From Trueperella pecoris (GTDB lineage: Bacteria > Actinomycetota > Actinomycetes > Actinomycetales > Actinomycetaceae): 64,000 bases of DNA. The stretch covers positions 1,240,001-1,304,000 of the forward strand of contig NZ_CP053291.1 in NCBI RefSeq assembly GCF_014926385.1, given 5' to 3'. The notes beneath the pieces were generated by a model. It searched no databases and was not told where the DNA came from. It saw only the letters and a list, made by a program, of their open reading frames with translations. Position numbers and translations under genes: made by a program. Shown here in pieces: positions 1 through 64,000 of the stretch; the first letter of the stretch is position 1; each line of letters starts with the position of its first letter.

Positions 1-249
1 GTCGGAGACACACTCGCAAACACCCCTCGTCTCACCACGTGGACACTGGATCGCACGGGTTCTGAGATTTCGGCGAGAATACATATGTTGACCGCGTGGA
101 TGTCCAAGGGGCTGGAGTACGACGTCGTCGTGCTCGTCGAACCCGAGGCAATCCTGGGCGACGGGCCCGGCGATCTCTACGTCGCCATGACCCGTCCGAC
201 TAGGAGACTCGACGTCCTCTCGCGCGGCCCACTGCCGAAGGGTTTCTAA
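1..249 (+). CDS. UvrD/HelD-like superfamily 1 helicase, C-terminal end (5' truncated by window)
   Basis: The reading frame is open from base 1 and ends in TAA. The 82 residues carry two late helicase motifs: a motif V-like stretch MSKGLEYDVVVLVEP and a motif VI-like stretch LYVAMTRPTRRLDVL. These match the C-terminal RecA-like domain of UvrD/HelD-type ATPases, and the short tail ending in PLPKGF resembles HelD/HelR proteins that act on RNA polymerase. The rest of the protein lies outside the window, so DNA helicase versus RNA-polymerase-recycling role cannot be decided. It ends 14 nt before serA. Confidence 0.7.
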   Translation, partial: VGDTLANTPRLTTWTLDRTGSEISARIHMLTAWMSKGLEYDVVVLVEPEAILGDGPGDLYVAMTRPTRRLDVLSRGPLPKGF

Positions 250-263
250 CGAAAGAGTGAACA

Positions 264-1469
264 GTGGCACGGATCCTGCTCCTTGAAAGTCCCCACGAAG
301 TCTCGGACGAGGTCTTCTCCCGCTACGGGATCGAGGTCGAACGCGTGGCCGGGTCCCTCACCGAAGCCGAGCTGATCGACAAGCTACAAGGCGTGGACAT
401 GCTCGGCATCCGCTCGAAGACGAACGTCACCCGCGAAGTCATCGAGGCGTGCCCACAGCTCGCTGCCATCGGTGCGTATTGCATCGGCACGAATCAAATC
501 GATCTCGAGGCGGCCTCCGATTATGGCATCCCCGTCTTCAATGCCCCCTACTCCAACACCCGCTCCGTGGTGGAGATGGCCATCGGCGAGCTCATCTCTC
601 TCGTGCGGCGCATTCCCTCAAAGAACAAAGCCCTTCACGCCGGCGTGTGGCAGAAGACCGCCGAAGGGTCCCACGAGGTGCGCGGGAAGACGCTCGGCAT
701 CATCGGTTACGGCTCGATCGGCTCCCAGCTATCCGTCGTTGCCGAGGCACTGGGAATGAAGGTGATCTTCCACGACATCGCCGAGCGACTCGCCCTCGGT
801 AACGCCACCCGCGTGGGGCTCGATGAGCTCCTGGCCACCTCCGACGTCGTCAGCATCCACATCGACGGGCGCGGCTCGAACACCGGCTACTTTGACGCCG
901 AAAAGTTCTCCAAGCTCAAGGACGGCGTCATCCTACTCAACCTTGCCCGCGGGCACGTCATGGACCTCGATGCCCTTCACGAAGCCGTCCTGACCGGCCA
1001 GGTCGCCGGCGCCGCGGTCGACGTCTTCCCCACCGAGCCGCTCAAGAACGGCGATCCTTTCTCATCGATCCTCGTCGGACTCGACAACGTGATCCTCACC
1101 CCGCACATCGGCGGCTCGACGCTCGAGGCCCAAGAGTCGATCGGCAGCTTCGTGTCAGCCAAGCTCGTCAACTATTGGCGCAAGGGATCGACCGAACTCT
1201 CGGTCAACATCCCCAATATTTCTACATCTCCGGACGCCGATTCCCTCCACCGCGTGGTGTGGTTCCATTGGAACACTCCCGGCGCTCTGGCCGACGTCAA
1301 CCGCCTCTTCGCCGAGGAAGGCGTCAACGTCACCTTCCAGTCGCTGGCAACCAAAGGCGAGTACGGATACATGGTCACGGACACTGCCACCGAGATTCCG
1401 GAGGCAGTGTTCGAACGCCTCGAGCAGGCAAAAGCCCACATCAAGCTGCGCTTGTTGACGCGGCAATAG
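264..1469 (+). CDS. serA: D-3-phosphoglycerate dehydrogenase
   Basis: Oxidises 3-phosphoglycerate to 3-phosphohydroxypyruvate, the first step of serine biosynthesis. The 401 residues show the NAD-binding GYGSIG loop (148-153), the ARG arginine at 229, a glutamate near 258 and the catalytic histidine in TPHIGG (281). The C-terminal ~70 residues look like a single ACT regulatory domain. The size and layout match the short E. coli-type enzyme rather than the ~530-residue mycobacterial type with an extra ASB domain. The start is GTG, with a weak purine-rich RBS. It follows the helicase gene closely and precedes an acyl-CoA ligase. Confidence 0.93.
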   Translation: MARILLLESPHEVSDEVFSRYGIEVERVAGSLTEAELIDKLQGVDMLGIRSKTNVTREVIEACPQLAAIGAYCIGTNQIDLEAASDYGIPVFNAPYSNTRSVVEMAIGELISLVRRIPSKNKALHAGVWQKTAEGSHEVRGKTLGIIGYGSIGSQLSVVAEALGMKVIFHDIAERLALGNATRVGLDELLATSDVVSIHIDGRGSNTGYFDAEKFSKLKDGVILLNLARGHVMDLDALHEAVLTGQVAGAAVDVFPTEPLKNGDPFSSILVGLDNVILTPHIGGSTLEAQESIGSFVSAKLVNYWRKGSTELSVNIPNISTSPDADSLHRVVWFHWNTPGALADVNRLFAEEGVNVTFQSLATKGEYGYMVTDTATEIPEAVFERLEQAKAHIKLRLLTRQ

Positions 1470-1496
1470 GTGACTACGGTTCTGACGTAGCCACCT
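1468..1496 (+). terminator. Hairpin after serA
   Basis: AGGTGACTACG pairs with CGTAGCCACCT around a 7-nt loop (one mismatch), beginning within the serA stop codon. There is no T-run behind it, so it may be a weak terminator or an mRNA-stabilising hairpin. Confidence 0.4.
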
Positions 1497-1534
1497 CGAC
1501 GGAGTAATCTGGTTCTACCAACGGAAGGAAAATC

Positions 1535-3430
1535 ATGGACCAGATGGAGCTAGCCCATTCCTACTATGCGCCGGGCGTGGCAACCGAGATCGAGCCCGTT
1601 CAGACAACGATCGACCACCTGCTCCTTCGGGCCGCTCGCGATTTCCCCGACCGGGTGGCCATCGACTTCCTCGCCAACGAATACACCTACGCTCAGATCC
1701 TCGACGAGGTCCGCCGCGCCGCCCAGGTTCTGACGATGTGCGGCGTGCGCAAGGGCGACGTCATTTCGCTCATCCTGCCCAACTGCCCCCAGCACTACGT
1801 CGCCTTCTACGCGGCCCAGTTCCTCGGCGTGACGGTGGCCGAGCACAATCCGCTTGCCCCGCCGGCCCAAATCGAGGCCCAGATCAAACTCGTGGGCTCG
1901 ACCGTCGTCATCGGGTGGGAACAGACCTTGGGCAAATTACTCGCCGACGGCGACTTCAAGGGACGCACCTACCTGGCGGTAAACCTCACTAAGGCACTGC
2001 CGAAAAAGTCGCAGATGCTCCTCAAGCTCCCGTTCAAGGCTGCCCGCACGCAGCGCAATAAGCTTCGCGGGCGCGTGCCCGCAGGGGTGCATTCGTGGGA
2101 TAACCAGGTCAAGCACAATGCGCCGTTTGACTTCGCGCAAGCTGAGGGCCCTTCTCTCGACGATATTGCGGCCCTCCTCATGACCGGCGGCACCACGGGC
2201 ACGCCGAAGGCCGTGTCGCTGACGCACCGCACGCTCCTGTCAAACACGAAGCAGGTCGAGCTCTGGCTCAACGACCTCGTCTACGGTCAAGAGACAGTCG
2301 GGGCCGTCTTGCCTTTCTTCCACGCCTTCGGCATGCAGCTGTCGATGCTCATGTGCGTCAACATTGCCGCCACTCAGGTGATGACGCCATCCTTCGACGT
2401 CGATATTCTCTTCGCCGCCCACCGCCGCCACCCCATCACGTTCTTCGGCGGCGTGCCCCCGATGTTCCGCAAGATGCTTGACGCGATCGATGAGGGCAAG
2501 GCCGCCGACCTTTCGAGCATTCGTTTCGCCGTGTGCGGCGCGATGGCGCTCGACCCTGAACTCGCCACACGCTGGGAGGCATGCGCCGGCTACATGATCG
2601 AGGGATATGGCATGACGGAGGCGTCCCCGGTCATCGCCGGTTCCCCACTGTCCGAACGACGCCGTCCGTCCACGCTCGGCCTGCCCTTCCCCTCGACCGA
2701 GGTCAAGATCGTTGACCCGGAGGATCACACCGTGGAGGTCGCCCCGGGCGAGGTCGGCGAAATCGCGGTGCGCGGGCCGCAGGTGTTCGCCGGGTATTTC
2801 AAGAATCCTGAGGAGACGGCCAACGCAATCCGTGACGGCTGGCTCCTGACCGGCGATCTTGCCCGCTGGGATGACGGCTTCCTGGTGATGGCCGACCGCC
2901 GCAAGGAGATGATCATTAACTCAGGCTTCAACGTCTACCCCTCGGAGGTCGAGTCGGCGGTACGCCAGATGCCGGGCGTGGTGGATGTTGCCGTGGTTGG
3001 CATGCCGACAGACACGTTCTCCGAGTCGGTGGTCGCTGCCCTGGTTCTCGAGCCGGGCGCGGTGGTAGACCTCGAAGCCGTGCGTAAGTGGACGGAGGAC
3101 AAGCTCTCACATTATGCGATGCCGAAGTCGATCGCGATTTTCGACGACCTGCCTCGTTCGCAGCTGGGAAAGGTACTGCGAAAGAACGTCAAGGAACGCC
3201 TGCAGAACCTGGAGCTGGTGTCCGGGCAGTGGCGCGAGCGCATGTCGGAAGCCTCGGCCAAGAGCGCCGAGTTGCTCGACGAGTACGTCGCCACAGTCAA
3301 GGAAAAGGCTGCTGCCGCGCGTTCCTCGATATCCACCGGCCACGCATCCGAATCACACGCAAAGCACGCAAGCCCGCTGGTGTCGCCAGAACGCCCTTCC
3401 GGGAAGGATGACGAGCGAGGCGACGCCTAA
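1535..3430 (+). CDS. Long-chain acyl-CoA ligase (AMP-forming), FadD-like
   Basis: Activates a fatty acid with ATP to an acyl-AMP and then an acyl-CoA. The 631-residue protein has the P-loop-like ATP motif TGGTTGTPK (about 215-225), the adenylate motif GYGMTEASP, a hinge region around LLTGDLARWDDGF, and the C-terminal catalytic lysine in QLGKVLRK (about 547). The last ~75 residues, rich in Ala, Glu, Lys and Ser, extend beyond the usual end of the family and look helical and then disordered. The ATG start is preceded by GGAAGGAAAA. Substrate chain length cannot be read from sequence. It is convergent with nrdR. Confidence 0.88.
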   Translation: MDQMELAHSYYAPGVATEIEPVQTTIDHLLLRAARDFPDRVAIDFLANEYTYAQILDEVRRAAQVLTMCGVRKGDVISLILPNCPQHYVAFYAAQFLGVTVAEHNPLAPPAQIEAQIKLVGSTVVIGWEQTLGKLLADGDFKGRTYLAVNLTKALPKKSQMLLKLPFKAARTQRNKLRGRVPAGVHSWDNQVKHNAPFDFAQAEGPSLDDIAALLMTGGTTGTPKAVSLTHRTLLSNTKQVELWLNDLVYGQETVGAVLPFFHAFGMQLSMLMCVNIAATQVMTPSFDVDILFAAHRRHPITFFGGVPPMFRKMLDAIDEGKAADLSSIRFAVCGAMALDPELATRWEACAGYMIEGYGMTEASPVIAGSPLSERRRPSTLGLPFPSTEVKIVDPEDHTVEVAPGEVGEIAVRGPQVFAGYFKNPEETANAIRDGWLLTGDLARWDDGFLVMADRRKEMIINSGFNVYPSEVESAVRQMPGVVDVAVVGMPTDTFSESVVAALVLEPGAVVDLEAVRKWTEDKLSHYAMPKSIAIFDDLPRSQLGKVLRKNVKERLQNLELVSGQWRERMSEASAKSAELLDEYVATVKEKAAAARSSISTGHASESHAKHASPLVSPERPSGKDDERGDA

Positions 3431-3452
3431 GCCTTGAAGAAGTCTTTGGGGG

Positions 3453-3470
3453 CTCGCCTCTGGGGGCGAG
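3453..3470. terminator. Hairpin between convergent fadD-like gene and nrdR
   Basis: CTCGCC and GGCGAG pair across a 6-nt loop, flanked by shorter AAGTC/GACTT-type complementarity. It sits in the 50-bp gap between two converging genes, so it could stop transcription from both sides. There is no clear T-run. Confidence 0.4.
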
Positions 3471-3480
3471 TCTTCGAGGA

Positions 3481-3930
3481 CTAGTCTTGCGACTGCCTGA
3501 GATCGGCGATTGCCTTCTCGAAGTCCTCAAGCGAATCGAAGTCAGAGTAGACGGAGGCAAAGCGGAGGTAGGCCACCTTGTCGAGTTCGCGAAGCGGCTC
3601 CAGAATGGCCAGGCCAACATCTTGGGAATCAATCTGTGCGGCACCCGACGCCCGGATCGTTTCCTCGACCCGTTGCGCCAACACTGCGAGCTGGTCGGTT
3701 GTGACCGGACGCCCCTGGCACGCACGCCCAACGCCGGAGATGATCTTGTCTCGCGAGAACGGTTCGGTTGTCCCCGATCGCTTCGTCACCATCAGCATGG
3801 CGGTTTCCGCCGTAGAAAATCGGCGCCCACACGATGGGCACTCGCGACGACGCCGGATCAACTGGCCGTCGTCTGACGTGCGCGTATCGATCACGCGGGA
3901 GTCTTCATGATGACAAAAGGGGCAGAACAT
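3481..3930 (-). CDS. nrdR: Transcriptional repressor NrdR
   Basis: Zinc-ribbon/ATP-cone repressor of ribonucleotide reductase genes. The 149 residues begin with the zinc ribbon ([17 protein letters not shown], then CPSCGRRF), followed by the ATP-cone domain. The frame stays open upstream, but the family begins exactly at the CPFC zinc ribbon, so I place the start at ATG 3930; an ATG two codons earlier (3936) is equally possible. It lies 46 bp downstream of the LysM/SOS gene, the same order as in mycobacteria (chiZ-nrdR) and corynebacteria (divS-nrdR). Linkage suggests it may be co-transcribed from the SOS promoter. Confidence 0.95.
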
Positions 3931-3976
3931 GTTCATTAAACTACCGCCCCATGTCATTAATGAGCAAACGCCACCA

Positions 3977-4531
3977 TTAGTAGGCGGGCAGGAGGAGCGT
4001 GGATCCTGCCTCGATGTGTGCCCCGTCCAAAGAATTGAGGGCCACGATGTCATTGACAATCTGCGAGGTGGGTACATCCACACCCATCGCATCGGCGATG
4101 GACCACAGCGATTCTCCGCTCATCACCGTGATGGCAGAGCCAGCTTCCATCCCGAAACCGAGGGCCGTGTACAGCAACATGCCAAGGGCCATCGTAGCAA
4201 GCATGCCCGCCACGAATAACGTTGCCAGCACAGCACTGTGCAGCTGCGGACGCACCCGCGCCCGAGACCGCGGCTGGGGCTGAGACTGCGGACGAGGAGC
4301 GGCCCGGCGCATGCTGCTCCGATCAGCGCGCACCGGAGAAGCGACGTTCCATTCGACGCTCGCCGAATCGGCCGATGCAGGCGTGGCGACCGCATGCAGG
4401 TGGCGCACCTGGGTAGATGCGGGGCGATCCGGCCGCACGGGCGCACCGTAGCTGATTACCTGCGCCTGCCCCGTGACTGCGCGAAGGCGTGAGGGCTGAA
4501 CCTTGACTGCTTCCATTCGAAGTGCGGTCAT
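3977..4531 (-). CDS. SOS-controlled LysM membrane protein (ChiZ/DivS-type division inhibitor candidate)
   Basis: A 184-residue protein with an Arg/Pro/Gln-rich N-terminal part, one membrane segment (about residues 100-125, [18 protein letters not shown]) and a C-terminal LysM peptidoglycan-binding domain ([14 protein letters not shown] to STLLLPAY). The ATG at 4531 has an excellent RBS, GAGGAAAG. It is divergent from lexA and upstream of nrdR, the position held by Rv2719c/ChiZ in M. tuberculosis and DivS in C. glutamicum, both SOS-induced division inhibitors. Two LexA boxes lie directly in its 5' leader. The function is inferred from synteny, topology and LexA sites; I see no hydrolase motif. 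Confidence 0.82.
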
Positions 4532-4540
4532 CTTTCCTCC

Positions 4541-4571
4541 TCGAACAACTGTTCGTCGAACATCTGTTTGT
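4541..4571. promoter_or_regulatory. Two overlapping LexA (SOS) boxes in the LysM gene leader
   Basis: TCGAACAACTGTTCGT (4541-4556) and TCGAACATCTGTTTGT (4556-4571) both fit TCGAAC-N4-GTTCGA and share one base. They lie between the predicted -10 and the RBS of the LysM gene, where bound LexA would block transcription. Confidence 0.85.
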
Positions 4572-4600
4572 ATACTACCCAAGAAAAGCCCGCCTGTCTA
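4572..4600 (-). promoter_or_regulatory. Promoter of the LysM gene
   Basis: On the minus strand TAGACA (4600-4595) and TAGTAT (4577-4572) are separated by 17 nt. LexA boxes lie on both sides, at 4599-4614 upstream and 4541-4571 downstream. Confidence 0.55.
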
Positions 4601-4614
4601 GAACGCGCGTTCGA
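4599..4614. promoter_or_regulatory. LexA (SOS) box
   Basis: TAGAACGCGCGTTCGA differs from the actinobacterial consensus by one base. It overlaps the -35 region of the LysM promoter. Confidence 0.82.
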
Positions 4615-4619
4615 CACTC

Positions 4620-4635
4620 TAGAACAGGTGTTTGA
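4620..4635. promoter_or_regulatory. LexA (SOS) box at the lexA promoter
   Basis: TAGAACAGGTGTTTGA differs from the consensus by two bases and overlaps the predicted -35 of lexA, consistent with autorepression. Confidence 0.78.
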
Positions 4636-4660
4636 ACTCCCTCGGTTGACCCGATAGGCT
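4632..4660 (+). promoter_or_regulatory. Promoter of lexA
   Basis: TTGAAC (4632-4637) and TAGGCT (4655-4660) are spaced by 17 nt. The -35 lies inside a LexA box. Confidence 0.5.
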
Positions 4661-4716
4661 TGGCAACAGTCAAACAGGGGCCTCCGACATTTTTTCGTCG
4701 GCCCCGAGGAGGAATG

Positions 4717-5433
4717 ATGACGAACGCGATGCCCGAACGCCAGCGCGAGATTCTTCGCGTCATTTGCCACGCGATCGCCGATCGCGGCTTCCCTCCCACG
4801 GTCCGTGAAATCGGTGAGGCGGTCGGCCTCAACTCCCCCTCCTCCGTCAAGTACCACCTCGACGGCCTCGAGAGCCTCGCGCTCATCGTCAGGGATCCGC
4901 GCCGGCCGAGAACGATCGAAGTCACCGACGAAGGCCTCGCCCTCGCCGGGCTTCCCCACGCCTCGGCCCCCACCCGCGTTCCCTCAAGCGATTCGCTGCG
5001 CGAGGTGGTAGATCACGACGAGACGTTCCGGATGGACGATGTCGAATACACGGTCAGCGCGCCGGTGAATGTTCCCGCAGTCGGCCGCATCGCCGCCGGC
5101 GGCCCCATTCTCGCCGAGCAACTCATTGAAGACGTCTTTCCGCTCCCTCGCCAACTGACCGGAGGCGGGGACTTGTTCATGCTCAGCGTCCATGGCGACT
5201 CCATGATCGACGCCGCGATCTGTGACGGGGACTGGGTAGTTGTCAGGCGCCAGCAGGTGGCTGAAAACGGCGAGATCGTCGCCGCGATGATTGACGGCGA
5301 AGCCACGGTCAAGACGCTCTCCCGCAAGGACGGCCATGTCTGGCTCCTGCCTCGCAACACGAACTACGCACCGATCCCCGGCGACGAGGCCGAAATCCTC
5401 GGCAAGGTCGTCACCGTCTTGCGCGCGCTATAG
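4717..5433 (+). CDS. lexA: SOS repressor LexA
   Basis: A 238-residue repressor with an N-terminal winged helix and a C-terminal self-cleaving S24 peptidase domain. Visible are the helix-turn-helix region ([20 protein letters not shown]), the Ala127-Gly128 cleavage site in RIAAGGP, the nucleophile Ser162 in HGDSMID and the general base Lys199 in ATVKTL. I chose ATG 4717 because GAGGAGG ends 4 nt before it; ATG 4714 is almost on top of the RBS, and a longer open frame back to 4660 has no RBS. It is divergent from the LysM gene and convergent with dinG (21-bp gap). Confidence 0.96.
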
Positions 5434-5454
5434 CGCCGCGGCCTGACGGCGTCG

Positions 5455-7404
5455 TTACTCTGCCTTTTCCTGCGGCGAAAGGCGATCGAGGGCGGACAAC
5501 ACGAGCTCTCGGTCCACAGTCCGCCACATATTTGGCAACGAGGCCAGGAGGAAGCCCGCGTAGCGAGCCGTGCGCAGCCGCGAATCGAGAATGGCAACAA
5601 CACCGCGGTCGTCGACGCGTCGAAGCAACCGGCCCGCTCCCTGCGCCAACAGGAGCGCAGCGTGTGTGGCGGAGACAGTCATGAAAGGATTGCGGCCAGC
5701 CTCGCTCGCGGCCTGCGTGCGGGCCTGAATCAGCGGATCGTCGGGACGAGGGAAAGGAATGCGGTCGATGATGACCAGCCGGCATGTCTGGCCAGGAACG
5801 TCGACTCCCTGCCACAGCGACAGCGTGCCGAACAAGGAGGCCGAAGGGTCCGCAGCGAAATCCTCCAGCAGGGTCGACAGCTGATCCTCGCCCTGGCACA
5901 GGACGGGAAGGTCGCTTCGTTCACGCACATACTCGGCCGCGCGCACAGCCCCCGCCTTCGACGTGAACAGGCACAACGCGCCACCCTTCGACGCCTCAAT
6001 GAGATCGAGGACCTCTTGAAGATGGCCCTCGCCATAGCCGTCGCGGCCGGGTGCGCGCAGGTGGGAGGCAACATACAAAATGCCCTGTTTAGGCGCGTCA
6101 AATGGCGATCCGACGTCGAGACCCGTCCACGGCCCCTGACTGGGGTAGGTAAAGCCCACGCGGCCCGCAACCGGATCGAAGCTACCGCCCACCTTTAATG
6201 TCGCCGAGGTCAAGACGACGCCCGTGTTCTCGAAAAGATTGGTCGCGATGGACACCGACACATCCAGCGGCGCGAGGTAAAGGGTGTAATTTTCGTTGAA
6301 TTCGCTCACCCAGGCCACGAGCTTGCCCTGCTCGACGGCGTCGCTGAGAAAGTCCATGCACATTTCCGCCGTGACCGTGATCCTCGAACGCAGCACCTGC
6401 TTAGTCGCATTCGCCTCCTCATTCGAGCTCGACAGCGATGAGACCTGCTCGCCTGCCGACTGCACCTTTCCCAAGATGCGGGCCATCACGTCTCGCAAGG
6501 GCTCGCTCACCCGCAGAATGCGGCCCTCGTTCATGCCGGCGAGCACCTCGGTCAGCTCGTCCGAAGCGTCCGGCAACCCCTCGTCATCGAGGCCAGCCTG
6601 GCGCAACATCCGAGCCAACGATCGAAGATCGTAGCCAGCCAACGATCGAGTGAGCTGAGTGGTCACCCGATCAACGAGGTCGTGAGCCTCGTCGACGACG
6701 AACGCATCCGACTCCGGCAGCACCGGCATTCCCGAAGACTGGATGCCGAGCAACGCATGATTTGTCACGACGACGTCGGCCTCGTCCGCCTTCACGCGCG
6801 CAAGTTGAGGAAAACACTCTGCCCGCAACGGACATCGTTCGCCGATGCACTCGCGCTTGGGGATGGAGATCTGATTCCACGCGCGATCCGAGACGCCGGG
6901 AACCAGGTCGTCGCGATCGCCCGTGTCAGATCCCAGCGCCCACTCGCGCGCACGCATGACCTCCTCACCCGTGGCGGTGGCGCCAACCTCACCCTCCGCT
7001 CGCGAAAGCAGCGCGTCATCTTCGGGGTATCCCCCGTCCACCTTGCGCAGGCAGGCGTAATTGTTCCAGCCCTTGAGGAGCGCCACCTCGACGTGCTTGC
7101 CGGACAGCGAGCGAATCGCGCGAGCAACCGCAGGCGCGTCCTGGCCGATGATCTGGCGCTGAAGGGCCAGCGTCGCCGTCGAGATCGTGGCGCGCTGCCC
7201 GCTGAGCGCGGACCACACCATCGCCGGAACGAGGTAACCGAGCGACTTACCGGTCCCCGTTCCGGCTTCGACCATGAGGTGGGCCTCCGAGGTAAGGGCC
7301 TCGTAGACGGCGTCGACCATCTGTTCTTGTCCCTCGCGTGGCTTACCCCCGATCGCCTCGACGACGTGGGCGAGCACCGCCCGCGGATCGAGCTCCTCAC
7401 TCAC
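5455..7404 (-). CDS. dinG: ATP-dependent helicase, DinG/YoaA type (iron-sulfur)
   Basis: A 649-residue superfamily 2, XPD-like 5'-3' DNA helicase. It has Walker A EAGTGTGKS (about 47-54), the Fe-S region with cysteines at CLRKVDGG and CIGERCPLRAEC, the VVDEAHDL box (about 236), and C-terminal motifs GTLSLWQGVDVPG and QGAGRLLRR. The GTG at 7404 overlaps the end of hflX by 8 nt and is preceded by GGAGG with a 6-nt gap, so the longer open frame upstream is rejected. It is translationally coupled to hflX. I see no LexA box of its own. Confidence 0.9.
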   Translation of the reverse strand: MSEELDPRAVLAHVVEAIGGKPREGQEQMVDAVYEALTSEAHLMVEAGTGTGKSLGYLVPAMVWSALSGQRATISTATLALQRQIIGQDAPAVARAIRSLSGKHVEVALLKGWNNYACLRKVDGGYPEDDALLSRAEGEVGATATGEEVMRAREWALGSDTGDRDDLVPGVSDRAWNQISIPKRECIGERCPLRAECFPQLARVKADEADVVVTNHALLGIQSSGMPVLPESDAFVVDEAHDLVDRVTTQLTRSLAGYDLRSLARMLRQAGLDDEGLPDASDELTEVLAGMNEGRILRVSEPLRDVMARILGKVQSAGEQVSSLSSSNEEANATKQVLRSRITVTAEMCMDFLSDAVEQGKLVAWVSEFNENYTLYLAPLDVSVSIATNLFENTGVVLTSATLKVGGSFDPVAGRVGFTYPSQGPWTGLDVGSPFDAPKQGILYVASHLRAPGRDGYGEGHLQEVLDLIEASKGGALCLFTSKAGAVRAAEYVRERSDLPVLCQGEDQLSTLLEDFAADPSASLFGTLSLWQGVDVPGQTCRLVIIDRIPFPRPDDPLIQARTQAASEAGRNPFMTVSATHAALLLAQGAGRLLRRVDDRGVVAILDSRLRTARYAGFLLASLPNMWRTVDRELVLSALDRLSPQEKAE

Positions 7405-8854
7405 CGAGCGCCTCCACCAGGCCAGCTTCGGCCAGCAACCCGCGCACTTCCGGGGTAACGCGCGCGATAACGTGCGTGCCCTCGGCCTCGTGTGACTCGT
7501 GTAGGATCTCGCCTTCGTCATGGATGCGGCTAACGATGTCGCCACGATCGTAGGGAATGACCAGATCGACAGAGTACTCCGGCCGCGGCAGCGCCTCCTC
7601 GATACGGTGGCGCAGTTCGTCGATACCCTCCCCCGTCACTGCGGAGATGAGGATCGCATCTGGGTAACGACTGCGCATCGTCGCGACGGTGATCGGGTCG
7701 GCGATGTCAGCCTTCGACAACACGATGAGCTCCGGGATATCGAGGGCTCCCTCGACGTCGGCAAGTACCTGGTGGACGGCCTCGATCTGGCCGGCAGGAT
7801 CGTCGTGGGCGGCGTCAACGACGTGAAGGAGCACGTCAGCCTCTGCCGCCTCCTCGAGCGTGGAGCGGAAGGCCTCGACCAGCTGGGTCGGCAAATTGCG
7901 CACGAAGCCCACCGTGTCAGTGAGTGTGAATTCGCGTCCGTCAGTGGTCTGCGCGCGGCGAACCGTGGGGTCGAGCGTGGCGAACAGGGCGTTCTCCACG
8001 AGGACGCCCGCATCCGTCAACACGTTGAGCAGGGAGGACTTGCCCGCGTTCGTATATCCGACCACGACCACCGACGGGGTGTTGTTTCTGCGCCGCACGG
8101 CACGCTTAGTCTCACGCGAGTTGAGCATGTGCGCGATGTCCTTGCGCAACTTGGCCATCCGCTGGCGGATTCGCCGACGGTCAAGTTCGATCTTCGTCTC
8201 GCCCGGGCCGCGCGATCCGATGCCTTCGCCGCCGGCTACGCGGCCACCCGCCTGGCGTGACATCGATTCGCCCCAGCCGCGAAGGCGAGGCAGGAGGTAT
8301 TCGAGCTGCGCAAGTTCGACTTGTGCCTTGCCCTCCTTCGACTTGGCATGCTGGGCAAAGATATCGAGGATCAGCGCGGTGCGGTCAATGACCTTCACCT
8401 TCACGATGTCCTCCAGCGCGCGGCGCTGAGAGGGCGCCAACTCCGAATCGGCAATCACGGTATCGGCGCCGGTTGTGGCGACGAGTTCGGCGAGTTCGGC
8501 GGCCTTGCCCGACCCAAGGAAGGTCGCCGGGTCAGGATTCTGACGGCGTTGAATCACCCCGTCGAGCACCTGCGAGCCGGCAGTTTCGGCGAGCGCGGCG
8601 AGTTCGCGCAACGATTCCTCGCCGGCCTTCATGTCGCCGTCCGTCACAACGCCGATTAGCACTACGCGCTCGAGGCGAAGCTTTCGGTACTCAACCTCGG
8701 TGACGTCCTCAAGTTCCGTGGATAGACCCGCCACACGACGCAAAGAAGAGCGTTCATCGCGCTCGAACGAATCGCCCGCCCAGGTGCCGTGATAGGCCGG
8801 GTCGGCCTGGAGGGCCGTTCCGGCGTGGGAAATCTCGAAGCTCTTATCGTTAAT
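7397..8854 (-). CDS. hflX: Ribosome-associated GTPase HflX (probable ATT start)
   Basis: GTPase that binds the 50S subunit and splits stalled ribosomes. It shows the HflX N-terminal domain (RRVAGLSTELEDVTEVEYRK), the glycine-rich linker RGPGETKIELDRRRIRQR, the P-loop GYTNAGKS and DTVGFVRNLP. The first usual start, a TTG at 8743, begins inside conserved sequence, because the upstream codons read FERDERSS just before LRRVAGLS. The frame stays open back to a TAA at 8869-8867 and contains no ATG, GTG or TTG before 8743. The only codon at the right distance from AAGGAG is ATT at 8854, giving 485 residues. A sequencing error or frameshift is the alternative. Confidence 0.88.
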   Translation of the reverse strand: MNDKSFEISHAGTALQADPAYHGTWAGDSFERDERSSLRRVAGLSTELEDVTEVEYRKLRLERVVLIGVVTDGDMKAGEESLRELAALAETAGSQVLDGVIQRRQNPDPATFLGSGKAAELAELVATTGADTVIADSELAPSQRRALEDIVKVKVIDRTALILDIFAQHAKSKEGKAQVELAQLEYLLPRLRGWGESMSRQAGGRVAGGEGIGSRGPGETKIELDRRRIRQRMAKLRKDIAHMLNSRETKRAVRRRNNTPSVVVVGYTNAGKSSLLNVLTDAGVLVENALFATLDPTVRRAQTTDGREFTLTDTVGFVRNLPTQLVEAFRSTLEEAAEADVLLHVVDAAHDDPAGQIEAVHQVLADVEGALDIPELIVLSKADIADPITVATMRSRYPDAILISAVTGEGIDELRHRIEEALPRPEYSVDLVIPYDRGDIVSRIHDEGEILHESHEAEGTHVIARVTPEVRGLLAEAGLVEALGE

Positions 8855-8938
8855 GGGATCTTCTCCTTATGTCTGTTCTATTGTCCCTCAGCGACGAAGA
8901 AAATGGGAAACGTGTAGCGGGCGGGGTATCGTAAAGGC

Positions 8939-9547
8939 GTGAGTGACCACTACTTTTCTGCGCATCCCACCTCGGCCGACGCCCCGCGCGAGGTTGACGT
9001 TCACATCCTGGGTGAAGACTACCGCGTGAGCACGACGTCGGGAATATTTTCGCCACAGGGCATAGACAAGGGTACCGCCGTCCTCTTGCACAAGGCTCCC
9101 CTGCCGCAACTGCCCGCGGGCTCGACCATCGTCGACCTCGGCTGCGGGTGGGGCCCGCTGACCCTGGCCCTGGCCTCTCATTACCGCGATTCCCACGTGA
9201 CCGGCATCGATGTCAACGAGCGCGCGCTTGAACTCACCGCTAAGAATGCCGCCGCGGCTGGCCTGACCAACGTCGACGTCGCCGAGGAGTCGGCGGCAAG
9301 CGTGGAAAACATTGACTTGCTGTGGTCCAATCCACCGATTCGCATCGGCAAGGATTCCCTGCACACGCTCTTAATAGCCTGGCTGACGCGCCTTGCCCCC
9401 ACCGGAGTGGCCTACCTCGTGGTTCAGCGTAACCTCGGCGCGGACTCCCTCGCCTCGTGGCTGAGCGATCAAGGTTTCCCGACGACGAAGCTCGGCTCAC
9501 AGAAAGGCTTCCGTGTGTTTGAGGTTGGCCCACGCCGATTGGCGTAG
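8939..9547 (+). CDS. RsmC-like class I SAM methyltransferase
   Basis: A 202-residue methyltransferase of the MTS/RsmC family that probably methylates guanine in RNA. It has the SAM motif I VDLGCGWGPL, acidic motif II TGIDVN, and the catalytic-type motif NPPI (SNPPIRIGKD). It matches only the C-terminal catalytic half of E. coli RsmC (about 340 residues), which is common in actinobacteria. The start is GTG at 8939. It is divergent from hflX with an 84-bp gap and convergent with miaA. The exact rRNA target cannot be read. Confidence 0.82.
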   Translation: MSDHYFSAHPTSADAPREVDVHILGEDYRVSTTSGIFSPQGIDKGTAVLLHKAPLPQLPAGSTIVDLGCGWGPLTLALASHYRDSHVTGIDVNERALELTAKNAAAAGLTNVDVAEESAASVENIDLLWSNPPIRIGKDSLHTLLIAWLTRLAPTGVAYLVVQRNLGADSLASWLSDQGFPTTKLGSQKGFRVFEVGPRRLA

Positions 9548-9623
9548 TCCCACACCGCTGGGCATTCTCCCCAGCCGAAAATATAGGTGAGTTCGCCTGC
9601 CAGCAGGCCGATGCTGGGCTCGC

Positions 9624-10562
9624 CTAGCGATCCGTGAGTGGGCCGAGGATTGCGCGTGCCCGTTGAACTGCCTTCGGCAGGTCCGCGCACCCCCCGATAT
9701 CGATCCAGGCGATCCGCGGGTCACGGCCGAACCAGGTGCGTTGCTTCTTCGCCAGCCGACGCGTGGCGAAGGCGACCGATTCGATGGCCTCACTGACGCT
9801 CATCTTTCCGTCAATCACTGCGATAGCTTCGGCGTATCCGGTGGCCTTGCGGGCCGTTTCACCGTCGCGCAGACCCCGAGCGATGAGAGCTTCCGTCTCC
9901 TCGACGAGCCCGTCGGCAAACATAGCCGCGGCACGGGCATGTATGTCGGCGTCAAGACAGTCCTTGTCCCGGCGCAGGCCGAGCGCGACGACGTCGGGAT
10001 AATGGCTGGTGTGCCGGGGAAAAACTGGCGTGTAGGAGGAGCCCGTCAGCCGCACAACCTCGAGCGCCCGGATAACGCGCCTGGGATTGGACAGGTTGAT
10101 CGTGTTGGCCGAGACGGGGTCCTTCTCACGAAGCTCGGCGATGAGTGGGCCCAGGCCGTGGGTGACGTGAATCTGTTCGAGTTCTGCACGGATGGCGGGG
10201 TCGGTGCCCGGGAAATTGAGTTCGTCGAGCAGGCCTGAGACGTAAAGGCCAGATCCGCCGACGACCATCGGGATCTTGCCCTTGCCCATGACCTGCGCGA
10301 TGTCCGCTCGTCCGTGGCGTTGGTAGGCGGCGACGGAGGCTACGTCCGTGACATCGAGGACGTCAATCTGGTGATGGATGATCCCCGCTCGCTCGTCGAG
10401 AGGCACCTTAGCGGTGCCGATGTCCATGCCCCGATAGAGTTGCATGGCGTCGGCTGACACGATCTCCACCGCGTCGGGGCCACCGAGTTGTGTGGCCAGT
10501 TCCAGCGAGAGCGCACTTTTTCCCGACGCCGTCGGCCCAACTACCGCGACAATCGGCACCAT
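9624..10562 (-). CDS. miaA: tRNA dimethylallyltransferase
   Basis: Transfers a dimethylallyl group to N6 of A37 in tRNAs that read UNN codons. The 312 residues contain the P-loop GPTASGKSAL (9-18), SADAMQLYRGMDIGTAK, the catalytic-site VGGSGLY, and the C-terminal FATRRLAKKQRTWF motif. The ATG overlaps the miaB stop (TAATG), so the two are translationally coupled. It is the last gene of the recA-recX-miaB-miaA operon. The 76 bp to the methyltransferase hold nothing I can name. Confidence 0.96.
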   Translation of the reverse strand: MVPIVAVVGPTASGKSALSLELATQLGGPDAVEIVSADAMQLYRGMDIGTAKVPLDERAGIIHHQIDVLDVTDVASVAAYQRHGRADIAQVMGKGKIPMVVGGSGLYVSGLLDELNFPGTDPAIRAELEQIHVTHGLGPLIAELREKDPVSANTINLSNPRRVIRALEVVRLTGSSYTPVFPRHTSHYPDVVALGLRRDKDCLDADIHARAAAMFADGLVEETEALIARGLRDGETARKATGYAEAIAVIDGKMSVSEAIESVAFATRRLAKKQRTWFGRDPRIAWIDIGGCADLPKAVQRARAILGPLTDR

Positions 10563-12091
10563 TATCGGCCGATTCGGATCGTCGGAAGGCCCAGCGTGAC
10601 CGGGGCGATTCCGGCCGCTTCGTCAGCTAGTTCGGCCTTGCGCTTCTCGGCTCGCTCCCACGCGTCACCAGCACGAGTGCGACGAACCTCGAACGTTCCG
10701 CCATCGAGGGCTGAGTCTGCCAAGAGGTGATGTGGAGCGCCATAGGTGATGGTTGCCGTGACGCAGTCGCCCGGGCGCGGGCGCTCATGGTCGGCCAGGT
10801 TGGCGGGTAGCGCCACGTGCACCAGCCGGTTATCCCGTGCGCGGCCCGTGATGCGTTCCGTGGCACCGTCTTTACGCCCCTCACCTTCGGAAACGAGAAC
10901 CTCGACGGTGCTCCCCTCGAGCTTCTTCGCATCCTCAGCACCGATGCGCTCCTGGAGCGCAAGGAGCCGGTTCAAGCGATCCTTGGCCACTTCCTCGGGA
11001 ACCTGATCCGCCATGTCGGCTGCGGGGGTTCCCGGTCGGGGCGAATAGATGAAGGTGAAGGCCGACGAGAAGCGGGACTTTTCCACCACGTCGAGCGTCG
11101 CCTGGAAATCCTCTTCGGTCTCCCCCGGGAAGCCGACGATGATGTCCGTCGTAATGGCCGCATGCGGGATCTTCGCGCGCACGCGATCAAGGATACCGAG
11201 GAATTTCTCGGAGCGGTAGGACCTGCGCATTGCGCGCAGAATGCGGTCCGAACCAGATTGAAGTGGCATGTGCAAGGACGGCATAACATTGGCAGTCTCC
11301 GCCATGGCGTCAATGACGTCGTCAGTAAACGCCGCCGGGTGGGGCGAGGTGAAGCGGATACGTTCGAGGCCGTCGACATGACCTGCCGCGCGCAGTAGCT
11401 TGGCGAAGGCTCCGCGATCACCAAAACTTACCCCGTACGAATTGACGTTCTGCCCCAGGAGGGTCACTTCAATTGCGCCTTCGGCGGCAATCGCCTCAAT
11501 TTCGGCGAGGATTTCTCCCGGCCGACGGTCGCGCTCTTTGCCACGCAGGTGCGGCACGATGCAGAACGTGCAGGTGTTGTTGCAGCCCACTGAGATGGAC
11601 ACCCACGCCGCGTAGGCCGATTCGCGATGCGTCGGCAACGTGGAGGGGAAAACTTTGAGTGACTCCTCGATTTCTACTGCCGCTTCCTTGTTGTGACGAG
11701 CACGCTCAAGGAGTGCCGGCAAGACGTCGAGGTTGTGAGTACCAAGCACGACGTCAACCCATGGGGCCTTCTCAACGATTCCGCCACGCAGCTGTTGAGC
11801 CAAACAGCCGCCGACGGCGATCTGCATGTCGGGCCGTTCGCGTTTGACAGCGGCGAGCTGCCCGAGGTTTCCGTAGAGCTTAGTGGCGGCGTTTTCACGC
11901 ACCGAACAAGTGTTGATCACAAGCACGTCCGCACCTTCGTCACCTGCATCGGTGGCGCGCGCTGCCTTGTGCGGAACCTGGGACACGGGGACATAGCCAG
12001 CCGCGTCAAGCATGCCGGCCAGCCGTTCGGAATCGTGGACGTTCATCTGGCACCCGAGGGTGCGAACCGCATATGTCTTTTGCTCAGTCAT
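10562..12091 (-). CDS. miaB: tRNA-2-methylthio-N6-dimethylallyladenosine synthase
   Basis: Radical-SAM enzyme that adds a methylthio group to i6A37 made by MiaA. The UPF0004 N-terminal domain carries the second cluster's cysteines ([19 protein letters not shown]), the radical-SAM domain has CNNTCTFC, and a TRAM domain ends the protein. The frame is open farther upstream, but family alignments begin at about [17 protein letters not shown], so I place the start at ATG 12091 (509 residues); ATG 12118 is a second option. No strong RBS is visible. Confidence 0.95.
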
Positions 12092-12181
12092 CGTGGTCAG
12101 TCTAGTGGGAAAGGTCATCCAATTCGCGTTCCAGGATTGCGAGATGCAACGCACCTGAAGTCCCGATCGCATCAGCTACGC

Positions 12182-12766
12182 CTATTCGTCCGCCTCAAGT
12201 TGCGCGAACGCCGTTTCTATTGCGTTGCGAATCTGCGCGGAAGAAAAGCCTCGCCTGCCAAGGGCGCCGTAAAGGCGCCTTCGGCGCACTTCTTCACTGA
12301 GATGACGCATGGAACGGATTCTACGAATTGCGAAGTCGGTTGCCGCCTGTGCCTCATCTTGGGAGTCAATCTGCTCGAGTGCCTCGCCAGCTATCTCCCC
12401 GCTGATCCCCTTGCGTTCAAGTTCTTGGCGAAGAACCTTTCGCGAGGTGGTCTTGCCCGCAAATTTGGAGCGAACAAAAGCATCCGCATAACGCTGATCG
12501 TTGACAAGATTGGCGTCAACAAAAGCCTGCAATGTTTCGTCCGCAATCTGCTGTGGAACGAGATTGCGTTCCATCGCATCGGCGAGCTGCTTACATGAGC
12601 GTTCCATCATGGCAAGCTGGCGATAGCACAAATCGCGGGCGTAACTGCGCCACTGCTCGTCGTTGCGCGCGGCGGCGCGCTCCGCCTTGCGGGCGGCGAT
12701 CTCCTGCGCAGACCGCCGCCTGCGTTGCTTGCCGACGAAATCTGCTTCCTCGGCGTAGTTGACCAT
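12182..12766 (-). CDS. recX: Regulatory protein RecX
   Basis: A 194-residue modulator that limits RecA filament growth. It is rich in Arg, Glu and Ala with three-helix repeats; a recognisable stretch is LVNDQRYADAFVRSKF followed by LRQELERKGIS, and the C-terminal repeat ends RRGFSSAQIRNAI. Its ATG overlaps the recA stop (TAATG), the usual recA-recX arrangement, so its expression should follow the SOS response. Confidence 0.94.
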   Translation of the reverse strand: MVNYAEEADFVGKQRRRRSAQEIAARKAERAAARNDEQWRSYARDLCYRQLAMMERSCKQLADAMERNLVPQQIADETLQAFVDANLVNDQRYADAFVRSKFAGKTTSRKVLRQELERKGISGEIAGEALEQIDSQDEAQAATDFAIRRIRSMRHLSEEVRRRRLYGALGRRGFSSAQIRNAIETAFAQLEADE

Positions 12767-13821
12767 TATTCGTCGACGAATTCGCCATCAGCCGGGTTGT
12801 CCGTCTCAGACTCCAGCGGAGCGCCAATACCAAGCACCGACTTGACCTTCGATTCGATTTCCTCGGAGATTTCGGGGTTATCGCGGAGGAACTGGCGCAC
12901 CTTCTCCTTGCCCTGGCCGAGCTGATCGCCTTCGTAGGTGTACCAGGAGCCAGACTTGCGCACGACTCCGGCATCGACAGCCATATCGATGATGCCGCCT
13001 TCCTTCGAAATGCCCTGACCATAGAGGATGTCAAACTCCGCCTGCTTAAAGGGCGGAGCCATCTTGTTCTTGACGACCTTGACCCGCGTACGGTTGCCGA
13101 CCGGCATAGACCCCTCCTTCAGGGTCTCAATTCGGCGCACGTCCAAACGCACCGACGAATAGAACTTCAGGGCGCGCCCGCCCGTAGTGGTCTCCGGGTT
13201 GCCGTAGAAAACACCGATCTTTTCGCGAAGCTGGTTGATGAAGATCGCGGTGGTGCCGGAGGCCGAAAGGGCACCGGTCAGTTTACGAAGCGCCTGCGAC
13301 ATGAGGCGGGCTTGCAGACCGACGTGAGAGTCTCCCATATCGCCCTCGATTTCCGCCTTGGGGACGAGCGCGGCCACCGAGTCAACAACGATGATGTCCA
13401 ATGCCCCGGACCTGATCAGCATGTCCGCAATTTCGAGTGCCTGCTCACCGGTATCAGGCTGGGAGACGATAAGCGCATCAGTATCCACGCCCAGCTTCTT
13501 CGCGTATTCCGGATCGAGAGCGTGTTCAGCGTCGATAAAAGCCGCGATGCCGCCCGCTTGCTGTGCCGAGGCCACAGCATGCAGAGCAACCGTGGTCTTA
13601 CCCGACGATTCCGGGCCGTAGATCTCAACAACGCGCCCGCGCGGAAGGCCACCAATGCCGAGAGCGATATCGAGCGCGAGCGAGCCAGTTGGAATGACCT
13701 TCACGCGCACCTCAGGCGCATCGCCCAGCCGCATGGCCGAGCCCTTTCCAAACTGACGGTCAATCTGACCCAGGGCAGCTTGAAGCGCCTTTTCGCGATC
13801 AGCTGTTTCTTTCTTTGCCAT
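12766..13821 (-). CDS. recA: Recombinase RecA
   Basis: ATP-dependent strand-exchange protein and LexA co-protease. The 351 residues show Walker [10 protein letters not shown] (69-77), [19 protein letters not shown], the Walker B region [19 protein letters not shown], the L2 loop [21 protein letters not shown], and an acidic C-terminus. No intein is present. GAAGGAA precedes the ATG at 13821. It heads an operon with recX, miaB and miaA, and its LexA box lies about 175 bp upstream. Confidence 0.98.
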
Positions 13822-14154
13822 GAGATTCCTTCATGTTAGGTGGCCGGGCGGCCGACGGATAGAACAGGTCCTTTTTGGTTCCCGCCCTCTCCGAGCGGTA
13901 CACCAGCAACGTTATGCCTGACCTCCGACATTTTTATTTCACTTTCCCCAATTGTGGATTCACCAAGCGAAACGAGTTGCCGTGGATAACTCTATCCGAA
14001 CATGCGTTCGAACACGGCATCGTGACTAGTGTGTTCCCCATCTCAAACACCCACGCTGTGTCTCACGCCCGCGCACGCCTCGTCCACGCTTGTCCCGCTC
14101 TAGCTACGCAAGCGCCTCGCTCGCAGGCCGAAACGGTCTTGCCTCAATCAAGAC
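13822..14154 (-). promoter_or_regulatory. recA upstream region
   Basis: No gene is supported here. The stretch is more AT-rich than its neighbours and contains the recA LexA box at 13996-14011. The distance from that box to the recA start implies a leader of more than 100 nt. Open frames on the plus strand have no RBS and no recognisable protein features. Confidence 0.6.
13996..14011. promoter_or_regulatory. LexA (SOS) box of recA
   Basis: CCGAACATGCGTTCGA fits TCGAAC-N4-GTTCGA with one mismatch. On the minus strand it is followed by GATAGAGTTATCC, which could hold a -10 element. Confidence 0.82.
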
Positions 14155-14193
14155 AAAACAAAAATGAGGGCGGACCCACAGGCCCGCCCTCAT
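14155..14193 (-). terminator. Rho-independent terminator of the clgR-DUF3046 unit
   Basis: ATGAGGGCGG pairs with CCGCCCTCAT (14164-14193), with CC/GG pairing in the loop region. On the minus strand the stem is followed by TTTTTGTTTTG. It lies just behind the DUF3046 stop and insulates recA. Confidence 0.88.
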
Positions 14194-14200
14194 ACGAGAT

Positions 14201-14425
14201 TTACTTATCCCTCGGGTTCTTTCGGTGCAAGAACTCATAGGATTCCGGAAGATCCATCGCCACGCGCAATGCGTGCCATACTTCCTGCGGTTCAACGTTG
14301 TCCCGGAGCGCCTCCTCGGCAGTCCGCGAACCCAGCTCCACCAAAAGCAGGTCAGCCGCTAACGCCCGGCCGCGCCCGTCCGGAAAGGCGCGCTCTACAA
14401 CCGCCCAAAACTCTGTGTGCCTCAT
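14201..14425 (-). CDS. DUF3046 family protein
   Basis: A 74-residue protein beginning [19 protein letters not shown], recognisable as the small actinobacterial DUF3046 family that sits between clgR and recA. The ATG overlaps the clgR stop by four bases (ATGA). A terminator follows directly. No biochemical role is known to me. The conserved position suggests a link to the ClgR or RecA stress response, but that is only inference. Confidence 0.85.
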
Positions 14426-14799
14426 GCACCCATCGGGGCAAGTTCACCAGCGAGAAGGGCCTCGGCCGTATCAGGAATACGCACGCCGGCGGCGCGAGCA
14501 GCCTGCACCTTGCGGAGCATCGGCGGGGTGCGCCCCTCGGCAAGATCGATGCGATCAGCGACGAGACGAAGAACGTGGCTCATCGGCACGTTCAGCGCCC
14601 TGCAGATCGACTGAAGGAGCTCCGAGGAGGCCTCCTTCTGACCACGCTCGACCTCGGACAGGTAGCCAAGGGAAACGCGGGCATCCGAAGAGACCTCACG
14701 CAGGGTGCGCCCCTGACGCTGACGGTAATCGCGCAGGACATCACCAAGCTCGCGGCGGAACAGGACCGTTTCAGTGCGGGTGGATTCATTCATTGTCAT
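14422..14799 (-). CDS. clgR: ClgR-type XRE transcriptional regulator
   Basis: A 125-residue regulator with a Cro/CI helix-turn-helix: [18 protein letters not shown], then [18 protein letters not shown], the sequence typical of ClgR, the activator of clp protease genes in actinobacteria. The start is ATG 14799 or ATG 14793. It is coupled to DUF3046 and follows cinA by 108 bp. ClgR is usually unstable and degraded by ClpCP; the C-terminal ...LAPMGA ends in small residues as expected for such a degron, but this is inference. Confidence 0.88.
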
Positions 14800-14907
14800 G
14801 CTCTTATCTACTCTCTTCTTCCAATCTAGCGAACTCGCTCAATCAAGCTAACTTCGCCTTTCGAGAAAATATTCCCACAGCTTTCTGAAAGTTCCCTGAA
14901 AGGCTCG

Positions 14908-15405
14908 TCAGAGTTCGCCGTTATTTTCGAGGGCCTCGGCGAGGACGGAAATCGCCGCCAACACGCTCTCATTGCGCACCGACTCCCTGTTTCCATCAAA
15001 GTGAAATTCATGCGAGGACGTCCCCGCCGGGGTGGACAAGCCCACCCACACGGTCCCCGCCTCATGCCCAACGGCCGGCCCCGGACCCGCCACGCCGGTC
15101 GTCGCAAGGCCGTAGTCGCTCTTCATCAAAGCAGCCACCCCAGCGGCCATCTGCTCGGCAACGACGCCGTCTACCGGCCCAGTCTCCTCCAAGCGCGCAG
15201 CGCTCACGCCGAGCACCACCGATTTTGCCTGGGTCGCATAAGCGACGACTCCCCCACGGAAACACGTCGAGGCACCCGGCACAGAAACAAACATCGATGC
15301 CAAGCGCCCGCCCGTGAGCGACTCCGCGACAGCGAGGCTCATCCCCCGCGCAACCAAATCGGCGAGGATGGCTGGGACGCGCACGACGGCGTCGTTAAAC
15401 TTCAT
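14908..15405 (-). CDS. pncC: CinA C-terminal domain protein, nicotinamide-nucleotide amidase
   Basis: A 165-residue stand-alone CinA_C domain that hydrolyses nicotinamide mononucleotide to nicotinate mononucleotide in the pyridine nucleotide cycle. Typical stretches are VAESLTGGRLASMFVSVPGAS, FRGGVVAYAT, and ATTGVAGPGP. I use ATG 15405, which overlaps the pgsA stop by 11 nt, since the family starts close to this point; an upstream in-frame ATG at 15438 would give a longer overlap. pgsA-cinA-clgR order is common in actinobacteria. Confidence 0.92.
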   Translation of the reverse strand: MKFNDAVVRVPAILADLVARGMSLAVAESLTGGRLASMFVSVPGASTCFRGGVVAYATQAKSVVLGVSAARLEETGPVDGVVAEQMAAGVAALMKSDYGLATTGVAGPGPAVGHEAGTVWVGLSTPAGTSSHEFHFDGNRESVRNESVLAAISVLAEALENNGEL

Positions 15406-15973
15406 GAGAAATCCGCCGCGCTTCGGATACATACTCAAGCGCAGAGCTCATCGCATAGAAAAGCGCAACCGCGATCAGCGCGTAGCACAGCCACACGACG
15501 ACGTTCGCAACCACCACCGGCAAAAACGCGTGCCACGGAATGATAATTCCGCCCGCGCCCAGCGACTGGGCCCACATCTTGATCTTGCCACCACGCCCGG
15601 CAGCCATGACCTTCTTCTTCACCATCGCCATGCGCATCAGCGTGATGCCAAGCTCGCGAATGATGAAGACGATCGTTACCCACCACCACAGCCAACCGTG
15701 GATGGAGAGCATCACCATCGTGGAGAGAATAAGGAACTTGTCAGCGATAGAGTCGGCGAGCTTGCCGAAATTCGTGATGAGGCCACGGCTACGGGCCAAA
15801 TGCCCGTCGAGCTGGTCGGTCGCTGCGGCGAGTGCAAAGATCCCCCACGTCAGCCAGCGACGCTCCGGCGTCGGGTCAAGAAATGCCCAAATGAGCACGG
15901 GAACGAGCACGAGCCGAAGAACCGTTAAAGCATTAGCGATATTGATGACAGGCACCTGAGATTTTTCTTCCAC
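15395..15973 (-). CDS. pgsA: CDP-diacylglycerol--glycerol-3-phosphate 3-phosphatidyltransferase
   Basis: Makes phosphatidylglycerophosphate from CDP-diacylglycerol in the membrane. The CDP-alcohol phosphatidyltransferase signature is complete: D-x2-DG-x2-AR-x8-G-x3-D-x3-D is read in DQLDGHLAR...GKLADSIAD. Several membrane helices follow (WLWWWVTIVFIIRELG; VVVANVVVWLCYALIAVALF). The start is uncertain: GTG 15973 lies right behind TAGAGGA, and GTG 15955 is an alternative. It is 55 bp from a divergent CapA-like gene. Confidence 0.93.
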   Translation of the reverse strand: MEEKSQVPVINIANALTVLRLVLVPVLIWAFLDPTPERRWLTWGIFALAAATDQLDGHLARSRGLITNFGKLADSIADKFLILSTMVMLSIHGWLWWWVTIVFIIRELGITLMRMAMVKKKVMAAGRGGKIKMWAQSLGAGGIIIPWHAFLPVVVANVVVWLCYALIAVALFYAMSSALEYVSEARRISHEV

Positions 15974-16028
15974 TCCTCTACTGTAGATGAAGAAAAGATT
16001 TTCCGAACTACGCTCGCTGGAGGCGCGC

Positions 16029-17273
16029 ATGAACTTGCGGTTCCTCACCTCTGTTGCTGTCTTGGCGCTGATGGCCGGTTGCACGGATTCCACGGGAGCT
16101 TCCGTGGCAACGACGCCGTCGGGGCGCGTTTCGTCTGCGCACACGGCGACGCCGACACCGACCCCCACTGCCCCACCGGAGCGATTCACGGTGAGCTCGG
16201 GCGGCGATATTCTCCTCCATCTCTCCGTCAATGAAGATGCGCGAACCGGCGACGGACACTACGACTACACCCCGTACTATGCGCCAATGAAGGATTTCAT
16301 CGCGAACTCCGACCTGGCACTGTGCGCGCTGGAGATCCCGATCGTCGCCCCTGACCAACAGCCCTCGAATTATCCGAATTTCGGCGCTCCCCACGACCTG
16401 GCGAAATCGTTAGCCGCGGTCGGATTTGACGGATGCGCCTTCGCCACCAACCACACCATGGATCGTGGCTTCGGCGGCGTCGAAACCACGGTGGCCGCGC
16501 TCAGCGAAGCGGGCCTGGGCTGGGCTGGTGCCGCACGCACTCAAGAAGAAGCCGATCAGATCCAGTTCTACACACTCACAGGCAAAAACCATTCGGTCAA
16601 GATCGCACACATCTCAGCCACGACGCTCACCAACGGCATCCCGATTCCGGCGCAGCACCCATATTCGTGGAACGTCGTGGGCAATTTGGGAGCTCCCGTC
16701 CAGAGCGTCGTTGAGGACGCGAAACGGGCACGCTCGCTCGGCGCGGACATCGTCATCGTCTCTATGCACTGGGGAACTGAATATGTCTCGGAGCCGATCG
16801 AAGAGCAGCTCGAGATCTCCCGCGTTCTTGCCGATTCCGGGCAGGTCGACCTCGTGTTCGGCAATCACAGCCACGTCCCCGAACCGCTCGACAAACTGCC
16901 CGGCGGACCAAAGGGCCAGGGCATGTGGGTGGTGTACTCAATGGGTAACCAGATTTCGGGCCAGAGCGTCGAGAACCACGGACACCGCGTGACCACGGGC
17001 CTGCTCACCACCGCCACCATTGAGGCGAATGAGGCGGGAGCCTCGGTCGTCGACTTCGATTGGATGGCCGTCACTCACGATCGCCGTGCAGGCGAAAAGC
17101 TCTGGCCGCTCCAGCCACTCGTTCGCGGGGAACGGCCCGAGGGCCTCGGCTTAAGTGCCTCCGAGATTCAGGCCCGCGCTGACGTAACCTACCCCGTCAT
17201 GGCGACCTCCGGGCCCGAGCGCACCGTTGCGCCGACCTCCACCGGCGCGACGCTCTCGGCGTCGCGCAAGTAG
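16029..17273 (+). CDS. CapA/PgsA-type metallophosphatase-fold lipoprotein
   Basis: A 414-residue exported lipoprotein of the bacterial capsule-synthesis CapA (PGA_cap) family, related to calcineurin-type phosphatases. The signal MNLRFLTSVAVLALMAGC has a lipobox with Cys18, followed by a Thr/Pro-rich linker. Family motifs are GGDILLH, CALEIPI, FATNHTMDRG, VSMHWGTEY and FGNHSHVPEP. GGAGG sits 5 nt before ATG 16029, which favours it over the upstream ATG at 15987. CapA proteins take part in poly-gamma-glutamate or capsule export in some bacteria, but there are no capsule genes here, so the role is open. Confidence 0.85.
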   Translation: MNLRFLTSVAVLALMAGCTDSTGASVATTPSGRVSSAHTATPTPTPTAPPERFTVSSGGDILLHLSVNEDARTGDGHYDYTPYYAPMKDFIANSDLALCALEIPIVAPDQQPSNYPNFGAPHDLAKSLAAVGFDGCAFATNHTMDRGFGGVETTVAALSEAGLGWAGAARTQEEADQIQFYTLTGKNHSVKIAHISATTLTNGIPIPAQHPYSWNVVGNLGAPVQSVVEDAKRARSLGADIVIVSMHWGTEYVSEPIEEQLEISRVLADSGQVDLVFGNHSHVPEPLDKLPGGPKGQGMWVVYSMGNQISGQSVENHGHRVTTGLLTTATIEANEAGASVVDFDWMAVTHDRRAGEKLWPLQPLVRGERPEGLGLSASEIQARADVTYPVMATSGPERTVAPTSTGATLSASRK

Positions 17274-17299
17274 GGCCCGCGCAAGTAGGGGTCGAGGCG

Positions 17300-17393
17300 C
17301 GCTCGTGGCGCATTTGCCCACTCACGACGCACTTCTCGCCTAACGGCGCACCTCACACCCGTGTTTGAGGTGCGTCACGAGCGGAGAAGTGCG
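17300..17393. repeat. Nested inverted repeats between convergent genes
   Basis: Three nested pairs are visible: CGCTCGTG (17300-17307) with CACGAGCG (17376-17383), CGCACTTCTC (17328-17337) with GAGAAGTGCG (17384-17393), and CGCACCTCA (17347-17355) with TGAGGTGCG (17366-17374). The outer two pairs cross, so they are alternative folds. The site separates the CapA-like gene from ftsK, so bidirectional termination is likely, but no T-run is present. Confidence 0.6.
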
Positions 17394-17412
17394 ACGCCAA
17401 CGGAGACGGGCG

Positions 17413-20037
17413 TCACTGCCGGCCGGTCAATTGCCAGGCGTCCTCGTCCGGGTCGTCGTCCCATTCGGTCTCGTCGTAGGCGAGAGGGTCGGTGGCATAA
17501 CGGTCGTTGTTGATCACCACGGTGCGGCCCTCATCGGGCTCGTCTGCCGATGCAGCGTCCATGTCAACCCCGGCGCCTGCCTCGCCGTTGGCATACGGGC
17601 GAGAATCGGCGTCGGGCTCACGGGCAACGTCGACGTCGCCGAAATCGGCGTCCGCGTATCGATCGTCTTCATCCTCGGACGTCTCGCCCGTGTGCAGCTT
17701 GACGTCCTCCCCCTTGATGAAGGCCAAGACAGTCGGTAACTGCTCGGGAGTGACCAGTACGTCGCGCGCCTTCGAGCCCTCCGACGGGCCAACGATCTCG
17801 CGCGACTCCAACAGGTCCATCATTCGCCCAGCCTTGGCGAAACCGATGCGCAGTTTACGCTGCAGCATCGATGTCGAGCCGAACTGGGTAGTTACCACGA
17901 GCTCCGCCGCTTGAAGCAGCGTATCCAGGTCGTCCCCGATCTCCTCGTCGATGACCTTCTTCTCTGCCTTCGGGATCACGTCCTCGCGGTAAACCGGCTG
18001 CATCTGCTCCTTGACATGCTTGACCACCGCGGCGATCTCATCTTCGGTCACCCACGCGCCCTGAACACGCATCGGCTTCGAGGCACCTGAGGGCATGAAG
18101 AGCGCATCACCCATACCGATGAGCTTTTCTGCGCCGGAGGCATCGAGAATGACTCGCGAGTCTGCAAGCGAGGACGTCATGAACGCCAAACGCGAAGGGA
18201 TATTTGCCTTGATCAGGCCTGTCACGACGTCGACTGACGGGCGCTGCGTCGCCAGCACCAGGTGGATTCCGGCGGCTCGCGCCAGCTGAGTGATGCGCTG
18301 GATCGAGGCTTCGACGTCGCGCGGGGCGACCATCATCATGTCCGCCAACTCGTCGACCACGACCAAGAGGTAGGGGTATGGCTGGAGCTTGCGCTCCGAT
18401 CCCGGTGTGGCGGTGACCTTGCCGGACCGGACGGCGTCGTTGAAATCGTCGATGTGCTTGAAGCCGTAGTGGGCCAGATCGTCGTAGCGCTGATCCATCT
18501 CGCGAACCACCCATTCGAGCGCCTCGGCGGCCTTCTTCGGGTTGGTAATAATCGGCGTGATCAGGTGCGGAATGCCTGCGTAGATCGTCAGTTCCACCCG
18601 CTTGGGATCGACCAGGATCATGCGCACTTCCTCAGGCGTGGCGCGCATCATGATCGACGTGATCATCGAGTTAATGAAGGACGACTTACCAGCGCCGGTG
18701 GCGCCGGCCACCAGCAGGTGAGGCATCTTGGCGAGATTCGCCACGACGTACTGCCCGCCAACGTTCTTCCCAACGCCGACGACGAGCGGGTGCGCCTGCT
18801 TCCGGGCCACCGAGCTCTTGAGGACGTCGCCGACCATGACCGTCTCACGGTCCGTGTTCGGAATCTCGATGCCGATCGCTGATTTGCCAGGGATCGGAGA
18901 CAGAATGCGCACGTCCGCGGAGGCGACAGCGTATGCGATGTTCTTCGACAGCGAGGTGATGCGGTCGACTTTCACACCCGGGCCGAGCTCGACCTCGTAC
19001 TGGGTGACCGTTGGGCCACGGGAGAAGCCGACGACTTCGGCGTCGACGGAGAATTCGCTAAAGACGCGGGTGAGAGATTCGACCACATGGTCGTTGGCAG
19101 CCGAGCGCTCCACCCCGGGAGGGCCCTCAACCAGCAGCTCCCCGGGCGGAAGCGTATAGGTAATGTTCGACAACAATTCGAGCTGCTCGACACGCGGCGG
19201 CAACGGCTCCGGCTTGGGTGCCTTCTTGACGATAGCCGGAACCTTGACCTTGGGCCGCTGAACCGGCTGGTACTTCGGCTCGGGGTCGGCAGCGGGCGAG
19301 AACGCCTGCGTGGCAGGCACGTCCGCCGGAGAGGCGTCGGCATCCGCTGACTCCGGCGAATCGCTAGCGATCTCGGCCTCTTCAGGCTTTCCGCGTCGCA
19401 CGCGCGAACGCGCGGGCCGTTCGATGACCTCGGTTTCGGCGTCGTGAAGCTCCATCGCTGCAAGGCGAGCCTCGCGGCGAGCCTTGAACCAGTCGATGAT
19501 GTCCCGGACAGAGGTGTCGAGTGAGAAGAGCATGGCGTACGTGCCAAGAAGCACGAGAAGCGGCACGGCACCCCACACCGAAACAAGCGCGGCAAGCGAA
19601 CCGCCAGCGAGGAAGCCGACTACTCCGCCAGCCGCCTCGATGCCGGCGAACGACTGGGCGGGGTTCGGCTGGCCGAGAGCCACGTGCATGACGCCCGTGA
19701 TTGCGATGGTCAGGAGCCCAAGGCCGATGACGAATCGCTGGTTGGTGTTTCCCACCGATCGGCGGAACAGCTTGACGGAGACGCCGATAAGCATGACGGG
19801 CACGAAGATCGACAGCGCGCCAACGACGCCTGCCGTCGCATGATGGATGACATCTCCTAACAGCCCGGACAGGCCGAACCACTCGCGTAGCGCGACGACG
19901 ATCGCGAGCGCGAGCATGATAAAAGCCAGCCCCTCGAAACTGCGTGGCGCATCTGAAACATCCGGCCTTTTCGTTGCCGGGGCGTTGCGTTTGGCAGACG
20001 AGGCGCGCGAATTGGTCGGCTTAGGTGTCCGAGCCAT
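17413..20037 (-). CDS. ftsK: DNA translocase FtsK/SpoIIIE
   Basis: An 874-residue septal DNA pump that clears the chromosome during division. The N-terminal third has four membrane helices (starting [17 protein letters not shown]), followed by an acidic, Pro-rich linker. The motor has Walker [12 protein letters not shown] and Walker [16 protein letters not shown] winged-helix gamma domain ([24 protein letters not shown]) reads chromosome polarity sites. A ~90-residue acidic tail follows gamma and is longer than usual. ATG 20037 has AGGAG in front. rnj and dapA lie upstream, a common actinobacterial order. Confidence 0.95.
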
Positions 20038-20180
20038 ATCTCCTCTTCCGTGGCACAATAGATCACTTTGAGCCTAGTGGCCGCCTCCGACACTTCTGTA
20101 TCTCACGCGCCGGAGGCTCCGAAATGTGAGCTGTGTGGGAGGCGGCCACCGCCTATTGTATGTATTCAGTCAGTCCGTAC

Positions 20181-20210
20181 CCGGCCGGTTCGCGCCCGGC
20201 CGGTTCGCGC
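20181..20210. repeat. Two 15-bp tandem repeats
   Basis: CCGGCCGGTTCGCGC occurs twice head to tail, just beyond the rnj stop. It contains GGCC palindromes but no terminator-like T-run. Confidence 0.7.
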
Positions 20211-20214
20211 CCGC

Positions 20215-21891
20215 TCAGGCCTCGATCACGGTCGGGATGATCATGGGCTTGCGGCGGAGCTTTCGCGCCACCCATCGCCCGACGACGCGGCGCATGGCCT
20301 GTTGCATCTGGTAGGTGGTGGCGGATTCGTTTGAGATGGCTTCGTCGAGGGCGGTCCGCACGTCGGGGAGGATCTCTTCGAAGACGGAGTCGTCCTCCGC
20401 CATGCCACGAGCCTGGATGTGGGGGCCGGTGAGGACTTTGCGTTCTTGGGCGTCGATGACGGCGAAGATCGCGATGAACCCCTCCTCGCCGAGCGTGAGG
20501 CGGTCAGTGAGCTCGGCCTCTCCGATCTCGCCCACGGAGGAACCGTCCACGTACACGTAACCGCAGGGCACCTCGCCGACGATGGCACACTTTCCGTCAA
20601 CCATGTCGATGACCGAACCATCCTCGGCAAGGATGACGTTTTCGGCCGGGACGCCCGTGCGCACGGCAATCGCACCGTTGGCCACGAGGTGTCGGACTTC
20701 GCCGTGGACGGGCATGGCATATTCGGGTTCGAGGATGTTGTAGCAGTAGAGCAACTCCCCCTCGGCCGCGTGACCGGAGACGTGCACTTTGGCGTTGCCC
20801 TGATGGACGACCTTCGCCCCGAGCTTCATCAGCCCGTTGATCAGGCGGAATACCGAGTTTTCGTTGCCGGGAATGAGTGAGGAGGCGAAGATGACCGTGT
20901 CGCCTTGGCCGACCGAGATCGTCTTGTGGCTGCCCGAGGCAATGCGTGCGAGCACTGCCATGGGCTCGCCCTGCGAGCCGGTGGACATGTAGACGATTTC
21001 GTCGTCGGCAACCGAATCTGCGTTCTTCAGGTCGATGAGCGTGTCTTCAGGCACCGAAAGGTAGCCGAGTTCTTCGGCGATGCCCATGTTGCGCACCATT
21101 GACCGGCCCACGAAACACACCTTGCGGTCAAACTTGTAGGCGGCGTCCAACACCTGCTGGACGCGGTGAACGTGGGAGGCAAACGAGGCGACAACGATCT
21201 TTCCACTCGATTGAGCGAAGACGTTTTCGAGCACCGGCCCGATGTTCGCCTCCGAGGCAACGAAGCCGGGAACCTCGGCGTTGGTCGAATCGCACATGAA
21301 GAGGTCCACGCCTTCTTCGCCGAGGCGGGCGAAGGAACGCAGGTCGGTAATGCGCCCGTCGAGCGGCAGCTGATCCATCTTGAAGTCGCCCGTGTGCAGA
21401 ACCGTGCCCGCGTTGGTGCGGATGAAGACCGCGAGCGCATCCGGGATGGAGTGGTTCACCGCGACGAATTCACACTCGAAGTTGCCGAGGTTTTCGATGT
21501 CGCCTTCTTCGACGACCATGGTGTAGGGCTTGATGCGGTGCTCGGCGAGCTTCGCTTCGACCAGCGCGATGGTCAGTTGGGATCCGATGATCGGGATATC
21601 TTCACGCAGGCGCAGGAGGTAAGGCACGCCGCCGATGTGATCCTCATGGCCGTGGGTGAGGATGATTCCGTCCACCTGGTGAAGACGGTCTTTGATGTAA
21701 TCGAAGTCGGGAAGGATGAGGTCGACTCCCGGCTGGGACTCTTCGGGGAATAGCACACCGCAATCGACGATGATCATTCGGCCGTCGATCTCAAAGACCG
21801 TCATGTTGCGGCCGATCTCGCCAATTCCGCCGAGCGGAACGATGCGTAGAGTGCCGTTGTCAATGGGAGGAGGTAGTTTCGTCTTAGTCAC
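20215..21891 (-). CDS. rnj: Ribonuclease J
   Basis: A 558-residue metallo-beta-lactamase/beta-CASP ribonuclease with endonuclease and 5'-3' exonuclease activity, used in rRNA and mRNA processing. Metal ligands are in THGHEDHIGG (80-88), with later motifs HTGDFKMDQLP, SHVHRVQQ, STGSQGEPMA and HVSGHAAEGEL. The start is GTG at 21891. It is 106 bp downstream of dapA and 177 bp upstream of ftsK. Confidence 0.95.
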   Translation of the reverse strand: MTKTKLPPPIDNGTLRIVPLGGIGEIGRNMTVFEIDGRMIIVDCGVLFPEESQPGVDLILPDFDYIKDRLHQVDGIILTHGHEDHIGGVPYLLRLREDIPIIGSQLTIALVEAKLAEHRIKPYTMVVEEGDIENLGNFECEFVAVNHSIPDALAVFIRTNAGTVLHTGDFKMDQLPLDGRITDLRSFARLGEEGVDLFMCDSTNAEVPGFVASEANIGPVLENVFAQSSGKIVVASFASHVHRVQQVLDAAYKFDRKVCFVGRSMVRNMGIAEELGYLSVPEDTLIDLKNADSVADDEIVYMSTGSQGEPMAVLARIASGSHKTISVGQGDTVIFASSLIPGNENSVFRLINGLMKLGAKVVHQGNAKVHVSGHAAEGELLYCYNILEPEYAMPVHGEVRHLVANGAIAVRTGVPAENVILAEDGSVIDMVDGKCAIVGEVPCGYVYVDGSSVGEIGEAELTDRLTLGEEGFIAIFAVIDAQERKVLTGPHIQARGMAEDDSVFEEILPDVRTALDEAISNESATTYQMQQAMRRVVGRWVARKLRRKPMIIPTVIEA

Positions 21892-21997
21892 CTTCCCATT
21901 GTCTCACGTTTACGCTCTTCCTGTTACGTCCACGACGCCGTCGGGTCCCGTCACGATCAGTGAGTTGCTTCCGTCTCGTCGTCGGACCACTACCGCC

Positions 21998-22891
21998 TTA
22001 GAGCAGGCCCTCGGCTTCGAGCGCTCGGCGCAGTCCTGCGAGTTCGGCGTCGGAGGCGCCGACGAGCGGCAGGCGAACGGTGGCGGACTCGATCACGCCG
22101 AGCATCTTCATCGCCTCTTTGGCCATGACTGCGCCCTGTCCCCCGCCCATGATTGCCTCGATGATGCCGGCCTGCTTGGCGAACTCGGCGCGAGCGGCGG
22201 GCAGGTCACCCGAATCGACCTCACTGACCAGGGCGCGCAGGCCGGAAGCGATGACGTGGCCGGCAACGGACACGACGCCGGATGCTCCGTGGGCGAGCCA
22301 GGCAAAGTTCAGCGAGTCGTCACCTGAGTAATACTCGAGGCCGGTGCGGTTGAGCCGTTCAAATCCTTGCGGCACGTTCCCGGTGGCGTCCTTAACGGCC
22401 TTGATCTGCGGGTGCGCAGCAAGCCGGTCGAGTGTCTCGTCGGAGATGGCAACACCGGTTCGGCCAGGAATGTCGTAGACCATGACGGGCAGTGACGTCG
22501 ATTCGGCGACTGCCACAATGTGCTGGTAGACGCCCTCTTGGGAGGGGCGGTTGTAATAGGGAGCAACGACGAGGAGGCCCTGCGCCCCAGATTCTTCCGC
22601 GCCCCTGGCGATGCGTACGGCATGGGCGGTGTCATTGGAGCCCGCGCCCGCGATGATCATCGCTCTCCCGCCAACAGCGGCCTTAACCTCCCGCACGAGC
22701 TCGTTCTTTTCAGGCTGGTGGGTGGTCGGCGACTCGCCGGTCGTGCCAGACAGGACGAGAGCGTCGCAGCCGTCGTCGACAAGCTTGACCGCCACCTTGC
22801 AGGCCGAATCGATATCGATTGAACCGTCCGGATGGAACGGCGTGACCATAGCGACGCTGACGGAGCCAAATGAACGCGAAGGAGTATCCAT
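21998..22891 (-). CDS. dapA: 4-hydroxy-tetrahydrodipicolinate synthase
   Basis: Condenses pyruvate with aspartate semialdehyde in lysine and diaminopimelate synthesis. The 297-residue TIM barrel has the GTTGES loop (49-54), catalytic Tyr139 in VYDIPGRTG, and Schiff-base Lys167 in AVKDATGN. TAAGG precedes the ATG. The next enzyme, dapB, lies about 5.3 kb upstream on the same strand. Confidence 0.96.
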   Translation of the reverse strand: MDTPSRSFGSVSVAMVTPFHPDGSIDIDSACKVAVKLVDDGCDALVLSGTTGESPTTHQPEKNELVREVKAAVGGRAMIIAGAGSNDTAHAVRIARGAEESGAQGLLVVAPYYNRPSQEGVYQHIVAVAESTSLPVMVYDIPGRTGVAISDETLDRLAAHPQIKAVKDATGNVPQGFERLNRTGLEYYSGDDSLNFAWLAHGASGVVSVAGHVIASGLRALVSEVDSGDLPAARAEFAKQAGIIEAIMGGGQGAVMAKEAMKMLGVIESATVRLPLVGASDAELAGLRRALEAEGLL

Positions 22892-22900
22892 GGCCTTACT

Positions 22901-24349
22901 CTACCTAGCGTTTCCCTTTCGAGGTGAGGCTTTCGTCATGTGGACTTCGTTCTCTCGGGTGGCGTGATACTCGAGAATCGCCGTGATCGACTCCGCAGCC
23001 TTGGTAAATCTCTCGGCAAGTCGCTTGTCGACGCGCCGCGGCAGGAAAATCCGTAGCATCACGACGAGGATCACCCATGCCAGGGAGACCGGCAGGACCG
23101 CAAGCTCCCACCAATCCGGCCGGAAGCGCAGAGTAACGAACAAAGGAATGCCAGAAAAGAGAGCAGCAAAGAGACATCCTAAGATGGCCAAACCATAACC
23201 GGAAATAACGATGGACCTGCCACTGATCCTGTCGATGACCATGCGCACGAGGTCACCCGCTCCCACAATTGCAGAGTAGATCAAGGGAAGGGCAATGACG
23301 ACCCAGAACGCAACGACGCGGACAATGCCGCCATACTCGCCAAAATGTTCGATGACTCTCCACAGGGAAACCGCGAGGAAAACACACGAGAGCCCCACGA
23401 GCCACCAGGCGCGGCGGAAGACGTAACGAAGTGTCCTTTCAACCCAAATGAGCCTCTCGTTTTTGTCCAGGCAGTTCTCCTTGGATTTTAGGTAGTCCTT
23501 GACTACGAAATCGCACCCCATCTCAGCAATTTCCCTGCCTCTTTCGAGATCGTGTGAGCTGACGCGGAGCCCCTCGCAATACTGTGGAACGCCACTCATC
23601 GCATCGGTAAATCGGGCGAAGATGCGCGGCAGGAAAGCAGCTAGCATCAGCCCCAATCCAATTACCGCGGTTTCAATTAGATTCAGTGACTGCCACGAAA
23701 GAAGAGGAGGTTCGCCAGGTTTCGCGACTATGCCAGCCGAAGAGACGGCGAAAAATGCCAGAACGGCGGTAGAGATGTTCACGGCTTCATGCAAGGTCGG
23801 TTCCGCGGGCCCGGAAGACCGCCGAGCTCCCCACGAATCACACACTTCGATCCGATTGGAAATATCACCGATGGCCACCCTGAAGCTCTCCGGTTTGTTC
23901 GCCTCAGCCCGTCGGTCCTTGAGGCGAAATTGTTTCATCAGGTCGGCAACCGCCTCCCTGGCCAAGCGATCGATGTGCGTCCGATCCCATCTCGCGATGA
24001 CCGGGAAGGTAACGAATGCGCCCAACACTGCGACGATCCCGAGGGAAAGCGTGACCCAATCACCAAAGGAGATATGACTCGTCATGATAAAGATCAACAT
24101 CTCATTCAGGAGGTTGTCAATCGGGCCCTTTTGGCTGTTCAACATGGCATGCAGAAAAGCGATGAGAATGTATAGAGACACGCCCGCAAAAACGGGATAC
24201 ACCGGCGGAATAGCCGCACTCCTCTCCGCCTGGCGCTCGATAAAGTTGCGCCATCCGTCGTCGTAGACAAACGCCGCAGCGCGTTCCGCACAGTCTTTCG
24301 CAGAGGAGCCATGTCCCTTGCTGATAAAACATTGGACAATCCAAAGCAT
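22901..24349 (-). CDS. Multi-spanning membrane protein of unknown function
   Basis: I do not recognise this 482-residue protein. It has about eight hydrophobic segments, in pairs, e.g. PVYPVFAGVSLYILIAFLHA, WVTLSLGIVAVLGAFVTF, VVAFWVVIALPLIYSAIVGA and WWELAVLPVSLAWVILVVML. A ~55-residue polar stretch with DRRAEANKPESF and EVCDSWGARR lies between the second and third segments, and a basic C-terminus follows the last. No transporter signature is visible. The start is ATG 24349 without a clear RBS. The stop is 9 bp from dapA, and the gene is visibly more AT-rich than dapA, which hints at acquisition. It is divergent from the GNAT gene. Confidence 0.7.
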   Translation of the reverse strand: MLWIVQCFISKGHGSSAKDCAERAAAFVYDDGWRNFIERQAERSAAIPPVYPVFAGVSLYILIAFLHAMLNSQKGPIDNLLNEMLIFIMTSHISFGDWVTLSLGIVAVLGAFVTFPVIARWDRTHIDRLAREAVADLMKQFRLKDRRAEANKPESFRVAIGDISNRIEVCDSWGARRSSGPAEPTLHEAVNISTAVLAFFAVSSAGIVAKPGEPPLLSWQSLNLIETAVIGLGLMLAAFLPRIFARFTDAMSGVPQYCEGLRVSSHDLERGREIAEMGCDFVVKDYLKSKENCLDKNERLIWVERTLRYVFRRAWWLVGLSCVFLAVSLWRVIEHFGEYGGIVRVVAFWVVIALPLIYSAIVGAGDLVRMVIDRISGRSIVISGYGLAILGCLFAALFSGIPLFVTLRFRPDWWELAVLPVSLAWVILVVMLRIFLPRRVDKRLAERFTKAAESITAILEYHATRENEVHMTKASPRKGNAR

Positions 24350-24445
24350 TACGTCACACTTTCACCATTCGAACGCGCACCCGACATTTCGCTTTTGTGC
24401 ATCCATAATAGATCATGGTCGAAGAATTCTCCAAGCGCATATAGG

Positions 24446-25054
24446 ATGCAACACGTGAGTGAAGTGAAGAAGTCAGTACGCCCCGCCCGCCAAGAAGATG
24501 CGCTCGCGATCGGACAGATCCAACGCGAGGCCATGCTCGAGAGCATTTCCGCCGGGTTGGAACGCCGGGCAAGCGAGGCAGTCGGGGCCCAGCTCGAGGT
24601 GGGCTCCCTCGCGGCCACCTGGATGACGACGATCGCCAGCCTTCCTTCTGACCGTCACCACGTCCTCGTCGCGCTCGCCGACGGCGTCGTCGAAGGCTTC
24701 GCCGCCGTCGCCCCCGCTGACCCGATCATCCTCAAAGACGACGACGCGTCCGGGCTCGACTCAGAAACCGGGCAACCACGTGTGGCCTACGAGATCACGA
24801 ACTTCCATGTCCCGCTACGCTTTAACCGAGCAGGCCACGACGCGCGCCTCCTGGCAGCGATCACCGACCTGTGCGAAGACGCCACCGAGCTCCACATCTG
24901 GGCCATCGCTGGCTACGACCAACTCACCCACTTCCTGGACGCCTCCGGCTTCGCTCCTCGACCGCTTCGCCGGCATGCCGAGGTCGACGGCGGAGAGATC
25001 CGGGAGCACCTGTGGTGGACCACCCTCGAAGCTACACCCGACTCAGTCCAGTAA
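24446..25054 (+). CDS. GNAT-like acetyltransferase
   Basis: About 202 residues beginning MQHVSEVKKSVRPARQEDA, the typical first beta strand and RPAR(x)EDA helix of GNAT N-acyltransferases. A hydrophobic strand VLVALADGVVEGFAAVAPA follows, and the C-terminus reads YDQLTHFLDASGFAPRP, as in GNAT folds. The Q/RxxGxG/A loop for acetyl-CoA is degenerate (RFNRAGHDARL). GTG 24455 is an alternative start. The 3' end overlaps the oppositely oriented helicase gene by 12 nt. The substrate is unknown. Confidence 0.68.
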   Translation: MQHVSEVKKSVRPARQEDALAIGQIQREAMLESISAGLERRASEAVGAQLEVGSLAATWMTTIASLPSDRHHVLVALADGVVEGFAAVAPADPIILKDDDASGLDSETGQPRVAYEITNFHVPLRFNRAGHDARLLAAITDLCEDATELHIWAIAGYDQLTHFLDASGFAPRPLRRHAEVDGGEIREHLWWTTLEATPDSVQ

Positions 25055-28000
25055 GGCCCTCAGCTCGGCGGCAGAAAGCTTTGCGCTGACACCGCCGTCT
25101 TCGCTGATGACGCCGAGCAGGCGACGCTTCTGATCCTGCAAGGCAACCACCTTTTCCTCGATCGTTCCCGCGGACACCAACCTGTAGACGTGAACCGGTC
25201 GGGTCTGACCGATGCGGTGCGCACGATCGACCGCCTGGTCCTCGGCGGCAGGATTCCACCACGGGTCAGTCAAGATGGCATAATCCGCCATCGTCAGGTT
25301 CAGCCCCGTGCCGCCGGCCTTGAGCGAGATGAGGAAAATCGGGGCCTCCCCGCGCGAGAACCGCTTGATCAGGGCGGGCCGGCCCTTGGTCGCCCCATCG
25401 AGGTAGAGGTAGGGAATTCCAGCTTCGTCCAGACGGGCGGCAACGAGCTTCAGGAAGCGCGTGAACTGAGAGAAGACCAGCGCCGAATGTCCCTCCGCCA
25501 CGAGGCTATCCAGGAGCGGCATCAGCTCGTCCATCTTCGACGTCGGCGCCGACGATTCTTCATCGCCCAAACGTGGATCAATCGCCAGCTGCCGTAGCCT
25601 CGTCAAGGCGGACAGGATCTCTATCCGGTCCTCGTCCTCCAGGCCCAGCACCCGCTGGCGCTCCTTCTCCAGCTGAACCTCGTACATGCGCTTGTGGGCG
25701 CCCCTCAGCTCCACGTGTAACACCTGCTCCTGCTTAGGAGGCAGATCCAAACTCACCGATTGCTTCGTGCGCCGCAAAAGGAACGGGCCAATACGGCGTC
25801 GTAGAGTGGCCATCAGCTCCTCGCAGCCGCGGCCCTCAGCCTTTTCGATCGGCTTGCGGAAAGCATCGTTAAACTTTTCCGCAGACCCCAGCAGGCCCGG
25901 GGCGGAGAGGGCGAACATTGCCCAAAGCTCGCCGAGGTTATTCTCGATCGGGGTGCCCGTCACCGCGAAGACGCTCGGCGCGCCTAGGCTGGCGGCCACC
26001 GCAAAGCCCTTCGACTTCGCATTCTTGACGTTCTGCGCCTCATCAAGCACCAGCCCGGTGATACCCAGTGCACGGTATTCGTCTGCCTCCAGCCGCATCA
26101 GGGTGTAGGAGGTGACGACGACGTCGGCGTCGGCTGCTACCTCGGCCAGGCTTGTGCCGCGAATGCGTTTCGTCGATTCAACGCCGACGACCTTGAGCGA
26201 GGGTGCAAACCTGCCCGCCTCAGCCACCCAATTGCCCACGACGGACGTGGGCGCAACGACCAGCCAAGGCGAGCCGGGGTTGCGCTCGCGGTCGCGAAGG
26301 ATCATGGCGAGAACCTGGATGGTTTTGCCCAGGCCCATGTCGTCGGCCAAGACGCCGCCCAGGCCCGCATCGCGCAACGCGCACAGCCACCTAAATCCCG
26401 CCTCCTGGTAGGAACGCAGTTTGGCGTTCAAGCCATCCGGTACGGTGGCGGGAGTTGGCTCTTCGGCATGGCGTACTGCCTCGAGCCACCGATTTTCCGC
26501 CGCGCGAATCACGCCTAGGTCAAGTAGATCCTGCCACCACGACTGGCGGATCTTGGGCACACGAAGAGCCGACCTTCGCCGGTCATCAAGTAGCCGCGCC
26601 TCATCAATCAGCTGGCGCAACTTGGCCAAATCGGGACTAGCGAGGTCCACATATACGTCCCCGACGTAAGTAAACCTCTCCCCCGCCGCAAACGCATACA
26701 GCAGTTCGTGGAGCTCGACCTGCTGGCCGTCGACGACCACGGCCATCTTCAGATCGAGCCAGTCTCGCGATTCTTGGACATCCACATCGACGTGGATGTC
26801 CTCGGCGCGGCGAAACGCGGGGATGTCCTCGATGACGTCCACGCCGATGTCTCTCAGCTCGCGCGTCAATTCGCCCAGCGTAAGAAGATGCTCGCCTTGG
26901 AGCTTGCACGCCTCATGCAGTCGCTCGCCCATCATCGGCGGACACACCCGTTGCACCACAGGGCTAACCTCACGCCGGATTTCGGCCTCCGCCTCACGGC
27001 TGCGTTGCCCGGTCGGAGCGCTCCATAAGCTGTACGTTCCGAACACGTTCCCGTGGTTGTCGCTGTAGACCCACTCCCAGGCCGCATTGACGACCGGGCC
27101 GGGCGTCGTCGTCAACGTCAAACGCAACGACGCCCGCGGAGGCTCCGGGAGCACGTATCCGTTTGTACGAAGGTCGCCGACGGAACGTAACGTCGGCAGG
27201 AAGACGCGCTCGAAATACTCTCGCTCTGTGGCGGGAACGACGACCTCATGATCTCGCAAGTACGTCCATTCCTCACTCGCGGTGGGCTCGATAAACGCGA
27301 GGTGGAGTTCGCCGTCGTGCCAGATGACGAGCTGGCGCGGGCTGCCCACCAGGAGATAGTCCGTGCCCAAGCGCGGATGCTCCAGCCTCGGGACCAGCTG
27401 AAGGTAATTGCCCGTATCGGTCAGTTCGATGGACGCAACTGCGGGCTCAGGATCGATACTGAGAGGCCTTTTGGTCTTCGCGTCAATGAGCTCAACGCCG
27501 GCGTCGATGCACTTTTTCAGGTACTGGGCAACCAGCGGCGAACGCACCCACGTCATCATCAACGTGTCGTGGAAGAGCGCACTCGAATGGTTCATGTTGA
27601 GGTCGCACGCCTTGACGAACTCTCGTACCGCCTTAGCCTGGCTGATCTGGAAGTGCTCGCCTCCACCGTTGCGCAGATACGACAGAGATGCCCCGGACTT
27701 GATCCACTTGTCCCGGTTGCCCTCACGCATGGCAAGAATCTCAAGTTTGCCGACGCTCTGCTGCTTCCACATTGGGATGCCGGGGATCGGCTGGCGCGGA
27801 GCCGTGTAATCAAAGGCCAGCGCGAGCTTGCCGTCTCCACCAAGGCCCACACCAAGCATGATCATCATGTCTCGGCGCCAGCCCGTGAGCGCGTCCGCCA
27901 TGGTCGGTGAGGGAATACTCGAAGCGGGCTTGACCTGGGTAGGAAGCAGATCGAGGGCGATCAGCGTAGCGCTCACACAGTGCTTGCAGTTGTATCCCAC

Positions 28001-28213
28001 CGGGCACGAGCACTGGCCATAGAACGAGGTGAAGTCGGTGTCCAGAGCGTATTCGATCCACTGGCTGTAGATTTCCCCGTTCGACCCCTCCGACTCGGCC
28101 TCGATAGTATCTTCCGTGACCGAGTGCACGAGCGACTTTCCCTGGGTGGCGTAGACCAGCCCGCGTGCCAAGGAACCTGAATCGACGAAATGGTTGAGCC
28201 CGTGAAAGTTCAT
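25043..28213 (-). CDS. SWIM zinc-finger SNF2/RapA-type helicase
   Basis: A 1056-residue superfamily 2 ATPase. The N-terminus has a SWIM zinc finger (C68-x-C70...C76-x-H78, in QCSCPVGYNCKHC). A long middle region of unknown fold leads to the SNF2 motor, with Walker A LADDMGLGKTIQ (about 622-632), LDEAQNVKN, GTPIENNLGELW, and the C-terminal half with LISLKAGGTGLNLT and DRAHRIGQTRPV. It likely remodels protein-DNA or RNA polymerase complexes. Its ATG overlaps the dapB stop (ATGA). This domain layout is common in actinobacteria and is not by itself a defence system. Confidence 0.88.
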   Translation of the reverse strand: MNFHGLNHFVDSGSLARGLVYATQGKSLVHSVTEDTIEAESEGSNGEIYSQWIEYALDTDFTSFYGQCSCPVGYNCKHCVSATLIALDLLPTQVKPASSIPSPTMADALTGWRRDMMIMLGVGLGGDGKLALAFDYTAPRQPIPGIPMWKQQSVGKLEILAMREGNRDKWIKSGASLSYLRNGGGEHFQISQAKAVREFVKACDLNMNHSSALFHDTLMMTWVRSPLVAQYLKKCIDAGVELIDAKTKRPLSIDPEPAVASIELTDTGNYLQLVPRLEHPRLGTDYLLVGSPRQLVIWHDGELHLAFIEPTASEEWTYLRDHEVVVPATEREYFERVFLPTLRSVGDLRTNGYVLPEPPRASLRLTLTTTPGPVVNAAWEWVYSDNHGNVFGTYSLWSAPTGQRSREAEAEIRREVSPVVQRVCPPMMGERLHEACKLQGEHLLTLGELTRELRDIGVDVIEDIPAFRRAEDIHVDVDVQESRDWLDLKMAVVVDGQQVELHELLYAFAAGERFTYVGDVYVDLASPDLAKLRQLIDEARLLDDRRRSALRVPKIRQSWWQDLLDLGVIRAAENRWLEAVRHAEEPTPATVPDGLNAKLRSYQEAGFRWLCALRDAGLGGVLADDMGLGKTIQVLAMILRDRERNPGSPWLVVAPTSVVGNWVAEAGRFAPSLKVVGVESTKRIRGTSLAEVAADADVVVTSYTLMRLEADEYRALGITGLVLDEAQNVKNAKSKGFAVAASLGAPSVFAVTGTPIENNLGELWAMFALSAPGLLGSAEKFNDAFRKPIEKAEGRGCEELMATLRRRIGPFLLRRTKQSVSLDLPPKQEQVLHVELRGAHKRMYEVQLEKERQRVLGLEDEDRIEILSALTRLRQLAIDPRLGDEESSAPTSKMDELMPLLDSLVAEGHSALVFSQFTRFLKLVAARLDEAGIPYLYLDGATKGRPALIKRFSRGEAPIFLISLKAGGTGLNLTMADYAILTDPWWNPAAEDQAVDRAHRIGQTRPVHVYRLVSAGTIEEKVVALQDQKRRLLGVISEDGGVSAKLSAAELRALLD

Positions 28214-28941
28214 AGGTTGAGCAGCGGCTCGAGGCCATACGTCAGGCCGGGACGGTTGGCTACTTCGCGAACCGCCAGCAAGATGCCGGGCATGAAGGAT
28301 TCACGCCCGAAGGAGTCTTGGCGGATCGTCAGCTGTTCACCCGGATTGCCGAGCAGGATTTCCTCGTGTGCGTACAGGCCCCTGAGCCTGACGGCGTGGA
28401 CGCGGACGCCCTCGATCTGTCCGCCGCGAGTTCCAAGCGGATCGGATTGCGTGTTATCGGGGCTGACCATGCCGGCCGCCTTGCGCGCTGCGCCGATGCG
28501 TTGTGCGCTCGTGGTGGCAGTCCCAGACGGCGCGTCGACCTTGTCCGGGTGATGCAGCTCGATGACCTCCACAGACTCGAACATCGCCGCCGCCTTCTCC
28601 GCGAACGCCATGGCCAGCACCGCCGAAAGGGCGAAGTTGGGGGCAATCAACGCATTCTTGCCCACCCGCTGGGCGTGTTCGCGTACCGCATCGAGGCGTT
28701 CCGCCGTCCATCCGGTGGTTCCTACCACCGCATGGGAGCCGGCGTCGAGGATCGCGTGAACGTTCGCGTCCGTCGCATCAGGCACGCTAAATTCGACGAC
28801 GACGTCCGCGCCCGCCAGAGACTGCTCCGTGATCGGATCGCCAGCATCCAGACGGGCCACAAGATCCATGCCCGCGGCCAGGACCGCCTCACATACTGAG
28901 CTACCCATGCGCCCAGCTGCACCAACAACCGCTACCTTCAT
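28210..28941 (-). CDS. dapB: 4-hydroxy-tetrahydrodipicolinate reductase
   Basis: NAD(P)H-dependent reduction in the diaminopimelate pathway. About 243 residues with the N-terminal dinucleotide loop VVGAAGRMG, VVEFSVPDA, TGWTAERL, and the catalytic region ELHHPDKVDAPSGTA. GGAGGAAA precedes two adjacent ATGs (28944 and 28941); the second has the better spacing. It lies 15 bp after the M16 peptidase stop and is coupled to the SNF2 gene. Confidence 0.95.
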   Translation of the reverse strand: MKVAVVGAAGRMGSSVCEAVLAAGMDLVARLDAGDPITEQSLAGADVVVEFSVPDATDANVHAILDAGSHAVVGTTGWTAERLDAVREHAQRVGKNALIAPNFALSAVLAMAFAEKAAAMFESVEVIELHHPDKVDAPSGTATTSAQRIGAARKAAGMVSPDNTQSDPLGTRGGQIEGVRVHAVRLRGLYAHEEILLGNPGEQLTIRQDSFGRESFMPGILLAVREVANRPGLTYGLEPLLNL

Positions 28942-28956
28942 CATTTTCCTCCAGAT

Positions 28957-30270
28957 CTAAACCTGCGGACCGACGATCATCAGAGAGCGCGGCGAGGAGG
29001 CGATGTCCTGAGCAAGGCTTTGCACCTGTTCGCCCGTCACTGCACGCGCCTGCTCAAGCACCTCGTCGAGCGAGCGCAACCGCCCGGTGATGAGCTCCGA
29101 GTTGCCCAGCCGCGATCGCCTGAACGAGTTACTCTCCGATGAGAAGACTAGCCTAACTCTACGCTGGCGGAACGCGGTTTCGATTTCCACATCCGTCACG
29201 CCATTGTCGGCAATGTCGTGCAAGGCGCCGGTCATAATATCGGCTACAGTAGAAGCATTTTGCGGCGCGCATAAGGCCGTCATTCCGGCCACGCCACCTT
29301 CAAGATAGGCGGTCTGCCAGGAGTAGGTGGCGTAGGCGAGGCCGCGCCGTTCGCGCACTTCCCGGAACAGCCGCGAGGACTGTCCCCCACCAAGAATGGT
29401 GTCGAGAGCGACGATCACTTCCTCACGCTCGTCCAAAAGCGGCAGCCCCGGATAGCCAACGACGACGGCGCTCTGGCGGCCCGCCCGTATCGCGGCTCCT
29501 TCTCCGCCGCCGGCGTACTGGACGTCGGCCTCGCGGCGCCGAGCAACCGGGCGGCGATCTTCGAGATTCCACCCGACACTACGCAGTTCCGTCAGCAGCA
29601 GGTCGAGAAGCTGGTCGTGGTCAACGTCACCCGCCGCGGTGACGACGAGCTCGCCGGCGTGATAGTTCGAACGATAGTGGTCCAGCAGGTGGTCGTGGTC
29701 AAGCGCCTTGACCGTGTCAAAAGTGCCGCCAATGGGCCTGGCCAGCGGATGCTTTCCCATGACCAGTTCGAGGATGGCGTCTGCGGCGACGTCGGCGACG
29801 TCGTCGTCGGCCGCCGCGAGCTCTTCGAGGATCACGCCACGTTCGAGCTCCATGTCGGCTCGATCAAGCTTCGAGTTACAGAACATGTCCACAAGAAGCG
29901 TGAGGAGGTCTGGGACGTCACCGGCAAAGACCCGCCCGTAATAACAGGTATAAAGGCGGGCGGTGGCCGCATTCATTGTGCCGCCGAGCGCATCACCTAG
30001 CGCGGAGATCTCGGCGGCCGTGCGCGTGTGAGTCCCCTTGAAAAGCAGGTGTTCAAGGAAGTGCGTCGAGCCTTCCGCGCCGGCCGACTCGTCACGAGAA
30101 CCCGCTCCCACCCAAAATCCAAGGGAGACTGACTTCTGCCCCGGGATGTGCTGCGTGAGCACGCGAATTCCGCTCGGCAGGAGGGTTCGCGTGGTGGGGA
30201 TCCCGTCGTCGTCGAACTCAACAGTTCCCGGAAGATCTAGTGGTAGATGTAGTGCCATAAGAAAGTCCAT
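28957..30270 (-). CDS. M16 family zinc peptidase (PepR/YmxG-like)
   Basis: A 437-residue insulinase-type peptidase. The inverted zinc motif HxxEH is seen in STHFLEHLLFKGT (His70, Glu73, His74), with the third ligand probably in ELERGVILEEL. The C-terminal half has the R/Y motif region RERRGLAYATYSW. Such genes usually follow pnp and precede dapB in actinobacteria; here an unknown gene on the other strand has come between pnp and this one. The start is ATG 30270 or ATG 30258; the upstream open frame lacks an RBS and family similarity. Confidence 0.9.
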   Translation of the reverse strand: MDFLMALHLPLDLPGTVEFDDDGIPTTRTLLPSGIRVLTQHIPGQKSVSLGFWVGAGSRDESAGAEGSTHFLEHLLFKGTHTRTAAEISALGDALGGTMNAATARLYTCYYGRVFAGDVPDLLTLLVDMFCNSKLDRADMELERGVILEELAAADDDVADVAADAILELVMGKHPLARPIGGTFDTVKALDHDHLLDHYRSNYHAGELVVTAAGDVDHDQLLDLLLTELRSVGWNLEDRRPVARRREADVQYAGGGEGAAIRAGRQSAVVVGYPGLPLLDEREEVIVALDTILGGGQSSRLFREVRERRGLAYATYSWQTAYLEGGVAGMTALCAPQNASTVADIMTGALHDIADNGVTDVEIETAFRQRRVRLVFSSESNSFRRSRLGNSELITGRLRSLDEVLEQARAVTGEQVQSLAQDIASSPRSLMIVGPQV

Positions 30271-30394
30271 CCTACTTTTTTCGTCTCTAACGCACCACCT
30301 CGCTCGTGAGAGGCCCAAGCTCAGATGAGATTTCCTTGATAAAGTTCGCGTCGTGGATAGATTTTCTATTACGGACAGCACATCGATTGGAAAA

Positions 30395-31081
30395 ATGCAT
30401 TTCATTCTCTGGCCCACGCTCCCCCAGACCCCGCAGGGTCGGCCGCGCGCCGGAGCCCTCCTCACCACGCTCACTGACGGAAGCACGTCGATCCAGTGGT
30501 TCGACCCGGATATCCTGTTTTATTTCCAAGTCTGGGACCGGCTCGACGGCGTCAACGGCAGCCGCCTCGAACCCGATATCTGCTTAAACGACGACGGCGA
30601 TATATCTGTCGCCGCCCTGCATGTGCCCTGGGCAGAAGATCAGCTCCTCGGCCAATACTCAGTCCGCGACGGCCGATGGATCGACGAACCTGATGGATCG
30701 TGGGCCGATTTCACTCGCCGCGCTTGTTCTGTCTTGGCGGAAGGATTGCGCGCACCCAAAGTGGACCTGCCAGAAGGCGACGTGGCCATCGTCAAGGTAC
30801 ACAACTACCTCACGGTTCATGTCAACTTCGGCGGAACGATGTATCGTCTGCTCGAGCGCGAGGTCCCCCGAGATGACGAATACGAACCAATCTATCGACT
30901 CTTCGGCGTGCTAAGCGAGGAATATCCCGCACTCAGCCACGCCACTGTACTCGTGCAGGATGGCCGCTGGATCTACTGGGCCCCTGGCACCAACGCCTAC
31001 ACCCACCCCGGTGGAACAGCAGCCCCCGCCTGGCTCGGCCTCGTCTCTGCTGCCTTGTCAGAGCACTCCCAGACTTCGTAG
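30395..31081 (+). CDS. Hypothetical protein between the M16 gene and pnp
   Basis: I do not recognise this 228-residue acidic protein. It has no signal peptide or membrane segment. Trp and aromatic residues are frequent (IQWFDPDILFYFQVWDRL; DGRWIYWAPGTNAYTH). GGAAAA precedes ATG 30395; a GTG at 30353 would add 14 residues. It is divergent from the M16 peptidase gene and convergent with pnp, with a strong terminator hairpin behind it. It interrupts the usual pnp-peptidase-dapB order. Confidence 0.72.
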   Translation: MHFILWPTLPQTPQGRPRAGALLTTLTDGSTSIQWFDPDILFYFQVWDRLDGVNGSRLEPDICLNDDGDISVAALHVPWAEDQLLGQYSVRDGRWIDEPDGSWADFTRRACSVLAEGLRAPKVDLPEGDVAIVKVHNYLTVHVNFGGTMYRLLEREVPRDDEYEPIYRLFGVLSEEYPALSHATVLVQDGRWIYWAPGTNAYTHPGGTAAPAWLGLVSAALSEHSQTS

Positions 31082-31097
31082 ATGCAGCATCGATGCT

Positions 31098-31131
31098 GAG
31101 AGGGGCCAGTCCTCGCGGACTGGCCCCTCTC
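31098..31131. terminator. Strong bidirectional terminator hairpin
   Basis: A perfect 15-bp stem, GAGAGGGGCCAGTCC with GGACTGGCCCCTCTC, closes on a TCGC loop. It lies between the convergent hypothetical gene and pnp, 12 bp after the pnp stop. T-runs are short on both sides. Confidence 0.85.
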
Positions 31132-31142
31132 ACGTTTACCGA

Positions 31143-33488
31143 TTACTCGTCAGCGGACTCCTCCGAGTCGCCATCTTCGCGAGTCCGAGTGCGACGGCGA
31201 CGACGCTCGCCACCACGCTTCTCGCCATCCTCACGACGGCCGCGGCGGCGCGGACGATCTTCCTCGTCCTTGCTGTTATCCTTGGCCTCGGCCTCGGCGG
31301 CAAGCTGCTCTTCAGTCAGAACAGCATGGAGCGAGAGCTTACCACGCGGATCGATCTCTGCGAGCTCGACCTCGACCTTGTCGCCGACGTTGAGCACGTC
31401 CTCGACGGCGTCGATACGCTTGCCACCCACGAGGCGGCGGACCTGCGAGATATGCAGGAGGCCGTCCTTGCCCGGGGAAAGCGAAATGAACGCACCGAAC
31501 GTCGTCGTCTTGACGACCGTGCCTACGAAACGCTCACCGATCTCCGGCATTTGCGGGTTGGCGATGGCGTTGATCGTCTGACGCGCAGCCTCGGCCGAAG
31601 CGCCGTTGTCAGCACCGATGAAGACAGTGCCGTCGTCCTCGATCGAGATCTCAGCGCCGGTGTCTTCCTGGATCTGGTTGATCATCTTGCCCTTCGGGCC
31701 AATGACTTCGCCGATCTTGTCAACCGGGATCTTCACCGAGATGATACGCGGAGCCGTCGGAGCCATCTCATCCGGTGCCGGAGCGGCTTCCTCAATGAGG
31801 TCGAGGATCGCGAGGCGAGCCTCGTGCGCCTGGGTCAGAGCCTGAGCGAGGACCGCGGCCGGGATGCCATCGAGCTTGGTGTCGAGCTGGAGTGCCGTCA
31901 CCATGTCACGCGTACCGGCGACCTTGAAGTCCATGTCGCCCAGCGCGTCCTCGGCGCCGAGGATGTCGGTCAGCGCGACATAGCGCTGCTCGCCCTCAAC
32001 CTCGCCAGAGATGAGGCCCATGGCGATGCCGGCAACCGGCGCCTTGAGCGGAACACCGGCGTTGAGGAGCGACAGGGTCGATGCGCACACCGAACCCATC
32101 GACGTCGAGCCGTTGGATCCGAAAGCCTCGGAAACCTGACGGATGGCGTAGGGGAACTCCTCGCGCGACGGCAGAACTGGAACCAGGGCACGCTCGGCGA
32201 GCATACCGTGGCCAATCTCGCGACGCTTAGGCGAACCCACGCGGCCGGTCTCGCCGGTCGAATACGGCGGGAAGTTGTAGTGGTGCATGTAACGCTTCGC
32301 CGTGATAGGCGAAAGGTTGTCAAGCTGCTGCTCCATCTTGAGCATGTTCAGAGTGGTCACACCCATGATCTGGGTCTCGCCACGCTGGAACAGCGCGGAG
32401 CCGTGAACTCGTGGCAGAACCTCGGTCTCGGCGGTGATGGTGCGGATCTGTGCCGGGGCGCGGCCATCCATACGCACGCCCTCGGTCAGAACGCGGTAAC
32501 GCATCTCCTGCTTCCAGTGAGCGTTGAGCGCGAGGGTCAGTGCCTGCTCGCGATCTTCGAACTTCTCGGAGAGCTCCTCAACAATGGTCGCAGTCAGCTC
32601 GTTCAGAGCATCATCGCGCTCGTGCTTGTCAACGATTCCCCACAACGCCTCGAAGCGGCCGTTGATCTGCGCGCCAACCGCCTCAAATTCCTCATCCTCG
32701 TAGGGGAGGAAGCGGGGAAGATCGGCCGGCTCCTTGCCAGCCTGTTCAGTGAGTACAAGCTGGGCTTCGCACAGCGTGCGGATGAAGGGCTTGGCAGCCT
32801 CAAGGCCTTCAGCGACCGTGGATTCGGTCGGCTTCGTGCCACCCTTGGCCACGTTATCCATTGCCTCGTCGCCAGCCTCGGCCTCGACCATCATGACGGC
32901 GATATCGTCGCCGACGATACGGCCGGCGACCACCATGATGAAGGTGGCGTCCGGTAGCTCGGAGTAACGCGGGAAGGCAACCCACTGGCCGTCAATGAGG
33001 GCCAGGCGCACAGCACCAACGGGTCCGGAGAACGGCAGTCCGGAGAGCTGAGTCGACATCGAAGCCGCGTTCATCGCGACGACGTCGTAGGCGTCATCCG
33101 GGTGGATGGTCAGGACCGTAGCGACGATCTGAACCTCGTTGCGCAGACCCTTGGCGAACGCCGGACGCAGCGGGCGGTCGATCAGTCGGCACGCGAGGAT
33201 CGCGTCGGTGGACGGGCGGCCTTCACGGCGGAAGAACGAGCCCGGGATGCGACCAGCCGCGTACTGACGCTCTTCGACGTCAACCGTCAACGGGAAGAAG
33301 TCAAAATGCTCCTTGGGCTGGGAAGAGACGGCGGTAGCGGACAGAATGGTCGTCTCGCCGTCGAGGTAAGCAAGTGCCGATCCGGCAGCCTGGCGGGCAA
33401 GCAGTCCGGTTTCGAAACGAATGGTACGGGTGCCGAACTTACCGTTATCGATAACGGCTTCAGCAAATTTTACGTCTGGACCCTCCAT
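31143..33488 (-). CDS. pnp: Polyribonucleotide nucleotidyltransferase (PNPase)
   Basis: Phosphorolytic 3'-5' exoribonuclease of 781 residues. Two RNase PH cores are visible ([11 protein letters not shown] in the first; [16 protein letters not shown] and the catalytic region [10 protein letters not shown] in the second), then a KH domain ([20 protein letters not shown]) and an S1 domain ([20 protein letters not shown]). A charged Arg/Glu-rich tail ends the protein. ATG 33488 is preceded by AAAAGGAG. It follows rpsO, the classical order. Confidence 0.97.
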
Positions 33489-33588
33489 GGATCTCCTTTT
33501 CATCTGGCCCGCGGCCTTCGATTGTCATCAACGCTTTTTCAAGCGGCAACCACAACCGAGGACCGACGGGATTAGCTTCTTTGTCAGT

Positions 33589-33620
33589 CACCCAACTTCG
33601 GGCGCACCCAACTTCGGGCG
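33589..33620. repeat. Two 16-bp tandem repeats between rpsO and pnp
   Basis: CACCCAACTTCGGGCG is present twice head to tail, just downstream of the rpsO terminator hairpin. It looks like a local duplication. Confidence 0.75.
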
Positions 33621-33630
33621 GTATGAACAA

Positions 33631-33658
33631 TCGGCCCGCTCCATGGGGAGCGAGCCGA
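33631..33658 (-). terminator. Hairpin after rpsO
   Basis: TCGGCCCGCTCC pairs with GGAGCGAGCCGA around an ATGG loop with one mismatch, 9 bp after the rpsO stop. On the minus strand TTGTTCAT follows. Partial read-through into pnp is probable. Confidence 0.6.
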
Positions 33659-33667
33659 TCGCTGCGT

Positions 33668-33937
33668 CTAGCGGCGCAGGCCGAGACGCTTAATCAACGA
33701 ACGGTAACGCTCGATGTCTTCATTCTGAAGGTAAGAAAGAAGACGCTTACGCTTACCGATGAGGAGCATCAAGCCACGGCGCGAGTGGTGATCGTGCTTG
33801 TGGCTACGGAAGTGCTCCGTGAGCTCAGAAATACGAGCCGAGAGCAGTGCGACCTGCACCTCGGGAGAGCCGGTATCGCCCTCGTGAGTCGCGTATTCCT
33901 TCATGATTTCGTCCTTACGCTCCTTGGACAGAGCCAT
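33668..33937 (-). CDS. rpsO: 30S ribosomal protein S15
   Basis: An 89-residue ribosomal protein that binds 16S rRNA early in small-subunit assembly. The family sequence is plain: [57 protein letters not shown] precedes the ATG. It is normally close to ribF and truB upstream; here about 10 kb of inserted DNA lies between it and ribF. The 206 bp upstream to the IS should hold its promoter. Confidence 0.97.
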
Positions 33938-34226
33938 ACGATTCTCCTTCTACTCGTTGCGCGGAGCCTGGGGCATGTTCTCCCAAGCGATGACACTCCG
34001 CGGCCGATCTAACGGCTCAGCTAGTCTAGCATGGCCGTCCACCCCCTCCGCGGGCTACAAGGTGATATGCAACTCTTCTGTCACGCACCCCCAAGATGCC
34101 CAACACAACCACAAGAGCGCTCAACTCTGTAGGAGATACCAATTGGCCCGGGCTGAAAAAACTAGACCATCTGGCTTGAGAGTGTCTTCCGTGACAGCCC
34201 CGGTTGGGGCAGGAAGACTGGAGAGC

Positions 34227-34507
34227 ATGAAGAAGTTCTCGAAGCACACACCCGAACAAATCGTGGTGAAGCTCGACAAGGCCAGGTCCTTGAAGGAATC
34301 TGGCAGCACCGTGGCAGAGGTTTGCCGTGAGCTTGGCATCAGTGAGGCAACGTATCACCGGTGGCAGAGACAGTACGGCGACATGACTCGCAGTGAAGAC
34401 GGCGGTTCAAGGAGCTGCAGGAAGAAAACGAGAAGCTCAAGCGGTTGCTTGGGGAGGCTGAACTCGAAAAGTCGCTGCTTAGGGAGTTAGCAGAGGGAAA
34501 ATTCTGA
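34227..34507 (+). pseudogene. ISa orfA, helix-turn-helix part, frameshifted
   Basis: The N-terminus MKKFSKHTPEQIVVKLDK to YHRWQRQYGDMTRSE is a typical IS3 OrfA helix-turn-helix. About 60 codons in, one base seems to be missing (near 34402) compared with the related element at 35484; beyond it the normal leucine-zipper sequence ELQEENEKLKRLL and ELAEGKF continues in the +1 frame to TGA 34507. Read straight, the frame gives a nonsense Ser/Arg-rich tail. The same lesion is in the second copy. Confidence 0.8.
34495..34501 (+). other. Predicted -1 frameshift heptamer, ISa
   Basis: G-GGA-AAA in the orfA frame fits X-XXY-YYZ. Slipping back one base joins orfA to the orfB frame (ATT CTG ACC CCG), the usual IS3 way of making the OrfAB transposase. 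Confidence 0.6.
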
Positions 34508-34548
34508 CCCCGGCACGCAAGTACGAAGCGATTGACCATGCCCTATCG

Positions 34549-35382
34549 TTGGGGTACTCAGTGCGCTTGGCATGCCGCGTTGTCGGGGTTTCCCGCGGGG
34601 CGTACTACAACGCCCGACGCCACACAACCGGGCCTTCTGCCACCAACAAGCACGCCTCGTTGCAAAGCTGGTTGGTGACCTTCGCTGCATCCCATCGTCG
34701 CTGGGGCTACCGCCGCGCGTGGGTTAAGGCTCGTGAGGCCGGGTTTGACTGCGGCCGCGATGTCGTGCGCCGCATATGGCGCCAGGAGGGTCTGCGGGTG
34801 TTTCCACGCAAGGCTCCCAAGCGGCGGTGTCTGCCCCTATCCACCCCTGGGGTTGAGCCAGCTGCGTGTCCCGGTGATGTGTGGGCATTGGACTTCCAGT
34901 TCGACACTGACTACCACGGTAAGACGTTTAAGATCTGCAACGTCATAGATGACTTCACACGTGAGCACGTGGGATTCGAGGTCGGGCGGTCTATTACCGC
35001 CGTGTCAGTCATTGAACTGTTGAGCAATCTTGCTGCCTCCAGAGGTGGCCGTCCGCGAGTGTTACGCATGGATAACGGCCCTGAGTTCATCAGCCACGAG
35101 CTGAACAAGTGGGCGGCCAAGGAGGGCACTGTTGAGACGTTCATACCACCAGGAAGGCCATGGCACAACGGATTCGTGGAGTCGTTTCACAACCGCCTCC
35201 GCGATGAGCTACTCGAAGACGAGATGTTCGACGACCCGGCCCACGCCAGCCACTGCCTCAGGTTGTGGTCGAAGCGCTACAATACGTGTCATCCGCACTC
35301 AAGCTTGGGCTTTGTCCCGCCAGCGCAGTACGCCAAACAATGGCACCTAACCCAGGGAGGCCCTCAAGCCGCCCGGTCCTAG
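34549..35382 (+). CDS. ISa orfB, IS3-family DDE transposase
   Basis: A 277-residue integrase-core protein. An HTH_21-like N-terminal part (ASHRRWGYRRAWVKAREAG) precedes the rve domain with the DDE triad: Asp in VWALDFQFD, Asp in LRMDNGPEF, and Glu in FVESFHNRLRDE. The frame continues upstream to about 34501, so the natural product is probably an OrfA-OrfB fusion made by -1 frameshifting. This orfB looks intact, but the orfA lesion may prevent fusion. Confidence 0.88.
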   Translation: MGYSVRLACRVVGVSRGAYYNARRHTTGPSATNKHASLQSWLVTFAASHRRWGYRRAWVKAREAGFDCGRDVVRRIWRQEGLRVFPRKAPKRRCLPLSTPGVEPAACPGDVWALDFQFDTDYHGKTFKICNVIDDFTREHVGFEVGRSITAVSVIELLSNLAASRGGRPRVLRMDNGPEFISHELNKWAAKEGTVETFIPPGRPWHNGFVESFHNRLRDELLEDEMFDDPAHASHCLRLWSKRYNTCHPHSSLGFVPPAQYAKQWHLTQGGPQAARS

Positions 35383-35483
35383 ATTTCAGCCCGCTCCATC
35401 GGTGGAGTGCCTTAAGTTTTTAGGTCCAGGTGACTTGAGTGTTGTCCATTGATGCCCTGCCTGCAGGTGGGGAGAATGGATGA

Positions 35484-35768
35484 ATGGTGAAGAAATTCAG
35501 TAAACACACTCCCGAGCAGATTGTTCGTAAGCTCGATAAGGCGCGGGAGATGAAGGAATCAGGCTCGACGACGGCTCAGATCCTCACCACGCTGGGGATT
35601 AGCGAAGCCACGTTGAATAGGTGGCAGGCAACCTATGGGGCGATGACCAAGAGCGAAGCCAAAGAACTCCAGCGACTGCGCGATGAGAACACGCGCCTCA
35701 AACGTCTCCTTGGGCAGGCAGAGCTGGAAAAGGCTGCGTGGAAAGAATTGTCGGAGGGAAACTTTTAA
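35484..35768 (+). CDS. ISb orfA, IS3-family helix-turn-helix protein
   Basis: An intact 94-residue OrfA. The helix-turn-helix (TTAQILTTLGISEATLNRW) is followed by a leucine-zipper-like stretch (ELQRLRDENTRLKRLLGQAEL) and ends in ELSEGNF. It is a good reference for the frameshifted ISa orfA, with which it shares MxKKFSKHTPEQIV. It ends at TAA 35768, overlapping the orfB frame. Confidence 0.85.
   Translation: MVKKFSKHTPEQIVRKLDKAREMKESGSTTAQILTTLGISEATLNRWQATYGAMTKSEAKELQRLRDENTRLKRLLGQAELEKAAWKELSEGNF
35756..35762 (+). other. Predicted -1 frameshift heptamer, ISb
   Basis: G-GGA-AAC in the orfA frame is a classical slippery heptamer. A -1 slip continues as CTT TTA AGC CCA GCT in the orfB frame. 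Confidence 0.65.
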
Positions 35769-36620
35769 GCCCAGCTCGCCGCCACGATGCCGTCTGGCAT
35801 CTCGCCTGGCTGGGCTACTCCCAAAGACTTTCCTGCCAGATCGTCGGGCTCTCTCGTAGTGCTTACCGGCGCGCTAGGACCCGTGAAAGCAAGCCGGATA
35901 AATACGCGGATCTGCGCGAGTGGATGCACGAGTTCGCGCGTGATCACCGCCGGTGGGGACACCGGCGCGCCTGGAGAAACGCCCTCGCCGAGGGCTATGG
36001 GGTATGCCGCGAGACCTTCCGAAGGATCTGGCGTGAAGAAGGCCTACGCGTCCTACCTAGGAAGAAACGCAAGCGTCTAGCTGCCGGCACTCATCGTAAT
36101 GTTCCTGCAGGCCAATACCCGAACGACGTGTGGGCACTGGACTTCCAGTTCGACTCGACCTGGCACGGTAAGACAAATCAAGATCTGCAACACCATCGAT
36201 GAATACACCCGCGAACACGTTGCCTTCACAGTCGACAAGAAGGTCGACGCAAGCTCGGTGATTGAACTGCTTGACGTGGCTTGTCTGGAGCACGGCGGTC
36301 GCCCGAGGGTGATCCGGATGGATAACGGACCTGAGTTCATAGCCCACGCCCTCGAGGCCTGGGCGGCCGAGGATGAGACGATTCAAGCGTTTATCCCGCC
36401 AGGTCAACCATGGTATAACGGGTTTGTTGAGTCGTTCCATAACCGGATGAGAGACGAACTCCTCGAGGACAACAGTATCGAGCATCTCGAGCATGCCCGC
36501 CTACTCGTGGCCCAATGGTCATCACGTTACAATAACTTCCATCCGCACTCATCACTGGGCTACCTCAGCCCACGGAAATACGCGGAACAATGGAGACAAG
36601 AAAACACGGTCAACGCTTAA
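35762..36620 (+). pseudogene. ISb orfB transposase, broken by a one-base insertion
   Basis: The orfB frame runs from the slippery site through LLSPARRHDAVWHLAWLGY and the first DDE aspartate in VWALDFQFD. At about 36172-36178 the sequence reads AAGACAAATCAAG where the relative needs AAGACAATCAAG; the extra A shifts the frame and the first part ends soon after. The rest continues in the next frame (KICNTIDEYTREHV, RMDNGPEF, FVESFHNRMRDE) to TAA 36620. Without repair this transposase is dead. Confidence 0.85.
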
Positions 36621-36723
36621 ACCGACTGGACCTAATTCTTAGGCCACTCCAGTGCGTTGGGGTGCACCGTTGCCCTGCGTGCGTCCGTGGTCCTGTGCTG
36701 CCTGAAGTTCGATCATGCCATGA

Positions 36724-37374
36724 CTATGCACAGGCCAGGGGGGAATCCGGCGAGACTGGGTGGACGTCGGGTAAGGACTCAATTAAGTGGTCTGCCAGGG
36801 GACTCGTGCAAGAAACATAGATCCGATCAGCGTAGATCGGTTGTGTTGCGATGAAATGCAGGTTGGGAGAGGTCAAGATAGACGGTAAACGCCCAAGGTC
36901 CGCTACGTACTCTACCCACTGAGGCAGAGATTGTTCGACTATGGCATAGGGTTCGGGGCGTAAGAACGAATCATCTGGCGCGATGATGTCGGCCTGCGAG
37001 GAGAAGTCTGCATAACCGCCCCAATATGCTGCCGCCCATTCTCCTAGTCCATCACCGAGGGCTAAAACTCGACTGAGACGTTCTATATATCCGGGGTCAT
37101 AGATGGTCCCGTGAGCGAAATATATGAGGGAAGAGACAGGTTCCGGGAAGAACAGGTCAGAAAGCGACGTCGAGGCCGTCATAGATTTTTCGCGTTGATC
37201 GGCAATATCCGACCATGAGATCCACCCTGAGCTGGTTGGAATAGGAAGCAAAAGCGCAAGGGTGCGGTCAAACCCGGCAAAGAGAAGGTCCGATACATAG
37301 CCCTCCCGATGAGGGATAACCCGATCGACGAGCCGCGGGTCAATCCTGCTCAAGAAAGAATGAATAGTTTGCAT
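36724..37374 (-). CDS. Hypothetical protein, third gene of the IS-flanked operon
   Basis: I do not recognise this protein of about 216 residues. It has no signal peptide or clear membrane segment and is rich in aromatic and acidic residues (LGEWAAAYWGGYADF; PQWVEYVADLGRLPS). The chosen ATG 37374 overlaps the upstream lipoprotein gene by 35 nt, so translation is probably coupled; no separate RBS is seen. The gene is more AT-rich than the surrounding chromosome. Confidence 0.62.
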   Translation of the reverse strand: MQTIHSFLSRIDPRLVDRVIPHREGYVSDLLFAGFDRTLALLLPIPTSSGWISWSDIADQREKSMTASTSLSDLFFPEPVSSLIYFAHGTIYDPGYIERLSRVLALGDGLGEWAAAYWGGYADFSSQADIIAPDDSFLRPEPYAIVEQSLPQWVEYVADLGRLPSILTSPNLHFIATQPIYADRIYVSCTSPLADHLIESLPDVHPVSPDSPLACA

Positions 37375-37927
37375 AATTATCTGGATTTTCGACTGCTTCG
37401 GCGTCCCACCCGCTGTCATTCGGATACTGAATCGTGATAGTCACGAACTTGGTCTCAGATAGCAGTTCCGTATCGGATTCTATCTGTGACTCCACGCTGC
37501 GGAAACACTGTTCTTCACCAACGCACTCAGTGTAACTACAACTCGAAAGGTCGGGGTATCCATTCGCGTCCAGTCTGCTGCATTGTCTGATAAGAGAGTA
37601 GTAAGGGGGAACGCTTGTATTCAAACGAACATTAAGCAGCACCGGCCTACTCGGATCCAGAGAAACCGTTTCTATGTCTTCTATAGAAGGAGAATCCTCG
37701 AAAACGTCTACCCCATTTGACCCTGTCCAATTGTAGGAAACTGCGGCTAGCTGAGTTCCATTTATTGTCAGCTCAGGCGGACTTTCAGGCCCTTCTTGTA
37801 GGGGGATTAAATTTGCGCTTGAAGGCATCGAAGACGGACCTTCGGTGGGCGTCGAACATGATGAAGAAAAAATCAATAACGCCAATACAGCCGGGTAGAC
37901 TACGTCTTTCCGCGAAAGAATCAGCAT
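37340..37927 (-). CDS. Lipoprotein of unknown function
   Basis: A 195-residue protein with a lipoprotein signal: MLILSRKDVVYPAVLALL then lipobox IFSSSC (Cys24), followed by a Ser/Pro-rich linker. The mature part contains four further cysteines in RQCSRLD, LSSCSYTECVGEEQC, suggesting disulfides outside the cell. No family is recognised. Its ATG overlaps the stop of the upstream secreted-protein gene by 7 nt, so these genes form one coupled operon. Confidence 0.7.
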   Translation of the reverse strand: MLILSRKDVVYPAVLALLIFSSSCSTPTEGPSSMPSSANLIPLQEGPESPPELTINGTQLAAVSYNWTGSNGVDVFEDSPSIEDIETVSLDPSRPVLLNVRLNTSVPPYYSLIRQCSRLDANGYPDLSSCSYTECVGEEQCFRSVESQIESDTELLSETKFVTITIQYPNDSGWDAEAVENPDNYANYSFFLEQD

Positions 37928-38493
37928 GTGAATCGACTCAGGCGATTAGCTCCTCCGTTCGCCGTTTTCGCGTAGTACTTTTTTCCACCTTCTTCAGTAA
38001 AATGGGCCGAATATCCCCAATAGGTAAATGTCCCGCTTCCTCCGCAGAGGCGATGGGGATGGGCATCTTCACTTGTTTTCTTGCCTCGCGTGCTCGAAGC
38101 ATCAGAAGCTAAATATTGCATGCCGTGCCAGCGTTCTTTGTAAAGAGTCGTTACCGTTTTGAGATATGTTACCGGCCTTACACATTTAATCCGGCCGTGA
38201 ACTGAGGCCATATTGCCGCTTTTATGAGGAGAATCTGTTTGCCCAGTGCACATAGCGGGGGAGGTGATTCTGACCATAGGAAGAGCGCTCCTAGTGCTAC
38301 TCTGTTTCGACAGGGGAGTTACTCCACTTGAGGTGGTTTGTGTCTCCTGGGCAACTTGTGAAGAAGCTAAGTTCCTGACTTCTTCTAATGAAATCACTGG
38401 GTAGTCCTCAGTATTATCCGGCGGGATAGTAGCCGGAGATACGGAAAACGAAGCTGCAAGTAAAATCGCAAAGGATGCTTTTATAAGGGACAT
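37921..38493 (-). CDS. Secreted protein of unknown function, first gene of the operon
   Basis: A 190-residue protein with a Sec signal peptide (MSLIKASFAILLAASFSVSPATI). The C-terminal domain of about 90 residues, from VHGRIKCVRPVTYLKTVTTL to the final RFTC, contains paired cysteines (KCVR, RLCGGSG, FTC) and aromatic repeats (ERWHGMQYL, TYWGYSAHF). It resembles small actinobacterial secreted cysteine-rich proteins that I know only as hypothetical. CGGAGATGAT gives a good RBS for ATG 38493. The operon is enclosed by two direct ISa copies. Confidence 0.68.
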   Translation of the reverse strand: MSLIKASFAILLAASFSVSPATIPPDNTEDYPVISLEEVRNLASSQVAQETQTTSSGVTPLSKQSSTRSALPMVRITSPAMCTGQTDSPHKSGNMASVHGRIKCVRPVTYLKTVTTLYKERWHGMQYLASDASSTRGKKTSEDAHPHRLCGGSGTFTYWGYSAHFTEEGGKKYYAKTANGGANRLSRFTC

Positions 38494-38572
38494 ATCATCT
38501 CCGACGGAATGAGAATTCATGTTACATATCTGAGTCTACCACACTTTCATTCTCGCACGGGTCACGAAAGAG

Positions 38573-39086
38573 TTGCCCGGGCTGAAAAAACTAGACCATC
38601 TGGCTTGAGAGTGTCTTCCGTGACAGCCCCGGTTGGGGCAGGAAGACTGGAGAGCATGAAGAAGTTCTCGAAGCACACACCCGAACAAATCGTGGTGAAG
38701 CTCGACAAGGCCAGGTCCTTGAAGGAATCTGGCAGCACCGTGGCAGAGGTTTGCCGTGAGCTTGGCATCAGTGAGGCAACGTATCACCGGTGGCAGAGAC
38801 AGTACGGCGACATGACTCGCAGTGAAGACGGCGGTTCAAGGAGCTGCAGGAAGAAAACGAGAAGCTCAAGCGGTTGCTTGGGGAGGCTGAACTCGAAAAG
38901 TCGCTGCTTAGGGAGTTAGCAGAGGGAAAATTCTGACCCCGGCACGCAAGTACGAAGCGATTGACCATGCCCTATCGTTGGGGTACTCAGTGCGCTTGGC
39001 ATGCCGCGTTGTCGGGGTTTCCCGCGGGGCGTACTACACCGCCCGATGTCACACAACCGGGCCTTCTGCCACCAACAAGCACGCCT
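38573..39086 (+). mobile_element. ISa copy 2, truncated left part
   Basis: The sequence from GCCCGGGCTGAAAAAACTAG matches 34146-34657 without gaps and with only three substitutions near its right end. It breaks off at ACGCCT (39086), exactly where the next IS3-family element begins. The missing right part is not found on the other side of that element. Confidence 0.9.
38656..38936 (+). pseudogene. ISa copy 2 orfA, frameshifted, plus orfB remnant
   Basis: Identical to the ISa copy 1 orfA, including the one-base lesion. The start of orfB (LTPARKYEAIDHALSLGYS and following) continues to 39086 and is then cut off. No functional transposase can come from this copy. Confidence 0.85.
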
Positions 39087-39108
39087 TGAAGTGCCCCGGG
39101 TTTTGTTC

Positions 39109-40029
39109 CTAGGCGTTTGCCCTGATTTTCATTTTCTCTGATGTGCTGGCGTTGTGCCAGTACTCGTTCTCAACCTCGACCGGGGGTCGGTAGTCGAGGG
39201 CTTGGTGGAGACGAGCCTGGTTCCACCAGGTCACCCACTCGAAGGTAGCGATTTCAACCTCGAGCACATCACGCCATGTACGGGTATGGATGAGCTCGTT
39301 CTTATACGAGCCATTCACATTCTCAGCAAGCGCGTTATCGTAGGAATCCCCAACCGTCCCGGTCGATGCACTGATGCCCGCATCGAGCAGGCGCTCGTTA
39401 TACACAATACTGACGTACTGCGATCCGTGGTCTGAGTGATGAAGCACCCCGACAGTTTCCTTCGCGCTGACGATCGCTTGGTTCAACGCCTGTAGTGGTA
39501 GCGCTTCGGTGCGCATGGAATCTGATAGCGCCCAGCCGACGATCTTTCGCGAGAACACGTCCGTCACAAACGCCGCATACACGAACCCGGCGCGAGTGCG
39601 GACATACGTGATATCCGCGACCCACAGCCGATTCGGGCAAGGAGCACGAAATTCACGCTGGACTAAATCTGGCCTGGTATCTTCCCTCCGGGCTTTGCGT
39701 GTCGTGATCGGGGAACGCCCCTTACCCTTGCCCGATACTCCAGCTAGGCGCATGAGCCTCGCGGTTTGTTCCCGACCGATCTGAATTCCGCCACGGCGCA
39801 AGGCATGCCACATTTTCCGCACACCGTAGACGCCGTAGTTGCGGCCGTGAACGTCTCGAATGTGTTCCACAAGGCCAGCATCACGAACACTGCGCGTACT
39901 CAGTCCACGGGCTTTGGATTGGCGATAACCACGCGAAGTGATGAAACCGCCAACACGGTGAGTATTCAACGTCGTACAAATGAACTCAACCGAAAAACGA
40001 TCACGATACTCATCAATAAATGTGATCAT
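39109..40029 (-). CDS. ISc orfB, IS3-family DDE transposase
   Basis: A 306-residue integrase-core transposase. The HTH_21 region reads HGRNYGVYGVRKMWHALRR; DDE residues are Asp in LWVADITYVRT, Asp in HHSDHGSQYVS and Glu in ALAENVNGSYKNELI. The conserved entry MITFIDEYRDRFSVEFIC lies in the -1 frame of orfA. In zero frame orfA reads GCT TTT TCG near 40060, a T-rich spot where a -1 slip would create a FFRVGTRPP-type junction usual for this group. The orfB appears intact. Confidence 0.9.
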   Translation of the reverse strand: MITFIDEYRDRFSVEFICTTLNTHRVGGFITSRGYRQSKARGLSTRSVRDAGLVEHIRDVHGRNYGVYGVRKMWHALRRGGIQIGREQTARLMRLAGVSGKGKGRSPITTRKARREDTRPDLVQREFRAPCPNRLWVADITYVRTRAGFVYAAFVTDVFSRKIVGWALSDSMRTEALPLQALNQAIVSAKETVGVLHHSDHGSQYVSIVYNERLLDAGISASTGTVGDSYDNALAENVNGSYKNELIHTRTWRDVLEVEIATFEWVTWWNQARLHQALDYRPPVEVENEYWHNASTSEKMKIRANA

Positions 40030-40342
40030 TTCCGACGTTGGGGGTCGAGTTCCGACGCGAAAAAGCCGACGCAGCCTTCAACAACTCGTTCGTGTCGCGC
40101 AATTCTTGAACTTCACGCCTAAGCCGAGCATTCTCGACTTCGAGATCCTCCGGCAAACGCTCAACAACGCGCCCTTCACGCCTGGCTGCCTGCGTCCATT
40201 GACGGGCAGTGTGCCACGAAACACCCAGCTTCGGGGCAACCACCTGACACGCTCGTTGCAGCGAGAGTCCCTCAGCAAGGATCCGATCCTCCACCAACCG
40301 CACAACACGATCTTTCGCTTCCTGATCAAATTTCTTCGCCAT
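40013..40342 (-). CDS. ISc orfA, IS3-family helix-turn-helix protein
   Basis: A 109-residue OrfA: MAKKFDQEAKDRVVRLVED, helix-turn-helix (SLQRACQVVAPKLGVSWHTARQ) and a coiled-coil stretch (EVENARLRREVQELRDTNELL). The last ~15 residues after KAASAF are out of the orfB frame and would be replaced on frameshifting. It overlaps orfB by 17 nt. Confidence 0.88.
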   Translation of the reverse strand: MAKKFDQEAKDRVVRLVEDRILAEGLSLQRACQVVAPKLGVSWHTARQWTQAARREGRVVERLPEDLEVENARLRREVQELRDTNELLKAASAFSRRNSTPNVGNDHIY

Positions 40343-40399
40343 AATCCAGATTTTCCCATCTACTCAAACGGAACAAAACCTGGGATTCTTCTATATTTG

Positions 40400-41470
40400 T
40401 CAAGCGGGTATTAAGAGCGTGTGTTGGGAGTTGAGTGTGCGATATACTCGCCGAGCGATGTAGCGTTTGAGACATCGTCGAATTTCACGGTTGGTTTTTC
40501 CTTCTTTTTGTCTTTTTGCGACGTATTTTTTCGTTTCTTCGTCGTGGGTCATTTTCACAATAGCGACCATGTGTAGCGCGCTATTGAGTTTACGATCTCC
40601 TCCACGATTGAGACGGTGTCGAACCGTGTTGCCTGATGATGCTGGGATTGGATTGACTCCAGCAAGCGAGGCAAATTCTGCCTCCGTTTTGACTCTGCCG
40701 TAATGTGACCACGCGACAAGACACTTCGCCGCACTAACGACACCAATGCCTTTTTCTTGCAGCAATGGTGCAGCTTCACTGATCTGAACAAGGCCTGCAA
40801 GCTCACGCTCATTGTTCTCAAGCTCGCAATCGAGTTCAAGAATCTGGCGAGCAAGCCTTTTTGCTTCGGCTCTGGCAACTTGTATCTCGATATCCTCTCC
40901 ACGCATTCGCCACGAGGCAATGTGCTTGATCTGTGTACTTGATAACGTGCAACGGGCATCGACGCCCAAGGGATTACTACGCACAAGAGCAGTCAGCGCG
41001 TTAACGCTGCGGGTGCGCTGGCCTGCCAGTAATTCTCGAGACGTAATAAGGATTCGAATTGCTTGACGAACCCCACTTCCCAGACGAGGCCGACGTAATT
41101 TATCGACAGGTAACCCAAGGGCTGCTCGCGCAATCCGCGAAGAATCCAATTCATCGGTTTTCCCTGAACCGTAGCGATGTTGGTAATCAACACGAGGTGC
41201 TTCAGCAACCGATAAATTGTTAGCCAGCACCATGCCAGTCAAAATAGCGCCGTAAGAGGAGGTGCCTTCAATCACCCACAAAGTTTCTTCGTGCGAGCGG
41301 GTGTTTTTAAGAACCCAACTCATCGCGCGTTTCATTCCTGCCGCAGTCGTGGGAAACTTCTTCGAACCCAAAAGCTCTCCGGTAAGCGAAGCGAGAACTG
41401 AGTAAACATGATGGCGAGCGTGAGTATCAACACCAACGACATACGGGTGAACATCAGCGACAATAGACAT
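40400..41470 (-). CDS. IS110-family transposase (DEDD)
   Basis: A 356-residue IS110-type transposase. The N-terminal RuvC-like domain starts VVGVDTHARHHVYSV and includes VIEGTSSYGAIL and TDELDSSRIARAAL; the C-terminal Transposase_20 domain reads GIGVVSAAKCLVAW, FASLAGVNPIPASSGNTV with the serine region, and LNRGGDRKLNSALH. I start at ATG 41470; a TTG four codons upstream is less likely. The stop lies only about 8 bp from the ISc end, and the upstream side soon runs into the next gene, so there is little room for the noncoding ends that carry the bridge RNA. Confidence 0.88.
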   Translation of the reverse strand: MSIVADVHPYVVGVDTHARHHVYSVLASLTGELLGSKKFPTTAAGMKRAMSWVLKNTRSHEETLWVIEGTSSYGAILTGMVLANNLSVAEAPRVDYQHRYGSGKTDELDSSRIARAALGLPVDKLRRPRLGSGVRQAIRILITSRELLAGQRTRSVNALTALVRSNPLGVDARCTLSSTQIKHIASWRMRGEDIEIQVARAEAKRLARQILELDCELENNERELAGLVQISEAAPLLQEKGIGVVSAAKCLVAWSHYGRVKTEAEFASLAGVNPIPASSGNTVRHRLNRGGDRKLNSALHMVAIVKMTHDEETKKYVAKRQKEGKTNREIRRCLKRYIARRVYRTLNSQHTLLIPA

Positions 41471-42532
41471 AGCGGTTATCAACCTTCCCTTATATGCGAA
41501 GACAAACGACCGTTAGGCCGATACCGATCTAGGAAGGAACCACGGGCCCGACCCCCCTTCCTTATCGCCGCAACCAGCATCACGCTTGCATCAACATTCA
41601 TGGCAGGCAGGGGATACCTTGTTTGGCAGTATTTCCTCCTCGTGCCGCTATTCCTCACTCTTGCAATCCTCATCGGATGGATCAACGCCTACCTCTTTAC
41701 CCATAGTGCCGTTGGCGTCGTGTTCTCAGGACTATTCTCCCTTTTCATCTCTTTCTACCTCATTCAAAGCGCTGTTGAGTCCAACGCCTGGACCCAATTC
41801 GACTGGTCCGCCTACACCCAACTACTTGCTGTCATCACGCTCGCTACCGGAGGAATCCTCGCGCGCCGCTGGGTGCAAGAGCAACGAATCGCCACTCCCC
41901 TTGCGTGGGGATCGCTATTCGCTGTCGTCGCATATGTATGGCTAAGCGGTTATGCAAACCTACAGACTCTTCCTCGAACCGCAGACCTCCAGCCTTCCTG
42001 CGCCGAGAGCGGGCCAGACACTGTGTGCGTGTGGCCTGAGGACGCTTACAAATTGCCCACGCTCACTCAGTACGCTGCCCGTGTCCGCAGTCTTGATCGA
42101 GCTCTCGGCACGAAAGCAAACCCTGCCCTCTTTGCCGAGCCAAATATTCCACAGGTGATGGCAAATGTCGATCGCGACGGTAACTACCAAGAAAGTCAAC
42201 GTTTCTATCAGATTTATCCGGTCGGCGCCGAGCCACATGACTGGGTGGGGGCTCGCGGATTTGTTCTTAACGATTTTCTCATATGCGATGAGTCCGCAAG
42301 CCGGGTGCCTCAGGAAGAAAGAATCGCGAACAACTTTACCGTCTTAGACCTCCTCACGAATTGGATTTATGGCGATCTCACTTATGACGGCTACTCAAAC
42401 GAGAGTAACCAACACGATGCACAAACCATTGGTAGCAAATTAGCCAAACTCTCCCCCGACGAACAGTTCACGCAGTTGGGCCACATCATTGATCATTTTA
42501 TTCAAACCTGCGAGGTATCTATCAATGACTAG
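41408..42532 (+). CDS. Membrane protein, first gene of an ABC operon (5' end at the IS110 junction)
   Basis: The frame is open from 41408, but the first ~20 codons run antisense to the IS110 transposase and are probably not native. From about 41510 the protein is convincing: basic residues, then five or so membrane helices (PFLIAATSITLASTFMAG, YFLLVPLFLTLAILIGWI, GVVFSGLFSLFISFYLI and others), then a ~200-residue polar C-terminal domain (e.g. CVWPEDAYKLPTLTQYAARV). No good RBS is present, and ATG 41600 would cut the first helix. The gene probably lost its true start when the IS inserted. The stop overlaps the ABC ATPase start. Confidence 0.6.
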   Translation: MMASVSINTNDIRVNISDNRHSGYQPSLICEDKRPLGRYRSRKEPRARPPFLIAATSITLASTFMAGRGYLVWQYFLLVPLFLTLAILIGWINAYLFTHSAVGVVFSGLFSLFISFYLIQSAVESNAWTQFDWSAYTQLLAVITLATGGILARRWVQEQRIATPLAWGSLFAVVAYVWLSGYANLQTLPRTADLQPSCAESGPDTVCVWPEDAYKLPTLTQYAARVRSLDRALGTKANPALFAEPNIPQVMANVDRDGNYQESQRFYQIYPVGAEPHDWVGARGFVLNDFLICDESASRVPQEERIANNFTVLDLLTNWIYGDLTYDGYSNESNQHDAQTIGSKLAKLSPDEQFTQLGHIIDHFIQTCEVSIND

Positions 42533-43253
42533 CTATCCAATGTCAATTAACGCCAGTAATCTCTGCCAAGGGTACGGCCGAGCGGACGTTCTCCATCACC
42601 TTTCTTTTTCTCTCGAGGGCCCCGGAATAGTTGGGCTACTCGGCCCAAATGGCGCAGGAAAATCTACCCTGATCAAAACACTAATTACCCAATACCCACC
42701 GCGCTCAGGAAATCTGCATGTACGAGGCACAGACGTTCACGACAAGAAGGCCGTACGCGCGCTACGCCAACAGCTTGGATACTTGCCACAGAATCATCAA
42801 GCAGACAGGTCTTTTACAGCCCACGAATTCGTCTCATATGCCCTCTGGATGCGCGAATACGATAATGCTCTTATCGCTTCTGCCGCAAGCACCGCATTAG
42901 ATAAGGTCGGGCTCATTCAAGACGCACACACCAAGCTTTCGAAGTTCTCCGGCGGAATGTACCAACGTGCTGGGATTGCGGCAGCGATTGCTGGCGAGCC
43001 TGCAATCATCGTTCTCGATGAACCAACCTCTGGGCTCGATCCCCAACAACGGGCCCAGTTCCGTCAGGTTTTAAGATCGTTGACCGATTCCCTGTGCATA
43101 CTCAGCACGCATTTGATCGAAGATGTGCACGTTCTCGCTGACACCCTCCTCGTCTTAAACGACGGTATCGTCACCTATTGTGGCCCTACGCAGTTCCCCG
43201 AATCGGCGTCGGTCGAAGACCTGGAAGCACACTATGCAGCGCTCTTGGGATAA
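42525..43253 (+). CDS. ABC transporter ATP-binding protein
   Basis: A 242-residue ATPase of the ABC-2/drug or peptide exporter type. Walker A GPNGAGKST, Q-loop LGYLPQNH, signature FSGGM (a variant of LSGGQ), Walker B IIVLDEPTSGLD, and switch histidine STHLIED. ATG 42525 overlaps the upstream gene's stop by 8 nt with GAGG in front, and the gene overlaps the following permease. Together with two membrane proteins it forms a likely exporter; the cargo is unknown. Confidence 0.88.
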   Translation: MTSYPMSINASNLCQGYGRADVLHHLSFSLEGPGIVGLLGPNGAGKSTLIKTLITQYPPRSGNLHVRGTDVHDKKAVRALRQQLGYLPQNHQADRSFTAHEFVSYALWMREYDNALIASAASTALDKVGLIQDAHTKLSKFSGGMYQRAGIAAAIAGEPAIIVLDEPTSGLDPQQRAQFRQVLRSLTDSLCILSTHLIEDVHVLADTLLVLNDGIVTYCGPTQFPESASVEDLEAHYAALLG

Positions 43254-43863
43254 CAGAACGGCATCGCGCTCTCCCCACGTACTGTTCTTGCAGATCCGGC
43301 GCGCTCAGCTTCTAACAGTCTTGGTTATCGGCGTGAGTGTCCTCTTTTTCGCGCTGATCCCGGTGTCCTACGGGATTCCTCCTCTGAATAACGTGAGAGA
43401 AACTCCTGTTTTCAGGGTGTTGCCAGCCGTTGTCGGGATCTTGTGCGCTTCGAGCGTTAATCCTATCGGATCCGATCAAGAACTTCTGCGCGGATGCCGC
43501 GCCCGGAACTTGCGCAGCGCGCTGCCCTTCCTGTTGCTTTTTCTTGCCTTGGTCACCATCGCTCTCACTGGCTGGCTGTTCTCTCTTGTTTATCCAGACC
43601 AAGAGGTCCTTGGGGTCATTGCGCCGATGCTGACAAGCACGGTCATTTTTACGGCCGTGGGAATCATTTCTGCATGCTATCTAACGGGATCATGGCAGGT
43701 AATCCCCACAGCGGCCCTTTTCCTCGTACTCGTAGGGTTTGGATTCCAGACTTTCATTACCCCTTATGCCTGGAATATTTTCTTCCACATATCCGCACCT
43801 ATCGCGCTCATCGCGGGTTTGAGCGCAGTGCTGGCGTTCCTAGCGCTGAGACATAGGTACTAA
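43234..43863 (+). CDS. ABC transporter permease-like membrane protein
   Basis: A 209-residue protein with about six hydrophobic helices (LLTVLVIGVSVLFFALIPV, ALPFLLLFLALVTIALTGWL, STVIFTAVGIISACYL, IPTAALFLVLVGFGF, APIALIAGLSAVLAFLAL). It starts inside the ATPase gene (20-nt overlap), so it is coupled to it and likely forms its membrane half. No subfamily is recognised. It is convergent with ribF, 26 bp apart. Confidence 0.75.
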   Translation: MQRSWDNRTASRSPHVLFLQIRRAQLLTVLVIGVSVLFFALIPVSYGIPPLNNVRETPVFRVLPAVVGILCASSVNPIGSDQELLRGCRARNLRSALPFLLLFLALVTIALTGWLFSLVYPDQEVLGVIAPMLTSTVIFTAVGIISACYLTGSWQVIPTAALFLVLVGFGFQTFITPYAWNIFFHISAPIALIAGLSAVLAFLALRHRY

Positions 43864-43889
43864 CTCTTCGCCACATCGTCGATTGTGCG

Positions 43890-44873
43890 CTATCGGGCGG
43901 TCACATCCTTCGGGTTCACGCGGTAAGACACGGGCACGCCGAGAATCTCAGCTGTACGCCGCAAGTCTTTGTCCATTTGATCCTGTAGCTGCTCGACCGA
44001 TGCCATTTTCATCATGGGACGCACGTAATCGACGAAATCAATAGCGATCTCCTCCCCGTACAGGTTGAGGTCGCTACGGCCGAGGACGTGTGCTTCAACG
44101 GTACGTTCGTCACCGTCAAACTGCGGGTTCGTCCCAATCGAGATCGCCGCCGGAAGGTGAATCGTTGCCGTGGAGTCGGGAACCTTTTGGACAACCCAGC
44201 CTGCGTAAACGCCGTCACGCGGCACTTCCCCAACGCCGGATCCTGGCAGGTTAGCGGTGGGAAAGCCGAGTTCACGCCCACGTTTAAAACCATGCTCCAC
44301 GACGCCACGCAACCGGTGTGGACGCCCGAGAATCTTGGCTGCCTTGCGCACGTTACCGGCGTCGAGCAATTCGCGAATCCAGGTCGAAGAATATCGGCGC
44401 CCAGAATCGCCCCCGAGGTCGTTGATGAGCGTCACGTCAACCCGTCCGGCGAGGTGCGAGGCGAGCAGGGTGCCGTCTCCAGCGTTACCCTTACCGAAGC
44501 GGACATCCTCGCCCACGACGACGGCCACGGCCTTCAGCTTTCCTACCAGTTCGACATCGATGAAGTCCTCCGGGCTTGTCTCGGCGTAGCCCACATCGTA
44601 CTTCTGCACGACGACGACGTCGATGCCGGCCGCCTCGAGCAGGTCGAGGCGATCTTCGAGTGTCGAGATGAGTGGAAGGTCCACGTTGGGTCGGTGCACG
44701 TGGCTGGGATGCGGATCGAAGGTTAGAACCACCGACTGCGCGCCGCGTTCTTCAGCCTGGGCCACCGTTTCGCGCAGGATTGCATGGTGGCCCTTGTGCA
44801 CGCCGTCGAAGATGCCGATTGTCACAACGGAAGGGCCGAGGTCGTATTCCTCGGCCGATGAAAAGATCTTCAT
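43890..44873 (-). CDS. ribF: Bifunctional riboflavin kinase/FAD synthetase
   Basis: Makes FMN from riboflavin, then FAD. The 327 residues have an N-terminal adenylyltransferase domain (VVTIGIFDGVHKGHHAIL; VVGEDVRFGKGNAG; STWIRELLDAGNV) and a C-terminal riboflavin kinase domain (GFKRGRELGFPTANL; PRDGVYAGW). The ATG directly follows the stop of the Cys/Gly/His-rich gene (TAGATG), so translation is coupled to it. Confidence 0.96.
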   Translation of the reverse strand: MKIFSSAEEYDLGPSVVTIGIFDGVHKGHHAILRETVAQAEERGAQSVVLTFDPHPSHVHRPNVDLPLISTLEDRLDLLEAAGIDVVVVQKYDVGYAETSPEDFIDVELVGKLKAVAVVVGEDVRFGKGNAGDGTLLASHLAGRVDVTLINDLGGDSGRRYSSTWIRELLDAGNVRKAAKILGRPHRLRGVVEHGFKRGRELGFPTANLPGSGVGEVPRDGVYAGWVVQKVPDSTATIHLPAAISIGTNPQFDGDERTVEAHVLGRSDLNLYGEEIAIDFVDYVRPMMKMASVEQLQDQMDKDLRRTAEILGVPVSYRVNPKDVTAR

Positions 44874-45098
44874 CTATTTTCCGCGCAAGCCCAGCTGGCG
44901 GCGCCCGCCAGAAATGTCGTCCGGCGCCCCCTGAGGGGTCTTATCCGTGCGAACACCGTGGTGCTTACCCTTCCCACCACAGCCGCAACCGCCGTGGCCG
45001 GCATGCCTTGCGCCGTGACCGTGTCCTCCGCCGCAGCGACCATGGCCCTTGCCGTGTCCGCCGCATCCGCATCCAGTTTGTTCAGTCATGGTATCCAT
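44874..45098 (-). CDS. Small Cys/Gly/His-rich protein
   Basis: A 74-residue protein whose N-terminal half is almost only Gly, His and Cys with some Lys and Arg: GCGCGGHGKGHGRCGGGHGH and later GGCGCGGKGKHHG. The second half is ordinary and polar, ending GGRRQLGLRGK. The composition suggests metal binding, but no family is recognised. GGAGGAG within the end of the upstream gene serves ATG 45098; ATG 45089 is possible. It sits between DUF2207 and ribF with a 1-nt gap before and none after, so it belongs to the lemA-DUF2207-ribF operon. Confidence 0.68.
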   Translation of the reverse strand: MDTMTEQTGCGCGGHGKGHGRCGGGHGHGARHAGHGGCGCGGKGKHHGVRTDKTPQGAPDDISGGRRQLGLRGK

Positions 45099-45099
45099 C

Positions 45100-46758
45100 T
45101 TAGCGGACTCCTCCGCCAAAGCCTCCGCCAAATGAACCCCCGCCTCCGCCGAAGGACGCGCTCCCGCCCCCACCAGTCGAGGCCGCGGTCACCGCACTGT
45201 CGACGTTTGCGGTCAACGAATGGGCGTAAAGCATTGCCGTGGGCGTGATGGATGTGGTGGCCGCCCACCTGGGATCAACGAGAGCGAACTGCTGAGCTAC
45301 CTCATCGGCAATGCCGAGGAAGCCTGCCCACACCATGTATTGGTCCCACAGCATCACGTTCATCGCCCCACGCTCATTGAGTAGGGAGAAATCTGTCAAG
45401 TAGTTCTGCAGGGCGTCGATGCGGCGGCTGAGTTCCTGCCCCCTGGCGGTTAACCAGTCATCGGATATCCTCGTCCCCAGCACTGTCATCTCACGCTCGA
45501 CGCAGTAGCCACTACGGCGCAGGAAGGTGAGAGAATGTTCATCGACGTCGTCACCCCACTGGTCGATACCGGAATCATCATCGAGCTCTGCTATGTAATC
45601 GGAGACGTCACCCGCATCGAGGATGCCGTCCTTAGCTGCCGCGACGAGGAAATCCCAATAGCGTTGCTGGAGTGGCGACATTCCCGCCGGCACGCCCACC
45701 AGTGTGAAGGCTTCGTCATCACCGGGGACCGGCCGCAGTGCACCCTGCCTAATCCACTCAAGCATGTAGGCGGTTGCAAGGCCGGGCATCGGCTCGCTGA
45801 CCAGCTCAACGACGTCCTCGAGCGGACCGTCATAGGGTATGTCACGCCAGTATTCCCCCTTGCCCGCGCCGGGCTTCTTGGTCAGTTTAATCAGGCCTTC
45901 TTCGGCTGCAATCCGCTTCTCCACACGACTTTGAGCGACCCCATGGATCGCAGCCAAGCCAAGACCGAAGACGCCTATCACTCCAAGGAAGCCAAAGAAG
46001 ATCTTGCCGAATAGCCCTAGTTCTTCATCGCCGCTCCAGTCCGAGCCCTCCTTGGCACGCTCTTGAAGCGAGGCGGCCGTCTCGTCGAGCGTGGCCTGCG
46101 ACGTAAAGGGCGCCGAGTCAAAGATCGCCAGCATCACCATGTAACGATCACTGGTGATCTCAGTGTTCGTAGTCGCCTTCAGCGCTGCTGGCTCGATCGC
46201 CGTCGTGCCATCGTAGCCGAACCCCCACACGCGCGAGTTTTCGGCGGAAAATTCCACACCGACGTCGTTGGTCAAGGAGATGTGCACCGCATCGGTCGGT
46301 GTCATGCCGCGCGGGATGAACTGCCAGTACACCGCTTGCGCGCCGTCGCTGAGGGTGTAGACAAAGTTCGTCACCGTGTACGTCATGACGGCCGTATGCG
46401 TGCCGTACTCCCCGAAGCCAAACGCAAGCTCGTACCCGTCGTCCTTCTTCACGACGCCGGACTGCCCGGCCTTCTCCTCCCTGCTGCGTTCCACGTCCCA
46501 CTGGCCGATGTCGGTCAGCGGCTGACCGTCGAGGATCACAGAGAAGTCGCGGATATCGGACTGCCCGAGGTTGGCGATCGAAATGTAATGCTCGGTGCCC
46601 TCGGTGGCCTCGAAGGTGCGAGTGTCAGTAATGAGAGCACTGCCGTCTGCCTGAATACGGGCGACGATGTCGATCGAGGCGATCGTCGAAGCATGCGCCA
46701 CTTGCGTGGTAACAAGGCTGAGAAAGACGAGCGAGACTATCGCGACGATTCGCTTCAT
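45100..46758 (-). CDS. DUF2207 membrane protein
   Basis: A 552-residue exported protein: signal peptide MKRIVAIVSLVFLSLVTTQVAHAS, an extracellular beta-rich DUF2207 domain (about 25-220, with VEFSAENSRVWGFG), a transmembrane helix (LFGKIFFGFLGVIGVFGLGL), a cytoplasmic region, and a Gly-rich tail GGGGSASFGGGGGSFGGG. The partner LemA gene overlaps its start (ATGA). LemA-DUF2207 pairs are widespread but their role is not firmly known. Confidence 0.85.
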   Translation of the reverse strand: MKRIVAIVSLVFLSLVTTQVAHASTIASIDIVARIQADGSALITDTRTFEATEGTEHYISIANLGQSDIRDFSVILDGQPLTDIGQWDVERSREEKAGQSGVVKKDDGYELAFGFGEYGTHTAVMTYTVTNFVYTLSDGAQAVYWQFIPRGMTPTDAVHISLTNDVGVEFSAENSRVWGFGYDGTTAIEPAALKATTNTEITSDRYMVMLAIFDSAPFTSQATLDETAASLQERAKEGSDWSGDEELGLFGKIFFGFLGVIGVFGLGLAAIHGVAQSRVEKRIAAEEGLIKLTKKPGAGKGEYWRDIPYDGPLEDVVELVSEPMPGLATAYMLEWIRQGALRPVPGDDEAFTLVGVPAGMSPLQQRYWDFLVAAAKDGILDAGDVSDYIAELDDDSGIDQWGDDVDEHSLTFLRRSGYCVEREMTVLGTRISDDWLTARGQELSRRIDALQNYLTDFSLLNERGAMNVMLWDQYMVWAGFLGIADEVAQQFALVDPRWAATTSITPTAMLYAHSLTANVDSAVTAASTGGGGSASFGGGGGSFGGGFGGGVR

Positions 46759-47315
46759 GACCAGCTCGGCATCTCGCTCTTCGACCCAGTGTTCTCGAAG
46801 TATGTTTCAGGCGCGAATCCAAAAAGCGCGGCGACGATCATCGAAGGGAACTGGCCGCGGTACCGATTGAGCATGGTGACAGCGTCGTTGTAGAACATGC
46901 GCGAGTGACGCACGTTGTCCTCGAACCTCGTCACCTCGTTCATGGCCGACTGGTAAGTCTCAGATGCGCGCAGCTGCGGGTATGCCTCCGCCAGCGCGTT
47001 GAAACGACCGAGCACAGTGCCGAACGAGACGTCATCGGCGGCAACGTCCGCTGGAGTTGAGGAGGGACGGAGCGGGGAACGGTCCTTGGTTACAGCAAGC
47101 AACGTTCCGGCCTCGTGTTCAGCGTATTGTTTGGCCGCTGCAATCACTGACGTCAATGCATCCCAGCGCGATTCGATCTGGGTGGCAATCTGCCCCATCG
47201 CATTACGCACGTTCTCGCGTAACGTCACAAAACGGTTATACGTGAGAATGAGCCACGCCATGAACACAACGATCAACACGGCAACAACAGCAAGAACAAT
47301 GAATGGTGTAGACAT
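46755..47315 (-). CDS. LemA family protein
   Basis: A 186-residue protein with an N-terminal membrane helix (FIVLAVVAVLIVVFMAWLIL) and a helical LemA domain outside or at the membrane: YNRFVTLRENVRNAMGQI, then AYPQLRASETYQSAMNEV, DNVRHSRMFYNDAVTMLN, and the typical end PSMIVAALFGFAPETYFE. It is coupled to the DUF2207 gene. Its substrates are unknown. Confidence 0.93.
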   Translation of the reverse strand: MSTPFIVLAVVAVLIVVFMAWLILTYNRFVTLRENVRNAMGQIATQIESRWDALTSVIAAAKQYAEHEAGTLLAVTKDRSPLRPSSTPADVAADDVSFGTVLGRFNALAEAYPQLRASETYQSAMNEVTRFEDNVRHSRMFYNDAVTMLNRYRGQFPSMIVAALFGFAPETYFENTGSKSEMPSWS

Positions 47316-47342
47316 ACTTCGATTATCCCACCTTCAGCCGAG

Positions 47343-48401
47343 CTACCTGATCGTAGGTGCGAGGGAGAAGTCCCCGATGAACCAACAGTAGGTGAAGAGG
47401 AGGGAGACCTCGGCACCAAGCGGACGCGGCGAGGTCGTGTCGGCTTCGGTGACGACGAGAGTGCCCACAGCCGTCTCAAGCTCATATTCCATGTGTGTAC
47501 GGGCAAAGATCGAACGAATGATTCGTCCAGCCAGCATGCCCTGATCCGGCTCTCCTATCGCGATCGTTTCGGGTGGGACGACGACGTGCGCGCGGCTCGG
47601 CACAAGCTCCTGAACACGTGGCAAGGCTAACCACGTGCGACCGAACTCAACCTTCGCGTGGTCAGGGCCGACATGGGTGATCTTCCCATCCAAAATGTTC
47701 GCAATCCCCATGATACGAGCGACGAAGGCCGACGCAGGGCGGCGATAGACCTCCGTCGGAGAGCCGATCTGGACGATGCGACCACCGTCCATCAGCGCGA
47801 TCAGATCCCCGAGGCGGCAAGCCTCGTCGACGTCGTGAGTCACGTAGATCGTGGCGAGCTTGTTGCGCCTCACCTGCGCGACGATGTCGGTCTGTATCGC
47901 ACCACGAAGTGGTGGGTCGACGTGAACGAGAGGTTCGTCCAGAAGGAGTATCCGTGGCCGGCGAACAAGCGTGCGGGCGAGTGCGACCCGCTGAACCTGC
48001 CCGCCCGATAGGTGTCCGACAGGAAGGCGGGCAAGGCTGGAAATGTTGAGTTGAGCGAGCGTGAGATCCACCAGATCACTGCGGCGGGAGTCCTTCATCC
48101 GAGCGTCATCCAGCCCAAAGGCAACGTTCGACCACACGTCATGATCCGGGAAGAGCATCGATTCTTGGAAGACAGTACCCGTTGGGCGAAGATGCATGGG
48201 CAGATCGGTGATATCGCGATCCCCCACGAGAATTCGCCCCGTGGAGGCTACCGCGCCCGCCACTGCATGGATGAGTGTCGATTTGCCACAGCCAGATGGG
48301 CCAACGACGGCAAGAATCTTGCCCTCGTCGACACTCAGGCAGATGTCGTCCAAAATCTTCGGGACGCTGAGATGATCAATGACAAGTTGCGAGGTTGTCA
48401 C
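47343..48401 (-). CDS. ABC importer ATP-binding protein (AfuC/FbpC-like)
   Basis: A 352-residue importer ATPase. Walker A GPSGCGKST, Q-loop GTVFQESMLFPDHD, signature LSGGQVQRVALARTL, Walker B ILLLDEPLVHVD, switch YVTHDVDEA, then a C-terminal TOBE-like region. GTG 48401 overlaps the stop of the fused permease gene (GTGA) and has AGGAGG at ideal distance; the longer frame upstream is an antisense artefact of the permease gene. It energises the binding-protein/permease fusion next door. The FbpC/PotA class fits sugar-phosphate, iron or polyamine uptake; the binding domain favours sugar phosphate. Confidence 0.88.
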   Translation of the reverse strand: MTTSQLVIDHLSVPKILDDICLSVDEGKILAVVGPSGCGKSTLIHAVAGAVASTGRILVGDRDITDLPMHLRPTGTVFQESMLFPDHDVWSNVAFGLDDARMKDSRRSDLVDLTLAQLNISSLARLPVGHLSGGQVQRVALARTLVRRPRILLLDEPLVHVDPPLRGAIQTDIVAQVRRNKLATIYVTHDVDEACRLGDLIALMDGGRIVQIGSPTEVYRRPASAFVARIMGIANILDGKITHVGPDHAKVEFGRTWLALPRVQELVPSRAHVVVPPETIAIGEPDQGMLAGRIIRSIFARTHMEYELETAVGTLVVTEADTTSPRPLGAEVSLLFTYCWFIGDFSLAPTIR

Positions 48402-50806
48402 AACTTCCTCCTCACGTGATGCCACAGCACACCTGCCATGGAAAGAAGCGCCATAATGAGGGCGGCCGTGACCACGCTTACCGCAAATGCCTGCCCATCC
48501 TCCGCCGCTGAAACATGGTCGATAATCGCGAGCGGGGCTATGGATAGCTTGCCTCCCAGGTCGATGAAGATGGCCGGAGCACTGCGGGTCAGAACAAGGC
48601 CAGTCAAGAGCGCCAGCGCCACCGTTAGGGAGGGGAAGATGACCGGGATGAGCTCCACGGCCATACGCAGGCGGTAGGCGCCGGCGTCGCGCATCTCGCG
48701 TACCAGCGGATCGACGCGTAGCCGAATGATGATGATCATCAGGACGGCCATCGGCAGAGCCAATAGCAAGTACGCAAGTGCCACGCCGACGAGGCCCTGA
48801 TAGATGGAGTCCACACCTACGATGGGCGGCACAATCCGAGTTCCTGCGAGCTGGAGCCAGTCGCGGTGAAGCGCCCAGACCAACACGCCGCCCGAGATCT
48901 GCGCCGAGAGCGCCACCGCGAGCGCCACGTAGACGCTCGCACGAAGCCCACGCCGCCCCAGCGGAGCAGCAACCACGATCAGCCCGGCCAACATCAGGGC
49001 AATGGTGACGACGAGCAGCAAGACGCCCGTCGTCGTCGTGAACATGAGCGAAGGTTGGGGCCTCGCCAAGTGGCTGACGATGACGCCCACCAGCGAAAGA
49101 ACGCCGATCCCGAACGCAACAGTAGCCCAGCCCCACCACCATGTAGTGGGCGGGCGGAGATGGCGCGGTTCGACCCTCCGCAACCGGGCCGTCAGCGCCT
49201 TGCTCAGCGGAATAGCCACAAGCGCGGCCACGCCGATCGACATGATCAGGGCCGATGCCGCAGCTCCTGGCCTATTCGTGGCAATCCCCGTGAGCACGTC
49301 CGAGGCAAAATACCTCTGCGGCCCGCCAAAAATTAGCGTCAATGAGGGATCCGTTAACGCAAGTAACGCAACTACAGCGCTTGCCATCGCAAATCCGCGC
49401 ACCACGTTCGGGGCAAGAAGCCGGATGGCTATCGTCGTAGCCCTCATCCCAAGCGCCCGCGCCTCGACCATGTGCCGGTCCGAGACCGCCGAAAGCGCCA
49501 AGACCACGATCACGAAGGCGACCGGCTCGAGAGCAACCGCGTTGGCCACTATCACGATTGCGGGGCCATAGGGATTCATGCTGAAAGGCCCGTACGTCAG
49601 CGCCAACGCCCAGGTGACCGGCGGAAACAGGAAAGGCAACGCCGCACAGATGAAGGTCAGCCCCCGCCCCCGGCCCAAACGGAACGCGAGCGCCATGACA
49701 GAGCCGGCGACCGCCGCGAGGACTCCCGCGATGAGAGAAAGGGTACCGCTTCGAAGAAGCGGCCCCAAGGGGCTATCTCCTGCGAAGTAGATCTCCTCCT
49801 CCCACATCCGGATCAGCTCGGCGCGGTGCCTGCCCGCCTCGGCGATGTTCTCGCCAAAGATGGGGGTGGCGAAGCTGTCGAGTTTTGTTCGCAGGTTCCC
49901 CTCCAGCGCCGCCGACGTCGGATACTGATGCGAGGACGTGGCGCTGACGCGCTGGCCCCTATCGGACACTGCGAGGCTCAGGAAATCCTGAGCAAGGTCG
50001 GGCCTTTTTGTGCCGGCGAGCAGGCCCACCGAGCCAATCTCGAAGCCCGTGCCATCCGCGAAATACACAGCATGAACCGGAGCACCCGCCGCCTGCTCAG
50101 CTAGGCAGTAAGAATCGAAAGTGACTGCACTTGGTAGGCGACCGCCCGCCACGAGTTGTGCCGGCACCGTACCCGACTGCGTGTAGGTGCCCACGTGGCG
50201 CCCCACCGCCGCATAGTAATCCTTGGCCACGGCAAGCGAACCGAGGCGCTCGTACTGGCTCCACAGAAAGGTTGCGGCCGTGCCCGACGTCGACGGGTTG
50301 GGCATCGCGATTGCCAAGTTTGAGCCAGCCAGCTCCTCCCACGACGCCGGGGCGACGACGTCGTCCGCGACGCACAGGCTCAGGACTCCCCCATACACGC
50401 CAAACCAGCGCAATTGCGGGTCTTTCCATCCGCTGGGGATGGAATTGGGTGGTTCACTGCTTGCCGGACGTAAGAGGCCGTGAGCGGCGGCCTCCGTGTA
50501 GGCCTCGGCCGGACCGCCCATCCACAGATCGAATTCTCCGTGCGAATGCGGGGAGGAAATGTGGGCCAGTGCCTGTGAGGTAGGCATGCGCACGACCAAA
50601 ACGTCAACGTCTTGTTCGCTTTCAAAAGTGCGGGCGACTGCCTCACACGCTTCGGCTTTGTTCGAGCACAATACGGCCAGATCGGGCGCAGAGGCGCGGG
50701 CCGAGAGCAACGCAAGCAGCGCAAACGCCACCACCACGGGGATCGCGACAAGCGCGGGCAGGTGGCGGCGGAGCCAGCGGGAATTGCGCAACATAGGAAA
50801 GAGCAT
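48398..50806 (-). CDS. Fused substrate-binding protein and double permease of an AfuAB/FbpAB-type ABC importer
   Basis: One polypeptide of about 800 residues. A membrane anchor (LVAIPVVVAFALLALL) is followed by a family-1 binding domain of ~290 residues with AfuA-type marks: EFDLWMGGPAEAYTEAAAHG, WEELAGSNLAIAMPNPSTSG, GTYTQSGTVPAQLVAGGR, FADGTGFEIGSVGLL. After about residue 345 come two BPD_transp_1-like halves with about twelve helices, as in AfuB/FbpB; an EAA-like loop is visible in VEARALGMRA and a second around MRDAGAYRLRMAVELIP. Usually binding protein and permease are separate genes. The start may be GTG 50815, ATG 50806 or ATG 50794, because a hairpin covers the site. Confidence 0.82.
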   Translation of the reverse strand: MLFPMLRNSRWLRRHLPALVAIPVVVAFALLALLSARASAPDLAVLCSNKAEACEAVARTFESEQDVDVLVVRMPTSQALAHISSPHSHGEFDLWMGGPAEAYTEAAAHGLLRPASSEPPNSIPSGWKDPQLRWFGVYGGVLSLCVADDVVAPASWEELAGSNLAIAMPNPSTSGTAATFLWSQYERLGSLAVAKDYYAAVGRHVGTYTQSGTVPAQLVAGGRLPSAVTFDSYCLAEQAAGAPVHAVYFADGTGFEIGSVGLLAGTKRPDLAQDFLSLAVSDRGQRVSATSSHQYPTSAALEGNLRTKLDSFATPIFGENIAEAGRHRAELIRMWEEEIYFAGDSPLGPLLRSGTLSLIAGVLAAVAGSVMALAFRLGRGRGLTFICAALPFLFPPVTWALALTYGPFSMNPYGPAIVIVANAVALEPVAFVIVVLALSAVSDRHMVEARALGMRATTIAIRLLAPNVVRGFAMASAVVALLALTDPSLTLIFGGPQRYFASDVLTGIATNRPGAAASALIMSIGVAALVAIPLSKALTARLRRVEPRHLRPPTTWWWGWATVAFGIGVLSLVGVIVSHLARPQPSLMFTTTTGVLLLVVTIALMLAGLIVVAAPLGRRGLRASVYVALAVALSAQISGGVLVWALHRDWLQLAGTRIVPPIVGVDSIYQGLVGVALAYLLLALPMAVLMIIIIRLRVDPLVREMRDAGAYRLRMAVELIPVIFPSLTVALALLTGLVLTRSAPAIFIDLGGKLSIAPLAIIDHVSAAEDGQAFAVSVVTAALIMALLSMAGVLWHHVRRKL

Positions 50807-50831
50807 AGCTGCCACCGAAGTGACAGCTATG
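50804..50831 (-). promoter_or_regulatory. Hairpin over the start of the fused importer gene
   Basis: CATAGCTG-CAC pairs with GTG-CAGCTATG around a CGAA loop (one internal mismatch). It fills the gap between the antiporter stop and the importer gene and covers its candidate ATG, so it may act as a partial terminator or limit translation. Confidence 0.55.
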
Positions 50832-50844
50832 CCCGGCCCATCTT

Positions 50845-52251
50845 CTATTCGGCGCTCGTCGCATTCATGCGAAGCAACTCTTCACGGGCTTCCATCATCT
50901 TCTTCTCATCGCGTCCCACAATCATCATGAGGATGAAGGCAAGTGCGACGACGACCGTGAGCGTCGCGTACGTGAAGTTCCAGCCGAAGGAGTGGATGAG
51001 GATGCCGACGCCGGTTGAGGCCAGCGACGCGCCCAGGAGGTAGCCGAACAGTCCGGTAAAGCCTGCTGCCGTGCCCGCCACCTCACGCGGGGACAGGTCG
51101 ATGGCCTGCAGGCCAATGAGCATGACCGGGCCGTAGATCAAACCACCAATGACGGCGATGAGAACGTAGAAGACCCAGATCGGCGCGGTCACCGGAAGCT
51201 GCCAGTAGGCGATGAGGGCGATACCCACTCCTGCGAGGAAGAGCATGCCCGCGCCCGATCTCCAGCCCTTGAAGACCTTGTCAGAGAGCCAGCCACACAG
51301 GAGGGTTCCCACGATGCCCGCGAGCTCGTAGATCGCAAAACCGATGATTCCGGTCTTGATGTTGGCGCCGTGGATCACGTCGGTCAGGTAGACAGGGATC
51401 CAGCTCAAAACGCCGTAGCGCAAGGTGTAGACGAAGACGTTGGCAATCGCGAGCAGAACGATGACGCGGTTGGTCAACACGTGCTTGAACAGCATCGTCT
51501 TCCACGACATGCCCGAGCCAACGCTCTCAACCTTCGCCGGATCGTTACGGTACTCCTCGATCGGCGGCAGGCCCACGGCCTCGGGCCGATCGCGAATCAT
51601 GAAGAAGATGATGACTGCGATCAGGAGGGCGACGTAGCCCGGCACGCTGAAGGCCGGCGTCCAGTCGGACTTCGAGGCGGCGAAATTATCCAGTGCCCAT
51701 ACGGCGAGGAAGCCCAGTCCGGCCCCGCCAACGTTATGAGCCGTGTTCCAAATCGAGGTCATCCAGCCACGCTCGGTTGTTGAGAACCAGTGCACGAGCA
51801 CGCGGCCCGACGGGGGCCAGCCCATGCCCTGCGCCCAGCCGTTGATGAACATGACGGTCGCAAAAATTCCTACGGATCCCACGATTGAGGGGACGAAGGA
51901 AATAATAATGTTAATGATTGCCGAGATAGCCAAGCCGATCGGCATGAAGTAGCGGGCGTTTGCTCGATCGGAGAGCATGGCCATGAAGAATTTCGACAGG
52001 CCGTAAGAAAAGAGCACCGCGTTGGCAACGATGCCGATGCCCACGGTGTTCATGAGCTCGTATTCCTTGAGGAGGCCGGAAACGAGCGAGACGTTGTTTC
52101 GGATCAGGTAGAAGGCCGCGTATCCGATGAAGATTCCCATGAACACCTGAAAACGCAGGCGCTTGTAGGTGGATTGGATACGACCTTCTTCAAGTCGAGG
52201 GGCGGCAGGTGGCGCCGAGAGGACGCCCATTCCGCCAGATGCGTGTGCCAT
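50845..52251 (-). CDS. Organophosphate:phosphate antiporter family transporter (UhpT/GlpT/PgtP-like)
   Basis: A 468-residue major facilitator of the OPA family with twelve membrane helices. Family marks are FIGYAAFYLIRNNVSLV, YGLSKFFMAMLSDRANARYF, INGWAQGMGWPPSGRVLVHW (the OPA signature), and IYGPVMLIGLQAIDLSPREV. Members exchange a phosphorylated organic compound (hexose phosphate, glycerol-3-phosphate, phosphoglycerate) for phosphate. Exact substrate is not readable. It lies 103 bp downstream of a response regulator and just upstream of the fused importer, the order expected if the two-component system controls it. Confidence 0.9.
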   Translation of the reverse strand: MAHASGGMGVLSAPPAAPRLEEGRIQSTYKRLRFQVFMGIFIGYAAFYLIRNNVSLVSGLLKEYELMNTVGIGIVANAVLFSYGLSKFFMAMLSDRANARYFMPIGLAISAIINIIISFVPSIVGSVGIFATVMFINGWAQGMGWPPSGRVLVHWFSTTERGWMTSIWNTAHNVGGAGLGFLAVWALDNFAASKSDWTPAFSVPGYVALLIAVIIFFMIRDRPEAVGLPPIEEYRNDPAKVESVGSGMSWKTMLFKHVLTNRVIVLLAIANVFVYTLRYGVLSWIPVYLTDVIHGANIKTGIIGFAIYELAGIVGTLLCGWLSDKVFKGWRSGAGMLFLAGVGIALIAYWQLPVTAPIWVFYVLIAVIGGLIYGPVMLIGLQAIDLSPREVAGTAAGFTGLFGYLLGASLASTGVGILIHSFGWNFTYATLTVVVALAFILMMIVGRDEKKMMEAREELLRMNATSAE

Positions 52252-52354
52252 TTGTTCCCTTTCACAAAAACGCGTCGTTGCGTTGATGTGTCGATAGTAA
52301 AAAATGGCTGGTAACGGCCGTGGCCAGCGCTGGTCACACTCAGTGACCGGGCTG

Positions 52355-53047
52355 TTACTTTTCTTCTGCCTTCTGGAGCGCTATCGAGTACCCCTCGCCG
52401 CGATGGGACCGAATCACGACGCCGACCCCGGACTTCTCCAGCGTCTTGCGCACGCGATATATCGCCGTCTTGACCATTTCGCGCCCGCCCGCCGCTTCGC
52501 TGACTCCCCATGCCTCGTTGAGGAGCTGGCGATGGGTGGCGACGTCGCCACCGTGACGCATGAGCGCTGCCAGCAGGCGGACCTCGGTGCCTGAAACATT
52601 CAGTTTGCGCCCGTGCCAGGTCGCCTCGAGGAAGTCCATATTCACGGCGAGGCCACCCAAGCGGTCGCGTTCATCTTCGGCGGGGAAGCTACGGCGAAGG
52701 AGCGCTTGGGCGCGCAACGCCAGCTCCTGGGGCGAAAACGGCTTCGTGAGGTAATCGTCGGCGCCAGCTTCGAGGCCCTCGATGCGGTCCTCGACGTCCG
52801 AGCGGGCAGTCAGCAGGATAATCGGCAGGTCACTCTGAGCACGGATCCGGCGGGTAAGTTCAAGTCCCGATCCATGGGGCAGCATAATGTCCACGACAGC
52901 GAGGTGAAACTCGTAGGTGGACATGTGGCGCCAGGCCTCGGCGACGCTCGCAGCGCTGACGCAGGTAAAGCCTTTCGTTTCGAGGGAAAAGGCGACGATG
53001 GCCAGCATTTGTGGCTCGTCATCCACGACGAGGGCGCGTGGCTTCAT
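52355..53047 (-). CDS. OmpR/PhoB-type response regulator
   Basis: A 230-residue regulator: receiver domain with acidic pocket VVDDE, phosphoacceptor Asp53 in VVDIMLPHGSG, conserved Thr/Lys (LLTARS; DDYLTKPFSPQEL), and a winged-helix DNA-binding domain (HGGDVATHRQLLNEAWG; IYRVRKTLEKSG). Its ATG overlaps the kinase stop (ATGA). It probably activates the downstream transporter genes. Confidence 0.93.
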   Translation of the reverse strand: MKPRALVVDDEPQMLAIVAFSLETKGFTCVSAASVAEAWRHMSTYEFHLAVVDIMLPHGSGLELTRRIRAQSDLPIILLTARSDVEDRIEGLEAGADDYLTKPFSPQELALRAQALLRRSFPAEDERDRLGGLAVNMDFLEATWHGRKLNVSGTEVRLLAALMRHGGDVATHRQLLNEAWGVSEAAGGREMVKTAIYRVRKTLEKSGVGVVIRSHRGEGYSIALQKAEEK

Positions 53048-53838
53048 TGCTCTCCCCTTTCTGGATGTCCCTGTGGCAACACGACAACGATTGTCGTCCC
53101 GATGTCCGGCCTTGAATCGACCATCATCCTACCGCCGTGCGCATCCACGATCTCCTGCGAGACGAGCATCCCGATGCCTGAGCCCGGGCGTCTGCTGGAC
53201 CCTGTGGCGAAGGCGGTGAAGAAATTCTCTAGGTCCACGCTGTCCATGCCGTTGCCGTGGTCCGTCACCTCGAGCAACGCTCCTCCGTGCTCTGCCTGCG
53301 TGACCCGCACATGTACCCCGTCTTCGCCCTCCGCGTGGCGGATCGCGTTGTTGACCAGATTCCACACGAGCTGCCGAATGAGCTGCTCATCGGCATACAG
53401 TGGCAGTATCCCTCCACGCACGTCAACAAGAATTGGCACGTCCGTCGTTCGCCGTAACGACTGCGCCGCGTGCGCGACGACGTCACGGATATCCACCAAG
53501 TCCGATCTCAACCGGAGGTTTCCATCCTTGAAGCGACGCTGAACAAGAGAGTTCTCCGCAATGCCAATCGCCTGCTGGGCGTTGTCAAAAATGGTGTTGA
53601 CGAAGCCTTCTTGGGTCGGATTCAGCGGGCCAGGACTACGTCCGATGAGGAGCTCGGCGGCGGCCTCGATAAGCGACAGCGGGGTTCGGATCTCATGAGC
53701 GACGACGGCCGGCTGGCTCTCGTAGCGTTTGACCTGCGCGGTGGCCGCGGCTAGGTCTCCGGCGAGCCGACGGTTGCCCACCGCAAGATAGCCGATGGCG
53801 CCCGTGGCCAGTACCGCACCAACGATCACCGCGATCAT
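53044..53838 (-). CDS. Sensor histidine kinase lacking an extracellular domain
   Basis: A 264-residue kinase: one N-terminal membrane helix (MIAVIVGAVLATGAIGYLAV), a short coiled linker, the HisKA domain with His48 in VVAHEIRTPLS, and the HATPase domain (N box NLVNNAIRHAEG, G1 DHGNGMD, G2 GSGIGM). There is no second helix or external loop, so it cannot bind an outside ligand by itself and may need a membrane partner. The ATG overlaps the truB stop (ATGA). Confidence 0.9.
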   Translation of the reverse strand: MIAVIVGAVLATGAIGYLAVGNRRLAGDLAAATAQVKRYESQPAVVAHEIRTPLSLIEAAAELLIGRSPGPLNPTQEGFVNTIFDNAQQAIGIAENSLVQRRFKDGNLRLRSDLVDIRDVVAHAAQSLRRTTDVPILVDVRGGILPLYADEQLIRQLVWNLVNNAIRHAEGEDGVHVRVTQAEHGGALLEVTDHGNGMDSVDLENFFTAFATGSSRRPGSGIGMLVSQEIVDAHGGRMMVDSRPDIGTTIVVVLPQGHPERGEQ

Positions 53839-54836
53839 AGCGTCAGTTGCAAGTCCGGCTTAAGCTTGCCCGCACGCGGGGACACTAGGGCCACGGGCAT
53901 GTCGCCGAGGAAGGTTGCTGCCGGCCATTGATCGATGTTCCTACGCATGGCAATAAACAGGCCTTGGCGCAGCGCCTTCGCTTCGCTTTCGTCGACCTCG
54001 ATCACGGGGAAAACATCCCTGCACACCTGCGCCATGGACGCAACCGGCAAGGGCTCATCCCTCTCGAGGATTTCCTTGAGCCGGGACACCGAATGTGCGT
54101 CTGCCACATCCCAGTCTCCCACATGTGTGCGGCGTAGCGCGGTCAGGTGGGCGTCGGTGCCAAGGCCACGGCCCACGTCACGGGCAAGAGCGCGCACGTA
54201 CGTGCCACTCGAAGCGCGTACCACGGCGTCAAACTCCGCCACGACAGCCAGCTTGTCCCCGACCCTGGCCTCGCGCCGTGTCACGGGCGACGTGCGCGCA
54301 AAACGAGCCACGTGGATCGGGCGCGCCTCGAGTTCCACCTGCGCACCCTCGCGTACCAGATCGTGCGCCCTCCGGCCGTCGACCTTGATCGCGGACACCG
54401 TGGAGGGCACCTGCAAGATCTGACCAGTCAGCGCCGCCAAGGCGGCGTCGATTTCGGCGTCCGAGGCCATTGCAGGATCCGAAGCAAAAAGCTGCCCCTC
54501 GGCGTCGTCGGTGCTCGAACCGATGCCGAGGCATATGCGTGCCTCGTAGGTCTTATCCGCGCCGATGATGTACTGGATCAGCTTCGTCACGCGCCCGGTG
54601 GCAACGATCAGCAGGCCCGTCGCCATCGGGTCGAGCGTCCCGCCGTGGCCCACCTGACGGGTTGCCCCGAGGCGGCGAACCGCCCCCACGATGTCGTGGG
54701 AGGTCACGCCCTTGTCCTTGTCGATCAGAAGCAGTCCCTCGCACGGGCGCGAGCCGCGCGGCAGTTCGCCCCACGGCTTCGGACGCGCCTGGCGGGCAAG
54801 GGCACGATCGCGGTTGTGCTGGCGCCCCTTCGGCAC
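53835..54836 (-). CDS. truB: tRNA pseudouridine(55) synthase
   Basis: Converts U55 in the T loop of tRNAs to pseudouridine. The 333 residues carry the catalytic Asp69 in GHGGTLDPMATGLL, the LLLIDKDKGVTSH start of the core, YEARICLGIGSSTDDAEG, and GTYVRALARDVG. The N-terminus has a basic extension of ~30 residues. GTG 54836 overlaps the rbfA stop (TAGTG), and the stop overlaps the kinase gene. Confidence 0.95.
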   Translation of the reverse strand: MPKGRQHNRDRALARQARPKPWGELPRGSRPCEGLLLIDKDKGVTSHDIVGAVRRLGATRQVGHGGTLDPMATGLLIVATGRVTKLIQYIIGADKTYEARICLGIGSSTDDAEGQLFASDPAMASDAEIDAALAALTGQILQVPSTVSAIKVDGRRAHDLVREGAQVELEARPIHVARFARTSPVTRREARVGDKLAVVAEFDAVVRASSGTYVRALARDVGRGLGTDAHLTALRRTHVGDWDVADAHSVSRLKEILERDEPLPVASMAQVCRDVFPVIEVDESEAKALRQGLFIAMRRNIDQWPAATFLGDMPVALVSPRAGKLKPDLQLTL

Positions 54837-55297
54837 TACTCGACCTCGGCGGCTGAGCCCGCCTGCTCGGCGTCGGCTACCTCGGTGGCGCTACGGTAGG
54901 GATTCGCGTCACCCACCGGAACAGCGCCCGCGGCGCGCTTACGGATGTCCTCGTCACGCTTGCGCGCAGCAGCCAGCAGATCCTCCATGGTTCGCGAAGA
55001 CTCCGGCAGCGAATCAAGCACGAATTCGATCGTCGGAGTCAAACGCAGCCCGAGCTGCTTGCCCACCGAGGAACGAATCATGCCCTTGGCGGACTCAAGA
55101 GCGTGGGCCGACTGGCGGCGCACCTCGTCCGAACCCATCACCGTGTAAAAAACGCTGGCATGCTGAAGATCGCCGGTCACGCGCACATCCGTGACCGTGA
55201 CCATGCCCAGGCGCGGGTCCTTCAACTTCGAATCGATCAGACGCGCAACGATCTGGTGGATCTGGTCGGCTACTCGGTCAACACGTGTATTGGCCAT
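54836..55297 (-). CDS. rbfA: Ribosome-binding factor A
   Basis: Late maturation factor of the 30S subunit with a KH-type fold. The 153 residues show VADQIHQIVARLIDSKLKDP and VTVTDVRVTGDLQHASVFY, LRLTPTIEFVLD; the last ~40 residues are a polar extension. AAGGAG precedes ATG 55297, so the longer open frame upstream is rejected. It is coupled to truB. Confidence 0.94.
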   Translation of the reverse strand: MANTRVDRVADQIHQIVARLIDSKLKDPRLGMVTVTDVRVTGDLQHASVFYTVMGSDEVRRQSAHALESAKGMIRSSVGKQLGLRLTPTIEFVLDSLPESSRTMEDLLAAARKRDEDIRKRAAGAVPVGDANPYRSATEVADAEQAGSAAEVE

Positions 55298-55373
55298 GAC
55301 ACTCCTTTGCTTGTAACTGTCGCCCATCCTACGCGAAAGCAGGAAGGCATCGAAAAAGTGCGCTGATAGCACA

Positions 55374-55403
55374 GGCGCCGCCCTTCGGTAGAAGGGCGGC
55401 GCC
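55374..55403 (-). terminator. Hairpin between infB and rbfA
   Basis: A perfect 13-bp stem, GGCGCCGCCCTTC with GAAGGGCGGCGCC, closes on GGTA 12 bp after the infB stop. On the minus strand a short T-run (CTTTTTC) follows about 18 nt later. It is probably a partial terminator, as rbfA has no obvious promoter of its own. Confidence 0.7.
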
Positions 55404-55415
55404 CGCTAGCGTGTC

Positions 55416-58220
<2,805 letters not shown>

Positions 58221-58321
58221 ATTTCTCCTTTAACTCGGGTCCGCGCGCTACGGCGTCAGACCTCTTGCAGACAGCTCATCGCTGGGTACTCATCGGGTGC
58301 CCATCGGCTTTCTACCCGCTT

Positions 58322-58612
58322 TCATCTCTCGGGCTGGATGCCCACTGCTATCGTGTCCAGCCAAGCTTGCACAGGCTCAGTATTCACCTCACCCCGGAAG
58401 GCCCGATTGAACGAACGTTTCCTCAATGCCAGCTTGACACAGTCGGCGGCGGGATGAACCCACGCGCCACGTCCCCCGGCAACACAATCAGAATCAGGGA
58501 AAGCAACCCCATCCTTGACTGCGATACGCAGAAGTTGGTCTGCATGCACTACACCGCCACATCCGATACATGTGCGCTGCCGGTTGGGTGCGCGAGATGA
58601 CGTTGTAGACAT
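58322..58612 (-). CDS. ylxR: YlxR (DUF448) RNA-binding protein
   Basis: A 96-residue basic protein with the YlxR start RTCIGCGGVV, and GRGAWVHPAADCVKLALRKRSFNRAFR. Members bind RNA and sit between nusA and infB, as here; some regulate rnpB or transcription. The ATG at 58612 is near an AGGT. The gene is separated from nusA by a strong hairpin. Confidence 0.92.
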   Translation of the reverse strand: MSTTSSRAPNRQRTCIGCGGVVHADQLLRIAVKDGVAFPDSDCVAGGRGAWVHPAADCVKLALRKRSFNRAFRGEVNTEPVQAWLDTIAVGIQPER

Positions 58613-58629
58613 ACCTGATCTAGTCTAGC

Positions 58630-58663
58630 CGAACGGCGCCCGTGCAAACACGGGCGCCGTTCG
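58630..58663. terminator. Strong hairpin between nusA and ylxR
   Basis: A perfect 15-bp stem, CGAACGGCGCCCGTG with CACGGGCGCCGTTCG, closes on CAAA. It lies 24 bp after the nusA stop. There is no T-run, so it may attenuate rather than end the nusA-infB transcript. Confidence 0.7.
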
Positions 58664-58687
58664 TGAGTTACCTCAAGTATTAGCCGT

Positions 58688-59692
58688 TCAGCCTTCCAAG
58701 TGCGCCCCGCGCGTGTCCTCGGATTCCTTACGGATGTCAATCGACCATCCAGTCAGCTTTGCCGCCAAGCGAACGTTCTGTGCCTCCTTGCCAATCGCCA
58801 ACGACGTCTGGTCGTCCGGGACAATTGCGCGTGCCTGGCGAGTATCACGGTTGAGAATATCAACGCGTGTCACCTTCGCAGGCGAAAGCGCGGCGGCAAT
58901 GAAAAGCGCGATGTCGTCGTCGTAATCAACGATGTCAATCTTCTCCCCGTGCAACTCCTGAGTGACCGCACGTACGCGATGGCCGTTAGGGCCAATACAC
59001 GAACCCTTCGCGGCAACGGTCGGATCATTCGACCACACCGCAACCTTCGACCTATGCCCAGCCTCACGAGCAAGCGCAACAATCTCAACCACGCCGGCCT
59101 CAATTTCCGGAACCTCGGTGGCAAACAGCTCGCGCACAAAGTCCGGATGCGAACGCGACAAGCGGATCGACGCTCCACGCGGGCTTACATTAATATCCAA
59201 GACAAGAGCACGAATCAGATCGCCATGCTTAAAATGCTCGGTCGCCACCTGCTCCTCAGCACGCAACAGGCCCCGGTTCTCGCCGAGCTCCACGAAAAAG
59301 TCCCGCGACTCATTCGATGAATGCGCAGTCGAATCTACCGTGCCTGCGACAATCTTGCCCTGCTTGCCCTGGAAGTCGCCAAGGATACGCGCCGACTCGG
59401 CGTCGCGCAGCCGTTGCGCAATGATCGAGCGCGCCGTGGACGTAGCAATACGACCGAAGTCACCCGGCGTGTCATCAAACTCGCCGATGATGTTTCCTTC
59501 CTCGTCCTCCTCCGGCGCCCACACAGTCACGACGCCGGTGGAGCGGTTCAGCTCGATACGCGCACCACGGATTGCACCCGGCGCACGGTTGTAGGCGTGA
59601 AGGAGAGCCTCCTCGATCGCGCCGAGCAGAATGTCAAGATCAATACCGAGCTCCGACTCAACGATCTTGAGCTCGTTCATCGAGATATCCAC
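58688..59692 (-). CDS. nusA: Transcription termination/antitermination protein NusA
   Basis: A 334-residue RNA polymerase-binding factor. N-terminal domain (MNELKIVESELGIDLDILL), S1 domain (KIVAGTVDSTAHSSNESRDF), KH1 and KH2 (GSCIGPNGHRVRAVTQEL; DDQTSLAIGKEAQNVRLAAK). It lacks the C-terminal acidic repeats of E. coli NusA, as usual in Gram-positive bacteria. GTG 59692 has TAGGAGG, part of which is the rimP stop. Confidence 0.96.
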   Translation of the reverse strand: MDISMNELKIVESELGIDLDILLGAIEEALLHAYNRAPGAIRGARIELNRSTGVVTVWAPEEDEEGNIIGEFDDTPGDFGRIATSTARSIIAQRLRDAESARILGDFQGKQGKIVAGTVDSTAHSSNESRDFFVELGENRGLLRAEEQVATEHFKHGDLIRALVLDINVSPRGASIRLSRSHPDFVRELFATEVPEIEAGVVEIVALAREAGHRSKVAVWSNDPTVAAKGSCIGPNGHRVRAVTQELHGEKIDIVDYDDDIALFIAAALSPAKVTRVDILNRDTRQARAIVPDDQTSLAIGKEAQNVRLAAKLTGWSIDIRKESEDTRGAHLEG

Positions 59693-59700
59693 GGTGCCTC

Positions 59701-60150
59701 CTAAAATTCAATCTGGACGTTGGCCTTGACGATGTCCGCGAGCGGAATCTCCCGTTCAGCACCGTCCAGAGCAAGAGTTACGTTATCACCATTAAGGCCA
59801 ACAACTCGGCCGTTGACCGATTCTCCATCATCAAGAACAACCTTGATCAAGCGCCCCTGCGCCCGCGAAAAATGGCGGGGTTCCTTCAGTTTCCTCTCCG
59901 CACCCGGTGTGGAAACCTCAAGATTGTACGCACCCGAGATGGGATCGACGTCATCGAGAATCGCCGAGATCGCACGCGTGGCGGCCGCCAGCTGTTCAGA
60001 ATCCACCCCGCCTGGGCCCTCGGGCAGATCAATCGTGACCCGCAATGCGGAGTACTTGCCAGCCCGCGTGAGCTTGACGTCTTCCAAGAAGAGGCCCTGC
60101 TCTTCCACAGCTGGCCGAATCAGATCGGCGATCTCAGTTTCCTTAGACAT
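59701..60150 (-). CDS. rimP: Ribosome maturation factor RimP
   Basis: A 149-residue factor for 30S assembly with an N-terminal alpha/beta domain (LIRPAVEEQGLFLEDVKL; DLPEGPGGVDSEQLAAATRAI; YNLEVSTPGAERKLKEPRHF) and a C-terminal SH3-like domain (VNGRVVGLNGDNVTLAL). I place the start at ATG 60150, with AGGA upstream and in register with the family. It is divergent from the anchored protein gene and heads the rimP-nusA-ylxR-infB cluster. Confidence 0.95.
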   Translation of the reverse strand: MSKETEIADLIRPAVEEQGLFLEDVKLTRAGKYSALRVTIDLPEGPGGVDSEQLAAATRAISAILDDVDPISGAYNLEVSTPGAERKLKEPRHFSRAQGRLIKVVLDDGESVNGRVVGLNGDNVTLALDGAEREIPLADIVKANVQIEF

Positions 60151-60189
60151 GGTGCCAATCCTACCCGCGGCGTGTGGCAGGATAAAGTT

Positions 60190-61020
60190 ATGGCACAACG
60201 ACGATCCGGCTCCACCTTTACTTTCGTGGGCGCTCTCCTCCTTGGCGCCGCTATCTTCGCGCTTGTCATGGTGGTGATGGGCACACGCCTCGATCGGGAT
60301 TTCTCCCCTGCCCCGGCCACGAGCCTCGAGGTCGAACGCCAGGACATCGCCGCGCTCGCCCATTCCGTCTCCCATGCCAACGACGCCGAACTAGCCGCCT
60401 TCGGCACCGCATGGTCGCAAGCCTTGGGTGGCGTGTGGGTGTCGTGGCCCAGCGGCGCCCCGGCGGGATACACCAATCCGCCCACTCCATCGGTACCAGC
60501 AGGTGAAGTGCACGAAACGCTACGGCAACTCGCCGACCGCGCTCTCGGCTCTTCGCTCGGCCCTGTGGCAACCTCCATGGGCATCTCATCGCTTACTCTC
60601 GGCGCCGAGACTGACGAGCAGTGCGGCGCGGTCGACCTTGCCACGGTCGCCCGCGCCCTCAACACTGGTGTTGCCGTGACGAACATCGAGACCGCCCGGC
60701 AATGGCTCGAGTGGCAAGCTGCCAGCCTGCCACCCGCGGATCGCAAAGCGCCATTGACGCGCGTAGACGAGCTGTCTAACCTCATCGACGGCCAGCTCTC
60801 GGCCGGCGCGCCCGATACGCGCCCGGCCATCGCGCCCGAACCGGCCGACGCCAATCACACCGCCAGCGCCTACCGTGTCCTCGTCAACCAGCTCGCATTC
60901 TCGGCCACCAGCGCCGACACCTCTGGCCGCCGCGCGATCGCCAGCTTCGTGTGTCACCTCCACAAATACGCGGATGCGCCGGCAATCGATGCGCTTCCTG
61001 GGATTACGGCCGACAAGTAA
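60190..61020 (+). CDS. Membrane-anchored protein of unknown function
   Basis: A 276-residue protein with an N-terminal membrane anchor (FVGALLLGAAIFALVMVVMG) and an Ala-rich external part. Two cysteines (DEQCGAVD; ASFVCHLH) are far apart. The C-terminal half is predicted helical (SAYRVLVNQLAFSATSADTSGRRAIASF). Many actinobacteria have a DUF4439-like protein divergent from rimP near proS, which fits the position, but I cannot confirm the family from residues. AGGA lies 5-8 nt before ATG 60190. It shares a 39-bp divergent promoter region with rimP. Confidence 0.72.
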   Translation: MAQRRSGSTFTFVGALLLGAAIFALVMVVMGTRLDRDFSPAPATSLEVERQDIAALAHSVSHANDAELAAFGTAWSQALGGVWVSWPSGAPAGYTNPPTPSVPAGEVHETLRQLADRALGSSLGPVATSMGISSLTLGAETDEQCGAVDLATVARALNTGVAVTNIETARQWLEWQAASLPPADRKAPLTRVDELSNLIDGQLSAGAPDTRPAIAPEPADANHTASAYRVLVNQLAFSATSADTSGRRAIASFVCHLHKYADAPAIDALPGITADK

Positions 61021-61259
61021 GGCGGTGGGCGGCGCGGCACGTGGCGCGGTGGGCACCCTAGCCTCGCGGCAGGGGGCGGGACGGCACGGTGCTAGGCCGG
61101 TCGAACCGAGCGACAGCCGAGCCTGCATTAAACCTGCACTCCAGCACGAGGACCACATGGAACGCCCACACCCCGGGCTCTGACCTTCGAGGAACTCTCG
61201 CCTCAATTTGAGCGCTTTGTGCGAATTGGAAGCACGTCCCCATTCAAGGGTGCGTCCTA

Positions 61260-61319
61260 CGATGTGGAAATATGGACCGATCTTCGTATATATGAAGATA
61301 GGTTCATATTTCTACATCG
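61260..61319. repeat. 60-nt AT-rich near-perfect palindrome
   Basis: CGATGTGGAAATATG (61260-61274) pairs with CATATTTCTACATCG (61305-61319) with one mismatch; inside, TCTTC pairs with GAAGA around GTATATAT, and the six-base spacers also pair partly. It stands out as AT-rich in a GC-rich gap. No gene is supported from 61021 to 62004. Confidence 0.75.
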
Positions 61320-61529
61320 AACGTCAGGGTTAGATTACCGAGATCAGTGTCCAAGCGACATTCAAGCCTCACCCAGACCCACACGAGGGCCAAACAGCCG
61401 ACCCCACACCGCCGATTGGCGCAAATCAGACTCGTTTGCGCACGGGTGGGGCCAGATTCGGTATCGCGAATCCTAAGGCGCCGACGTATTCCGTTTTGGG
61501 CTACACGCGCGCCGGTCTGCCCGGTTTTC

Positions 61530-61603
61530 GGGCCGTACGCCCGATGACTCGTCTTGCGGGCCTGCCGCCCGCCGAATATCCCGGCTTACGGGCCTACCGC
61601 CCG
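61530..61603. repeat. Three short GGGC/GCCC hairpin units
   Basis: GGGCCGTACGCCCG (61530), GGGCCTGCCGCCCG (61558) and GGGCCTACCGCCCG (61590) recur at 28- and 32-bp spacing. Each can form a 4-bp GGGC/GCCC hairpin. Confidence 0.65.
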
Positions 61604-61640
61604 CTGGCATGCTCGGCCTGCTCGCCCGCGCACCATTAAC

Positions 61641-61689
61641 CTGACTGCCGCTGTACTAATCTACGCCAGATTAGTACAGCGGCAGTCAG
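61641..61689. repeat. 49-nt perfect hairpin with a 22-bp stem
   Basis: CTGACTGCCGCTGTACTAAT-CT is followed by ACGCC and then its exact reverse complement. The stem is perfect over 22 bp, the longest in the window. It lies 316 bp downstream of proS, too far for a normal proS terminator, and has no T-run. Confidence 0.8.
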
Positions 61690-61759
61690 CTTGCTACAGC
61701 GCCGACAATGGAGCGTGCTACCGCGGCGCTTTGGTGTTCCCCCGAGAGGTCAGTTGGTG

Positions 61760-61797
61760 CTACCGCGGTGCTTTCGAGCCACCGCGGTGCTTTCGAG
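61760..61797. repeat. 19-bp tandem repeat with a degenerate upstream copy
   Basis: CTACCGCGGTGCTTTCGAG (61760-61778) is followed directly by CCACCGCGGTGCTTTCGAG (61779-61797), differing in one base. A degenerate copy, CTACCGCGGCGCTTTGGTG, is at 61718-61736, and CTACC begins again after the last unit. The repeats lie between the long hairpin and proS. Confidence 0.75.
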
Positions 61798-62004
61798 CTA
61801 CCAGGATGGCGGCCTCGCCGGCAGCGGGCGACCAGTAGCCGGCGACACCAGCCCGATGCCTCAGCCAGCACGAAGGACAGCCCGCGAAACCTTCCACAGG
61901 CCCCGGCCGCACCACGCCAGACCGGCCTCAAACCAACCGTCCCACACCGGAGCGCCACAAAAACCGGACTGGCACCGAACCTGGCACCCGCGTAACCGCA
62001 GCGG

Positions 62005-63789
62005 CTATCGGGTGGCCATGAACTCCTTAAGTTCAGCCACGGCGTCGGCGAGCGCGACCTCGCGCTTTTCGCCAGAGCGGCGATCGCGAAGCTCGACCTT
62101 GCCGTCCTTGAGCCCACGCCCGACGACCACACCGTAGGGAACGCCAATGAGCTCGAAGTCCTTGAACTTCACGCCCGCCGACACCTTCTGGCGGTCATCG
62201 TAAATAACCTCGTATCCCTCAGCTTCAACAGCGGACGCAATCTCCTGGGCGGCCTCGAAGATCTCATCTTCTTTGCCCGTGGCGAGCACATGGACCTGGG
62301 CGGGCGCGACGTGTGCAGGCCACGTCAGCCCAAATTCGTCATGGTTGAGCTCAGCCAGCGCGGCAACTGCGCGCGAGACGCCAATGCCATACGAGCCCAT
62401 GGTGACCACGGTTGCCTTGCCGTTCTGGTCAAGCACCGTCAGATCGAGGGCCTTGGCGTACTTCCGCCCGAGCTGGAAGATATGGCCGATCTCCATGCCG
62501 CGCTCGATGCGGAGCGGTCCGGAGCCGTCCGGGGCAAGGTCACCAGCGCGCACCTCGACGGCTTCAATGAAGCCGTCGGCCTCGAAGTCTCGACCATACA
62601 CCATGTTGAATGTGTGCTTCTGCTCGGCGTCAGCGCCCGTAATCCAGGCGGAGCCGCGCGCCACGTGCGGATCGAGGAAGTAGCGCACCGAGCCCGCGAG
62701 CTCACCGTTCTCACCCACCACGCGGTCCGGCGAATTAGGGCCGATGCGGTTGGGGCCGATGTAACCGGGGACGAGCTGCGGGTATGCCTCGAGGTCCTCG
62801 GGAGTTGCCATCTCGATTTCGGCGGGCGCCATGTTGGCCTCGATGCGCTTGAGGTCCGCCTCTCGGTCACCGGGCATGCCGATCACGATGAGTTCGCGAG
62901 CACCGTCGGGCTGAGTAGCAACGACGACGACGTTCTTCAGTGTCTCCGCCGCGGTCCATGGCTGGCCCTCGCGCGGCTTGACATCGTTAGCGAGCGCGAC
63001 AAGCGCCTCGATGGTCTTGCAGTCCGGGGTGTCGACGACCTCGGGCGCGGGCACGTCGGAAAAATCGATGGCAGGCAGCGGCGGAGTTGTCACGGCCTCC
63101 GTGTTGGCCGCGTAACCACCGTCGGACATGACGAAGGTGTCTTCACCGATCTCGATCGGCGAGAGGAATTCCTCCGAGCGCGAGCCGCCCATGGCACCCG
63201 ATGTTGCCGCACAGATGACGTAGGGCAGGCCGAGGCGCTGGAAGGTCTTCTCGTAGGCGTCACGCATGATCTGGTAGGAAGCGTCCAGACCGGCGTCGTC
63301 GATATCGAAGGAATAGGCGTCCTTCATGACGAACTCGCGGGTGCGCAAAAGGCCGGCACGCGGACGCGCCTCGTCGCGGTACTTGGTCTGGAATTGGTAA
63401 AGGTTGAGCGGAAGGTCCTTGTACGAGCTGCACTGGTCCTTCACCGCGAGCGTGAACATTTCTTCGTGCGTCGGGGCGAGAAGGTAATCGTTGTCGCGGC
63501 GATCCTTGAGGCGGAACAGGTTCGCGCCGTATTCTTCCCAACGGTTGGTGGCCTCGTAGGGCTCGCGCGGGAGCAACGCGGGGAACAGCATTTCCTGGGC
63601 GCCGGCGGCGTCCAGTTCCTCGCGAATAATCTGCTCGACCTTGCGCAACGTGCGCAGGCCCAGCGGCAGCCACGTGTAGATACCCGGCGCGACGCGGCGA
63701 ATGTAGCCAGCGCGCACCAGCAGCTTGTGGGAATCGACCTCCGCGTCCGCGGGATCTTCGCGGAGCGTCTTGACAAAAAGATTAGACAT
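62005..63789 (-). CDS. proS: Prolyl-tRNA synthetase
   Basis: Charges tRNA-Pro. The 594 residues match the bacterial type with an inserted editing domain: class II motif 1 region ([18 protein letters not shown]), motif 2 ([21 protein letters not shown], read in parts), the editing domain around 225-400, motif 3 ([14 protein letters not shown]), and the C-terminal anticodon-binding domain ([29 protein letters not shown]). The start at ATG 63789 ([13 protein letters not shown]) fits the family; the upstream open frame does not. rimP lies about 1.8 kb downstream with the anchored protein gene between. Confidence 0.96.
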
Positions 63790-64000
63790 GTTCAGCACGG
63801 GGATAAGTCTAGCCCGCTTGTGGGTCTTTTCAGTAGGCCGATCGTATGTTGTTGACGACGCCGTCCCTCGCCTCACATCCTTCGCTCGCCTTGCGCCCAC
63901 CCGTTGCTCCGTCCCGACGTGCGGGCCACCGATAGGAGGGCAAGCTATCCAGAGAAGGGCAGGCTGCCCCGAGACGATCAGGCCGCCTAGAGAAGGGCCG
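63790..64000. other. proS upstream region
   Basis: No gene is supported. The stretch should hold the proS promoter, but I cannot name a clear -35/-10 pair. AGAGAAGGGC occurs twice near the window end. Confidence 0.4.

Follow-up and report, generated by a model that had tools for sequence, protein, structure and literature searches.

The window, a 64,000-nucleotide stretch of Trueperella pecoris DNA, carried at positions 47343-53838 of its minus strand a histidine kinase, a PhoB-like response regulator, an antiporter, a fusion of a binding domain with a permease, and an ABC ATPase, in this order; all five genes described in an earlier sequence-only reading were found. The kinase (53044..53838) contained HisKA and HATPase domains and one N-terminal membrane helix, and had no extracellular sensor domain. 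The PhoB/OmpR-type regulator (52355..53047) contained Response_reg and Trans_reg_C domains and scored best with the PhoB profile TIGR02154 (178.6 bits, cut-off 296.2). The GlpT-type organophosphate:phosphate antiporter (50845..52251) contained an MFS_1 domain and matched 1pw4 with an E value of 1e-118. The fusion gene (48398..50815) encoded 805 amino acids from a GTG codon and 798 from an in-frame ATG at 50794, which may be the true start. The ATPase (47343..48401) was recognised by its ABC_tran domain. The upstream flank on the same strand was formed by truB (53835..54836, assigned by translation), which was likewise the neighbour in loci L011-L014 (blastp).

Three of the five junctions were four-base overlaps, namely those of the truB end with the kinase start (ATGA), kinase with regulator (ATGA) and fusion with ATPase (GTGA). 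The earlier description of most junctions as overlaps held for these three, but the regulator and antiporter genes were separated by 103 nt and the antiporter and fusion genes by 29 or 50 nt, and each gap contained elements common to relatives. A candidate operator, GTAAC-N6-GTCAC-N5-GTGAC-N17-GTTAC, was located upstream of the antiporter gene (52311..52358, minus strand), and its repeats were kept in all five fused genomes of the genus. The pattern was present once per genome in four relatives, each time at this locus, and twice in genome G000, one site being at this locus, while the reversed pattern, used as a control, gave no sites in all five genomes. A scan for sigma-70-like promoters returned 2 against 1.8 expected.

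The antiporter and fusion genes were separated by an intercistronic hairpin of 15 pairs (50801..50834, minus strand) that spanned the GTG start, with the ATG lying downstream. Hairpins of -20 kcal/mol or below followed the antiporter gene in 29 of 32 antiporter loci (shuffles 8/96). In antiporter loci the binding-protein gene was followed by such a hairpin in 5 of 26 cases (shuffles 7/78), and in antiporter-free loci in 25 of 32, where the shuffles (42/96) were a weak control. An antiporter-type locus of another family, L174, had no strong hairpin (-16.3). The antiporter-fusion hairpin was preferred to be seen as a putative stabiliser or attenuator rather than a Rho-independent terminator because the T run was weak in the window.

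A domain search of the fused protein matched the binding-protein profiles SBP_bac_11/6/8 at residues 50-302, whereas the permease profile BPD_transp_1 at 369-544 was weak and below its cut-off (16.3 bits, cut-off 26.4). The binding domain (residues ~45-342, 49790..50683) lay between a membrane anchor (residues 19-37) and a double permease domain (residues ~346-805, 48401..49780), which did not have the N-terminal helix region present in unfused homologues; both domains were encoded on the minus strand. The mean pLDDT of the AlphaFold model was 91.4, and the best 50 matches listed in a PDB search with the whole fused model were all binding proteins. No stop or frameshift was present between binding domain and permease in the window. 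Of nine genomes of the genus, five, among them that of the window, carried a full-length, stop-free fusion; the fusions of the four relatives were 60-67% identical to the window's. The survey gave 13 fused loci in total, each a single open frame, in 13 genomes of four genus groups, and the gene set was widespread in the family in unfused form. The covalent joining of binding domain and permease claimed earlier was therefore real and a conserved tether, neither a sequencing artefact nor unique to the window. The searched contigs gave no match with a single protein query and 21 loci with an alignment query. A 694-aa frame of L087, joining a regulator and a binding protein, was rejected as a fusion, because the end of the regulator read in another frame and the binding protein had a start and a lipobox of its own. 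Parsimony required two changes for the origin of the fusion, and one clade was compatible with the data in the AU test (p 0.488).

The AfuA-type fold of the binding domain was borne out by alignment with 4r73_A (Z 38.6, rmsd 2.1 over 295 residues) and by a match to 4r72 (E 3.9e-25). Iron or polyamine transport, considered as an alternative, was rejected: FbpA-type proteins scored about 2e-3 or worse and a Thermus iron protein 3e-5 against 3.9e-25 for AfuA, and the structural Z was 33.7 or lower against 38.6. Mutation of H205 or D206 of AfuA abolished glucose-6-phosphate binding, as stated in the available text of PMC4546632. In the window the sugar-coordinating positions H205/D206/E229 were S, Y and E, with S235/Y236 aligned to H205/D206. 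Loci with and without the antiporter, 75 in all (the window and 74 others), were compared as two module types, the broken L079 being left out of the residue table. None of the 41 antiporter-linked copies had H205 or D206, and all 33 antiporter-free relatives had both. This switch mapped to one branch of the tree, so the 41 and 33 represent one evolutionary event. Residues S9, T37, Y103, S148, G149, T150 and G185 were invariant in all 41 antiporter-linked copies, from which it follows that the phosphate end of the pocket was maintained when the sugar-ring residues were absent. Instead of a hexose phosphate, the domain probably binds a small phosphate ester, for example glycerol-3-phosphate.

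The antiporter was closer to E. coli GlpT (44.1% identity) than to UhpT (28.2%), and 14 of 15 listed positions, presumably the GlpT substrate-site residues, were identical, position 274 being the exception (S for D); UhpT has the same residue at most of these positions, but not at W138 and Y362. Among 58 antiporter sequences, GlpT-type W138 was present in 54 and Y362 in 58, and A or T replaced D388/K391, which we take to be UhpT sites, in all 58. The best-scoring family was TIGR00712 (477.3 bits) at less than its equivalog cut-off of 632.55, so the protein is GlpT-like but not filed as an equivalog; the UhpT-type NCBIfam model gave 231.2 bits (cut-off 497). By these comparisons, of the earlier designation UhpT/GlpT-like only the GlpT part was retained. 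The sugar phosphate proposed as substrate was likewise not supported by either the pocket residues or the antiporter letters, and what stood was one organophosphate-related locus with a plausible sensing role.

We proposed, with about even confidence, that the locus by itself makes up a complete module for responding to a small extracellular phosphate ester, in which GlpT-type bulk uptake would be controlled by an ABC-derived receptor and a sensor-less kinase; all functional steps are inferred. The binding domain, tethered in place of the first extracellular loop of the permease, would capture the ligand, for which glycerol-3-phosphate or another three-carbon compound like it is the most likely candidate. 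The ABC complex, with one binding domain per permease and slow or residual ATP turnover, would change its conformation, and the change would reach the kinase, whose single helix carries no receptor domain, through membrane or cytosolic contact. The kinase would phosphorylate the PhoB-like regulator, which would bind the repeats at 52311-52358 and switch on the antiporter, fusion and ATPase. The antiporter would then perform bulk uptake in exchange for phosphate, and the hairpin would hold the expression of the receptor genes below that of the antiporter. In evolution, the ancestor would have been a pump resembling AfuABC that had a two-component system of its own and was demoted to a receptor once a GlpT gene joined the locus.

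Dual uptake of the same ester, by a low-affinity, high-capacity antiporter and a high-affinity fused ABC importer that is also a co-sensor, was weighed against this proposal as the earlier idea with another substrate and is considered unlikely, although AfuABC is a proven importer according to the available text of PMC4546632. Family-wide, the permease and ATPase diverged only where the antiporter was present. At regulator identities of 46-52%, the median permease identity was 18.0% in 373 antiporter pairs and 72.3% in 177 antiporter-free pairs, that of the ATPase 34.4 against 64.8 and that of the binding protein 35.0 against 76.1, with 64.1 for the antiporter itself; fast permease evolution could also mean new substrates, and such low identities carry alignment error. 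In three genomes holding both types, permease identities were 24.0, 26.4 and 48.4% for the antiporter type versus 59.6, 60.0 and 99.3% for the antiporter-free type. ATPase motifs, scored by alignment columns, had lost the Q-loop Gln in 21, the first Gly of the signature in 15 and the Ser at the first D-loop position in 37 of 39 antiporter loci, against none of 33 antiporter-free loci in each case. Further, the binding-protein gene of antiporter loci lacked a strong hairpin after it and by estimate overlapped the permease gene in all 26 unfused antiporter loci, compared with 3 of the 33 antiporter-free ones. The ABC half thus evolves as though selection on pumping had been relaxed, which made the earlier claim that one locus combines both transport modes the less favoured reading. 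Counting against a receptor, the Walker A Lys, catalytic Glu and H-loop His were kept in 39 of 39 antiporter loci. The window ATPase had intact Walker A, Q-loop, LSGGQ, DEP and H-loop motifs, with a D-loop of VHVD versus SNLD in antiporter-free relatives. Together with its four fused relatives it kept Walker A, Q-loop, LSGGQ, Walker B and H-loop, and the permease kept recognisable EAA-type loops, so that import may persist in the window's own genus; the permease was complete and the fused model confident.

It is improbable that the ABC part imports another compound, such as an aminophosphonate, a P5P-like vitamin phosphate or another ester, and lies here by shared phosphate-supply control. The best NCBIfam matches were PhnS2/PhnT2, of a putative aminoethylphosphonate type and below cut-off, the relative P5PA binds P5P (available text of PMC8427247), and the regulator scored best with PhoB; but the pocket type was linked to the presence of a GlpT-type antiporter, and the scarcity of the operator pattern, at one or two sites per genome, speaks against a broad regulon. 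A kinase sensing a cytosolic or membrane state (e.g. internal phosphate) independently of the ABC part, with the ABC genes as mere targets, agrees with the absence of an extracellular domain here and in antiporter-free relatives, where one helix likewise stood shortly before the H-box (exactly one hydrophobic helix in 66 of 69 kinases with a recognised H-box), but is very improbable as a kinase of the same type was present in 70 and the regulator in 71 of 74 fetched loci, with or without the antiporter (exceptions: a split kinase in L082, a short contig in L095, and L021 and L104 without the pair).

We proposed more tentatively, at slightly less than even confidence, that an ABC nutrient importer was converted wholesale to a receptor that mainly signals via the sensor-less kinase: the antiporter would have joined, the ligand class changed, an anchor and then a fusion appeared, and the ATPase drifted. 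The family contained, side by side, antiporter-free loci, antiporter loci with lipoprotein, membrane-anchored or fused binding proteins, and drifting ATPases. Among 28 unfused antiporter loci, 14 binding proteins were lipoproteins and 14 helix-anchored, as judged by eye, since the lipobox expression mislabels a few. Two observations count against a receptor: locus L117 had lost the binding protein and permease and retained the kinase, regulator and an antiporter-ATPase frame, and among 16 additional loci carrying a similar antiporter, 15 had no such kinase or regulator next to it.

The fold, the phosphate-end residues and the set of double permease and ATPase were shared with AfuABC of Actinobacillus, a hexose/heptose-phosphate ABC importer; unlike AfuABC, the window had lost H205/D206, had its binding domain fused to the permease, and contained a two-component system and GlpT-type antiporter in the locus. 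In Staphylococcus aureus, a kinase, a regulator, an OPA antiporter and a component resembling a binding protein likewise share the HptARS-UhpT locus, and the window differed in its kinase without an extracellular domain, its GlpT-type antiporter, and the presence of a permease and ATPase. PDB 6lkg, which we take to be HptA, was a more distant fold match (Z 28.3). The extracellular domain of the HptARS kinase binds the binding protein, as given in the available text of PMC8774646. Direct contact of this HptA-HptS style was excluded here, since that domain is missing. The Salmonella phosphoglycerate system PgtABCP follows a similar three-carbon organophosphate logic, but the window antiporter scored 288.1 bits against a PgtP equivalog cut-off of 750. 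To our knowledge, PgtABCP contains no ABC permease or ATPase. It comprises a membrane sensor PgtC, a kinase, a regulator and the transporter PgtP (available text of PMC11077982). The abstracts on the fused importers OpuA and GlnPQ also describe a substrate-binding domain covalently linked to the membrane domain; unlike these, the window protein holds both permease halves and one binding domain in a single chain, and therefore probably one binding domain per complex.

UhpC and Pst are transporters that double as sensors. Bce is another, and in BceRSAB-type modules the ABC transporter, with a large extracytoplasmic loop in its translocator, is needed for signalling by the intramembrane-sensing kinase (available text of PMC3023708). 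The window differed from these in its importer-type permease with an AfuA-fold domain, one-helix kinase, putative nutrient instead of antibiotic, and secondary transporter as the target. No publication on this module was found in a literature search of titles and abstract openings. If the proposal is true, the module would do in nutrient sensing what the Bce modules do in antibiotic sensing and would be a putative new way to build a nutrient sensor in Trueperella and relatives, with intermediate evolutionary stages visible in living genera. Steps from working pump to receptor are rarely visible; one family shows putative ones side by side, and a few orthologues would be enough to test at what point a transporter gives up pumping and only senses. 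Genes of this kind, which database labels place closest to iron, polyamine or phosphonate transport, may be organophosphate sensors.

As for glycerol-3-phosphate metabolism, G000 encoded a glycerol kinase, two GDPD-family proteins with no signal peptide by eye, and one GpsA-type match (85.5 bits) beside an apparent SorC-type regulator. A GlpD-type C-terminal domain was present in unfused G001 and G004 and was not found in G000 and G005-G008, hence glycerol-3-phosphate would not feed carbon metabolism that way in the fused species. In the orphan locus L130, a GlpQ-like frame followed the antiporter (E 2.6e-9), which may lend weak support to glycerol-3-phosphate.

The five genes described in the sequence-only reading were found in place at 47343-53838 on the minus strand, flanked by rbfA/truB on one side and lemA/DUF2207/ribF on the other (rbfA, truB and ribF were identified by their translations). 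They encoded a histidine kinase of 264 aa, a response regulator of 230 aa whose top model was PhoB (178.6 bits, cut-off 296.2), an antiporter of 468 aa, a binding-protein/permease fusion (805 aa if translated from GTG 50815, 798 aa if the start is ATG 50794) and an ABC ATPase of 352 aa, whose GTG start overlapped the fusion stop. Most junctions had been described as ATGA/GTGA overlaps; a 4-base overlap was found at three of the five, and the other two were gaps holding elements common to relatives. The observation was thus confirmed, while its interpretation, a sugar-phosphate sensing and uptake system combining both transport modes, was supported in part and had to be revised. We classified the locus as one in which a transporter-derived receptor would control an organophosphate antiporter through a two-component system. 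Elsewhere in the window, G+C was ~53% at 36001-44000, compared with ~59-64% in the other 4-kb steps.

The binding-protein/permease fusion is genuine: when 59 genomes were searched, it was recovered at full length, in an intact frame and without internal stops, in five of the nine genomes of the genus (the window's own included) and in one genome of another genus. Among 213 genomes of the family, the binding domain was present in 110 at E 1e-10. The matches listed at E 1e-50 or better numbered 94 besides the window's own. Neighbourhoods were fetched for 73 of them, comprising every one of the 40 that reached E 1e-90 and 33 of the remaining 54, and for G050, a genome from the order; by listed positions, none of the 21 unfetched matches had a GlpT-like antiporter (>500 bits) within 10 kb. 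These 74 loci and the window comprised 42 with a GlpT-like antiporter in the fetched stretch (antiporter-type) and 33 without it (antiporter-free). The fusion was present in 13 of the 42 antiporter-type loci, across four genus groups (window's genus 5, g25 5, g50 2, g10 1). Fused loci occurred in Trueperella sp., T. bernardiae, Arcanobacterium phocae and two Arcanobacterium sp., and unfused ones in T. bonasi, other Arcanobacterium, Flaviflexus, Ancrocorticia, Gleimia and Actinotignum; in a Schaalia cardiffensis locus the binding-protein frame was split. The fusion may have had either a single or a double origin.

All 24 unfused permeases compared in alignment A3 (of 27 available) carried 33-99 extra N-terminal residues missing from the fused ones, and a hydropathy scan of two permeases placed the first helix in this stretch. 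Its absence from the fused forms argues that the binding domain occupies the site of the first extracellular loop, its own anchor helix replacing permease helix 1, as judged from these alignments. The AlphaFold model of the fusion had a mean pLDDT of 91.4.

The antiporter had been called UhpT/GlpT-like, of which the GlpT half was upheld. Its best NCBIfam model was glpT (477.3 bits, below the cut-off of 632.55), it matched PDB 1pw4 at E 1e-118, and its identity was 44.1% to E. coli GlpT, 28.2% to UhpT and 33.6% to UhpC. At the sites which we take to discriminate GlpT from UhpT, the 58 antiporters aligned (16 of them located away from such loci) followed GlpT: W138 was present in 54 and Y362 in all, and UhpT D388/K391 was replaced by A/T in all. 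The antiporter is GlpT-type.

The predicted binding-domain model (pLDDT 95.8) was closest to AfuA, of a hexose-phosphate ABC importer (4r73_A, Z 38.6), and to the G6P-binding VcA0625 (38.2); P5PA came next (35.3), and iron-binding proteins scored 33.7 at most. The AfuA mutants H205A, D206A and E229A were reported to abolish G6P binding (PMC4546632). In an alignment of 74 rows, with the broken L079 omitted, the sugar-ring residues H205 and D206 were retained in 33/33 antiporter-free copies and both gone in 41/41 antiporter-linked ones, which held P (30), A (5), S (3) or others at 205 and Y (39) or H (2) at 206; the window's own copy reads S and Y. The phosphate-end residues S/T37, S148, G149, T150 and G185, together with Y103, were invariant in both groups, and E229 and Q269 were present in every row except L116. 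The expected AfuA fold and phosphate end were therefore kept, but a hexose-phosphate system was rejected because of the lost residues and the GlpT-type antiporter. The same two facts make glycerol-3-phosphate or a similar small ester the most likely ligand. A GlpD-type C-terminal domain was found in the unfused G001 and G004 and was missing from the five fused genomes of the genus (G000, G005-G008), which counts against glycerol-3-phosphate there; the ligand would then be a phosphate or phospholipid source and not a carbon source. G000 gave a single GpsA-family match (85.5 bits).

Divergence was compared for pairs at a regulator identity of 46-52%. Median identities of permease, ATPase and binding protein were 18.0, 34.4 and 35.0 in 373 antiporter-type pairs versus 72.3, 64.8 and 76.1 in 177 antiporter-free pairs; the antiporter reached 64.1, and the kinase 38.9 and 42.7, respectively. 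The same pattern was seen in the other three identity bins, and the same contrast in three genomes holding both locus types. In the ATPase (L116, L079 and L078 omitted), the Q-loop Gln was kept in 18/39 antiporter-type copies, the first Gly of LSGGQ in 24/39 and Ser as first D-loop residue in 2/39, versus 33/33 antiporter-free copies each time, while Walker A Lys, catalytic Glu and H-loop His were complete in both (39/39 and 33/33). The ATPases of the window's genus depart from the canonical motifs at the D-loop only. With start codons guessed by rule, binding-protein and permease genes were estimated to overlap in 26/26 unfused antiporter-type loci versus 3/33 antiporter-free ones. Strong hairpins (-20 kcal/mol or better; L012, L079 and L116 omitted, window not counted) followed the antiporter gene in 29/32 loci (shuffles 8/96). 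They followed the binding-protein gene in 5/26 antiporter-type loci (shuffles 7/78) and 25/32 antiporter-free ones (shuffles 42/96, a weak control owing to GC content). At the remaining junctions with >10 loci, counts were close to shuffles, the largest excess being 8/29 versus 14/87 between regulator and binding protein in antiporter-free loci. Stem sequences differed between genera. By eye, 28 unfused antiporter-type binding proteins were divided into 14 lipoproteins and 14 helix-anchored forms, 12 of the latter sharing one clade with all fused ones (L085 fell outside, L116 was unplaced).

A changed substrate with pumping continued would yield parts of the same picture. Divergence, ATPase drift, the stoichiometry suggested by overlaps and hairpins, and anchoring together fit, and do not prove, the conversion of a pump into a one-to-one receptor while the antiporter carries the bulk. 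In antiporter-type loci, the ABC part appears to have been demoted.

In S. aureus, HptA was reported to bind the extracellular part of HptS (PMC8774646). Kinases were found 70 times in the 74 fetched loci, 69 with a recognisable H-box, preceded by one hydrophobic helix in 66, none in two and two in one. The window kinase and those of 12 relatives whose starts were inspected had no extracellular domain. Hence contact of the HptA-HptS kind was discarded: a kinase so predicted cannot reach the binding domain outside the cell, and the signal must travel within the membrane or cytosol, as in Bce modules. There, the kinase belongs to the intramembrane-sensing family and depends on both the ABC translocator and the large extracytoplasmic loop of that protein (PMC3023708). 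The fused permease, whose first loop is replaced by a binding domain, has a similar layout, which we think arose by convergence. Bce would be the closest working likeness, its transporter sensing being combined here with Hpt/Pgt-type targets. Pst-type transporter sensing is a further likeness. The membership tests run here assigned the locus to none of Bce, Pst, Hpt and Pgt.

A candidate operator, GTAAC-N6-GTCAC-N5-GTGAC and a later GTTAC, lay in the 103-nt gap upstream of the antiporter gene and reached into the very 3' end of the regulator gene. The GTNAC-type repeats were conserved in five sequences of the genus; in L014, GTTAC/GTAAC replaced GTCAC/GTGAC and the inner palindrome was retained. 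The three-repeat pattern had one site in the window (expectation 0.10 when a single mismatch is tolerated; 10/100 shuffles had one) and one per genome in four relatives, always directly upstream of the antiporter gene. Of two sites in G000, the second (G000:C1:1556237-1556262) falls within a lipoprotein-like gene, close to one of the GDPD family, and may be chance.

Among 297 genomes of the order, 19 matched at E 1e-40; 8 of these lay outside the family, and the neighbourhoods of all 8, G050 included, were covered. L174 (another family) and L146 (Propionibacteriaceae) were antiporter-type, with FAPYC in place of AfuA FLHDY and changed D-loops; L174 had the signature LSAGQ and a post-antiporter hairpin that was not strong (-16.3), and the H-loop of L146 was missed by the pattern used. 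L177-L180 were antiporter-free, with FSHDC pockets, SNLD D-loops, the signature MSGGQ and strong hairpins 3' of the binding-protein gene (-28.9 to -37.4). L175 and L176 did not match the pocket pattern.

The antiporter-free AfuABC-type module is widespread (33 loci, e.g. L022, L086-L115), with an intact hexose-phosphate motif and an adjoining kinase-regulator pair in 30; literature searches returned no published description of it. Two apparent fusions were not counted as such. In L087 (G071, 6397-8481), regulator and binding protein shared a 694-aa frame, but the regulator end was out of frame, which points to a frameshift or draft error more than to a fusion; in L024 (G050, 6795-9644), a 949-aa ATPase frame overlapped the permease frame (start 6778), the matches lying in different frames. 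L117 (G184 C18, 6414-8990) fuses a GlpT-like antiporter directly to the ABC ATPase in an 858-aa frame, with Walker A GCGRS versus GCGKS in others; as binding protein and permease are absent, it looks like a decaying antiporter-type locus. Among other antiporter-type loci, L079 (G183) had a split binding protein and short permease, L082 (G232) a split kinase, and L116 (G111) a diverged binding protein and inverted antiporter. L017, L018, L019, L064, L065 and L067 were ordered binding protein-permease-ATPase-kinase-regulator-antiporter, in place of kinase-regulator-antiporter-binding protein-permease-ATPase.
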